Shown here piece after piece: positions 1-42,051 of a stretch of DNA of 42,051 nt. This DNA comes from Bdellovibrionota bacterium. Its GTDB lineage: Bacteria > Bdellovibrionota > Bdellovibrionia > Bdellovibrionales > JAMPXM01. The DNA is taken from assembly GCA_963170185.1 (NCBI GenBank), contig CAUJGS010000026.1:1-42051 (forward strand). Direction: 5' to 3'. The notes below the pieces were generated by a model, which was not told the DNA's origin, did not search any database, and was given only the letters and a program-made list of their open reading frames with translations. The position numbers and the translations under genes were made by a program. How positions within the stretch are numbered: position 1 is the stretch's first letter; each line of letters starts with the position of its first letter.

Positions 1-1
1 A

Positions 2-1060
2 AACCGCTTCGAAGCGCTCTCGCGCGTGTATCGCGACGCGAACTTGAGAACCGTTTCTCTCTATGCGCTTTTTCATCCCACGGTTTCGCTCTTCACGGCG
101 GTTACCGTTGCGACAGCACTTTACGCGGGCGGCTGGATCGCTTCGGAAGGGGCGATTTCAACGGGCGCGATGATCGCCTTCATCTTTCACGTGAAAGACT
201 TTGCCGATCCGCTGCGAAACATCCTCGAGAAATATCAGCTTTTCCAAAACAGCGTTTCTTCGGGCGAGCGAGTATTTGCGCTTTTGCGCGAACAAGAAGA
301 TCACGAAGCTTCAGACCCAGGAAACCTCGGCCAGCCATTTGGCACGGTTCGCTTCGAAGGTGTTAGTTTCCGCTACCATGAAGAGCTTCCCTACGCGCTT
401 GACGGCGTGAGCTTTGAACTTCCAAGAGGAAAAACGTTGGCGGTTCTGGGACGCACCGGGAGCGGGAAATCGACGCTGATTTCGCTGCTACAACGCTTTC
501 GCGACCCCACCAGAGGTGAGATTTTAATCGACGGCCGTCCGCTCGCTGCGATTCCACGAAAGGAAGCACGACGTCGTATCGGCGTCGTGCAACAAGATGT
601 CTTCATGTTCCGGGGTACGATTGAAGAGAACATCGGACTTGGCGACCCTCAAATCTCGCAAGACCGCATCCTTTGGTCGGCACGTGAAGCTGGTCTCGAA
701 CGAATCTTACGTATGCGACCCGGCGGCCTTAAGGCGGACGTCGAGGAAAAAGGGGCCAATCTTTCGGTTGGCGAGAGACAGCTGATCGCCTTTGCGCGAA
801 TTCTCGCGTTCGACCCGCAGATCCTCGTGCTCGACGAAGCCACTTCGAACGTCGACTCCGAAACCGAACGCCTCTTGCAAGCAGCGGCCGTCCGGGCTCG
901 CCGCAATCGCACAAGTATTATCATCGCCCATCGGCTTTCCACCGTTCAGGACTCCGATCTTTGTTTGGTGCTTTCTCAGGGAAGAGTAGAAAAATTTGGG
1001 CGAACAACCGACGTGCTGCCGACACTTACACCGGCTGAGCAACCACGATCGGAAGCTTAA
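2..1060 (+). CDS. Type-I ABC exporter subunit (permease-ATPase fusion), 5' truncated
   Basis: The reading frame is open to the left window edge, so the true start lies outside; a GTG at 26 is in frame but is not the start. About 352 residues are visible. The first ~85 are the end of a type-I exporter membrane domain with two hydrophobic segments. The nucleotide-binding domain follows: Walker A GRTGSGKST, Q-loop VQQDVFMF, signature LSVGE (instead of LSGGQ), Walker B ILVLDEATS and H-loop IIAHRLST. Exporters of this family move lipids, peptides or drugs outward across the inner membrane. The off-consensus signature is common in one half of heterodimeric exporters, so a partner subunit may lie just upstream; that is inference. 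The last 35 bases overlap the 3' end of the convergent histidine kinase gene. Substrate cannot be read from the sequence. Confidence 0.9.
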   Translation, partial: NRFEALSRVYRDANLRTVSLYALFHPTVSLFTAVTVATALYAGGWIASEGAISTGAMIAFIFHVKDFADPLRNILEKYQLFQNSVSSGERVFALLREQEDHEASDPGNLGQPFGTVRFEGVSFRYHEELPYALDGVSFELPRGKTLAVLGRTGSGKSTLISLLQRFRDPTRGEILIDGRPLAAIPRKEARRRIGVVQQDVFMFRGTIEENIGLGDPQISQDRILWSAREAGLERILRMRPGGLKADVEEKGANLSVGERQLIAFARILAFDPQILVLDEATSNVDSETERLLQAAAVRARRNRTSIIIAHRLSTVQDSDLCLVLSQGRVEKFGRTTDVLPTLTPAEQPRSEA

Positions 1061-2741
1061 CGATAAAACGCGTCGACCAGACGCCGTCCATCGCATCATC
1101 CAAGATCAAGTGTCCGCCGTGCTCACGCATCACCGAAGCCGCGATCGAAAGCCCCAGTCCCGTTCCTTGGCCAACCGGCTTGGTCGTAAAAAACGGTTCG
1201 AAGATACGTTCGCGAATCTCTTTGGGCACACCCGGCCCGTTGTCTTCCACGACGATCTCGACAAACGAGGCTCCAGACTCATCTTTCAACGCACGCGCCG
1301 CAATTCGAATCCGGCCGCCAGGTTGAGTGGCGACGGCGAAGAACGCGTTGCTGATGAGATTCAGCAGCACTTGTGACAACTGCACGCGCCGCCCGAGCAC
1401 CTGACAACCAGCTTCGGCTTTCGAATCACAAGCAAGGCCTGTCAAGCTCGTCTCAAGCTTTACGCCCGTCGACTTCATGGTCTCCAAGCAAAGCGCCAGC
1501 GTTTCGTCGATCAACTGCTCAACAGCCACAGCCTCCATCTCGTCGCGACTTCCATCGCGCGCAATGGTTCTTAAGCTTTTGACGATGGTCGAAATTCGAT
1601 GTGCTGTTTTTTCGATTCTGCCCGCGATCTCGTGACTGCGATGCTTTGCGTGTCGACCGTTTTCATCGAGCCCCGCATCCTCGATGTTTTCCAAGACCTC
1701 TCCCAAGCGCGTGGCATAGGCTGAGATAATAGCAAGCGGGTTATTGATCTCGTGAGCCATCCCTCCGGCCATTTCACCAAGACTTGCCAACCGCGACGCC
1801 GCGATCTGCCGCGTGCGTTGCTCCTCGAGCTGTTTTTCCATGTTTTGTCGTTCAGTGATATCTCGGATGACACCGATCACGCCGATCTCGCCCGTCGGCA
1901 AACGCACCGGGCTCTTCTTGGTAAGAATCATACGTGCCTTTTCGCCCCGAATAGATTCTTCCTCAAACTCCTTCGCACTCATCTCCGTTAAAGTAAGATC
2001 GTCGCCCGCCCAGTACAGCTTAGAAAGTTCAGGCGAAAAAAAGTCGAAATCGGTTTTCCCGAGATACTCATCACGCCCCACACCCATGAGTTTGGTGAAA
2101 GCTCGGTTCCCGTAAATCCAACGATGTTCACGATCCTTCATGAAAACCGGGTCGGCGATGGAATCGAGAATGTCCTCGGTAAAACGTTTTTGCCGCTCCG
2201 ACGCCGCGACGAGATCCACCTCGCGAGAAATACTCCAAGACACGCCCTGTAAGGCGCGCGGCTTACCGGAAGCATCACGCAAAACTTCTCCGACCGTTCG
2301 AATGGTCTCAACTTGTTTGTTCTTGGTCAGAATACGAAAACTGATATCGATACGAGATGCCGAGTCGCGAGCCCCTGAGAACTCATTACTAACGGCACCC
2401 TCAAATTCCGCGATGACACGCTCTCGGTCCTCATCGTGAATCATCTGCTTCCACGCTTCGTAGTCGAGGCTCAAACCTCCAGGTGCCGCACCGTAGAGCC
2501 GGTACATGGAGTCGTCCCACGAGCCGCGATTGCGTTGGAGGTCCCACTCCCAAACGCCGATTCCGGCCGATGACATGATCATCTGAAGACGCTCGCGCAG
2601 GCGTTCCGTATCGCGGCGCAAAGCTAAATAACCGATGGCAGAGACTATGCCTAAAAGCGCGATCAATAAGATCACGCTTAAAAACGCGTATCCCTCAAAG
2701 GCGGACCATTCGGTAAGGAAGTGACGCAGTTCCCCCAACAC
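1026..2741 (-). CDS. Membrane-anchored two-PAS sensor histidine kinase
   Basis: A 571-residue HisKA-type sensor kinase. One transmembrane helix (about residues 20-42) is followed by a PAS_3-like domain (about 50-175, with the GVWEWDL motif), a second PAS domain (about 183-300, DPVFMKD) and a short coiled coil. The H-box GGMAHEINNPL gives phospho-acceptor His330. The ATPase domain shows the N-box LNLISNAFFAV, G1 box DNGPGVP, the FEPFFTTK motif and G2 box GTGLGLS. All catalytic motifs look intact and no receiver domain is attached, so a separate response regulator is expected. The start shown is GTG; no strong ribosome site is visible, so it is uncertain. It begins 39 bases after the stop of the coiled-coil gene and may be the last gene of the gliding-like operon. 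Its 3' end overlaps the convergent ABC exporter by 35 bases. Confidence 0.88.
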   Translation of the reverse strand: MLGELRHFLTEWSAFEGYAFLSVILLIALLGIVSAIGYLALRRDTERLRERLQMIMSSAGIGVWEWDLQRNRGSWDDSMYRLYGAAPGGLSLDYEAWKQMIHDEDRERVIAEFEGAVSNEFSGARDSASRIDISFRILTKNKQVETIRTVGEVLRDASGKPRALQGVSWSISREVDLVAASERQKRFTEDILDSIADPVFMKDREHRWIYGNRAFTKLMGVGRDEYLGKTDFDFFSPELSKLYWAGDDLTLTEMSAKEFEEESIRGEKARMILTKKSPVRLPTGEIGVIGVIRDITERQNMEKQLEEQRTRQIAASRLASLGEMAGGMAHEINNPLAIISAYATRLGEVLENIEDAGLDENGRHAKHRSHEIAGRIEKTAHRISTIVKSLRTIARDGSRDEMEAVAVEQLIDETLALCLETMKSTGVKLETSLTGLACDSKAEAGCQVLGRRVQLSQVLLNLISNAFFAVATQPGGRIRIAARALKDESGASFVEIVVEDNGPGVPKEIRERIFEPFFTTKPVGQGTGLGLSIAASVMREHGGHLILDDAMDGVWSTRFIVKLPIVVAQPV

Positions 2742-2780
2742 GGGGCCAGCTCTACCGCGGGCCGTCCCCGCTCGTCTAGC

Positions 2781-3449
2781 TTACTGTGGCTTCAGACGGC
2801 TAAAATTCGCCACAGAGCGCTGCGAGACACGAACTTGCTTCTTCCACTTCTCGATTTCTTGCTCGTATTCCGCTTTTTTTGCCGTCAGACGCTTCTTTTC
2901 GGCAAGAGCCTGTTCCTCTTGGGTGCGCAAAGCGGCCTCGAGTTCGTTCACCGATTGCGTGCGCTCACCAGAGCCTGCCTGGTCGACCGCGACCGCCTGA
3001 AGACGCTGTTCGTAGACCGCGATGTTGGCCTGACGCTTTTCGCGGTTGGCTTCAAGACGCACCAACGCTTGTTTCAGCTCCTCGATCTGACGCTCTTCCG
3101 TAGCAAGCTTGTCGCGCTCTGTTCGCAACTGCCCCTCGACTTCGACCTTGGCGGCCTCGACGGCTTGCGTGTCTTTAACCGCCTGCCCAGTCTGTTTCGC
3201 GATCGCTTGTTTCTGCGATTGAATCGTCTTGAGAGCACGATCGGTTGCTTGCAGGTTCGAATTCACGACACGAAGACCTTGCTCATACTGCTCAAGATTC
3301 GACTGGCTCGCCGAAACGTTTTCTTTGAGCTGCTCCAGTTTCGCTGGAACATCCGTTCTGGCGACGGCGGAAGTTGAAAAACCAAGCGAGGCCAGTCCCA
3401 TCAAAACGGATGTCGCCAAAATTGTATGGCCGGTTTTTGCTTGTTTCAT
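2781..3449 (-). CDS. Exported coiled-coil protein, unknown function
   Basis: A 222-residue protein starting at the ATG at 3449, chosen because an AGGAGG (3456-3461) sits at the right distance and a signal peptide follows (positive MKQAKTGH, hydrophobic core, cleavage near SAVA-R). The mature protein is almost entirely heptad-like helix rich in Gln, Glu, Lys and Ala with few aromatics, so it is probably a long periplasmic coiled coil. Its start overlaps the stop of the 844-residue TPR gene (TGATG), implying coupled translation at matched levels. No enzyme motif is visible. A structural or spacer role in the envelope machine encoded upstream is inference; architecture resembles generic periplasmic coiled-coil proteins and a family name cannot be assigned. 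Confidence 0.85.
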   Translation of the reverse strand: MKQAKTGHTILATSVLMGLASLGFSTSAVARTDVPAKLEQLKENVSASQSNLEQYEQGLRVVNSNLQATDRALKTIQSQKQAIAKQTGQAVKDTQAVEAAKVEVEGQLRTERDKLATEERQIEELKQALVRLEANREKRQANIAVYEQRLQAVAVDQAGSGERTQSVNELEAALRTQEEQALAEKKRLTAKKAEYEQEIEKWKKQVRVSQRSVANFSRLKPQ

Positions 3450-5983
3450 CACATGCCTCCTAGACTTGCTTGCTCGCGCTGCTGCCCGTTTCCAGTAATT
3501 GGACAGTTGTTTTTCAAACTTGAACGATAGTGTCCGATCTCGTCTTCCCAGTACTCGCCATCGAAATCCCATTTCAACGATTTCGATTTTGGAATCACGT
3601 TCGCAGGTACGCGGTTTTCTTTTTCCCCGCCCGCAACTTGGAATCGAATGTTTTCGCCGCTGGCCGCAAAGACCTCGTAGCGAAGCAATTCGTTATTGTC
3701 CATGAACCGCGAAAGGTCCGTGCGCACCTTGAGAATGCGGTTGGCAATGGTCGTTTCCAAACGGCGTTTGATGTCTTGACCGCGTTGATCCGCTCCCACT
3801 CCGACTTCTTTGTTGTATTCCGCTACCGACTTCTTGGCCTCATTAAAGAGATCCACCGAGAAAAAGCGGTCATTAAGACGAAGCATTTCACTTTCAAGAT
3901 CGGCCTGAAGCTGAGCGCGCGTCGCTTCGAATTCCGGTTTGTTGCGGTTAGCGGCCAGTTGCTTACGAATCTGCTCCAAGCGACGACGACTTTGATTAAC
4001 TCTGTCCTGAGCGTCCTTGAGGCTGCGATCGATATCACCGCCGATGCGGGCGTAAATCGCCTTTTCGTCGATCTGGCGGTTCAATGCTTTCTGCAAATTC
4101 AAGAAATCCTTTTGACGAGCGATCTCACGGATCACCGGGCTTGGAAGTCCGTCGACATCCTTCACATCGGTGCGACCTGGTTGATTGAAACCGACCAAGA
4201 ACCGTCGGATCGTACCGTAGCGCCCATCGGAGAACGACTTGATCGACTTTTCATAGGCGTCGATGCTGTTAAGCATCGTCCGATAGTCTTTCTCTAAAAC
4301 CGAAAGCGTTCGGTACGCGTCGCCATATTGGCAAAGGTTTAAATAGCCGATCGTACGAATCACGTACGACTCTGGCTTATAGGCCGCCGCGAAGAACGGC
4401 GAGTGGATCGAATACATATTTCCGATCGCGCCTTCGTAATCTCCCGACATCAGCTGTGCCCAGCCGAGTTCCGAGAGACCTTGCAACCAAAGCGGATGGT
4501 CTTTGTTGACCGTCAAAAACGCCTGATGTGCCTCTTTGTACTTCTGCTCTTGGAAGTACATGCGGGCGAGATTGAGCGCGATCAAGCCCTGAAACTCGCG
4601 CTCGCTATTTTCGGCGCGCGGATTTTTGATCAAAGTCTCTTGCAGTTCCAGTGCGCGCTTCTTTGAACCAATGGAATACTCCGCCAACGCTTCCACGAAT
4701 TTCGCCTGCAGGAAGCGAGGATGTTTCTCTGGAACCTTTTTCGACCATTCAAGTGCCGTCTTGAACTTCTCGGCCGCCGCCGCGCTTTCTGCGATCAGAG
4801 CGGCAACTGTCGCCATAACTTCGGGCGTCTGACCATTGACGACCTCCGGATTCGATACGGCTTTCTCCAAGGCTTCGCCGAACGCACGAGTCGTGACATT
4901 TGGAGTTTTCCAATCCACTTCGCGTAAAAGGCGATTTGCGTAGAAACCACTATTGGGTTTGTTCGAGCCAGGACCACTGACTTCCATCACACGACGAACA
5001 CGCTCGCTGAAGTCGGTCATCAGCCCCAGGCTCTTTGAACACATCGCCAAAAAGTAGTCGGCTTCCGCTTGCCACTCGGGCTTCTTGGAAATCGAATGGA
5101 AAAGCCCCACGGCCGCCGCGCACTGGTGGCCATTTTGATAAAGCAGCAGACCGCTCATGAAGCGATACTCATCGTCAGTCAGCGGCACGTACTTGGCGAG
5201 GCTCAGCTCTTTCTCATCCGTCAACTGCAACTGTCTAAGGACGAGGCCGAGTTTTTTAAGGGTCGCCTCATCCAACGCACCTTTTGCAACCATGAGTTTT
5301 TTCGCCGCGGCGACGGCCTTCACAGCCTCCGGCGCTCGCGTGAGATGCTTGAGTTCGGCCGGTGTCAAAAACTCCGGTGACTGCAGGGCGATTAAAAATT
5401 TCGACTCCAAGGTTTTTTTCTGAGCCGCGCCAAGTTCAAAGCGCCCCAAGGTAAACGGTTGCTCTTTCGGTAGCCGCAGGCGAGGAATCGCATCGACCGA
5501 CTGAAGGTCGTACTTCACCACGCCACTTTCGGAAGTCGACAGCCCCGGGAAACTCACGGTTTCTGAGAAGCTCGATTCGCTGGCCCCAGTGTTTGCAGCG
5601 GTGGTTTGTGTCGCCGGAGCATGAACTGGCGGTGCCACAGCTGGCGCCGTTTGACTAGCGACGGAACGATTGGCGCCTGTCGCCCCACGAGGATTCGTCT
5701 CCGCAGGTTTACGACCGAAAAACTGGCGCGACATCGAAGCGAAAGTTGTTTTTGCTTCTTGAAACTTGGCCTGAAGCCAATTTCCCTCGACCGCCTGCAC
5801 GCGCGGTTTTACCCGCGCCGATGACGAAGTCGATGGACTCGCAGGCTGCGCACCTTGGTCTCGAGCTTCCGCGTAGTCCTTGTTCGGATCAAGCACCACC
5901 GCATCCGCCGAGCCGGCTGCCAGCATCACGACAAGCGCGAAAGCGACCTTCCTGGTAATACTCATGATTTTGCGTTCTCTCAT
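3449..5983 (-). CDS. Exported TPR/coiled-coil protein of the gliding-like operon
   Basis: An 844-residue protein with a signal peptide (residues 1 to about 28, ending SADA-V). It has a Pro/Ala/Thr/Ser-rich linker (about 40-150), a long alpha-helical region with TPR-like repeats (about 175-600; motifs such as AEYSIGSKKRALEL and ALNLARMYFQEQKYKEAHQAF), a coiled coil (about 640-730) and a small C-terminal segment. It is predicted periplasmic. The ATG at 5983 has AGGA seven bases upstream; a second in-frame ATG at 5965 would still leave a full signal peptide. The gene starts 15 bases after the barrel gene and overlaps the next gene. In myxobacteria a periplasmic TPR protein, GltC, works with the outer-membrane part of the gliding machine; this protein could play that role, but the match is by architecture and context only. 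Confidence 0.87.
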   Translation of the reverse strand: MRERKIMSITRKVAFALVVMLAAGSADAVVLDPNKDYAEARDQGAQPASPSTSSSARVKPRVQAVEGNWLQAKFQEAKTTFASMSRQFFGRKPAETNPRGATGANRSVASQTAPAVAPPVHAPATQTTAANTGASESSFSETVSFPGLSTSESGVVKYDLQSVDAIPRLRLPKEQPFTLGRFELGAAQKKTLESKFLIALQSPEFLTPAELKHLTRAPEAVKAVAAAKKLMVAKGALDEATLKKLGLVLRQLQLTDEKELSLAKYVPLTDDEYRFMSGLLLYQNGHQCAAAVGLFHSISKKPEWQAEADYFLAMCSKSLGLMTDFSERVRRVMEVSGPGSNKPNSGFYANRLLREVDWKTPNVTTRAFGEALEKAVSNPEVVNGQTPEVMATVAALIAESAAAAEKFKTALEWSKKVPEKHPRFLQAKFVEALAEYSIGSKKRALELQETLIKNPRAENSEREFQGLIALNLARMYFQEQKYKEAHQAFLTVNKDHPLWLQGLSELGWAQLMSGDYEGAIGNMYSIHSPFFAAAYKPESYVIRTIGYLNLCQYGDAYRTLSVLEKDYRTMLNSIDAYEKSIKSFSDGRYGTIRRFLVGFNQPGRTDVKDVDGLPSPVIREIARQKDFLNLQKALNRQIDEKAIYARIGGDIDRSLKDAQDRVNQSRRRLEQIRKQLAANRNKPEFEATRAQLQADLESEMLRLNDRFFSVDLFNEAKKSVAEYNKEVGVGADQRGQDIKRRLETTIANRILKVRTDLSRFMDNNELLRYEVFAASGENIRFQVAGGEKENRVPANVIPKSKSLKWDFDGEYWEDEIGHYRSSLKNNCPITGNGQQREQASLGGM
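3456..3461 (-). promoter_or_regulatory. Ribosome binding site AGGAGG of the coiled-coil gene
   Basis: A perfect AGGAGG lies six bases before the ATG at 3449. It decides the start in a frame that stays open for a further 41 codons upstream, and it sits inside the last codons of the preceding gene. Confidence 0.85.
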
Positions 5984-5998
5984 GACCGCGTCCTGTCC

Positions 5999-6844
5999 TT
6001 AGTAGTAAAGCGTTAAACCAAACATCAAAATCGATGTCTGCGCCGTCTCTGTATTGACCGACGTCGAAGGCGTTCGGTAACGGACGATCTCTTCTTGAAA
6101 CCAACGATTTTTGAAATCGACTCGAACCGCGGCGTACTTCGAGAAGAAAAACGACTGCGTGACATCAATCGCCACCGTCGGAGCATTCTTTTGCAGGTTG
6201 CCGTCTTCGCGCTGCTGTTCGTAGGTCGTGACACCCACACCCGGCGAAATCGCCATATCAAAGTACATGATGCTCGAATTCAAAATACTCATCTTCGCGT
6301 AAAATGGTACCCAGTTCAGAGAGATCCCCTGATACCCACGGATCTTCCCATGGTTCGCGGTACCCGATTGCGCGCGCAAGTTGTTGAGCGCCTTGTTGTC
6401 GACCGAGTTGGTAACTTGCATGTGACCTTCGACGCCAAGTCGCTCACTGAAATAGTAGCCGAGCGAACCGGAAAAGGTCGGTCCGTCGCTCCATTGGTCA
6501 TTGATGAGGTAGCCATATTGCCCGGTCAGCGCAAATCGCCCTGCCTTCGAGTACAGGCGGTTTTGAACGACGGAAAAGTCGGTGTCCTTGGCCGCCCAAT
6601 ACTTCTTCTCAAGATCCGTCACATCGACTTTTTCATCGCCTGCTGCCGCCGCCGGCTGAGCTTTACCTTGCTGCGCCTCGGCCGAGGAAATGGGAAATAG
6701 CGTCGCAACAGCGACAACCGAAACAAAAGACGAAACAAAAAACGAACCAAAAAACGAGCCGACGAGCGCACTCGCAAGCCCCCTCATGGGGAGCGTCGAA
6801 AGAAGAGTCTGATATTCTGTTTTACTGTGCTTGATCTCGATCAT
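5999..6844 (-). CDS. cglE: Outer-membrane beta-barrel protein, CglE/GltH-like
   Basis: A 281-residue protein with a long signal peptide (cleavage likely after SSAEA, about residue 57). A short linker leads into a barrel of about 170 residues with alternating strands and a C-terminal aromatic ending (LTLYY), typical for BAM substrates. The segment VVQNRLYSKAGRF resembles the start of the outer-membrane barrel family that is common in Myxococcota and Bdellovibrionota. The ATG at 6844 has GAAGG upstream, which supports the long N-terminus. The hydrophobic core of the signal peptide contains an in-frame 12-base tandem repeat (6719-6754). In Myxococcus a barrel of this kind, CglE, is required for gliding and can be exchanged between cells by contact. 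The name rests on architecture and on its place after the TPR lipoprotein and small protein genes. Confidence 0.82.
   Translation of the reverse strand: MIEIKHSKTEYQTLLSTLPMRGLASALVGSFFGSFFVSSFVSVVAVATLFPISSAEAQQGKAQPAAAAGDEKVDVTDLEKKYWAAKDTDFSVVQNRLYSKAGRFALTGQYGYLINDQWSDGPTFSGSLGYYFSERLGVEGHMQVTNSVDNKALNNLRAQSGTANHGKIRGYQGISLNWVPFYAKMSILNSSIMYFDMAISPGVGVTTYEQQREDGNLQKNAPTVAIDVTQSFFFSKYAAVRVDFKNRWFQEEIVRYRTPSTSVNTETAQTSILMFGLTLYY
6719..6754 (-). repeat. Three 12-base tandem repeats inside a signal-peptide coding region
   Basis: Three successive 12-mers (6719-6730, 6731-6742, 6743-6754) differ by one or two bases each. On the coding strand each encodes four residues (FFGS, FFVS, SFVS). The repeat is in frame, so gain or loss of a unit would lengthen or shorten the hydrophobic core of the barrel protein's signal peptide without a frameshift. 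Confidence 0.8.
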
Positions 6845-6858
6845 GGTGCCTTCGTCCT

Positions 6859-7116
6859 TTACTTCACGTACTCAACGGATTCCTTGATATTTTCGTCGAA
6901 ATTCTTCCGCACTTTATAGAGCGGCAAGAACTCAACGACTCGTTTTTGAACAACGTACGCCCCATCTGGGTTACGCACTTGGCCGTCGACATCCATAGCG
7001 TCAAAGTTCACATCCTGAACCTTGCGGTACTGGACCTTCTTCGCAAAAACTGTCGAGGTCGTGAACATTGTGAATGTGATCAAAACCAAATAAATCGATC
7101 TGACGAGTGTCTTCAT
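6859..7116 (-). CDS. cglF: Small exported protein, CglF/GltF-like
   Basis: An 85-residue protein. The ATG at 7116 was chosen over an in-frame GTG at 7125 because AAGGGTGG lies directly upstream and the ATG begins one base after the preceding stop. A signal peptide (about residues 1-25, ending TVFA-KK) is followed by a mature part of about 60 residues with no cysteine, mixed charge and the stretch DVDGQVRNPDGAYVVQKR. Its length, export signal and position between a TPR lipoprotein and an outer-membrane barrel match CglF of the Myxococcus gliding cluster, which is needed for A-motility. The protein may sit in the periplasm or under the outer membrane. The assignment is by context plus recall of the family, not by alignment. 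Confidence 0.75.
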   Translation of the reverse strand: MKTLVRSIYLVLITFTMFTTSTVFAKKVQYRKVQDVNFDAMDVDGQVRNPDGAYVVQKRVVEFLPLYKVRKNFDENIKESVEYVK

Positions 7117-7117
7117 T

Positions 7118-8095
7118 TCAACCACCCTTCTTCGATTGCGCCGGCTGACGGCCAGGCTGAGTTTCTTGAGCCTGTTCTTTTTGAACAGGCTTCATCGATT
7201 TTTCCAAATCGAGAATCTTTTGATTCAAATCAAAACCAACGCGGCCCTTTGAGCGACCTTTTTCCATTGCAACCCGTAGCTCACGCAGCGTCTGCAAAGC
7301 CTTCCCGGGTTCCCCCATCATCGTTTCGTAGACATGCGCAAGCTTCACGCGCGTCTCTGAGACTTCGGGTTTAAGCAAAAGCGCGCGCGACAAGAAGATC
7401 ACGGCGTCGGAACCGTTTTTCTTTTCGACCAGAATTTCGGAAAGACCGCTCAACGCCGGGTAGAGATCCCCTTTGGAATCCAAAGCCAGGCGATAGTGAC
7501 GTTCGGCTTCGTTTAACATGCGATCACGATGGTAAACCTGAGCCAACCAAAGCTGACCTGCCACCATCATCGGATCGAGTTTTACGGCCTCTTTCATTTC
7601 TTTGGCCGCCGATGCCGGCCCCTCTTCACGCTCCAAAAGTCGCGCCTTCTCGAAGCGAACCAGCGCAAGCGGACCACCGGCCTTTTTCTCGGCAAGATCC
7701 AGCATCCAATGCGAACGCAAATACTCGCCACGCCCGGAGGCCGCAAGCCCTAGGAAATAAGCCCCCCAAGGCGAATCCACATGACGCGATGACATCTCAA
7801 GACCAAGCTTCTCCACTTGGTTCCAATCTTGTTTCTGCACGCAGGCGCCGGCCGCCCATACATAGTCTTTCCAATCGGCATCGGCTTCGACAGCCGCGCA
7901 AGCTCGCTTCGGGCTCGAAAAACGAAAGTCATAACTGACAAGATCTTTTAAAAATGGCTTAGCTCGTTCACGAGCGCCAGCATCGAAACTCTTGTCACGA
8001 CGAGGCCCTTCTCCCGTCGCACAACCCACCAGGCCACACGCGACCGCGAGGCTCAAAACAAGCTGAGGTGCTGCTAGAGCGATTCGATTCATCAT
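7118..8095 (-). CDS. gltE: TPR lipoprotein, GltE (AglT)-like
   Basis: A 325-residue lipoprotein: the signal sequence ends in the lipobox LVGC (Cys about residue 25) followed by ATGEG, so outer-membrane anchoring is likely. The body holds five or six TPR-type helical pairs (for example ASAAKEMKEAVKLDP and AERHYRLALDSKGDLYPALSGL). The C-terminus is a Gln/Lys-rich tail. Two adjacent ATGs (8095 and 8092) are possible starts; the first overlaps the preceding stop as ATGA. In Myxococcus the TPR lipoprotein GltE/AglT is part of the envelope-spanning gliding complex and interacts with neighbouring Glt proteins. Here it lies directly after a large exported TPR protein, the same order as gltD-gltE. Function is inferred from order and architecture. 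Confidence 0.82.
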   Translation of the reverse strand: MMNRIALAAPQLVLSLAVACGLVGCATGEGPRRDKSFDAGARERAKPFLKDLVSYDFRFSSPKRACAAVEADADWKDYVWAAGACVQKQDWNQVEKLGLEMSSRHVDSPWGAYFLGLAASGRGEYLRSHWMLDLAEKKAGGPLALVRFEKARLLEREEGPASAAKEMKEAVKLDPMMVAGQLWLAQVYHRDRMLNEAERHYRLALDSKGDLYPALSGLSEILVEKKNGSDAVIFLSRALLLKPEVSETRVKLAHVYETMMGEPGKALQTLRELRVAMEKGRSKGRVGFDLNQKILDLEKSMKPVQKEQAQETQPGRQPAQSKKGG

Positions 8096-11000
8096 GGCTT
8101 ACTCCCTTCGAACATACCCAGAACCTTCCATTCGAATCCGGGCACCAAGCGAGGAAGTTTTTCGACATCCACAGGCTCGGTCACATCTTGTTTCATATTC
8201 AATTTGTCGAGGCGCTGCTGAAGCTGGCCAGCTAGACCATCAAGTCGGGCGGTTTTTTTGGCCGCATCGATCGCTTGAGCCAGCGCTTCGATACCTTTTT
8301 CTTCCATCGGCAGCGCGATCTGTTCGATCTCTTTGGTAAAGGCGTTTTGATCGGACTCCGGCACATCCGAAGGCAGCTTCATCGACCGCACTGTTCGTGC
8401 GTAATCGACATAGAGATCGGCAAGCTTCGCCTGCGCCTCGATCGCCACACCTGGGTCACCCATGCGAGCCGCCGACTGATAGGCTTTTTGCGCCTTCTCC
8501 AACTTCTCCGTTTTAATCGCAAGCACGATCCCGATTCGCTCGACTCGCGCTTTCACGCTCTGTTGACGATATTCATCTTCCAGCACTCGCGCCTGAAGAA
8601 AGCGGGCACGAGCCGGAAGCGACTTCGCCATAGAAAGCTGAGACTCACGGCCGACAACTCGCTTCGCAAGATTGAACGCCCGGTTCGAATCGCCCGCCCG
8701 ATACACGGCTTCCGCTTCTTCAACCAAGAACTGACTCGTTTGCGGCTCCAAGCCAATCGATTCGATTTTCGTGCGAGCCGATGTTATTAATTTGTCGTCG
8801 CCGATTTCTTTCGCAAGCTGGAAGGCTTTTTCCAAACTCTCCGCTTGTTTGTCGCGCGAAAGACCTTTCTCATCGACGGCCTTTAAGAGACTACGAAAAG
8901 CTGTTTCCTTGGAGGTGCGATTCCCCGTCAAAGCGAGGAATTCCGAAGCCAACGAACGCCACATCGAAGCCTTTTCGGACTCCACTTCCGCCAGCGAGCT
9001 TGCGACCTCGGATGCAAGATCCAAACGCGCAATCGACTCGTAAGTCTGCGCCGCTTGCTGCAAACACTCTTTCACATTGGATGCGCCGGGAAACGACTTC
9101 GGCATCTGCGCGCACATACCCGCCGCTTCAGCCACTTCACCCGAACGGAACAGGATTTGGCTCGCATTCCACCAAGCTTTTGGCGCAAGCTCCGACCCCT
9201 TGTTGTCCATCGCAAAGGCGCGATACATATCGACAGCTTTGCGGTGCTCCTCTTTGTTTGAAGCCTTATGTTCCACTTCGCCGACCTCGGCGAACCAAGC
9301 CTCACGACGGATTTTGACCAGCTGGTCTTGGCGCGTTTTGTCCATCGCCTTGCCGCCACCCGAGGCTAACGACTCGGCCAATACCAATAGCTGCTGCGAG
9401 GCCTCTTTCAAGCCCCGGTAGTCTTTGCGAATATTCAAGATGTCGAGATACAGATCCTGAGCCTTCGCTGACTTCGGATGATCAAACGCCTCTTTGGACC
9501 AGCCAAGCTGCTTGAAGCCTATCGCCGCGATATCAAATTTCTCTTTCTCATAAGCGATGAAGGCGCGCTTGAAGCGAACATCCACCGCATACGGACCACG
9601 CGGCGCCATGTGCAGATAGCGATCGCCGAGCTTGGCAAACGCCGTCTCATCGGCATCCGACCATTTCGCTTCACCTACCGCCTTTTCCAAAGCGACCACC
9701 GCGCCATAAGACGCGTCCACGGCCAGCTTCGGATCGGTCTTCATCAGGTCAAACCCGACTTTTTTTGCCTGTGAGTTCTGCGACTCTTCGTAGACCAATG
9801 CGTAGTTTTCACTGGCTTCACGGAAGCGATTGCGAGCAAACATCAAATCCGCGTACGCATAGCGCACCTGCGCCGCTTCATGTCCGACGAGCTTCGTATT
9901 TCCGAGATAGATCTCATACGCCTTCAAAGCATAGTCCGCTGTCTCAGGAAGCTTGTCTTTCTTCCAGTAAGCGTGAAGTTTTGCCCCGAGCTTCTTGGAG
10001 ATCTCGACGACTTTCGCATCACACGGAGCACGTGGCTCAAGCTTTTCGCATACCTGATCCAGCGCCACGAGGTGCTGAACAGCGACGTCACGTTTTTTCT
10101 GACGATCGGCGTTCCAAATCAACTCATCGTGAACATCGGCGATGAGAGTGGTTTTGGGGATACGACTTAAGACATCACGCAGAACCACGTCGACTTCGCC
10201 GTATTTGGAATGTCGTTTGTATATTTCAACTAGGCGAAGAATGTACGGGACCGGGTCGAGATCGCGCGCTTGGCCCATGAAGTACGCCACCGCATCCTGG
10301 GGTTTTCTCATCTCCGAGAAGAAGAGAGCCATGTCACCCAGAGCTTCTTTTCGAAGATCAAGCTTCGCGGCTTCGGTTCCTTCTTTGGCGCGTGCGTGCC
10401 CGAAAGCGACGACCTCTTCAAGAAGCTTCAAGCCTCCGCCTTCGTCTTGCATGTTGTACTTCGCCCAAGCGGCTTTATAAAGACCATATGGGTAAACGCG
10501 CGCCGTTGGATGTTCTTTGATCTTCAAAAAATAGTTCAGCGCATTTGCGAACTGACGACGCGAGAACTGAATCTCGCCCAAAGACAACAGTGCATCCGGC
10601 ACGAGAATCGAGTTCGGGTGCTGACTCAAAAGCCGAAGGAACTGCTTTTCCGCGGCCGCATCGTCACCGACTTGTTGGTAGGCATAGGCCGTATTGAAGA
10701 CGACGACATCACGCGAACGAAATCTTGGAAAGCGGGCCTCAAGATCCAAGTAGATCTGGATAGCTCGACGGATCTGCTTTTTTTCCGAAGCCGAGCTCAC
10801 CAATTCTGGCGCGAAACGTGCGACCTGGTTAGAGTCCCGATGCACCTCGAAAAAACGCTCGGTGCGCGCACGTCGCATGTGAATCTCTCCCAAGCGGAAA
10901 AGAATCTCAGGTTCCATGCGAGTTCCTTTGTGTCGCACGCGTAGCTTTTCCAACTGCTCCAGCGCTCGCTTCTCCGAGCGCATAACAAGCATCTCTGTCT

Positions 11001-11163
11001 TAAGAGCCTTTAACTCGTTACCCTGCTCGTCTCCTGCACGCAGCTTCAACTCGTCTTCGATCGAGCGAGACTTATTGGAGCCCTTTGAGCTCTGTGCAAA
11101 GGCGGGCTCACCAAAGGCAAGACCGACCGTCAAAAGTGAGACTAAGGTAACCACGTTCTTCAT
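8092..11163 (-). CDS. Large exported TPR protein, GltD (AgnA)-like
   Basis: A 1023-residue protein with a signal peptide (MKNVVTLVSLLTVGLAFG..., cleavage near AFA-Q). Almost all of the rest is helical repeat of TPR/tol-pal YbgF type, with recognisable units such as YLDLEARFPRFRSRDVVVFN, AEKQFLRLLSQHPNS and ALLSLGEIQFSRRQFANALN. No transmembrane segment is seen after the signal, so the protein is predicted periplasmic. The ATG at 11163 overlaps the stop of the vWA gene (ATGA), and its own stop overlaps the next start. Large TPR proteins in this position (GltD/AgnA) form the periplasmic scaffold of the myxobacterial gliding machinery and link inner-membrane motors to the outer membrane. That role is proposed here from size, export and synteny. 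Confidence 0.82.
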   Translation of the reverse strand: MKNVVTLVSLLTVGLAFGEPAFAQSSKGSNKSRSIEDELKLRAGDEQGNELKALKTEMLVMRSEKRALEQLEKLRVRHKGTRMEPEILFRLGEIHMRRARTERFFEVHRDSNQVARFAPELVSSASEKKQIRRAIQIYLDLEARFPRFRSRDVVVFNTAYAYQQVGDDAAAEKQFLRLLSQHPNSILVPDALLSLGEIQFSRRQFANALNYFLKIKEHPTARVYPYGLYKAAWAKYNMQDEGGGLKLLEEVVAFGHARAKEGTEAAKLDLRKEALGDMALFFSEMRKPQDAVAYFMGQARDLDPVPYILRLVEIYKRHSKYGEVDVVLRDVLSRIPKTTLIADVHDELIWNADRQKKRDVAVQHLVALDQVCEKLEPRAPCDAKVVEISKKLGAKLHAYWKKDKLPETADYALKAYEIYLGNTKLVGHEAAQVRYAYADLMFARNRFREASENYALVYEESQNSQAKKVGFDLMKTDPKLAVDASYGAVVALEKAVGEAKWSDADETAFAKLGDRYLHMAPRGPYAVDVRFKRAFIAYEKEKFDIAAIGFKQLGWSKEAFDHPKSAKAQDLYLDILNIRKDYRGLKEASQQLLVLAESLASGGGKAMDKTRQDQLVKIRREAWFAEVGEVEHKASNKEEHRKAVDMYRAFAMDNKGSELAPKAWWNASQILFRSGEVAEAAGMCAQMPKSFPGASNVKECLQQAAQTYESIARLDLASEVASSLAEVESEKASMWRSLASEFLALTGNRTSKETAFRSLLKAVDEKGLSRDKQAESLEKAFQLAKEIGDDKLITSARTKIESIGLEPQTSQFLVEEAEAVYRAGDSNRAFNLAKRVVGRESQLSMAKSLPARARFLQARVLEDEYRQQSVKARVERIGIVLAIKTEKLEKAQKAYQSAARMGDPGVAIEAQAKLADLYVDYARTVRSMKLPSDVPESDQNAFTKEIEQIALPMEEKGIEALAQAIDAAKKTARLDGLAGQLQQRLDKLNMKQDVTEPVDVEKLPRLVPGFEWKVLGMFEGSKP

Positions 11164-12158
11164 TTTAACCCCGCAGGATCGAAATCAACCTTGATGCGTG
11201 CACCAGCTTTTGGAATCGCCGTGCCGTGGAAGCGAATGGCATTTGCCGCTTCACGGTAAGACCAGCCGTTGGTTTCGCTCTTAGGCACTTCGACGCCGTC
11301 GACAAAAACACGGATCGTTTCCACCTTGGGATCACGATCAAGTGGGAAGTCCGTGAGAACTTCCAAAACCCGAGAGCGAACATTGGTCAATGCGCGCTTG
11401 AAATCCGCGTCGCAAATCGACTCTTTTGAGCCGGCGCTCGCTGTCGCAAGATCCATGTAGCGAAGACCCGGCGAAGCAAACCCCCACTCTGCCGTCTTGC
11501 AAGCGCTATCCGTCGAGGTCACGCCCATGAAGTGCGCAAGCCAGCTACGGTCGCCATACGGCAAGAGCGGTTTCAAGAAGTCCAACGCCGCGACGTAGTC
11601 GATAGCATTGCTGGACTGATCTTCTTCATTGGTAAGAAAAATGACGTTTAGTAGCGCATCCTGGCGAAGAAAGCCTTCGTTCGCCGCGCCCGGCGACGAA
11701 AGACGAAGTGCCTCCATCATTGCTTCGCGGCCGCGTTCGACAGGTGAACCGCTTTCACCGGCTCGGATACGACCTGCCAATAGCCCGATCAGATTTGGCG
11801 TGTTCTTATTCAAAACTTTGGGTGTTCCGGCTTGGGCCAAAAGCTCCCCGCGCGCGCCGCTTCCGCTCATATCCATTGTCGTCACACCGATTTGGTAATC
11901 GAGGCCCGTCGCATTGAGGCCCTCGATAAACAACGGAACTTGATTCGCAAGCAAGTTTTGGTGTTTGGCCATTGACGAACTCGTGTCGACCACCCACAAA
12001 ACATCGACTTCCGAATTATAGGTCACCTGTTGACCGAAGTTTTTCGACTCCTCTTCAACAGCGAAGGTCTGAGCGCCACATCCCGCAAGGCCACTCATCG
12101 CCAATGAAGCCAGCAGAATCATTTTCGCGTTCTGCAACACTAATTGCACCGTCTTCAT
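11160..12158 (-). CDS. cglB: von Willebrand A-domain lipoprotein, CglB-like candidate adhesin
   Basis: A 332-residue lipoprotein starting at the ATG at 12158. GGAAAGG lies upstream and the ATG overlaps the preceding stop; a 52-codon upstream extension in frame is rejected as it would bury the signal. The signal sequence ends in lipobox LAGC (about residues 20-23). The vWA domain begins with VDVLWVVDTSSSM, whose DTSSS fits the metal-ion-dependent adhesion motif DxSxS, followed by TTMDMSG and the strand VIFLTNEEDQ. A C-terminal domain with RVFVDGVEVP and IRFHGTAIPKAGA is typical of vWA lipoproteins in predatory deltaproteobacteria-like groups. In Myxococcus the vWA lipoprotein CglB is the surface adhesin that couples the gliding machine to the substrate. 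The equivalent role is inferred from fold, lipidation and operon context. Confidence 0.82.
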   Translation of the reverse strand: MKTVQLVLQNAKMILLASLAMSGLAGCGAQTFAVEEESKNFGQQVTYNSEVDVLWVVDTSSSMAKHQNLLANQVPLFIEGLNATGLDYQIGVTTMDMSGSGARGELLAQAGTPKVLNKNTPNLIGLLAGRIRAGESGSPVERGREAMMEALRLSSPGAANEGFLRQDALLNVIFLTNEEDQSSNAIDYVAALDFLKPLLPYGDRSWLAHFMGVTSTDSACKTAEWGFASPGLRYMDLATASAGSKESICDADFKRALTNVRSRVLEVLTDFPLDRDPKVETIRVFVDGVEVPKSETNGWSYREAANAIRFHGTAIPKAGARIKVDFDPAGLK

Positions 12159-13018
12159 GCCGCTGCCTTTCCGCTGCTGCCGTCGTTCTTCCCTGTCGCC
12201 CACGTGTCGATCTGCGACCGAACGTTTTTGTCGAGATCCGAGAATTTCATGCCGTAGACGACCGGAGATTTTGGGTCGCCTGCATGCAGAACACGACGAC
12301 TCATCACTTCGCACGACGTATTGAACGCCGGAGTTTCTTTCGAGGGCTTGATGTGAACGTGAACCTTGTCACCAACTTTGAGCTCTCCCTCAAGCAGCGT
12401 AAGGCTCATACCACCAGCGCCAAGCTCGTGAGATTTTCCCTTAAAGAGCTTCTGATGATTGTGAACGAGTATCGAACCCTCAAATGTCGCGCGTGCGTAA
12501 CGACGGCGAAAGAAGACTTCATTTAAAGTACCGCCGAGTTTGTCGCTTAAGGTGAGACGAAGTTTTTGAATCGCTTCGGGCTGAAACTCGGGAAGCGTCG
12601 CCAAACGCGCCCACTTCGCGAGCTTCTTGTTCCAAACGTAGTCCCAGTCCTGAAGGCCCTTTTCTTGCGTGAGACGAACGAGTTCCAAGTACTCAAATGG
12701 CCCAAAACGATGATCGCCTTTTAGCACGAACCATTCAGCCACGGCCGGAGAATCCTCAGTGCCGCCCTTTGCCTCTTGCACAAGCGTCAAGCGAAGCTGT
12801 TCCCAGAATTCCGAATGCTTGGCAAACGACGGATGAGTTGCAATCGCCACCCAGTCTTGAAGATTTTCATCGTAGATGTGATCAAATGGATCCAACTCTC
12901 GGCGCTCAACTCGAGCGAGGATATCCGTCACGGTGAAACGCCCGATCGGCGTCTCGCCACGCGCGACGTGAAACTGCAAACCTTGGCTTTCATTCTGGTT
13001 TTCAAAAGTTGAATTCAT
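12155..13018 (-). CDS. Tandem GYF-like plus PilZ-domain protein
   Basis: A 287-residue cytoplasmic protein without signal or membrane segment. Residues about 13-65 and 97-145 are two GYF_2-like domains; the second carries the FGPFEYLEL turn and ends in W-ARLATLPEF. Residues about 175-280 form a PilZ domain. The first c-di-GMP motif is present as RRRYAR (RxxxR), but the second, usually (D/N)xSxxG, reads ELGAGG, so binding may be altered or lost. The ATG at 13018 has a good GAGAGGAA site. It is the first gene of the gliding-like operon and its stop overlaps the vWA start (ATGA). A role as the cytoplasmic input, with PilZ sensing c-di-GMP and GYF domains binding proline-rich partners, is inference. 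Confidence 0.85.
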   Translation of the reverse strand: MNSTFENQNESQGLQFHVARGETPIGRFTVTDILARVERRELDPFDHIYDENLQDWVAIATHPSFAKHSEFWEQLRLTLVQEAKGGTEDSPAVAEWFVLKGDHRFGPFEYLELVRLTQEKGLQDWDYVWNKKLAKWARLATLPEFQPEAIQKLRLTLSDKLGGTLNEVFFRRRYARATFEGSILVHNHQKLFKGKSHELGAGGMSLTLLEGELKVGDKVHVHIKPSKETPAFNTSCEVMSRRVLHAGDPKSPVVYGMKFSDLDKNVRSQIDTWATGKNDGSSGKAAA

Positions 13019-13046
13019 GTCGATTCCTCTCCCAAGATTTATCGGC

Positions 13047-13141
13047 CTGAGAACAGAGGGCCTCGAGCACCCCTCCTAGGACGAGGAGGCAAAACCTTTG
13101 CGAATTCAGAGTTTTAAGTGGGAACTATGGAGGGTTCTCAG
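13047..13141 (-). promoter_or_regulatory. Nested inverted repeats in the operon leader
   Basis: CTGAGAAC (13047-13054) and GTTCTCAG (13134-13141) are exact 8-base inverted copies. Inside them CCTCCT (13072-13077) and AGGAGG (13084-13089) form a second 6-base stem. As RNA on the minus strand the region just before the PilZ ribosome site could fold. No known riboswitch motif was recognised. Confidence 0.4.
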
Positions 13142-13167
13142 ACGATCCTGTCGAATCGCTGGACGAA

Positions 13168-13222
13168 AAACAGAAGTTTGCGAGAACAAGTGCGTGCAAA
13201 GGCGAGACACCCAAACAGAAGT
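13168..13222. repeat. Direct repeat pair AAACAGAAGT, 45-base period
   Basis: The decamer AAACAGAAGT occurs at 13168-13177 and again at 13213-13222. The 45-base spacing is a little over four helical turns, as in paired activator sites. The factor is unknown and the function is inferred from position upstream of the operon. Confidence 0.5.
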
Positions 13223-13253
13223 CCACGATCCCGCTAGCAAATTCGCCAGACCA

Positions 13254-13272
13254 AAGCCGCGAATCGCGGCTT
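13254..13272 (-). terminator. Perfect 8-base hairpin downstream of phnE
   Basis: AAGCCGCG, loop AAT, CGCGGCTT is a perfect palindrome about 155 bases past the phnE stop. On the minus strand it is followed only by a short TTT run, so it is at best a weak intrinsic terminator; it could equally be a protein-binding palindrome. Confidence 0.4.
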
Positions 13273-13427
13273 CACACGCATTTCAAAAATGTGACTCAAG
13301 ACGAATCAGAGAGTTCGAAAATTCGTCGAAAACTTCGACACGGATTCGATAGCCGTCGCGCCTATCTCACGCACGTACCCAAGCGCTACGCCGCACAAGC
13401 CAGCGCCAGTAGTTTCACATGTGCGAA

Positions 13428-14498
13428 TTACTTAATAGCGGCGCGGACGTGGGACGAGAAGGCATCCATAATCCACACCACGGCGGCGATGACGAAGATG
13501 ATACAACCGACCTGAGGCCACATCGCCTGACCGTTGTACTCGGCCAACATCACGCCGATTCCGCCACCGCCGACGAATCCGAGGATTGTCGCCATACGCA
13601 CGTTCGTGTCCCAGCGATAAACGGTGTAGCTGATGTAAGGCAAAACAACCTGCGGAACAACGGCGAACCAAATCACCTGCAAGCGCGAAGCGCCCGTCGA
13701 CTCGATACCTTCAATCGGACCGTCCTCAATACCTTCGACGATTTCCGAGTACTGTTTGGCAAGCGACGCAATCGAGTGAACCATCAACGCAAGCATCCCC
13801 GCAAACGGACCGAAGCTTGCCCAGATCGAGAAAATAATCGCCCACAAGATCGGCTCGATCGAGCGCGAAACGTTAAACACCGTTCGCAAAACAGCGTAGA
13901 CGGTGAAACCCAGCTTCGAGCCGCCCATGATGTTTCTCGCCATCAAGAAACTCAAAACAAACGCCACAGGTACCGCGATCACAGTCGCGATGAAGGCGAT
14001 GTAGATCGTCTCAACAACCTTCACGATCGCTTTCGGAAGGATCGACCAGTCTGGCGAGAAGAGTTCACCAAAGAGTCGCATCGCATGATAGAAACGATCT
14101 GCCTCCAAGAGCTTCAGCACGTCGATCTCGGTCATCTTGATGCCGACCAACGTCGTCACCACCACCGTGAGAATCATCTGCATGCCCCAGAACGTGCGAT
14201 AAATCGGCGTCGCCAGTTCTTCCGTCGACTTCATACGGAGATGCGCGGGAGCATAAATCTGCCAGCCTAGAGTTTTGATCCCCGTCTTGTTGACCACGAC
14301 AGACACGATTGCCATCAACACGGCTACACCGAAAAACGCAGTCGCCAGAGTCGGAACCCGTGGAACAATGTCGGCTTCGCCCCAGCCTGTAAACACAAGA
14401 CCGGCGAAGATCAAATAAGCACCGACAAACGCGTCGAGAATCGTTCTGCGCACAGCCGCGCCGGTTTCTGCCGTCTCCATAGTAGTCGATTGCGCCAT
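13428..14498 (-). CDS. phnE: Phosphonate/phosphite-type ABC transporter permease
   Basis: A 356-residue inner-membrane permease of the PhnE family with about six hydrophobic helices. The coupling (EAA-like) loop is clear at about residues 245-275 (EGIEDGPIEGIESTGAS followed by VVPQV), and the family's C-terminal GFVGGGGIG motif is present. It is longer than many PhnE proteins (260-290) because of an N-terminal extension with extra helices (about 20-70). The ATG at 14498 has AGAGG upstream and starts 9 bases after the phnC stop. It forms the membrane channel for the ligand delivered by the PhnD-like lipoprotein. No C-P lyase or phosphonatase gene is present nearby, so the actual substrate (phosphonate, phosphite or another anion) is open. 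Confidence 0.92.
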   Translation of the reverse strand: MAQSTTMETAETGAAVRRTILDAFVGAYLIFAGLVFTGWGEADIVPRVPTLATAFFGVAVLMAIVSVVVNKTGIKTLGWQIYAPAHLRMKSTEELATPIYRTFWGMQMILTVVVTTLVGIKMTEIDVLKLLEADRFYHAMRLFGELFSPDWSILPKAIVKVVETIYIAFIATVIAVPVAFVLSFLMARNIMGGSKLGFTVYAVLRTVFNVSRSIEPILWAIIFSIWASFGPFAGMLALMVHSIASLAKQYSEIVEGIEDGPIEGIESTGASRLQVIWFAVVPQVVLPYISYTVYRWDTNVRMATILGFVGGGGIGVMLAEYNGQAMWPQVGCIIFVIAAVVWIMDAFSSHVRAAIK

Positions 14499-14507
14499 GT
14501 CTAACCT

Positions 14508-15290
14508 CTAGTTGATGTGAACTTCTTTAGCGCCTTCACCGTAGATCTGCGCAAACCATTTGTCGTCGATGTCACTAGGCGAACCTTCGTAAACAAGCTT
14601 CCCGCCTTTAAGCGCAATCACGCGCGTGGCATACTGGCGAACCAGCGAGAGGAAGTGAAGGTTACAAATGATCGTGAGCCCAAGCTCCTGATTCACGCGA
14701 CGAAGATAGTCCATGACGATGTGGCAAGTTGCAGGGTCCAAGCTTGCAACCGGCTCATCAGCCAAAAGCAAGTCTGGTGACTGCGTCAGCGCACGCGCGA
14801 TCGCGACACGTTGCTGCTGTCCACCCGAAAGCTGAGCGGCACGAAAGTGCGCCTTGTCTTGAATGCCCACAAGCCGCAGGTATTCCATCGCTCGTTTCTC
14901 GTCTTCCTTCGCGTACAAGCCCAGCATCGACCGAAGCGAACCTGTCGAACCAAGCGAGCCGTAAAGGACGTTGTTCAAAACCGAGTGACGAGGGATCAGG
15001 TTGAAATGCTGAAAGATCATGCCCATCGTGCGGCGGATCTTTAGGATCTCGTTGCCTTCGGCTTGCGCGATATCGTGTTCGACCCCCGCTTTGTCGGTGT
15101 AGAGAATCTCGCCGGAAGTCGGATGATGCAGCCGATTCAAACAGCGAAGCATCGTCGATTTCCCGGAACCCGAAAGTCCAATGACAACCAAAAACTCGCC
15201 CCGCTTAACGTCAAACGAAACGCCTTTCAGCGCCTGTGTGCCATTCGGGTAAGTCTTTACGAGATTGCGAACCGAAAGAATATTGCTCAT
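14508..15290 (-). CDS. phnC: Phosphonate/phosphite-type ABC transporter ATPase
   Basis: A 260-residue ATPase with all ABC motifs: Walker [11 protein letters not shown]-loop FQHFNLIPR, signature LSGGQQQR, Walker B LLLADEP and the D-loop SLDP. The switch histidine is in NLHFLSL. PhnC proteins of phosphonate importers show the same unusual CNLHFL region rather than the common THD motif. The ATG at 15290 overlaps the stop of the phnD-like gene (ATGA), so the two are translated together. It powers the PhnE channel at the inner membrane. Confidence 0.93.
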
Positions 15291-16231
15291 TTTTTCTGAC
15301 CCAAAAGATCGTCTGCCGACTTATTGAGGCTCTTGAGCATCTTGCGGACAGGCTCGTAATCGGCATCCGTCGCCGGCTCGATCGCCGTTACACCATAAAC
15401 AGCTTTGAACGCTTCCATACCCTCTGGTGTTTTCACCATTGCCAAGAAGGCGTCCGCGATCGTCTTCTTCATTTCTTCCGGCATATCTTTGCGGAACACG
15501 ATTGGATCGTTAGGAATCTCGTCTGTCAGTTGAATGATTTCGATCTTCGACTCGACATCCGGATACTGCGTGCGCACGAGACGACGCGCATCTTGAATGC
15601 CTTCTTTCTCATCCGGCGGTGAATAAAATGTCGCGCCCGCGTCTGCCTGCCCCTGGTAAACCATCGAGACAACGCTATCGTGCTTCATCGCAAACACCGG
15701 ATCGCCACCCAGCTTGATACCCGCATCGTTCAACATCTTCAGCGGCAAGAGGTAACCCGACATCGAGGCCGCGTCGACAAACGCGATTCGCATTCCTTGC
15801 AGGTCTTGAATCGACTTGAAACGGCCTTTTTTCGCGATGAACTGCGATTGATAAGTCTTCTTCCCGTGACGAATGACGATCAAACGCGCTTCCGCTTGGT
15901 ACTTGTCGTTGGCTTTGATGTATCCCGAGGTGTTGAGCGCCGCAACGTCAGCCCCTTTTGAGCCGAAAGCCTCGATCACGGCGATGTAGGATTGAGGGAT
16001 TTTGATCTCGAATTTATAAGGCGTGTTTTTCTCGAGCCACTCTTTCATGACCTTCGAGTTCGAATCGATGACTTTGGCGTCGACGCTTGGAACGAAGAAG
16101 AGCTTAACGGGGTTTTCTGCCGTCCCGAGTTCCGCTTTTTTGAAGGTGCAACCAGATGTCGCCAAACCCGTTGCCGCGAGGACCACCGACAATGACAGGA
16201 CAAAACAGTTCAGATTCTTGAACGCATTCAC
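15287..16231 (-). CDS. phnD: Phosphonate/phosphite-type substrate-binding lipoprotein
   Basis: A 314-residue periplasmic binding protein. The GTG at 16231 is chosen because AAAGGGGG lies seven bases upstream and a lipoprotein signal follows directly; an in-frame extension to 16330 has no such support. The probable lipid-attachment cysteine is in LATSGC (about residue 28). The Phosphonate-bd fold is recognised by AALNTSGYI, the ligand-loop pattern VDAASMSGYLLP (usual form D-x-x-S-x-S-G-Y) and DAGATFY. Lipid attachment is less usual for proteobacterial PhnD but common in other lineages. It is the first gene of the importer operon. Ligand identity cannot be read; related proteins bind phosphonates, phosphite or phosphate. 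Confidence 0.9.
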   Translation of the reverse strand: MNAFKNLNCFVLSLSVVLAATGLATSGCTFKKAELGTAENPVKLFFVPSVDAKVIDSNSKVMKEWLEKNTPYKFEIKIPQSYIAVIEAFGSKGADVAALNTSGYIKANDKYQAEARLIVIRHGKKTYQSQFIAKKGRFKSIQDLQGMRIAFVDAASMSGYLLPLKMLNDAGIKLGGDPVFAMKHDSVVSMVYQGQADAGATFYSPPDEKEGIQDARRLVRTQYPDVESKIEIIQLTDEIPNDPIVFRKDMPEEMKKTIADAFLAMVKTPEGMEAFKAVYGVTAIEPATDADYEPVRKMLKSLNKSADDLLGQKK

Positions 16232-16434
16232 GTGATAGCCCCCTTTAAGCTCTCTAAACTCTAGCGAGGTCCGCTTGTAGCAGGCGGTTTCCGAGGCGGC
16301 AAGCAAAGCAGCTGGCGAGGTTCTCCGCAAGAGCAGATGACGCCACGCGACTCATGCCTACGAAACAGGCTCTGGCAAAGGATCTTGCGACCTTGCCCTA
16401 ACCCTCACACGAGATCTCTGCTAAGCTGCCTGAT
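16232..16434. other. 203-base divergent intergenic region
   Basis: Separates the divergent phnD-like and HAD genes and must hold promoters for at least the phn operon. GCGAGGT occurs twice in direct orientation (16264-16270 and 16315-16321). I recognise no Pho box or riboswitch consensus. Confidence 0.5.
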
Positions 16435-17190
16435 ATGCTACCTGGTACGCGTGAAACTCTGGGTCAGATCTCCCGCCAGATCAAAGACGAAAGCCGATTG
16501 GCATCTTGCCTCGTGATCTTCGATCTCGATTCGACGCTGTATGATCTCGCCTTGCGAGTGACCGCGATTCTACATCGCTTTGCGAAATCGCCCGAAAAAC
16601 AGGCGCTCTATCCGGAAGAATGCTCGCGCCTTTTAGGTGTCGAAATCCACCGCGGCGACTGGGGCCTGCACGAACCCCTTAGCCGCTTGGGCTTAAGCAA
16701 AGAGCAGTACCCGGCTTTCTGGGACGATGTTCACAAAGCCTGGGCAAATGGTTTTTTCTCCAACGAATTCCTGACATATGACAAGCCACTTCCAGGAGCC
16801 GTGCGGTTCGTTCAAGACGTTCTCAAGTTCGGAGCCGATGTGCTTTACCTCACGGGCCGCGATGTGGCTCGGATGGGCACCGGCACCGAAGTATCACTTA
16901 AGGAAACGGGCTTTCCTCTCGATGGAGTTCGAGCGCGGCTCACGCTAAAACCGCAAGCGGGATTGGACGACGCGCAGTTCAAGGCCGACGAGATCAAGCG
17001 CCTTGCGGCCGAATATGGCTCGATTTGGCTTTTTGAAAACGAGCCCGTCAATATCAACGCCGTTCTCAAAGCCGCTCCGCAGGTGAAAATGGTCTTCGTC
17101 GACACTTGTCACAGCGGACTCGAATCGGTTCCACCTTCGATTGCGCAAATTCCCCATTTTGAAGTTTCCATCGAAGACTTCGAGTCGTAA
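16435..17190 (+). CDS. HAD-superfamily hydrolase
   Basis: A 251-residue HAD protein. Motif I is IFDLDSTLYD with nucleophile Asp30 and acid Asp32, motif II is LTGRD (Thr about 139), and motif III is a Lys near LKPQAG or FKADEIKRL. Motif IV, normally two acids coordinating Mg, reads LFENEPVNI, so metal binding would use Glu residues or be weakened. A cap domain lies between motifs I and II (about 40-120). It is probably a small-molecule phosphatase; substrate unknown. The ATG at 16435 lacks a strong ribosome site, but there is no better start before motif I. It is followed 33 bases later by the uup gene and may be co-transcribed. Confidence 0.82.
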   Translation: MLPGTRETLGQISRQIKDESRLASCLVIFDLDSTLYDLALRVTAILHRFAKSPEKQALYPEECSRLLGVEIHRGDWGLHEPLSRLGLSKEQYPAFWDDVHKAWANGFFSNEFLTYDKPLPGAVRFVQDVLKFGADVLYLTGRDVARMGTGTEVSLKETGFPLDGVRARLTLKPQAGLDDAQFKADEIKRLAAEYGSIWLFENEPVNINAVLKAAPQVKMVFVDTCHSGLESVPPSIAQIPHFEVSIEDFES

Positions 17191-17223
17191 GAGTCTCTTC
17201 GACCAGAGAGCGACGAAAAAATC

Positions 17224-19092
17224 ATGAGCAATGAAATCCCACTTTTAACCGGCCAACGACTTGAAAAGAGCTTCGCCTCCCGCACGCTCTTTCAAGACCT
17301 CTCGTTCGGAATTCCGAGCAAAGCGCGTATCGGTCTCGTCGGCGCCAATGGCGCCGGCAAAAGCACGCTCCTCAGAATCTTAGCCGGTCAGGTTTCACCT
17401 GATCAGGGCGAGGTCGTGACGACAAGAGGACTACGCGTCGCACTTCTTGAACAAGACGCACAGTTTGCCGAAGGCCTCTCCGTGCGCGAAGCCTTGGCCG
17501 AAGGCGCAACGCACGCGGGCCTTGATGAACACGATCCGCAAGTTTTGCGCACCATCGATCAAATGCTCTCACGGCTAGAACTCGTCGATCTGCAAGACCA
17601 AGAAGTTCTAAAACTCAGTGGCGGCTGGCGGCGGCGCGTGCAGATCGGCGCGATGCTCGCTGGCAAACCCGACCTCTTGCTGCTTGATGAGCCTACCAAC
17701 CATCTCGATGCCGACTCCATTCTTTGGTTGGAGGAGTTTTTATTATCAGGCGACTTCACGTTTGTTCTGGTTTCGCACGATCGGCTTTTCCTCACCCGCA
17801 CAGTGGACCGCATCTATGAACTCGATCGCCGACACCCCAATGGCATCCTGACAGTCAACGGCGGCTTTTCAACGTACCTCGAGCGCAAAGCGGAACTCAT
17901 GGCGGGCTTAGGTGAGCGCGAAAAACGTCTTGCGAACCGACTTCGCCGCGAAACCGAATGGCTGCGCCGTGGAGCCAAAGCACGCCAGACCAAACAGCGC
18001 GCACGTATGGAAGGCGCTGAAGAATTGGCAAAAGAGGTTTCACAGCTCAAAACTCTGAACCGCAAAAACCGCCTGAGTCTTTCGTTCACCAATACCGAGC
18101 AGGCTCCTGAGAAACTGATCGACGCCCGTCGCATCGGCATCGAGCGCCTCAGCACGGACGGACAAACCGGATTTTTATTTCGCGAACTCGATCTGCTGGT
18201 GACGTCGCGTTCGCGCGTCGGTCTTCTGGGACCGAACGGCTGCGGAAAAACGACGCTCATCAAAACCTTGATCGGCGAGGTTAAACCGACGGAAGGCAAA
18301 GTGATTCGCGCCGACAATCTTTCCGTCGTGCACTTTGAACAAGGCCGCGATTCGATTGATCTCGATATTTCCGTCGCAAAGAACCTCGCGCGCGAAGGCG
18401 ACTCGGTCGTGTATCAAGGCCGTGCCGTGAACGTGAAAGGCTATCTTTCTAAGTTTCATTTTCGCCCCGAACAAGTCGACCTTCCTGCGGGACGCCTTTC
18501 CGGCGGAGAGCGAGCGCGACTAAGAATTGCGCAGACGTTATTGCAGCCGGCTTCGCTTTTGATTTTAGACGAACCGACAAACGATCTCGATTTCGAAACT
18601 CTCGAAACCCTGGAAGAGGCCTTGGATGAATACCAAGGCGCCGTCCTCATCGTGAGCCACGATCGCACGTTCCTTGATAACGTCACCGACGAACTCTGGG
18701 CATTTGCCACGCCCGACGCCCCGAAGCTCACTCGCTATGCCTCGTATCTGCAGTGGGAACTCGCGCGCGCCAACTGGACAGAGCCGGAAACAGCGGCGAA
18801 AGCTCTGGAGAAAAAATCGGATAAAAAAACCGATGCAAAATCAGACACGAAGTCTGAAACGACATCACCTGCCAAAGCGAAGGTTTCGTACAAAGAAAAG
18901 TTTGAGTTTGAACAAATGGAGCGCGTGATCGCCGAGGCCGAAGCCGAGCTGCAATCACTGGAAGAAGCCACGGCAAGTGTTGCGACAAAAGACCAAGCCG
19001 CCCACTACGAAAAGCTCGCCAAGCAGCAAGAAAAAATCGAAGCCCTTTACATGCGCTGGGCCGAGCTTGAAGCCAAGATAGCAACCAGCTAA
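17224..19092 (+). CDS. uup: ABC-F ATPase, Uup type
   Basis: A 622-residue soluble protein with two nucleotide-binding domains. NBD1 has Walker A GANGAGKST, signature LSGGWRRR and LLLLDEPTNHLD; NBD2 has Walker A GPNGCGKTT, signature LSGGERAR and LILDEPTNDLD. The linker (about 225-290) is strongly basic (WLRRGAKARQTKQRAR), the region that contacts tRNA and rRNA in ABC-F factors. A C-terminal charged stretch (about 525-560) leads into a coiled coil (about 560-620), the mark of Uup, which in E. coli binds DNA branch structures and influences ribosome function and transposon excision. No membrane helix is present. The gene begins 33 bases after the HAD gene. Confidence 0.92.
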   Translation: MSNEIPLLTGQRLEKSFASRTLFQDLSFGIPSKARIGLVGANGAGKSTLLRILAGQVSPDQGEVVTTRGLRVALLEQDAQFAEGLSVREALAEGATHAGLDEHDPQVLRTIDQMLSRLELVDLQDQEVLKLSGGWRRRVQIGAMLAGKPDLLLLDEPTNHLDADSILWLEEFLLSGDFTFVLVSHDRLFLTRTVDRIYELDRRHPNGILTVNGGFSTYLERKAELMAGLGEREKRLANRLRRETEWLRRGAKARQTKQRARMEGAEELAKEVSQLKTLNRKNRLSLSFTNTEQAPEKLIDARRIGIERLSTDGQTGFLFRELDLLVTSRSRVGLLGPNGCGKTTLIKTLIGEVKPTEGKVIRADNLSVVHFEQGRDSIDLDISVAKNLAREGDSVVYQGRAVNVKGYLSKFHFRPEQVDLPAGRLSGGERARLRIAQTLLQPASLLILDEPTNDLDFETLETLEEALDEYQGAVLIVSHDRTFLDNVTDELWAFATPDAPKLTRYASYLQWELARANWTEPETAAKALEKKSDKKTDAKSDTKSETTSPAKAKVSYKEKFEFEQMERVIAEAEAELQSLEEATASVATKDQAAHYEKLAKQQEKIEALYMRWAELEAKIATS

Positions 19093-19108
19093 TCACGACG
19101 TCGCCGAT

Positions 19109-20095
19109 ATGTATTTTAGGCCTCGACCACCGTCTCGTTTCGAGACATTTTCGGGGATGCGGGCCTTAAAAGTTCAAGAGATACGCTGCCCAAGCCGACA
19201 TGAAGATGTGGTTAAGTGGCTCAAATCCTCCTTAGAAGATCGCAACTCCAGTGAAATGGCGCTACTCGCCGGGCTTTGCCTTGTGGCAGCGGTGGCCCTT
19301 ACCGGAATCTCGGTATTTTCGATGCAGCGGGCTCGTATTTTCGCAAACTCTGCCGTCGCGGCGCAGGCCGAAGTCATCGAAATGATCAAAGAGCCGCGAG
19401 AAGCGACGGCCGATGATTCGGCAAGATTCCGTCTTGTTCCCGTCTTTCAGTACAAAGTCGCAGGCACTGTCTTTGAACATCGCCTCGCCGATCGTCGCAT
19501 GGAGTACTCCGTCGGAGACACGACCACGATCTACTACAATCCGGAAAACCCATCGGAAATCCGAGACGTGCTAAAGCCTGAGTCCGCTCGCTGGCCGACG
19601 ATCATCGGCGCGGTCGCACTTTTGTTCTGGGCGCTTTCGGCGGCTCTTGTTGTGCTTTCGATTCGTTCTTTGCGCCGCTCTTACCGCGAACACCAGATGA
19701 AACTTGATGGCCTTCTCACCACCGAGCGCGGTACGGCGATCGCGAATCTTTCAAGCGCAGTCCGCACGGCTTGCGTCTTCGTGGCTTTGGAAGCGACTTC
19801 CGAGCGCTTGCAGAATTCACGCATGATTCGACTTGTGTGCCGCTGGACCCATCCCGAGTCGGGCAAAGAGCACATGCTTCGTAGCGCAAGCTTTCACCCA
19901 ACTAAGTTACCATCCGGTTTGGAACTGGGCATGATGGTGCCCTGCCTGGTCGACTTCGATTATCCCGAGCTTCATGATGTGCTCTGGCGCGACTTCTCGA
20001 CCGCTGGACTCGCGGCCTTCGCCGCAAAATCCGCCAGCCAAGAAGACCTGCTAGCTTCGAGCCTCACCTCGAACGGCACGACATCCGCGGCATAA
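19109..20095 (+). CDS. DUF3592-like inner-membrane protein
   Basis: A 328-residue protein with two hydrophobic segments (about residues 50-70 and 165-190). Between them lies a DUF3592-like extracytoplasmic domain with the pattern AEVIEMIKE ... FRLVPVFQYKVAG ... YSVGDTTTIYYNPENPSEIR. The C-terminal ~135 residues are cytoplasmic or soluble with no recognised motif. DUF3592 proteins have no established function. The start is uncertain: ATGs at 19109, 19157 and 19256 are all possible and none has a good ribosome site; starting at 19256 would put the first helix at the N-terminus. It ends 4 bases before the end of the convergent mgtC-like gene. Confidence 0.75.
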   Translation: MYFRPRPPSRFETFSGMRALKVQEIRCPSRHEDVVKWLKSSLEDRNSSEMALLAGLCLVAAVALTGISVFSMQRARIFANSAVAAQAEVIEMIKEPREATADDSARFRLVPVFQYKVAGTVFEHRLADRRMEYSVGDTTTIYYNPENPSEIRDVLKPESARWPTIIGAVALLFWALSAALVVLSIRSLRRSYREHQMKLDGLLTTERGTAIANLSSAVRTACVFVALEATSERLQNSRMIRLVCRWTHPESGKEHMLRSASFHPTKLPSGLELGMMVPCLVDFDYPELHDVLWRDFSTAGLAAFAAKSASQEDLLASSLTSNGTTSAA

Positions 20096-20099
20096 GCCA

Positions 20100-20651
20100 T
20101 TATTCGATCACACGTTTTGCGACGATCTTGTTTTTATTGGCGCCAGTCGCCGGGCCGCTGGAACCACCACCCTCATCGGGAGGGTCCGGAAAAAAATCCG
20201 GCTTCGGAATCTTTTGTTCAAAGAGATGCAGCAGCGGCATCACGATAAGAATGATTAGCGTGAAGTAAAAGGCTTGGGCATAAAACCCAAGACCAATGGC
20301 CGCCCCGATCGCCGCATTCACCCAAACAACCGCAGCCGAGGTGAGCCCCACGATGTTCGCACCATCGGCGCGCATGATCGCACCGGCCCCCAAGAAACCG
20401 ACGCCCGTCACGATCTGCCCCGTGACACGAGAGGCATCGCCGCCCACGCTGCGCGCAAGTTCCAAACCCAAATCCGCAAACAGCATGCTGCCGGTACAGA
20501 TCAGGAAATTGGTCTTCATACCGATGTGACGCGTGTGGAGTTTTCGTTCAAACCCCAATACCGAGCCACAGACGGCCGCGAGAATCACCTTCGCAACAAA
20601 CTCGAAATTGTCCAAATCGACCATGGTGTTGAGGATCTCAATTGCTCTCAC
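20100..20651 (-). CDS. MgtC/SapB-family membrane protein
   Basis: A 183-residue protein with four or five helices and the family signatures VLGFERKLHTRHIGMKTN (usual form GxERexxxxxAGLRTh), QIVTGVGFLGAGAIM and GLTSAAVVWVNAAIGAAIG. The GTG at 20651 starts directly after the NUDIX stop (TAAGTG) and has GGGAG eight bases upstream; an ATG at 20624 is the alternative. The soluble C-terminal domain of true MgtC virulence factors is absent; instead there is a short Pro/Gly-rich tail (PDFFPDPPDEGGG). Small MgtC-like proteins are linked to membrane potential and Mg-limited growth, but the role of this subgroup is unclear. Confidence 0.85.
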   Translation of the reverse strand: MRAIEILNTMVDLDNFEFVAKVILAAVCGSVLGFERKLHTRHIGMKTNFLICTGSMLFADLGLELARSVGGDASRVTGQIVTGVGFLGAGAIMRADGANIVGLTSAAVVWVNAAIGAAIGLGFYAQAFYFTLIILIVMPLLHLFEQKIPKPDFFPDPPDEGGGSSGPATGANKNKIVAKRVIE

Positions 20652-21209
20652 TTAACGAACTCCCAAAAAAGACATGGCATAAAGTAGCGACGCCACCACA
20701 ATCGAGTGATCAATTTCGCCGGACCGGATTTTATCGTAAACCTCATTCACAGGTAACTGCACGACACGAATGTCTTCGTAGGGGTCTGGCGTCGGCTCGG
20801 CGAGCTTGCGACACCCGAATCCCACGTAAGTCCACATCGCGTTGTTTTGCATGGCCGGATTGGGAAAGTGCTTTCCGACAAGACGCACATCCTCTGGGAC
20901 AAACCCGGTCTCTTCTTGCAGTTCACGAAGCGCCGCTCGCTTGGGATCTTCGTGCGTGCGTGGATCCATCGAGCCGCCCGGAATCTCCAAGTGCACACGG
21001 CCGCTGGCCTGACGAAACTGCTCTACCAAGACGATCTTTCCGTCCAAAGTCACCGGCACGATGTTCACCCAATCCGGAAACTCCATGACGTAGTACTTCG
21101 GCATGACGCGACCATCTGGCAACTCACAGCGATCCTGCCTAAGGCGAAAGAACCCCGCAGCAAGCAGCTCTTTGGATTCTAGAGTTTTCCAATCGAGTGT
21201 ATTCCCCAT
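20652..21209 (-). CDS. NUDIX hydrolase, probable ADP-ribose pyrophosphatase type
   Basis: A 185-residue protein starting at the ATG at 21209 (MGNTLDWKTLESKE), which matches the usual N-terminus of ADP-ribose-type NUDIX enzymes; the frame continues to 21272 but would overlap the divergent rsmI-type gene. Key segments are PKYYVMEFPDWVN, VEQFR and the NUDIX helix RAALRELQEETGF, with catalytic Glu residues present. The loop before the helix (EIPGGSMDPRTHE) is two residues longer than the canonical Gx5Ex7REUxEExGU spacing. The family hydrolyses nucleoside diphosphate derivatives such as ADP-ribose; specificity is unproven. It is joined end to start with the mgtC-like gene. Confidence 0.87.
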   Translation of the reverse strand: MGNTLDWKTLESKELLAAGFFRLRQDRCELPDGRVMPKYYVMEFPDWVNIVPVTLDGKIVLVEQFRQASGRVHLEIPGGSMDPRTHEDPKRAALRELQEETGFVPEDVRLVGKHFPNPAMQNNAMWTYVGFGCRKLAEPTPDPYEDIRVVQLPVNEVYDKIRSGEIDHSIVVASLLYAMSFLGVR

Positions 21210-21256
21210 CACTTCATCTTGACCCGAGACGGCGTTCTCGTCCAGTTTGACACTGC

Positions 21257-21994
21257 ATGACGGATATCTCACTTTTCTTAATCGCCACGCCTATTGGTCA
21301 CGACGAGGACTTAAGCCCTCGCGCCACAAAGCTGCTCTTAGACGCGCAGCTCGTCATCGGCGAGGAGTTTCGGCCACTGACCACGCTTTTAAAACGTATC
21401 GGTCGACCGCGCCAAACTCCCGCGCAAGGTCAGGTGGGTCAGCCTGATCTCGAGGTTCTCAATGAACACTCTAAGCCAGAGGATGTGAAGCACCTCGCGG
21501 ATCGCGTGGTGGAAATCCACAAAAATGGCGGTTTCACCGCCTTGGTTTCCGATTGCGGTACACCGGGTTTCTGTGATCCCGGTTCCGCCTTGGTCGCGGA
21601 ACTTCGAAAACGCGGAAAGCGTTCGACGGCTGTCCCCGGGGCCTCGAGTCTTATGTGTCTCTTAAGTCTTGCCGGAGAGCGAATCGATGAATTCGTGTTT
21701 CGCGGTTTTTTACCGGCCGAACGCGAGACACGTGAACAGGCCCTAGCTGGTCTCACGCGCGAAAACCGCGCGATGATTGTCATGGATACGCCATATCGCC
21801 TGGAAAAACTCTTGCAAGAACTGGCAAGCAAAATGCCTTCTCGCCAAGCCGTGCTCGCGTGCGATCTCACCAGCGAAAAGGAAGCCATCTACAGCGGCTC
21901 ACTGTCCACGCTCGCCAAAGACTGGAGCGCTAGGCCCGCGGAAACCAAAAAAGCCGAGTTCATGTTACTCATTCAGAGAATGCGTGGGCTATAG
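21257..21994 (+). CDS. rsmI: RsmI-type tetrapyrrole-methylase-fold methyltransferase
   Basis: A 245-residue SAM-dependent methyltransferase. Family motifs are FLIATPIGHDEDL at the N-terminus, VSDCGTPGFCDPG (usual form SDAGTPGISDPG) and AVPGASSLMCLLSLAG, followed by FRGFLP. RsmI 2'-O-methylates C1402 of 16S rRNA in the ribosomal decoding centre. The protein is shorter than E. coli RsmI (286 residues), lacking part of the C-terminus, and several motif residues differ (H for N in ATPIGN; C for A in SDAG), so it may be a divergent paralogue rather than the canonical enzyme. The start is 47 bases from the divergent NUDIX start; its end overlaps the protease gene by 22 bases. Confidence 0.82.
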   Translation: MTDISLFLIATPIGHDEDLSPRATKLLLDAQLVIGEEFRPLTTLLKRIGRPRQTPAQGQVGQPDLEVLNEHSKPEDVKHLADRVVEIHKNGGFTALVSDCGTPGFCDPGSALVAELRKRGKRSTAVPGASSLMCLLSLAGERIDEFVFRGFLPAERETREQALAGLTRENRAMIVMDTPYRLEKLLQELASKMPSRQAVLACDLTSEKEAIYSGSLSTLAKDWSARPAETKKAEFMLLIQRMRGL

Positions 21995-22725
21995 ACAAAG
22001 CCAGACGCTTTATCAAACGTCGAGTGCAGGCCGATCAAATACAGGCCATCACCGGGAAGATACAAGAACACCGGTCCACCAGAATCGCCTGGCATCGCAA
22101 ACCGGTCTTCGGTAACCAGGGTTTCCGGGTAAACCGAATGCACCTGAGCCGTTACCCAAGTGCGACGGTTTTCTGAAATTCCCGAAGCAGAGACACGACG
22201 CCCAAAACCCACGCGGTGAAGGCGATCTGCCGTCTCGATCTGAGGTCCCAAACCACGTCGAACTTTTGGGTAATTCAAACTCTCTTGGTCTTGCGACCGC
22301 AGTTCCGTTTTTAGTTTGATCATGCCGCGATCGCGATGAAAGTACGAACGCTCGCGATTGTAGAGACGGTCAAGATGGAGCGAGTAAGCGTCCGCAACCG
22401 CGTCTGGTTTTGAAGAAAAGTCGACGACCGACCGGCGATAGATTTGAACTTCCGCACCTGTGCGCGAAAGCGATTCGATGCAATGTCCGGCTGTTAACAC
22501 CGTCTGCGAATCAATCGCCACGCCCGAGCAGAAATTGACGACACTGCCATCGTTGGCGCGACCGACAATCGCAACCGACGTGTTAAAACATTCCCAACTA
22601 AGCTGGGTTTGGCATTCATTGGTGGGGCTGGCTTGGGCGTGTGCAAAAGGAGCTATCAGGAGCGCGCATAGCAAGGCCGAGAAAATCGGGGTGGCCAAGC
22701 TTAGGAAACCAAACAGGCGTCGCAT
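21973..22725 (-). CDS. Secreted trypsin-like serine protease
   Basis: A 250-residue S1-family protease with a signal peptide (cleavage near AHA-Q, residue 30). The catalytic triad is readable: His81 in LTAGHC, Asp132 in RDRGMIKL and Ser215 in MPGDSGGPV. The residue that sets specificity lies in RFAMPGD. Cysteines at about 66 and 82 would form the disulfide next to the histidine. The mature domain of about 220 residues is single-domain with no PDZ or anchor, so it is likely periplasmic or secreted. Such proteases are numerous in Bdellovibrio-like predators, where they help digest prey; that role is inference. It overlaps the convergent rsmI-type gene and lies 54 bases from the MFS stop. Confidence 0.9.
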   Translation of the reverse strand: MRRLFGFLSLATPIFSALLCALLIAPFAHAQASPTNECQTQLSWECFNTSVAIVGRANDGSVVNFCSGVAIDSQTVLTAGHCIESLSRTGAEVQIYRRSVVDFSSKPDAVADAYSLHLDRLYNRERSYFHRDRGMIKLKTELRSQDQESLNYPKVRRGLGPQIETADRLHRVGFGRRVSASGISENRRTWVTAQVHSVYPETLVTEDRFAMPGDSGGPVFLYLPGDGLYLIGLHSTFDKASGFVYSPRIL

Positions 22726-22779
22726 GAAGCTACGGAGTCATAGGTTTTAAACGGACCGCTGTCACTGAGAAACTACCGG

Positions 22780-24003
22780 TTACTTAGAAACCGACTGACG
22801 AACCGCGGGATTCGCCAAAAACTGACGCACCGCCAAGCCCAGCAGTCCTAAAACCGCCAACCAGATCGCCCAAGCCGAAAGCGCCATGGGATGGGACGCA
22901 GAAGAATTGATAATCGCTCCCGAAATCAGGGGTGAAAAAACCTGGCCAACAGAAACAAGACTTTGTGTCGCCCCTAGCGCTCCGCCCTGTTCGTCGGCAT
23001 GTGCCGTTTGCGAAACCAAGGCTGTAAGAGCCGGTCGTATCACACCATTGCCAAAAGACCCGATCGTGCTCGCGATCACCAACATTGCGATCGTGTCGGC
23101 CCAGCCGAGAATCGCATAGCTAATCGCCATCGAAGCAAAGCCCGCCGCCACCAGCTTGGCTTCGCCAAAGCGTTTCACCATGGGGCCAATCAAAAAGCCC
23201 TGTAGGATCAGCCCCAAGAAGCCCGAATACGTGAAGAGAATCGACACCTCAGTCGCGCCAAACGGTCGCCCCTCATAGGTGAACCGCCGCTCGACAAACA
23301 TCGCAAATCCCGAAGTAAACCCAGCGAAAATGAAACCGAAAATCAGGAACTCCACAAGGAGCCAGCGAATGTTTGGACGTTTCAAGAATTCCAGAAGCTT
23401 GTTCGCGGATTTCGCATTTTCACTGGAATCCACCTTCTGCGCGACCTCCGGAAGCAGTTTCCATGTCGCCAAAATCGAGAGCGCCGAAAGTGCCGCCGCC
23501 ACATAGGCCGGATAGTGAACATTGATCGGCGAAAGCGCCGCCGAAATCGCGGGCCCCGCGATAAACCCCAAGCCAAATGCTATTCCGATGATGCCAAACG
23601 CCTTGGCGCGATTTTCCGGCGGAGTGACATCCGCAATCGCCGCTTGCGCGATCGTGAGGTTGCCCGCCGTGATTCCGTCAATGACACGCGAAAGAAAAAT
23701 CAGCGGAAGTGAATTGGCGACACCGAGTAGGACAAAACCGGCAAACGTGCCCGTCTGACTGAGCATCAGGATCTTACGCCGACCGTACTTGTCAGAGATT
23801 CGCCCCAAAAAAGGCCCCGAAACCAACTGGCAGACGGCGAATGTCGCAGCTAAAACGCCAACCAAAAATGGCGATGCCCCATACTTTTGCGCGTAGAACG
23901 GAAGCAGCGGCAAGATGATGGTGAACCCCAAGACATCCACCATCACGATCAGGAAAATCGCGAACAAGGGAGACTTGAAGTTGATCCGGCGCCCTTCGCT
24001 CAC
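22780..24003 (-). CDS. Major facilitator superfamily exporter (TetA-like)
   Basis: A 407-residue transporter with twelve predicted helices. MFS motif A is clear between helices 2 and 3 (GRISDKYGRRKIL), and helix 1 has VDVLGFTIILPLLPFY, typical of the DHA1/TetA group of drug-proton antiporters. Motif C-like glycine-rich sequence is in helix 5 (GIAFGLGFIAGPAI). It probably exports a small molecule across the inner membrane; the substrate is unknown. The start is GTG at 24003 and shares bases with the cysE stop (GTGA), giving a coupled pair. No strong ribosome site precedes it, which fits translation by coupling. Confidence 0.9.
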   Translation of the reverse strand: MSEGRRINFKSPLFAIFLIVMVDVLGFTIILPLLPFYAQKYGASPFLVGVLAATFAVCQLVSGPFLGRISDKYGRRKILMLSQTGTFAGFVLLGVANSLPLIFLSRVIDGITAGNLTIAQAAIADVTPPENRAKAFGIIGIAFGLGFIAGPAISAALSPINVHYPAYVAAALSALSILATWKLLPEVAQKVDSSENAKSANKLLEFLKRPNIRWLLVEFLIFGFIFAGFTSGFAMFVERRFTYEGRPFGATEVSILFTYSGFLGLILQGFLIGPMVKRFGEAKLVAAGFASMAISYAILGWADTIAMLVIASTIGSFGNGVIRPALTALVSQTAHADEQGGALGATQSLVSVGQVFSPLISGAIINSSASHPMALSAWAIWLAVLGLLGLAVRQFLANPAVRQSVSK

Positions 24004-24539
24004 GTTGGATTCGGCTTTCTCACGGAGATCTGCGGAGCCGCGACGCTCACTCGTCCGCCAGGAGGTACGTCCTCCATGATGACGACATTGGCCCCGATGC
24101 GCGAGTCATCGCCCAAAGTAATCGGTCCCAGAACTTTCGCTCCAGCCCCAATCAAGACGCGATTCCCGACCGTCGGGTGACGTTTCACGGGGTCAAACTT
24201 CACTCCACCCAGCGTGGTTCCGTGAAAGATGATGCAATCGTCGCCCACCACCGCCGTTTCGCCGATCACGACCCCAACTCCGTGATCGATCACGAGTCTT
24301 CGGCCGATCGTCGCACCGGGATGAATCTCGATCCCTGTCAAAAGGCGCGAACATTCGCCGACCAAACGAGCCAAGAAAAAGAGATTCGCCCGATAAAAGA
24401 AATGCGCCACGCGGTGAAGCGCTATCGCTTTAGGGCCGGCATAAAGAAACAAAACTTCCATGCGGGACTTCGCCGCCGGATCGTAGCGTTTGTAGGCATT
24501 GATGAGATCGATCACATTCCCCAACATCACTCGACTCAC
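24000..24539 (-). CDS. cysE: Serine O-acetyltransferase, short form
   Basis: A 179-residue left-handed beta-helix acetyltransferase. Hexapeptide repeats run from about residue 70 (IEIHPGATIGRRLVIDHGVG) with the catalytic His in LVIDHG, and continue through IGETAVVGDDC and GARVLGPITLGDDSRIGAN-like turns. The enzyme makes O-acetylserine from serine and acetyl-CoA, the first step of cysteine synthesis. It is the short EpsC/bacillus-type form, with about 65 residues of N-terminal helices. The GTG at 24539 directly follows the preceding stop (TAAGTG); an ATG four codons later (24527) is an alternative start. No cysK is adjacent. Confidence 0.9.
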   Translation of the reverse strand: MSRVMLGNVIDLINAYKRYDPAAKSRMEVLFLYAGPKAIALHRVAHFFYRANLFFLARLVGECSRLLTGIEIHPGATIGRRLVIDHGVGVVIGETAVVGDDCIIFHGTTLGGVKFDPVKRHPTVGNRVLIGAGAKVLGPITLGDDSRIGANVVIMEDVPPGGRVSVAAPQISVRKPNPT

Positions 24540-25511
24540 TTATCTTAAGAGGAAGTACCGATTCAAGTGCGGATGCAGTCGCGACCATTCAGCCCCGGAC
24601 TGACGTTCGGCTTCAACAAATTGTGAAATCGCCGCCACTTTACTATCAAAATCGTCCACCATCGCCACAATCATCGCCTCAAGGAACATCGGCTCTTTTG
24701 GAGAACCGTATTCGAGCTTTCCATGGTGACTCAAGACAATGTGCTTTAGCTTGTCCATGAGGCGATCGTTCATCCCCTCCAGCTCGCGCGCTTTGCTTTC
24801 GATCATCTCAACGGCAATCGACATGTGCCCAAGCAGGCGCCCACGATCGGTGTACGAGTAAGGCCCTTCGCCCTCAAGCTCCCAAAGCTTTCCAATATCG
24901 TGATAAATCGCGCCGAACACCAAAAGCGAAAGGTCCATCTGAACGCCGCTTGCCGTGTAATGCGCATGAATCGACCGCATGAGATTGGATATCGAAAGAA
25001 TATGCTCCAACAAGCCCGAGCGATAAGCGTGATGAATTGTCTTCGCCGCCGGATGAGTGAGAAGACGCCTGTGGACATCCGGCTCATTCAAGGTCGACTG
25101 CAAGAGCTCGCGCACCGGTCCGCTTGGGAGCTCGCCGACCAGAGCCAAGAGTTCACCGAACATCTCGTCGGCCGAACGTCGGCTGGCCGCAACAAGCAAT
25201 CCTGACTCCACGGTCTCTTGCCCCAGCTTTTCCACCTTATGCACGATCAACTGTAAACGCCCCTGAAAGGTCTGAGTCGCCCCTTTTACGCGCACGACGT
25301 CGCCAGTCTGGACGATCAGCTGCGCCGCTTCGGCATTGTCCCAAACACGTGAGTCGATCGAACCCGTACGATCCGCAAGCTGCATCGACAAAAAGTTTTT
25401 TCCGTTTTTTCCTGTGCCGAAATGTTTCTCGCGAACCAAGAAAATGGACTCGATGTTTTGTTTATCGAGAAGCTCGGTGACGAAAGGGCCTTTGTTCTCC
25501 GCTGTGATCAT
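24540..25511 (-). CDS. OB-fold/HD-domain 3'-5' exoribonuclease, YhaM type
   Basis: A 323-residue protein. Residues about 15-110 are an OB-fold nucleic-acid-binding domain (FLVREKHFGTGKNG, LQLADRTGSIDSRVWDN, VRVKGATQTFQGRLQL). Residues about 150-300 are an HD metal-dependent domain with His in AKTIHHAYRSGLLEH, the HD pair in GAIYHDIGKLWE and a further His pair in VLSHHGKLEYGSP. This matches YhaM-family 3'-5' exoribonucleases, best known in Firmicutes but found in Bdellovibrionota and deltaproteobacteria. The ATG at 25511 is preferred (AAGGCGAG upstream); the frame could also begin at a TTG at 25547 that overlaps the preceding stop. It is adjacent to cysE with no gap. Confidence 0.87.
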   Translation of the reverse strand: MITAENKGPFVTELLDKQNIESIFLVREKHFGTGKNGKNFLSMQLADRTGSIDSRVWDNAEAAQLIVQTGDVVRVKGATQTFQGRLQLIVHKVEKLGQETVESGLLVAASRRSADEMFGELLALVGELPSGPVRELLQSTLNEPDVHRRLLTHPAAKTIHHAYRSGLLEHILSISNLMRSIHAHYTASGVQMDLSLLVFGAIYHDIGKLWELEGEGPYSYTDRGRLLGHMSIAVEMIESKARELEGMNDRLMDKLKHIVLSHHGKLEYGSPKEPMFLEAMIVAMVDDFDSKVAAISQFVEAERQSGAEWSRLHPHLNRYFLLR

Positions 25512-25543
25512 GCAAATCAGCTTACTCGCCTTCGGAGGCGGGC

Positions 25544-26029
25544 TCAAAGCAGCTTTTCAATTTCATTGGCGATTGACTCAGGCGTACGCGTCGGCGCAAA
25601 GCGGTCGACAACATTGCCGTCGCGATCGACTAAAAACTTCGTGAAATTCCATAAAATAGGGCCTTTTCCCATGAAACCGGGGGTCTCGGCTTTCAAATCT
25701 TTATAGAGCGGATGCGACTCTCCACCGTTGACTTTCACTTTCGTCATCACCGGAAAACTCACCTGATAATCGTTCTGACAAAATGAGGCGATTTCCTGAT
25801 CGCCGCCAGGTTCCTGGCTGCCGAACTGATTGCATGGAAACCCCAGAATCAAAAAGCCACGCTCTCGGTATTTTTCATACAAGGCCTGGAGGCCCTTGTA
25901 CTGCGGCGTAAAACCACATTTGCTTGCCACATTGACGATCAAAAGAACTTTTCCTTTTAGGTCCTCTTCTGAAATCGTCGAGCCGGCGGACGACGCAAGC
26001 TGCTTCCAGTCGTATTTCTTAAAATCCAT
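25544..26029 (-). CDS. Glutathione peroxidase-family thiol peroxidase
   Basis: A 161-residue cytoplasmic enzyme. The active-site motif NVASKCGFT has cysteine (about residue 38), not selenocysteine. Other family residues are GFPCNQFG (with a second cysteine, suggesting a thioredoxin-dependent two-cysteine mechanism), the Gln in KGLQALYEKY and the Trp-Asn of ILWNFTKFLVD. It reduces hydrogen peroxide or lipid hydroperoxides. The length matches bacterial BtuE/Gpx proteins. It lies 21 bases after the lipoprotein gene and near the exoribonuclease gene; co-transcription is likely. Confidence 0.93.
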   Translation of the reverse strand: MDFKKYDWKQLASSAGSTISEEDLKGKVLLIVNVASKCGFTPQYKGLQALYEKYRERGFLILGFPCNQFGSQEPGGDQEIASFCQNDYQVSFPVMTKVKVNGGESHPLYKDLKAETPGFMGKGPILWNFTKFLVDRDGNVVDRFAPTRTPESIANEIEKLL

Positions 26030-26050
26030 TCGGCTGACTCGTTTCGTTTC

Positions 26051-26782
26051 TTATTCGCTCTGTTTGTCGGGGTTTGCCGCCAAGCCTTGGCAGAGCAGAG
26101 CCCGCTTCGAGGAATCGTAAATCGTCACTCGCGAGACTTCGACTCGCGTTCCGTTTTTCACCGAAAAGAGGTAGGTCCCGGCTAGCGCACTAACGTGGCG
26201 ATCGTCGCCGATGGCAAAAAGAAGACCTTCCCCTTTGATACTCTTTTCCACGACGCTCGAAATATCCATATACGTTTGGCAACCCGCCCCGACAGAGTCG
26301 CTTCCCACGCGACGCTTGCGAGCATTGGAAATGTACCAAACTCGACGCTTGGACTTGGGGTCGACCCCTTCACCAAACTCGAAGACGACTCGCATCGCAC
26401 CGCGGTTTTCCAAAACAAAGTCTCGAAGATCCAAGTCGCCCCCGCCAGGACCAAACTGGATTTTGTGATTTCGCCCGCCCAATACGCCGTGAGTTTGTTC
26501 GATCAGGTAAACCGCAACCGGCTTCAGATCCGTTTCGACCGATGACTTTACAACAGCGGACTCTTTGGATTCCTTCTGCTCAGCGACCTTGGTGGCATTG
26601 CCCAACAGATCTTTTAATGGACGCTCGGGGTCCACTAGGCGCTGCCAAAGGGATTCGGGAAGAGGGACAGCTCCGACACCGCTGCTTGATGTGCGCTCGA
26701 CATAGGGACGCGACTTCCAAGGTGGTTCCTTTTGACAGCCCACCAAGGCCGTGACGAACACAAATGCCCATGCCGCCTTCAA
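26051..26782 (-). CDS. Lipoprotein of unknown function
   Basis: A 243-residue protein starting at TTG (26782), whose start shares bases with the upstream stop (TTGA) and has AAAGGAAG seven bases upstream; no ATG occurs until about residue 130. The signal sequence ends in lipobox LVGC (Cys about residue 16). The mature part has a Ser/Lys-rich linker (about 55-85) and a beta-rich domain (about 90-235) with GRNHKIQFGPGGGDLDLRDF and three cysteines. I do not recognise the fold. The tight coupling to the GYF-TPR membrane protein suggests the two act together in the envelope; that is inference. Confidence 0.8.
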   Translation of the reverse strand: MKAAWAFVFVTALVGCQKEPPWKSRPYVERTSSSGVGAVPLPESLWQRLVDPERPLKDLLGNATKVAEQKESKESAVVKSSVETDLKPVAVYLIEQTHGVLGGRNHKIQFGPGGGDLDLRDFVLENRGAMRVVFEFGEGVDPKSKRRVWYISNARKRRVGSDSVGAGCQTYMDISSVVEKSIKGEGLLFAIGDDRHVSALAGTYLFSVKNGTRVEVSRVTIYDSSKRALLCQGLAANPDKQSE

Positions 26783-28743
26783 GGAGTGGCTTCCTTTCCG
26801 GCCGAAGCACCGATCACGTCATCGTGAAGCTTAATGACCGGAATAGAGTTCGGAAAGAGCACTTTCAAACGCTCGACAGCTTGTGCCGACCGTTCGCTGA
26901 CAATCTGACTATCCGCGCGCGCAACCGCCACTTGTGCGGCAAGCGTGCTCGCCGCCGCTGAATCCGATTTCGTGAGCGCTGTCCAAGTCTGAAGTGAACA
27001 GTTCTGATCCCCCGCGCGTTCACACAAACGAGCCTCAAGAATAGAAGCCTGAGGCACCGTTTCCCCTTGTGTCGGCTTGGCAAACTTGAGTGCGGCTCGC
27101 GCTTCGTCGTCGCGTCCCTGAAGCATCAAGAGATATGCGTTTGCCGCCTGCATTTCCGGATCATTGGTCTTAGCACTTAGAGACTCATTGATAAGACTAG
27201 CCGCTTCAGTTTTCCGATCGGCTTTCACCAAGGCCAGTGCGTAAAGTGCTTTTGCCGAGTTGGTTTTCACTCGCCCCGCGAAGTCCTTCACCAGTGGTAG
27301 AATCTGCTTCCAACGCAGGATCTCAAGATACAAAAGCGGATCGAAGTAGAATTCCTCGGTCTGGAAGGGGTCTGACTCCAAGGCCTGCTTCAGACGCGTC
27401 ATCGAGCGCTTCTTGTTTCCGTCCAACCAATCCGCGACGGCCCCGATCGTGAGCATCTCCTGACGATAAGCCCCCGCCGTGCGCAGATCCTCGATCTCCA
27501 CCGCATTCGCCGCCGGGCGCGCCTGGCCATCTTTTAAGTGCAGAAGCGAACGCAATAGCTTGCTTGGCGCACCGAGTGCCGTGTGAGTTTCAAGCTTACG
27601 CAAATTCTGAATCGCATCCGGGCGCAAACCTGAAGTCGCCTGCGCCACCGCGAGGTTGAAATACGCGATCGGCCCCGACTCCGGTTCGCGCACCAGACGC
27701 GCCAGCGAGTTCTGCGCCTCAAGCGGCTCATCCGACTGAAGACTCGCGATCGCCAATGCGATCTTCGCTCGCGTCTTGGATTCGCTTGAAGTCAGTCGCG
27801 GCATGAGATCCTCGAGACGGCGTTTCGCCGCCAAGGTTTCGCGATCCAAACGCAGTTTCAAGATCGCCGCCCGAAGGTCGGTCTCCATATCAAGGTGCGG
27901 CTCTTTGTTGATTTGCTCGTAAAGCTTTTGCGAGCGAACAAATTCGCCGCGAGACCAAGCTCGATCCGCTTCTTTGCGAAGCTCTTGAACTTCCAGTGCA
28001 CGCTGTTGCGCGCGTTTTACCGGGGCCACGCGGAAGAAATAAAAACTCGCTCCCAATATCGCCACCGCGACGGCGACGATACCCCAAAGCGCTCGCGACG
28101 TCTTGCGAACTGATGCGCCAGACTCGGATTCTCGTCCCGACGGCGGCGTGTAAGAAAGCGTGCTGTGCACGTTCGACGATTTCGAGCCCGACGATTTCGA
28201 AGACCCACCGGACTTCCCGCTGCGCGCCTCGCGATTCAAATCGCGAACTCCGCCATGAGAAATCACCTCTCGTTCGGTGGATTCCGAAACGATTTCGGCG
28301 TCCGAAATGCGCGATACGTTTATGGAGCTATCAAATTTTGCATTGGTCGCCGAGCCATGAATCCCCGTGCCACCTTGAAACTCCACGCGTGGAGTTTTGT
28401 CATCCGAACCGCGATTCGTGATCGTCTCGGCACCCGATTCGCCGACCTCCGTGTCGTCACGGACCGACATCAAACCCGTGCGGATTTCATCGACGACGCT
28501 TGAAAACAGGGCTTCATCGCGGATATGACGCCAGCGCGACTGCGGCGCGATCACTTCGTCGATCACGACGAGTTCTTTTGCACGCAAACGGCGAATCACC
28601 TCGCCGGTCGCAAACGGTCCCAACACGCGATCTCCGGATTTCACCAGCCAAAGCGTGTCTTTCCCGAAACTGCCCGCCGTCTTGCCTGAAACCGTGCCAG
28701 CTGAAGTTTTTGTCTTACCAAGTTGCTGATCGCTCGCCGACAC
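26779..28743 (-). CDS. GYF-domain, single-TM, TPR membrane protein
   Basis: A 654-residue protein. Residues about 30-80 are a GYF_2-like domain (LWLVKSGDRVLGPFATGEVI ... WRHIRDEALF). A long disordered, Ser/Gly/Lys-rich linker (about 90-210) follows, then one transmembrane helix (about 218-238, ALWGIVAVAVAILGASFYFF) and a long TPR-like helical region (about 245-640) predicted periplasmic. The GTG at 28743 is secure, because AGGAGG lies five bases upstream. A cytoplasmic GYF domain, single helix and periplasmic domain recall GltJ of the Myxococcus gliding machine, which has zinc-ribbon and GYF domains, but no zinc-ribbon cysteines are seen here and the periplasmic part differs. Coupled to the downstream lipoprotein gene. 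Confidence 0.83.
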   Translation of the reverse strand: MSASDQQLGKTKTSAGTVSGKTAGSFGKDTLWLVKSGDRVLGPFATGEVIRRLRAKELVVIDEVIAPQSRWRHIRDEALFSSVVDEIRTGLMSVRDDTEVGESGAETITNRGSDDKTPRVEFQGGTGIHGSATNAKFDSSINVSRISDAEIVSESTEREVISHGGVRDLNREARSGKSGGSSKSSGSKSSNVHSTLSYTPPSGRESESGASVRKTSRALWGIVAVAVAILGASFYFFRVAPVKRAQQRALEVQELRKEADRAWSRGEFVRSQKLYEQINKEPHLDMETDLRAAILKLRLDRETLAAKRRLEDLMPRLTSSESKTRAKIALAIASLQSDEPLEAQNSLARLVREPESGPIAYFNLAVAQATSGLRPDAIQNLRKLETHTALGAPSKLLRSLLHLKDGQARPAANAVEIEDLRTAGAYRQEMLTIGAVADWLDGNKKRSMTRLKQALESDPFQTEEFYFDPLLYLEILRWKQILPLVKDFAGRVKTNSAKALYALALVKADRKTEAASLINESLSAKTNDPEMQAANAYLLMLQGRDDEARAALKFAKPTQGETVPQASILEARLCERAGDQNCSLQTWTALTKSDSAAASTLAAQVAVARADSQIVSERSAQAVERLKVLFPNSIPVIKLHDDVIGASAGKEATP

Positions 28744-28747
28744 TAAG

Positions 28748-28753
28748 CCTCCT
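28748..28753 (-). promoter_or_regulatory. Ribosome binding site AGGAGG of the GYF-TPR gene
   Basis: A consensus AGGAGG four to five bases before the GTG at 28743 shows that this non-ATG codon is the true start. Confidence 0.85.
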
Positions 28754-28830
28754 GAATTACAGCACTTAGTTTCTCTGATGTGCGTTCAGGATTGAAGCGT
28801 TTCTCCACTACTAGACGTTCGGCTGGCAGG

Positions 28831-28966
28831 CGGAACGACACCCCCAAATCTCTACGCGCCCCTGCGCGGAGAGCAGTGTAGCCCGGAGGGCGAAACGACG
28901 CCCCTAAATCTCTCCGCGCCCCTGCGCGGAGAGCAGTGCAGCCCGGAGGGCGAAACGACGCCCCTA
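28831..28966. repeat. Two 60-base tandem repeats plus remnant, hairpin forming (REP-like)
   Basis: Units at 28831-28890 and 28891-28950 differ at 5 of 60 positions; a 16-base remnant (28951-28966) repeats the start of unit two. Each contains a hairpin: CTCTCCGCGC (28910-28919), loop CCCT, GCGCGGAGAG (28924-28933) is a perfect 10-base stem in unit two and has one mismatch in unit one (28850-28873). A second short dyad, GCCC-GGAG-GGC, flanks it. The remnant ends within the purH stop codon, so the array starts exactly where coding ends. There is no T-run, so it is not a standard terminator. Dispersed elements of this kind occur between genes in many genomes. Confidence 0.85.
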
Positions 28967-30496
28967 GTGACGGAAATGGCGGGTGCCGGTGAGGACTGTT
29001 GTGATACCGAGGGCTTGTGCACGACTGAGAACTTCTTCGTCGCGAATCGAGCCGCCTGGCTGAATCACATAGCGAATTCCCGCTTCCGCGATCTTTTCCA
29101 TCGAATCGGCAAACGGGAAAAACGCATCGCTCGCGAGCACTGGGTTCACGCAGTTTGGCTGATGCTTTTTCATTCGGCCAATCGCCTGTTCGACGGCATC
29201 GACGCGATTGACCTGCCCCATACCTAAGCCCACCGTCTGTCCTTCGCTTGCGATCGCGATCGCGTTGGAGCGTAGATGCGCGCAGACTTTCCAGGCCAAA
29301 AGCAGATCGGCCTTCAAAGCGCTCGTGAGTTCCGTAGACGCCTTGGCACCGGCGATCTTCCAAGCATCGCTCCAGTCGCTCGTTCGATCCGCCGATTGCA
29401 TGAGATACCCGCCTGCGATGGTTTTAAACTGTCGCACCGGCTGATGGTCCGAAAGCCCCGACCATTTCAAAATACGCAGATCCTTTTTCACCTTAAGACG
29501 CGTCAACGCCTCCGGCGTGAAGTCCGGCGCGACCACGCACTCAAGGAAAATAGAAGCCATCGCTTCGGCCGCCGCAAAGTCGACCTGTCGATTCAAGGCG
29601 ATGATGCCACCAAATACACTGACCGGATCCGCGGCAATACCCCGACGAACCGCGCCCGCCAAATCGCGATCGGTGCCAACACCGCAAGGATTGTTATGTT
29701 TAACTGCGACAGCCGCTGGGCTGCGGAACTCCGTCACGGCCGAGCAAGCCGCGTCGAGATCGAGCAGGTTATTATAGGAAAGTGGTTTCCCGTGCAGAAT
29801 TTCGGCATCGTGAAGGCCCGACTTCGCCATTGGATCTCGGTACCAAGACGCCTTTTGGTGAGGGTTTTCGCCATAGCGAAGTTCCGAAACCAAGCGCCCA
29901 GTGAGGTTGTTCCAAGCATCGGCATCTGGCGAAAGTGTTCGAGCGATCAAGTCATCGTACTGACTCGTGTGCGAGAACACTTTTGCCGCCAAAGCTCGGC
30001 GCTCTTCCAATGTCGGAGCCGTCGCCTTTGCCTGAATCCACTGATAGTCGCGCGGGTCCGTGACCACGGTCAGGCGTTGGTGGTTCTTCGCAGCCGAACG
30101 CAGCATGCTTGGACCGCCGATATCGATGTATTCAATCAGCTCGTCGCCCTTAAGCCCCTTCGCGCGAGCCGCCTCGAACGGATAAAGATTCACGACCAAG
30201 AGATCAAACGGCTCGAGACCTTCTTTGCGAAGAAGACTCGCATCTTCTTCCATCCCATCGCGAGAAAGCAACGCCATGTGAACACGCGGGTGAAGCGTCT
30301 TCACTCGACCATCCATCACTTCGGGAAATCCCGTTTGTTCGGAGATATCGATCGCCGGAATCCCGCTGTCACGAAGGTGTTTCAGCGTTCCACCGGTGGA
30401 AACCACCCGCAGGCCTTCGGCCACCAGCGGTTTTAAGAACTCAACCAATCCGGACTTATCCGAGACGCTCACCAGGGCATTTTTGAATTTCGGCAT
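28964..30496 (-). CDS. purH: Bifunctional AICAR formyltransferase / IMP cyclohydrolase
   Basis: A 510-residue enzyme for the last two steps of purine synthesis, AICAR to FAICAR to IMP. The N-terminal IMP cyclohydrolase (MGS-like fold, about 1-190) shows ALVSVSDKSGL, STGGTLKHL, GFPEVMDGRVKTLHP and DIGGPSMLRSAAKN. The formyltransferase domain follows with LRYGENPHQKA, the catalytic KHNNPCG motif, DPVSVFGGIIA and the C-terminal IQPGGSIRD. It is full length compared with E. coli (529). The ATG at 30496 lies 14 bases after mlaD; the gap holds a 5-base inverted repeat (CTAAG/CTTAG, 30500-30514) that spans the mlaD stop and the ribosome site. It ends at the tandem repeat array. Confidence 0.96.
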   Translation of the reverse strand: MPKFKNALVSVSDKSGLVEFLKPLVAEGLRVVSTGGTLKHLRDSGIPAIDISEQTGFPEVMDGRVKTLHPRVHMALLSRDGMEEDASLLRKEGLEPFDLLVVNLYPFEAARAKGLKGDELIEYIDIGGPSMLRSAAKNHQRLTVVTDPRDYQWIQAKATAPTLEERRALAAKVFSHTSQYDDLIARTLSPDADAWNNLTGRLVSELRYGENPHQKASWYRDPMAKSGLHDAEILHGKPLSYNNLLDLDAACSAVTEFRSPAAVAVKHNNPCGVGTDRDLAGAVRRGIAADPVSVFGGIIALNRQVDFAAAEAMASIFLECVVAPDFTPEALTRLKVKKDLRILKWSGLSDHQPVRQFKTIAGGYLMQSADRTSDWSDAWKIAGAKASTELTSALKADLLLAWKVCAHLRSNAIAIASEGQTVGLGMGQVNRVDAVEQAIGRMKKHQPNCVNPVLASDAFFPFADSMEKIAEAGIRYVIQPGGSIRDEEVLSRAQALGITTVLTGTRHFRH

Positions 30497-30510
30497 GGCC
30501 TAAGACTAGC

Positions 30511-31890
30511 TTAGAACGGAAGACGCGTCATCAGGAGTTTGAGATCGTCGTTGGTCAGGAAAAGACCACCGCCGACAAACGCGCTCGCACTGCCATTCTG
30601 ACCAGCGAGATTTTCTCCACCGACCGTGAAGTAAAGCCCACTCCAGATATTGTAACGCGCAGACGCACGAACCTGGATATTTGCAAAATCATAGGCTTCG
30701 GCCGTCAAGCGAAGGTCACGCTTAAAGAAGTAGTAGTCCAAACCAACGCCGCCCGTGTTCTCGAGAAGACCGCCGCGCACCGTGAGATTCCAGAAGTTCT
30801 TCGCAAACTGCGCATTGAACTTTACACGGTCCTGGAACGTGCGGTTTTCGACAGTGACTGTTTCAACGCCATTGGTCGTCGACGCCGTGCGGATCCTCTC
30901 CCGTGTTCCCGTTGCATCATCCACCACGCCGATTTCGTAGTAGCGATCCACACCGGGTTGAAGGCGCAAACTGATATAAGACTTCGCCTCGCTCGAGGCC
31001 GTGAGATAGTGCGTGTGATAATCAAAGCTCGTCTGTAGACGGTTGCTCGTATCAAGTAGATTGTTTATTCCAGAAATCGCCGTATTCAGCTCTTCTGCCG
31101 TCTCCGCATCGTTGACGAGCTTCCCGATCGTGCCTTCGCCGCGGTTGATCTTGGCCGTGATTTCCTCGACGTTCTTTAGCGTGCCCTCGATCTTCTTTAA
31201 GCTCTGCATGGCGTCTTTGAAAGCCGCCTTGAAGCCATCATCGGACTGATCGTTCACGAGTTCATTGATCGTGTCCGTGGTCTCGCGAAGATTCGAGATG
31301 ATCTCACCTAGGTCGTCTTTGCGCTCCGCGGAAAGCGCCGCAAGATCCGTTGTCAGACGTTCGATATTGTCGACGATACGACCAAGTGGTTTGTCCTTGT
31401 CGCCCTCGGTCGCCGCTTTGATATTTTCCGCAACCTGAGAAATCGACGCCGTGATCTTTGAAATCTCACCGATGAGACGGTCCACCGACGCGCGATCGTC
31501 GACGACCATGATCTGGTCGCCTGACTGCAAAGGCGGGTCACGAACGTCGCCGCCAATGACCTCGACGAACTTGTCGCCAAGAATCCCGTTGGGACGAATC
31601 TCCACGCGCGCTGATTTCGTAATAGGCGTGTCGCCTTTCAATACGACCTCAACTCGCGCCATACCATTTTCCAACCGAATGTCTTTGATCATCCCGACCG
31701 GGATACCGGCCATACGAATGTTCGAGTTTTTCACCAACCCGCTGGCGTCATCCATAAAGAAGTGCGCGTTCTTGGTCGAACCTAAGCCCGCCGGGTCGTT
31801 TGAGACCTTGATCGACATGGTCGCAATGATGCCTGAAACAATCAGCACAAGAAGGCCGACTTTAAACTCAGGCGCTGCAAACAAACCCAT
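30511..31890 (-). CDS. mlaD: MCE-domain lipid transport protein with barrel-like C-terminal domain
   Basis: A 459-residue protein. An N-terminal membrane anchor (about 10-28) is followed by an MCE domain (about 38-120: FFMDDASGLVKNSNIRMAGI, GILGDKFVEV), which in MlaD forms a hexameric lipid-binding ring. Next is a coiled-coil stretch with repeating hydrophobics (about 130-290). The last ~165 residues are alternating amphipathic strands (FNAQFAKNFWNLTVRGGLLE, GVGLDYYFFKRDLRLTAEAY) ending in phenylalanine, as in outer-membrane barrels. E. coli MlaD is 183 residues. The form seen here would run from inner to outer membrane in one chain; whether the end is a true barrel is inference. The ATG at 31890 has GAGG upstream; mlaF is 28 bases away. 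Confidence 0.88.
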   Translation of the reverse strand: MGLFAAPEFKVGLLVLIVSGIIATMSIKVSNDPAGLGSTKNAHFFMDDASGLVKNSNIRMAGIPVGMIKDIRLENGMARVEVVLKGDTPITKSARVEIRPNGILGDKFVEVIGGDVRDPPLQSGDQIMVVDDRASVDRLIGEISKITASISQVAENIKAATEGDKDKPLGRIVDNIERLTTDLAALSAERKDDLGEIISNLRETTDTINELVNDQSDDGFKAAFKDAMQSLKKIEGTLKNVEEITAKINRGEGTIGKLVNDAETAEELNTAISGINNLLDTSNRLQTSFDYHTHYLTASSEAKSYISLRLQPGVDRYYEIGVVDDATGTRERIRTASTTNGVETVTVENRTFQDRVKFNAQFAKNFWNLTVRGGLLENTGGVGLDYYFFKRDLRLTAEAYDFANIQVRASARYNIWSGLYFTVGGENLAGQNGSASAFVGGGLFLTNDDLKLLMTRLPF

Positions 31891-31918
31891 GCATCCTCAC
31901 CACATCAGACCAAGCACG

Positions 31919-32749
31919 TTACTCGACAGTCCGCGTTCCATTGCCGTTTTGGCTATCGTGCACCTGAAGTTCTTTGCGAACTCCCTTGGCGACGAATCGT
32001 TTCACCAAATCGATATCCGAATTCAAAAAGTCCTGCGGCGTTCCGTGCAGCAGAACACGCCCGCTGTCCAACATCACAACATGATCCGCGATGCGAAATG
32101 CGGCGTACAAATCGTGACTTACGACAACCGACGTCGTCCCTTGCCTCAAATTATGAGTGGAGACGATGAGATTATCCACCATTTCCGTGAGGACCGGGTC
32201 GAGTCCAGTGGTCGGTTCATCATAGACAAGAATTTCCGGATCAAGCGCCAAGGCACGAGCAAGTCCTACACGCTTTCGCATACCACCTGACATTTCTGAA
32301 GGCAGTTTTCCATAGTGCTTTTCGTCAAGACCCGACTCCTTAAGACGCGCACGCGCAATCTCCACCATCTTGGTCTTGCTTAAGTCTCGGCGATGTTCTT
32401 TTAGCGGAAACACGACATTCTCCAACGCCGTCATATCGTCAAAAAGTGCCGCATACTGAAACAACATCCCGAACTTATTGCGAAGTTTCGTCAGTTCCTC
32501 GACCGTCATACCGGTGATTTCTTGACTGAAGATCTTGATCGAACCGGACGTCGGCTTAAGAAGCCCAAGAATATGTTTCAGAAGAACCGATTTACCCGTG
32601 CCCGAGTATCCGATCAAAACCGTGATCTGTCCTTTTGGAATCTCAAGACTCATTCCATTCAAAACAAACTCTCGTCCATCGAAGGACTTCTTCAAGTCCT
32701 TGATCGAGATGGCGGACACTGGCTGATCATGAATCTCAACTACTTCCAA
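31919..32749 (-). CDS. mlaF: Mla-type lipid transport ATPase
   Basis: A 276-residue ABC ATPase with Walker A GYSGTGKSV, Q-loop LFQYAALFD, signature MSGGMRKR and Walker B ILVYDEPTTGLDP. The GMRKRVGLARAL sequence is typical for MlaF/Ttg2A. It energises phospholipid movement between the membranes together with MlaE and MlaD. The start is TTG at 32749 with GGAA upstream and overlaps the last codons of mlaE; a GTG at 32719 is a weaker alternative. The order mlaE-mlaF-mlaD differs from the E. coli order mlaF-mlaE-mlaD, and mlaB and mlaC are absent here. Confidence 0.93.
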   Translation of the reverse strand: MEVVEIHDQPVSAISIKDLKKSFDGREFVLNGMSLEIPKGQITVLIGYSGTGKSVLLKHILGLLKPTSGSIKIFSQEITGMTVEELTKLRNKFGMLFQYAALFDDMTALENVVFPLKEHRRDLSKTKMVEIARARLKESGLDEKHYGKLPSEMSGGMRKRVGLARALALDPEILVYDEPTTGLDPVLTEMVDNLIVSTHNLRQGTTSVVVSHDLYAAFRIADHVVMLDSGRVLLHGTPQDFLNSDIDLVKRFVAKGVRKELQVHDSQNGNGTRTVE

Positions 32750-33612
32750 TTGTTCATTCCAAAGACGTTGTAAAACATGTTGATGAAGCTCGTAAGGAAG
32801 AAGTCACTGGCGATCACCATGACCATCGAAAGCACGACTCCGCGATTGGTCGCAGCCCCCACGCCTTCCGCTCCGCCCTTGGTATAGAAACCGCGATGTG
32901 TGCAGATCACGGCGAAGAAAAGACCGAAGACCGCTGCCTTGAAAAGACCTTCGTTGATATGAAACGGTTCAAGCCAAAGATACGTGCGATCAAAAAACGC
33001 CGCCTCGTCCATTTCCAAGAGCTTGATACAGATCAACCAACAACCAAACATCGCCGCGAAATCGAAGATGCCGGTCAGCAGAGGCATGACGATCACGGCC
33101 GCCATCAGGCGCGGACTCACCAAGTACTGCATCGGGTTCACGCCCATGACTTCCAGCGCGTCGATCTGCTCGGTCACACGCATGCTGCCAAGTCTCGCCG
33201 TCATCGCTCCGCCGGCGCGAGCCGCGACGATCAGTCCCGTCAACACCGGGCCTAGTTCGCGCATGACTCCCATACCAACCGTCGGACCGACAAGCGATGT
33301 CGCATTGACGAGTTTAAAGCCGAGATAGATTTGGTACGCCAGCGCGATCCCGGTAAAAAAACCGGACATCAAAATGATACCGACCGATTTGTTACCGATG
33401 AATTCCATATGAGTGACAAGCTCGGACCAGCGATAAGGCCTCGTGAAAAACAGTCGATAGCCGTGAATTCCGAAACGCGCGAGAGCACCGACTTCGAGAA
33501 CGAAGGAACGAAACTTCATCGCCAGCCAGATAAAAAATCCGTCGAAGGCGCGGTTGAATTTATCGCGCGCGATCATGTACCGTGCGCCAAAAGAAGCCGA
33601 CTCTCTACTCAC
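32740..33612 (-). CDS. mlaE: Mla-type lipid transport permease
   Basis: A 290-residue MlaE-family permease with five to six helices and the family block VMRELGPVLTGLIVAARAGG followed by MRVTEQIDALEVMGVNP. It has an N-terminal amphipathic extension of about 45 residues. The permease forms a dimer under the MlaD ring and moves phospholipid. The start is uncertain: GTG at 33612, 5 bases after alr, has no ribosome site, and an ATG at 33576 lies twelve codons later. The stop overlaps mlaF. Location next to alr suggests co-expression of peptidoglycan and outer-membrane maintenance genes. Confidence 0.93.
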   Translation of the reverse strand: MSRESASFGARYMIARDKFNRAFDGFFIWLAMKFRSFVLEVGALARFGIHGYRLFFTRPYRWSELVTHMEFIGNKSVGIILMSGFFTGIALAYQIYLGFKLVNATSLVGPTVGMGVMRELGPVLTGLIVAARAGGAMTARLGSMRVTEQIDALEVMGVNPMQYLVSPRLMAAVIVMPLLTGIFDFAAMFGCWLICIKLLEMDEAAFFDRTYLWLEPFHINEGLFKAAVFGLFFAVICTHRGFYTKGGAEGVGAATNRGVVLSMVMVIASDFFLTSFINMFYNVFGMNNWK

Positions 33613-33617
33613 GAGAG

Positions 33618-34811
33618 CTAGAATACGCTAGCTGACTGCGGGTCGTCATTATAAAGCCTTGGGACCCTCTCACTCAGGCTAGTTAGAATCTCATAGGGAA
33701 TCGAGCCTAGCCGATCCGCCAGTTCCTGAGCTGTGATTTTATCGTTTTGCATCTCTCCCAAGAGCACGACCACATCACCGACCTTCGCCTGAGAACCAAA
33801 ATCCGTGAGATCCACCATAAAGTAATCCATACAAATAGTGCCCACGATCGGAGCACGTCGACCGTGAATCAAGACACTCGCTCCGCCTAGACCACGATGA
33901 TAACCGTCTGCATAGCCAATCGGAACGACGCCGACTTTTGAATCTCGCGACGACTGCCAGTGACCGCCGTAGCTCACGCGCGCGCCCTGACGTACGTCTT
34001 GGATATGAACGATGCGACTCTCAAGTCGAAGCACTGGTTCCAATGAGAACACGTCTTTCTCCGGAGACGATTCAGTTGGAAGCTCGATCCCGTAAAGCGC
34101 AATTCCCGGTCGAATGCCAAACTCCGTTCGTCCAAGCAGATAAAGTTCACGTGCCGTCGCGGAGTTTGCGATGTGCTGAACAAAGTCGCGAGCGCCAAGT
34201 CGTTTGCAATCATTCACGCAAGCTTCAAACGTTCTCAGCTGTTCTTCGGCAGTACTCCCCTTGGCACTCAATGTTTCGCCGCTGGCGAAGTGAGTCGCGA
34301 TCCCGGCGAGTTTTAGTTTCGGATCGGCAAGAATCTCTTTTGCCGCCGTAAGCGCCAGCTTCGGCTCAAGCCCCAGACGGTTCATACCTGTGTTGATCTT
34401 AAGGTGAACTGAAAACGGCTCGGTTAGCGCCCGAGTCTCGACCTCTTCCGAGAGAATCTGAACCTCGTCCAAGGAGCTGATCACCGGCGTGATCGCATTT
34501 TCAACCAAAACCTTGGCACCTCGTCGATCAAACATCCCGAAGTGCAAAATGCCTTGAGCATCTCCGTCTTCGCGAAGGTGCAACGCCTCTTCAATAAGTC
34601 CGACACCAAGGTGAGACACTCCTGCTTCCCGCAGTTTCTTGGCGACAGCGAGGTCCCCATGCCCGTAGGCGTTGGCTTTGACCATCGGACAGAAGAACGC
34701 CGGTTTACCTAGTGCCTGAAAAAGGTTTCTCGCGTTGCGCGCCAGTTTTCCCAAATCCACGACGGCAACCGTCGGTCGATGAAGAGACTGTCTTTGGAAA
34801 ATCGTTTTCAT
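33618..34811 (-). CDS. alr: Alanine racemase
   Basis: A 397-residue PLP enzyme that makes D-alanine for peptidoglycan. The PLP lysine is in MVKANAYGHG (about residue 45), the second catalytic base is the Tyr of VSYGGHW, and other family motifs are LKINTGMNRLG, ALYGI and GTICMDYFMVD. Its length is a little above E. coli Alr (359). The ATG at 34811 is preferred (AGAG upstream); a TTG at 34829 that overlaps the upstream stop is possible but has no ribosome site. It lies between a degenerate signalling pair and mlaEFD in one apparent operon. Confidence 0.94.
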   Translation of the reverse strand: MKTIFQRQSLHRPTVAVVDLGKLARNARNLFQALGKPAFFCPMVKANAYGHGDLAVAKKLREAGVSHLGVGLIEEALHLREDGDAQGILHFGMFDRRGAKVLVENAITPVISSLDEVQILSEEVETRALTEPFSVHLKINTGMNRLGLEPKLALTAAKEILADPKLKLAGIATHFASGETLSAKGSTAEEQLRTFEACVNDCKRLGARDFVQHIANSATARELYLLGRTEFGIRPGIALYGIELPTESSPEKDVFSLEPVLRLESRIVHIQDVRQGARVSYGGHWQSSRDSKVGVVPIGYADGYHRGLGGASVLIHGRRAPIVGTICMDYFMVDLTDFGSQAKVGDVVVLLGEMQNDKITAQELADRLGSIPYEILTSLSERVPRLYNDDPQSASVF

Positions 34812-34825
34812 CCGCAACTCTGAAA

Positions 34826-36409
34826 TCAAATCACCGGTTCAAAATCCGGCAAAAAGCCGGGAGGTACCTCGTGCACCATCACTCGAACGCCGTTTCCCGC
34901 GCCGCCGCTGCCCGCATCGGCCAAACCGGACCACGCCGCTGTGAGCGCATCTTCCATGGCCTGCATCAAGCCGTCGGCATCGCGACTTAGGCGTGGATAC
35001 TCGCCGACACCCGACCTTGCGCGCAAGCGCGAAATCGCAGCTTGCTCAAGAGCCGGCAACTGCAAACGCTCAATCAAACGACACATTCGATCGATCACCC
35101 CGACGGCTTCCGCAAATGGCGTGTGTGGCATCAGCACGATAAAACGATGTCGATCCACACGCGCGACGATGTCTGTTCCCCGCAAAGCACGACGTAGAGT
35201 TTGTCCGGCAACTTTCATAACGGCTTCGTGAGCCGTTCCCAACTTGGCCTCCAACTGATTCATGGAGTCGCTCGAGTTTTCTTCGCCGACCTCGATCGCG
35301 GCCGCCGAGAGCGGATGCCGCAAACGCCGCGCTCTCACGCACTCATATTCCAGACTCTCACGCAGCGACTTTTTATTGGGAAGCCCCGTTCCCCGATCAA
35401 TTCGCTCCAGAGCATGGCGATCGCGCAACGCCTGCAAACGCCCCCAGGTCAGATCAAAAAGAAAAGCCACCGCCTCAAACTCGGCTTGTCCCGCCGGCGG
35501 CACGGCCTGACCCAGCAAAACAAAAAGCCCGGTCGGATCCTCAGGAGTCCCATGCAAAACCGCCGTGAAATCTTCAAAGCGAAACACATCGCGCACGAAC
35601 TCTTTAAGGGGTTGAATCTTTGAGAGATCTTTTAAACTCGACGTCTGGAGCACCGGGAACCCCAGACCACGCAAATGGGAATCCGTGAGACCTTCGAGAT
35701 GTTGGACGACGAAAGAGTTTCGAATGGAAAGCCAACGCAAGTACACGACCGGTCGACCTTCAATGATTTTTGAAAACGCCGAAGTCGCCGTTCCAATTAC
35801 GGCTTCCAGATCGCGAACTTTCGCGAACTCCTGAACGGCCTCTTGCAGACGATTGCGCACGAGGCTTGGATCCATTTGATCCTTCGGCGCCACGGATTCA
35901 AACTGCGAACGCCAATGCTCGGTCTCAAACTGAAAATACAACCTTCGACACGCGCGATCCATGGCAAGTCCCAAAGCCTCAAGCGCCTGTTCGCGCCGCT
36001 CAAGCGACGGAGACCATAGGATATCCCATATCGGAGCTCGCTCCTCGAGAGCCTTCGAGAGATGCCTTGCCTCCGAAAGCAACTCCGCGGCCGAGGCGTC
36101 TTCGGTGTCCTCGACAAGAAGAATCAACTGGATCTCACGGCTGACCGCGCGCAGCTTCAAGGCGGTTTCTTTCGCCTCACGCAATGTTTCTTCGCGATTC
36201 GCACCATCAAGCGCAATCACGGCGATGTGTGGCGGTTGCGCATCGGCAAAACTCGCCGCCGACGCCGGGGCCGCCGCGATTTGCACAGCACCAAACCCCA
36301 ACTCCGTCATGAAGTCGAGCAAGCGCTCACGACGCCGGTCCTGACGATCGACGACGAGCACCTGGAACGCTCTTCTACGCTGTTCGGCCTTTTGGCTTTC
36401 TGTGCTCAC
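34826..36409 (-). CDS. Degenerate REC-GAF-GGDEF protein, putative c-di-GMP effector
   Basis: A 527-residue cytoplasmic protein. Residues about 15-125 look like a receiver domain (FQVLVVDRQD) that lacks the second acidic-pocket aspartate (VDR instead of VDD) and the conserved Lys. Residues about 185-325 resemble a GAF domain. Residues about 335-490 are a GGDEF-fold domain (RGTGLPNKKSLRESL), but the active-site loop is DRHRF (419-423) in place of GGDEF, so cyclase activity is not expected. The inhibitory-site motif RxxD is kept (RGTD, 410-413) exactly five residues before the loop. Proteins with this combination act as c-di-GMP receptors in several bacteria. It starts 13 bases after the histidine-kinase-like gene. 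Binding is inference. Confidence 0.82.
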   Translation of the reverse strand: MSTESQKAEQRRRAFQVLVVDRQDRRRERLLDFMTELGFGAVQIAAAPASAASFADAQPPHIAVIALDGANREETLREAKETALKLRAVSREIQLILLVEDTEDASAAELLSEARHLSKALEERAPIWDILWSPSLERREQALEALGLAMDRACRRLYFQFETEHWRSQFESVAPKDQMDPSLVRNRLQEAVQEFAKVRDLEAVIGTATSAFSKIIEGRPVVYLRWLSIRNSFVVQHLEGLTDSHLRGLGFPVLQTSSLKDLSKIQPLKEFVRDVFRFEDFTAVLHGTPEDPTGLFVLLGQAVPPAGQAEFEAVAFLFDLTWGRLQALRDRHALERIDRGTGLPNKKSLRESLEYECVRARRLRHPLSAAAIEVGEENSSDSMNQLEAKLGTAHEAVMKVAGQTLRRALRGTDIVARVDRHRFIVLMPHTPFAEAVGVIDRMCRLIERLQLPALEQAAISRLRARSGVGEYPRLSRDADGLMQAMEDALTAAWSGLADAGSGGAGNGVRVMVHEVPPGFLPDFEPVI

Positions 36410-36422
36410 GTCAGAGCTCTCC

Positions 36423-38810
36423 CTACTCGCGTTTGACTGGACGGATCACGATCTCGGTCGGTTCTTGAGAACGAGCGATTGCGGTCTCGCTCAGTTTATC
36501 GGGAACATTTAAAGACGGAGTTTTGGCATCAAACGACCAGCGGTCGTCATCGTCATCGTCACCCGGCAGTGGTGCCGGCGGCAGATCACGAACCTCGGAT
36601 TCCGAAAGCGGGCCTTTGCCACCTAAAACCGCCTGACCTTCGCGGCCAAAATCCACGCCCGTTCCGACAAGACTCATAGCCGAAACACTTGCCGTGGCCT
36701 CTTTTCGTTCGTCGCGCTCGGCGGCCTCTGCTTTGGCTTGCGCGGCCGCTTTTGCTTCTTCCGCCGCCGATTCCTCGGCCAGGCGTTTTGCTTCGCGCTC
36801 CGCTTCGCGCACCTTCTGCATGGACTTTTCAAAGTCGCGACGCTCGATCGCGCTGACCGGCCAACGCATAACGACCGTCGTGCCCTCGCCTGGCGAACTC
36901 ACAAGCTCCACACTTCCGCCGGAAGCCTGGACGATTGTGCGAACGAAACTAAGTCCGAGGCCTTTTGCCTCGGGGCTATCGAATTCACGCATGAACGGCT
37001 CAAACGCTTGGCTTCTCACATCACGAGTCATTCCGATTCCATTGTCGGAGATCGAAAGCATCACCGACTCGCCCTTGTCCTCAAGACGAAGCTTAATGGT
37101 TTTGCCGCTTCTTCCCTGAAGAGCTCGTCTCGCGTTCTCAAAAACTTCGCTGACCGCTTGCTTGGTGAACTCATCGCGACCCGCGACCCGCGGCACGTGA
37201 TCCAACCTCACATCAAACACGACACCTTCGGACTCCAAACGCGATTTCTGCTGTTCCGTAATTTCACTCAGCGTCGTCTTCAAGTCTTGTCGATCGCTGT
37301 CTTGATGGAGGCCCGCGGTCGACGACAGTTTCGAAAGCGTGTCGATCAGATCCTTGGCTTGACGAAGATCACGATCCACACTCGCGATATGATCCGCCAT
37401 CTCTTGCATGAGCTCTGGATTGGGCTGATCGCCAGATTTCGACTTCAGCAGCTGAACGTGCGCAAGAGCGGCGAGCAACGGTTCGCGCATCGTGCGCTCC
37501 AGGCCCTCCACCATCTTTTGCACATACTCAGCCTTCTCTTTTGCCAACGCCGCGGTAAGAACCCGTTTGTCCTCGGTCGCCTTACCCGCGTATCCGACCG
37601 CCGCGTTGGGGTTGGGTCTCGTGATTTCCGCCGGTAAATCAATGTCGGTCCTGCCGTCCGGAGGAACGCCGACGCGAATAGCATTGGGTCGACCATAATC
37701 CTGCGGCACCAAATCACCTGCGATCATACGTGGCTCTGTCGCAACAGAAGCCGTCGACACTCTCGGAATCAAACGCCCGCCCCATGCGATCACCAAGACT
37801 AGCCCGACAATGAGAGCGAACACACCGGTCATGATCGCCGTTTGTCCAAAACCCTTCGACGAGACGCCGGTCACAACATCCGGAGTCGCCATCACGACAT
37901 ACAGATTCGCACGATCGACTTGCTCAAACGCCGAGAACACCGTCGTCCCCTGAGCATTGTTGTAACGAGTCGCACCGGCGGAGCTTCTCGCCGAAAAGAC
38001 TTCCTTCACACTGGGGTCGTCTTTCAAAAGCGCGCCGATCATCGCTTTGTTCGAATGCGAAGCCGCGTAACCGCGGCTATCGATCACAAACGCCGTCGAA
38101 GTCGAACCGATAAAGTCTTCCGTCGCGGCAAGAAGCGGATTGCGTCCGAAGAACCCCACGACCACGGCTTTCCCGCCGGTTCCGACTTGAACAGTTTGAT
38201 AGTCCGTTCCTTCCGGAAGACTAGCACTTCCCGGAGTCGTTCCACTTGGGGCGGCTTGAGTTTCAACGGCCACCGCCATCGACCAAAGTGGCCTTCCATT
38301 GGCATCCGACAAACGCTGCCAGTGAATGTCACCCTCGCGAATGCGGTCATAGGGGAGACTTCTTAGCAACGTGATCTCTTGCTCGTATGTCAGCATGTGC
38401 TGACCCGACTGCAGCGTCGTGTACAGCGGCCCTTTTTCCGTCCACTGCACGGTCCACTGTCCACCTTGCGAGGGAACCACCATCGCGACCAACGCGAAGT
38501 CGCCATACGCACGAGCGCGCCCAGGCCCCAACGTCGACCTCGTCGCCGCGAACTGAATCAAACGTGTTCGGTCTTGTTGCAGACGGCCTTGTACCACTCG
38601 TCTAAGAGGCGCCACCTGCTTGGCGTTGGCGTCCGCCATCAATTCGATCCGGTCATTCTTAAGAGAATCTTTGGTTTTAAAAACAATCCCGCCAACCGCG
38701 ATACAAACCGAAACAGCGACGATAATCGCCGCGACAATAAGAGGTTCTTTTGTCGAGGTCTTGGCGGAGAGCTGTGGGGCGTTAGGCTGCAAGCCGCTTG
38801 ATTCCGTCAT
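36423..38810 (-). CDS. Membrane histidine-kinase-like protein lacking the phospho-acceptor His
   Basis: A 795-residue protein with two membrane helices (about 24-44 and 323-343) around a Cache-like periplasmic domain (about 50-310). The cytoplasmic part has a dimerisation-like helical region (about 425-500) where the expected HELRTPL box reads RTMREPL, so the phospho-acceptor position is Arg439. The ATPase domain keeps its N-box (VSEVFENARRAL), G1 (DNGIGM) and G2 (KGLGLSFV) motifs. A charged coiled coil (about 660-715), a Pro-rich segment and a run of six Asp precede the C-terminus. It could be a pseudo-kinase that senses and passes conformational signals, or it may phosphorylate another site. 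The ATG at 38810 has GGGAG about 11 bases upstream. The downstream gene encodes a degenerate receiver/GGDEF protein. Confidence 0.82.
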   Translation of the reverse strand: MTESSGLQPNAPQLSAKTSTKEPLIVAAIIVAVSVCIAVGGIVFKTKDSLKNDRIELMADANAKQVAPLRRVVQGRLQQDRTRLIQFAATRSTLGPGRARAYGDFALVAMVVPSQGGQWTVQWTEKGPLYTTLQSGQHMLTYEQEITLLRSLPYDRIREGDIHWQRLSDANGRPLWSMAVAVETQAAPSGTTPGSASLPEGTDYQTVQVGTGGKAVVVGFFGRNPLLAATEDFIGSTSTAFVIDSRGYAASHSNKAMIGALLKDDPSVKEVFSARSSAGATRYNNAQGTTVFSAFEQVDRANLYVVMATPDVVTGVSSKGFGQTAIMTGVFALIVGLVLVIAWGGRLIPRVSTASVATEPRMIAGDLVPQDYGRPNAIRVGVPPDGRTDIDLPAEITRPNPNAAVGYAGKATEDKRVLTAALAKEKAEYVQKMVEGLERTMREPLLAALAHVQLLKSKSGDQPNPELMQEMADHIASVDRDLRQAKDLIDTLSKLSSTAGLHQDSDRQDLKTTLSEITEQQKSRLESEGVVFDVRLDHVPRVAGRDEFTKQAVSEVFENARRALQGRSGKTIKLRLEDKGESVMLSISDNGIGMTRDVRSQAFEPFMREFDSPEAKGLGLSFVRTIVQASGGSVELVSSPGEGTTVVMRWPVSAIERRDFEKSMQKVREAEREAKRLAEESAAEEAKAAAQAKAEAAERDERKEATASVSAMSLVGTGVDFGREGQAVLGGKGPLSESEVRDLPPAPLPGDDDDDDRWSFDAKTPSLNVPDKLSETAIARSQEPTEIVIRPVKRE

Positions 38811-38982
38811 GTATGATTTAACTCCCGGGAATGATTCTCCTTTTAGAGTCTAGTTTCACCTTCTACGGGGCGGCAAGACGAGCGTCGAGTTCACGTCTTT
38901 CGAAAGCGAGGTTCAGGACCTCTGTCGAGGAAGAGTCCTCACCTAAGAGCGTTGCTTAAGCTTTAGAAGGCCGCTAGAACCG
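38811..38982. other. 172-base divergent promoter region
   Basis: Lies between the divergent pseudo-kinase operon and nadB. It contains a SmaI-like palindrome CCCGGG near 38824 and a potential imperfect hairpin around 38915-38939 (AGGACCTC with GAGTCCT). No convincing promoter hexamers or NiaR/NadR-type site were recognised. Confidence 0.45.
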
Positions 38983-40737
38983 ATGGCCATGAAACCCACG
39001 TCGACGACGTCCGCACAAACACAACCGGCCGGCGCAAAAGCACCCAACCTCGACCAACGTCCTAATCGGTCGTGCGACTTTCTCGTTCTCGGCTCGGGCC
39101 TCGCGGGTCTCGCCTTTGCGCTCAAGGTCGCCGAGCACGGGCGCGTGATCATTCTCTCGAAAGCTCAAGCCCCACAAACCAACACCTCGATGGCTCAGGG
39201 TGGAATCGCGGCCGTCATGGGAGACGACGACAGTTTCGACTCACATATCCGCGACACCCTGGTGGCCGGCGCCGGGCTCTGCAAAGAATCGGCGGTGCGA
39301 ATCGTCGTCGAATCCGCTCCGACCGTCGTGCGCGAACTGATCGACTGGGGCGTGAAGTTTGACATAACCGGGGCGGAAGGAAAAATCGATCTCACCCGCG
39401 AAGGTGGCCATAGCCATCGCCGCATTCTTCATGTGCAAGATCACACCGGTGAAGATATTCACAAAAGCCTCCTCGCCCTCGTTCGCAAACATCCCCACAT
39501 CGAAATTCTCGAAGAACACTTCGCGATCGATCTCTTGCTTGATAGCGAAACCGAAGCTTCGACAAAAACCGCAGGCGCGAAGCGAGTTATCGGTGCCCAC
39601 GTTTTTGACCGACCAAACTGGCGCGATTTCGAAATCACGGCGCGGTTTACGATGCTGGCAACGGGCGGCGCCGGGAAAACCTACCTCTACACGTCAAACT
39701 GGTCGGGAGCCACCGGCGACGGAATCGCGATGGCTTGGCGAGCCGGTGCGCGCGTCGCGAACATGGAGTTCATGCAATTTCACCCGACCTGTCTCTATCA
39801 CCCGGAGGCGCGAAACTTTTTGATCACCGAGGCGATTCGCGGCGAAGGGGGCGAACTTGTCGATCGCTCTGGCGAAGCTTTTGCCAAGCGCTATCATGAG
39901 CTCGGCTCGCTTGCCCCTCGCGACATCGTCGCGCGTTCGATTGATGCGGAGATGAAAAAAACCGGCGCCAATTGCATGTATCTCGATATCTCGCATCGCC
40001 CGGCCGAATATCTTCGCGAACGCTTCCCCGTGGTCTACAAAAAGTGCCTGGAACTTGGAATCGACCTCACCAAAGAGCCGATCCCCATCGTACCGGCCGC
40101 GCACTATCTTTGTGGCGGAGTTATCACCAATGAAAACGCCCGCACGGATCTCGAGGGCCTTTATGCCGCTGGCGAAACGGCCTGTACGGGACTTCACGGC
40201 GCCAATCGCTTGGCCTCGAATTCACTGCTTGAGTGTCTCGTTTTCGCCGATCGCGCCGCCAAAGATGTGATTCGACTTCTTCCAAATAGCTCACTTGCGC
40301 AAACGACTCGCTCGTCGACAGCCGTTCGTCCGTCTGCGTCGGTCTTTACCGCAACGGCTTCGACTTTTTCTTCCTCTGGCGCTCAGGACGAAGAGCAAGT
40401 CGCGATCACTCATATGTGGGAAGAAATTCGCCGCCTGATGTGGAACTACGTTGGAATCGTGCGATCGAATCGACGTCTCGAGGCCGCGCGCGCGCGACTC
40501 AAAGTCATCTTGGATGAGATCGAGCGCGATCATGCTGGAAAACTTCATCCGGACGCCATCGAGCTACGCAACATCGCAACGGTGGCGGACCTCACCGTTC
40601 GCTGTGCGCAAGCGCGCAAAGAGTCTCGCGGTATCCACTACAACCTCGACTACCCCAGCGGCTCGCAACCCGAGGACGCCGCAAAAGCAACAGCGGCCCA
40701 CGGGGTGGCCCAAGACACCGTCTTGATTCCGCGCTAA
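38983..40737 (+). CDS. nadB: L-aspartate oxidase
   Basis: A 584-residue flavoenzyme that oxidises aspartate to iminoaspartate, the first step of bacterial NAD synthesis. The FAD-binding dinucleotide motif is LGSGLAGLAFAL (about 36-47). Other family motifs are MAQGGIAAVMG, REGGHSHRRILH (substrate-site His/Arg), QFHPTC, NFLITEAIRGEGG and GLHGANRLASNSLLE. The C-terminal helical domain ends with KESRGIHYNLDYP. Compared with E. coli (540) it has an N-terminal extension of about 28 residues and a Ser/Thr-rich insert (about 430-470) between the FAD and helical domains. nadA and nadC are not nearby. ATGs at 38983 and 38989 are equally possible starts. The stop overlaps the stop of the convergent permease gene by 3 bases. 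Confidence 0.95.
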   Translation: MAMKPTSTTSAQTQPAGAKAPNLDQRPNRSCDFLVLGSGLAGLAFALKVAEHGRVIILSKAQAPQTNTSMAQGGIAAVMGDDDSFDSHIRDTLVAGAGLCKESAVRIVVESAPTVVRELIDWGVKFDITGAEGKIDLTREGGHSHRRILHVQDHTGEDIHKSLLALVRKHPHIEILEEHFAIDLLLDSETEASTKTAGAKRVIGAHVFDRPNWRDFEITARFTMLATGGAGKTYLYTSNWSGATGDGIAMAWRAGARVANMEFMQFHPTCLYHPEARNFLITEAIRGEGGELVDRSGEAFAKRYHELGSLAPRDIVARSIDAEMKKTGANCMYLDISHRPAEYLRERFPVVYKKCLELGIDLTKEPIPIVPAAHYLCGGVITNENARTDLEGLYAAGETACTGLHGANRLASNSLLECLVFADRAAKDVIRLLPNSSLAQTTRSSTAVRPSASVFTATASTFSSSGAQDEEQVAITHMWEEIRRLMWNYVGIVRSNRRLEAARARLKVILDEIERDHAGKLHPDAIELRNIATVADLTVRCAQARKESRGIHYNLDYPSGSQPEDAAKATAAHGVAQDTVLIPR

Positions 40738-41954
40738 AGATTCTGGCGCAAGAGCGCGGGAATCGGTGTCTTCACCAGACGGTTGATCGGCACGACGGAC
40801 GCAATCACAGTCGCAAGCGCCGGCAGCACAAGCGCCTGAAGATAGTGTGTTGGCAAAATCTCCAGGAAGATCAAAAATGAACGTGTGATTCCAGGGCCTG
40901 GCGGAAGCGGCACCCCGCGAGCCAATACCGTGTGCTGAATCACGACGGCCAACACGATACCAAACGCTCCTCCCAAAAGCCCGAGCAACGCGCTTTCGAT
41001 AAAAAGTATCGAGAACACCCGCGACCGAGCTTCTCCATTGGCTCTCAACGCCCCGATCTCACCAGAGCGCTCGATCAACCCCGTGGCGATCGTGTTAAAG
41101 ATGCCAAGACCCACGATAACGAGCATGATCAGGCGAATGAACGCGAACTGCGAGTTCAAAAAGTTCACCGCGTTTCCGTAGTAGATCTTGTCGAGGTCAT
41201 CAAACGAACGAGCTTCCGCCTGCGGAATAGCCGCCTCGATCGCACGATCCACCTGAGGCCAGACCTCCATGCCTTCGGTTTCTAAAGAAAACTTCTCGAC
41301 ACGAGTCGTATCAAGTAGCGCCTGAGCGGGCCCAAGCTGCGTTCGAAAGAATGTGCTGTCGAACTCATTCGAACCGGTGTGAAAGATCCCGCTCACGGTA
41401 AGCTCAAGCCCGTTCATCTGTCCGTTGACGGTCTGACCAAGTACTGTGATCGAATCACCCGGCTTCGCATTCAATGAGGCCGCAAGCCCTTTACCCAAAA
41501 TGATAGCGCTTGCTGGGTCAGCCGCTTCGGCCAAATCGGTCCCTTCCACGAAGTTCATGGAAGAAAAGAACTTCGCCTCTCTTTCAGCGATCACGCCCTC
41601 ACCACGACCAGCCAATGTGATCCCACCTCGGGTCAAAAAGGCATAAAAGGTCACGCGCGGAAACACCGTCTTCACGCCAGGCACTTTTGCTATCGTCGCT
41701 TCAAGCTGCTCCGCATTTTCAAACCAGTCGCGCCAAGGTTCTTCCGACTTTTTCTCGAGATATCCACGTGGAAACACCTCGCCATGCCCATAGCGCACAC
41801 GAATGGTGTTCTCGCGATAGGACTTAAAAATCCCTTCGTTGAATCCCTGGAAAATCAAAATTCCGGCGGCGCCAAACGCGACGGTAAAAAGACTCGCGGC
41901 TGTGCGACGTCGATTACGAAAGAGATTTCGCCACGCGATTTTAAACAGCATCAT
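40734..41954 (-). CDS. LolC/MacB-type ABC transporter permease
   Basis: A 406-residue FtsX-superfamily permease. Helix 1 (about 15-38) is followed by a large periplasmic domain (about 45-270) and three C-terminal helices (about 275-300, 325-350 and 370-395). The N-terminal cytoplasmic motif FKIAWRNLFRNRRRT is typical. Family members carry lipoproteins out of the inner membrane (LolCE) or act as mechanotransmitters (MacB). The ATG at 41954 has GGAGGTG upstream and overlaps the stop of the upstream ATPase gene (ATGA). There is only a single permease here and the outer-membrane partner is not in view, so the substrate is open. Its stop overlaps that of nadB. Confidence 0.9.
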   Translation of the reverse strand: MMLFKIAWRNLFRNRRRTAASLFTVAFGAAGILIFQGFNEGIFKSYRENTIRVRYGHGEVFPRGYLEKKSEEPWRDWFENAEQLEATIAKVPGVKTVFPRVTFYAFLTRGGITLAGRGEGVIAEREAKFFSSMNFVEGTDLAEAADPASAIILGKGLAASLNAKPGDSITVLGQTVNGQMNGLELTVSGIFHTGSNEFDSTFFRTQLGPAQALLDTTRVEKFSLETEGMEVWPQVDRAIEAAIPQAEARSFDDLDKIYYGNAVNFLNSQFAFIRLIMLVIVGLGIFNTIATGLIERSGEIGALRANGEARSRVFSILFIESALLGLLGGAFGIVLAVVIQHTVLARGVPLPPGPGITRSFLIFLEILPTHYLQALVLPALATVIASVVPINRLVKTPIPALLRQNL

Positions 41955-42051
41955 TTCGCACCTCCACCATTTGCCGACTGCCTAATAGGTGCCGCGAGTT
42001 TTCCATTTTCCAGAGGATGAACCACTTGCGCGTAACTCACGAGATGCGTGT
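41951..42051 (-). CDS. ABC transporter ATPase, C-terminal fragment at window edge
   Basis: The minus strand reads in frame from the window edge to a TGA at 41951-41953, giving about 32 residues beginning THLVSYAQVVHPLENGK and ending in a Gly/Ala-rich tail. The AQ-VHPLENGKL segment is the usual end of LolD/MacB ATPases (as in AQRVHPLENGRL). Its stop overlaps the permease start, so the two form an ATPase-permease unit. All catalytic motifs are outside the window. Confidence 0.75.
   Translation of the reverse strand, partial: THLVSYAQVVHPLENGKLAAPIRQSANGGGAK

Follow-up and report, generated by a model that had tools for sequence, protein, structure and literature searches.

The Agl-Glt gliding machinery of Myxococcus xanthus is encoded by genes scattered over the clusters G1, G2 and M1, which include GltD-GltE-GltF in this order, GltC, GltG, AglRQS and the von Willebrand adhesin CglB. 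In Bdellovibrio bacteriovorus, a PilZ gene that heads a gliding operon together with a MIDAS gene is known (Bd1482 and Bd1483; PMC3271064, PMC2277423, PMC11003981), and the GltH, I, J and K proteins of Myxococcus were reported to be missing (PMC3169522). Transposon insertions in Bd1481 and Bd1483 lowered biofilm predation (PMC2277423), but predation was still normal after deletion of bd1483 (PMC11003981).

The window, i.e. the whole stretch of 42,051 nucleotides analyzed here, belongs to an uncultured member of the Bdellovibrionota that is known from a draft genome. This genome shares with M. xanthus GltC, GltG, a GltD-GltE-GltF order as far as its putative GltD and GltE go, AglRQS, a CglB-type von Willebrand adhesin and the scattering of the machine genes over clusters. 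However, PilZ/GYF genes head both of its clusters, and the split differs, as GltC goes with GltD/E/F and GltG with the motor. Compared with the B. bacteriovorus cluster Bd1473–1483 (PilZ Bd1482, MIDAS Bd1483, AglR Bd1481, AglQ Bd1480), the window harbors orthologous P, D, F, H, C and K genes, with GltD, GltF, GltC, the barrel and the coiled-coil protein in the same order and the PilZ and MIDAS genes likewise at the 5' end. The motor and GltG lie inside the Bdellovibrio operon, whereas they are located on another contig in the genome of the window. A separate GltE was not found in the Bdellovibrio clusters; the window has a GltE-type gene. The type of machine is thus already known; what is new is the phylogenetic conflict between the motor and the envelope half. 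The window probably represents the envelope half of an Agl-Glt-type gliding machine that works with the operon on contig C40, whose AglRQS would be a motor of another lineage that took over.

The envelope operon

The operon comprises eight minus-strand genes (13018 to 2781) in the order PilZ/GYF – MIDAS lipoprotein – GltD – GltE – GltF/CglF – outer-membrane barrel – GltC – coiled coil, and is followed by a sensor kinase gene (2741-1026). The features of the locus are as follows, all on the minus strand:

13428–16330, minus: phnE-phnC-phnD-like transporter outside the machine, conserved as a landmark upstream of the unit
13019–13427, minus: leader between phnE and g1, 409 bases, longest gap upstream of the unit
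12155–13018, minus: g1, PilZ/GYF head gene; cytoplasmic, 287 aa, two GYF_2 domains plus PilZ at the C-terminus
11160–12158, minus: g2, von Willebrand A/MIDAS lipoprotein, predicted surface adhesin
8092–11163, minus: g3, GltD-type periplasmic TPR scaffold, 1023 aa; TPR matches, signal peptide by reading
7118–8095, minus: g4, GltE-type TPR lipoprotein, 325 aa; TPR matches, lipobox by reading, position
6859–7116, minus: g5, GltF/CglF-type small exported protein, 85 aa; NCBIfam CglF
5999–6844, minus: g6, outer-membrane beta-barrel in the GltH/CglE position; NCBIfam TIGR04565, AlphaFold model
3449–5983, minus: g7, GltC-type TPR protein, 844 aa; NCBIfam GltC
2781–3449, minus: g8, exported coiled-coil protein, conserved last gene of the unit
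1026–2741, minus: g9, PAS-PAS histidine kinase (Pfam PAS, HisKA, HATPase_c), 39 bases downstream of g8

The eight genes and the kinase 39 bases past the last stop agree with an earlier note on this DNA, but of the start/stop overlaps it had counted at five junctions only four are real (12158/12155, 11163/11160, 8095/8092 and 3449/3449). gltE and gltF are one base apart (the gltE stop ends at 7118, the gltF ATG is at 7116), and gaps of 14 and 15 bases separate gltF from the barrel gene and the barrel gene from gltC. Within the eight-gene unit no sigma-70-like promoter or terminator exceeded shuffled controls, and no tRNA or Rfam matches were obtained in the window. The promoter region of the operon is likely to reside in the 409-base leader.

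These eight genes, with order and strand conserved, are complete in three genomes of the family to which the window belongs, f1 (G003, G004 and G012), and the order also occurs in five others (G001, G006, G007, G008 and G010) as far as their contigs reach; most operon proteins are 46-83% identical to those of the family relatives. This recurrence confirms that the operon is real and not due to chance. Many families have the same phn transporter as a neighbor, and B. bacteriovorus has it at a PilZ-MIDAS pair.

Profile searches yielded CglF/GltF, GltC, TIGR04565 and MIDAS matches and so corroborated the earlier view of the window as the envelope half of a Glt-type machine with PilZ/GYF input at its head. 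In g1 both the GYF_2 (2e-12) and the PilZ domain (5e-11) scored over the Pfam cut-off. The proposed gltD-gltE-gltF-barrel order, with putative gltD and gltE, held as well, and the 844-aa TPR gene that had been left without a name is GltC. This g7 product matched NF033756 (GltC) at 8.7e-29, with 100.7 bits against a curated cut-off of 450, and is a GltC homolog of the Agl-Glt machinery; GltC matches occurred in 40 of 40 genomes searched, mostly with several paralogues each. Likewise, g5 encodes a GltF/CglF homolog (NF033764, 4.9e-11, 42.5 bits, curated cut-off 90) that shows 44-82% identity over the order Bdellovibrionales. For g6 the match to TIGR04565 (OMP_myx_plus, 6e-21) was over the cut-off and the AlphaFold barrel model resembles OmpA/OmpW barrels, which identifies it as an outer-membrane barrel. 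The NCBIfam GltE match of g4 was weak (2e-4, under the curated cut-off). The NCBIfam model search for GltD gave no match to g3; g3 is a conserved partner of GltE/GltF throughout the order Bdellovibrionales and is related to the D gene of the Lujinxingia GltC-D-E-G cluster (L165), as seen from tblastn (4e-41) and gene order.

The g2 product matched the NCBIfam models for MIDAS adhesin (1e-18) and CglD (3e-6). Its lipobox Cys27 and DxSxS motif are conserved (alignments A2/A4), as in a MIDAS/CglB-like adhesin, and its AlphaFold model (pLDDT 86) resembles integrin beta I-like domains; a PDB sequence search with g2 as direct query gave no match. Judged from the tree, the ortholog of g2 in B. bacteriovorus HD100 is the gene at 3,008 kb, which by counting tags would be Bd3099, the putative adhesin of the Bd1473–1483 machine. 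Bd1483 falls into another MIDAS clade and is ruled out as the ortholog. The PilZ-MIDAS pair at 3,008-3,010 kb occupies the same site as the window (phnDCE, ABC transporters and cdgA within 30 kb) and is 44% (MIDAS) and 33% (PilZ/GYF) identical to it, but stands alone in Bdellovibrio, whereas in the window six Glt genes follow the pair. The window unites in one operon genes that are separate in the model predator, joining a MIDAS adhesin of the Bd3099 type and a PilZ/GYF protein to Glt envelope proteins, and this shared operon names candidates for the adhesin and the regulator.

The histidine kinase placed at the operon tail by the earlier note is present in the window, but is not a core part of the machine, as it is rarely kept at that position. 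Only one of five relatives carries a kinase after g8 (G003, but not G004, G012, G007 or G001). A counterpart with 51% identity occurs in locus L038, and none follows g8 in L037, L039, L040 and L055. The kinase g9 is accessory.

Motor and GltG on a second contig

The absence of AglRQS from the window had led the earlier note to suggest a motor-independent variant. The motor genes are indeed missing there, but a search elsewhere in the genome revealed orthologous AglR-AglQ-AglS and GltG on contig C40, headed by a second PilZ/GYF gene. As in other AglRQS motors, one MotA/ExbB protein (PF01618, 1.5e-26) and two ExbD proteins (PF02472, 4e-13 and 2e-12) are encoded. GltG, which contains an FHA domain and an AgmX/PglI-type C-terminus, matched NF033760 at 2.4e-47 (under the cut-off) and NF033768 over the cut-off, and its best matches are in-cluster GltG proteins of other families. 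The C40 AglR falls within the clade of in-cluster AglR proteins (support 100) and is separated there from those further MotA/ExbB-type genes of its genome that the tree contained, which rules out a paralogue from another Glt set. The C40 motor, this tree and the presence of AglR of the C40 class in 11 of 12 family relatives contradict the lack of a cognate motor.

Orthologous clusters are found throughout the order Bdellovibrionales, usually with AglRQS and GltG inside. An intact cluster (P V R Q S D E F G H C K) lies at the same phnDCE/ABC-transporter site in L158, L152 and L091 and resembles the ancestral cluster. Of 57 loci read, 54 have GltG together with GltF and the barrel, and the three exceptions (L087, L090 and L142) all belong to f1. 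AglRQS and GltG are missing from the cluster in every f1 locus that spans the site, and the order P-R-Q-S-G of the C40 unit and most of its neighbors are kept throughout the family. An assembly artefact is unlikely, as the G003 and G004 assemblies, 98% complete in about 40 contigs, each place the two units, with their flanks intact, on separate contigs. The machine is split into two unlinked operons across f1. Split tol-pal loci (PMC12204202) likewise have motor genes apart from the outer-membrane partners of one trans-envelope machine; the sections considered here describe no exchange of motor lineages.

Origin of the motor

The trees of the two halves conflict. In the envelope tree f1 groups with genome G029 (support 100), i.e. 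with a family that retains the intact cluster. The RQS tree, by contrast, unites every Glt motor detected outside the usual slot, including f1 AglRQS, in one clade of three families (100/99). Forcing the f1 motor to group with its envelope sister was rejected in the AU test (p-AU 7.6e-47 for RQS alone, 2.3e-42 with GltG; motor trees built on 587 columns). The motor-position label needs one change on the RQS tree and four on the envelope tree. The RpoB tree puts f1 next to f9 and close to f6 but at a distance from f4 and f8. For the C40 GltG, grouping of f1 with G029 was not rejected (p 0.23) and a joint clade with the displaced-motor genomes gave p 0.035; a move of GltG together with the foreign motor is unsupported, as GltG lacks the displaced-motor history.

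The simplest reading of this conflict is that f1 AglRQS is the motor of another lineage that replaced the ancestral one. The conflicting trees also suggest that the motor and the envelope parts are modules that can be separated. There are about even chances for the wider view that AglRQS is an exchangeable engine, of which one lineage spread between Bdellovibrionales families and replaced built-in Glt motors several times, and that the f1 machine was divided into two operons, each with its own PilZ/GYF head. A less probable alternative is an old second motor lineage, dating from an ancient duplication: an early ancestor would have had two AglRQS sets, of which each family lost one, so that the split is real but no motor was transferred. 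The displaced motors all fall in one old clade, PilZ/GYF likewise forms two distinct lineages in f1 and Bdellovibrio, and SelO-type genes lie next to the motor unit of f1 as well as to some clusters of the Bdellovibrio type. However, at E 1e-30 nearly every genome contains a single close AglR of the class, with any further hit a distant paralogue (35-39%), and duplication thus requires many independent losses. In addition, an AglR tree in which the genome's other motors served as outgroup nests the displaced group among in-cluster motors, near f5 and f10.

Proposed function and PilZ/GYF proteins

The AglRQS proton channel would, as in Myxococcus, energize GltG, a TonB-like transducer, and the force would pass from GltG via GltD/GltE/GltC to the barrel and to the MIDAS adhesin, which under force may exert traction on the surface. 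The products of the two operons would thus assemble into one machine with gliding as its presumed output. It is unlikely, though worth considering, that the C40 motor drives another surface task instead, such as attachment to prey or substrate or Nfs-like envelope transport. Glt-type machines with other jobs exist (Agl-Nfs, spore coat assembly; PMC3858216), and the four Bdellovibrio sets differ in expression (PMC2797640, PMC12546842). On the other hand, bd3099 and the aglQ gene bd1480 are both induced on surfaces and both lower in mutants of Bd0367, which is required for gliding (PMC9140294). It is quite improbable that the window half is driven by another motor of the genome (C66, C51, C134 or C108) while C40 serves something else: the genome harbors ten MotA/ExbB-type genes and several further Glt sets, but the other close sets have motor genes nearby (except C100, whose contig ends inside GltD), and only the C40 AglR is orthologous to motors inside this cluster elsewhere. 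Least probable is an adhesion complex independent of AglRQS, as the motorless window and G014 (83% complete), with the cluster but no close AglR of the class found, are set against an orthologous family-wide motor and GltG on C40.

For the gliding machine, second-messenger control through the PilZ/GYF proteins may be envisaged. In the PilZ tree, to which sequences were added and from which three long branches were omitted, the window-type copies form one f1 clade (97/92) apart from a second f1 clade with the C40-type copies; a smaller first tree had left the window copy unplaced. The c-di-GMP receptor motif of PilZ domains is incomplete in g1, since RxxxR is retained but (D/N)xSxxG reads ELGAGG and has lost its Ser; the C40 copy reads EASEGG at this position. 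Both PilZ/GYF proteins are cytoplasmic, whereas the remaining products of the eight-gene unit look exported, so any action of g1 would be limited to the motor side or to regulation.

The divided machine: envelope operon and motor operon

The earlier note's observation of a gliding-machine-like gene unit was confirmed. Eight closely packed genes occupy 13018-2781 on the minus strand, and a PAS-PAS histidine kinase lies 39 bases past the last of them; four junctions overlap, not five as first counted.

g1, minus strand: PilZ and two GYF_2 domains
g2, minus strand: von Willebrand A (MIDAS) lipoprotein
g3, minus strand: large TPR protein, GltD position
g4, minus strand: TPR lipoprotein, GltE position
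g5, minus strand: 85-aa CglF/GltF-like protein
g6, minus strand: outer-membrane barrel
g7, minus strand: GltC-like TPR protein
g8, minus strand: exported coiled coil

The NCBIfam match of g6 is over its cut-off, and those to GltC, GltE (weak) and CglF are under the curated cut-offs. The AlphaFold model of g6 is an OmpA/OmpW-like barrel, and that of g2 contains a MIDAS domain resembling integrin beta I domains. The other seven products of the unit look exported by reading, which leaves the motor side or regulation as the only places for g1 to act.

The contig belongs to a 3.5-Mb draft genome, in which another contig (C40) carries PilZ/GYF-AglR-AglQ-AglS-GltG adjoining SelO. This five-gene unit occurs in other members of the window's family (f1) where contigs extend far enough, mostly next to the same genes, and 11 of 12 family relatives yielded AglR, one copy each. 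In the AglR tree the C40 protein falls within the clade of in-cluster motors, separate from the other included motors of this genome. The suggestion that the envelope genes form a motor-independent variant is therefore not supported; the interpretation of the earlier note thus holds in part. Here the Glt machine of Bdellovibrionales is spread over two operons, one for the envelope parts and one for the motor, and there is evidence for motor exchange. The kind of machine was already known; this split, with a probable exchange of the motor, is new.

The window's family harbors two PilZ/GYF genes, one at the head of each operon, which form two separate clades. Two are likewise present in Bdellovibrio, and a single one in most genomes whose cluster is undivided. 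All copies keep RxxxR in the rows examined. Their second motif mostly reads ExSxGG instead of (D/N)xSxxG, and the window's copy (ELGAGG) and some relatives have also lost the serine.

A SelO-type gene, in varying orientation, lies beside the C40 motor unit (L036) and close to complete Glt clusters in genomes of the Bdellovibrio type (L131, L146, L153). Further Glt-like sets occur on contigs C66, C51, C134, C100 and C108 of this genome; C100 stops within GltD and AglRQS lies near the end of C108, so these two may be neighbours.

Conflicting histories of motor and envelope

GltC-type matches were found in 40 of 40 genomes searched, and G003, of the same genus as the window, has the cluster. The usual order in other families of the order is PilZ-(MIDAS)-AglR-AglQ-AglS-GltD-GltE-GltF-GltG-barrel-GltC-coiled coil. 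Among 57 loci that extend from GltD/GltF to the barrel, GltG is in place in 54, and the three exceptions all belong to the window's family. Intact clusters stand where the window's cluster does, following phnDCE or preceding the ABC transporters (L158, L152, L091, and L161 without PilZ), which makes this probably the original location, from which AglRQS and GltG departed.

In the tree of concatenated GltD, GltF, barrel, GltC and coiled coil, the window's family stands beside G029 (family f6; intact cluster) with support 100. In the AglRQS tree it does not, but falls in one clade (100/99) that includes every motor found outside the PilZ/MIDAS-GltD slot, from families f1, f4 and f8. Constraining AglRQS to join the family with G029 cost 175 log-likelihood units (p-AU 7.6e-47). 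Motor displacement requires one change on the motor tree, whereas it requires four on the envelope tree. RpoB places f1 near f9 and f6, apart from f4 and f8. GltG shows neither history clearly: the envelope history is not rejected (p 0.23) and the displaced-motor grouping is weakly rejected (p 0.035). The tested groups were picked after the first trees were viewed, so that these p-values are optimistic, but the differences are large. Given the tree conflict, the window's family seems to combine an old envelope half with a motor that descends from another lineage. Motor transfer and replacement is the simplest reading; ancient duplication followed by loss could also yield the conflict.

G014 (83% complete) has the cluster PilZ/GYF-MIDAS-GltD-GltE-GltF-GltG-barrel-GltC-coiled coil (L043) and no close AglR of this class, reflecting either absent sequence or a truly motorless case. 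Three tandem MIDAS lipoprotein genes follow the coiled coil and GltC at L120:19731-22898. A Bdellovibrio-type cluster in a record labelled Streptomyces griseus (L143) is probably a mislabelled or contaminated MAG. Lujinxingia vulgaris (L165) has a compact GltC-GltD-GltE-GltG cluster, a core complex outside Bdellovibrionota.

Synteny with B. bacteriovorus and predicted function

Positions 2-36409 are largely collinear with 3,006-3,030 kb of G039, which at the matching site has PilZ/GYF and MIDAS genes only. The gene positions of G039 are those expected of B. bacteriovorus HD100, with five GGDEF genes, one of them bearing GVNEF, the motif described for CdgA (Bd3125). Counting back from Bd3125, the MIDAS gene would be about Bd3099.

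Published Bdellovibrio data link parts of the machine. Contact with surfaces induces bd3099 along with bd1480, and both are lower in Bd0367 mutants (PMC9140294). Insertions in Bd1481 and Bd1483 reduce biofilm predation (PMC2277423); predation is normal after bd1483 deletion (PMC11003981). Bd1482 has been proposed as a c-di-GMP input of gliding (PMC3271064). Gliding is the likely output predicted for this organism.

This long synteny is interrupted chiefly by the Glt genes, which lie between the genes for the MIDAS protein and the ABC transporter. A GGDEF-type gene at 34826-36409, collinear with cdgA (Bd3125; 25% identity), has a degenerate site (...ARVDRHRF...). The gene at 26779-28743 encodes TPRs and, by eye and with no Pfam call, a GYF-like N-terminus; it adjoins a lipoprotein gene, and this pair is kept in Bdellovibrio.
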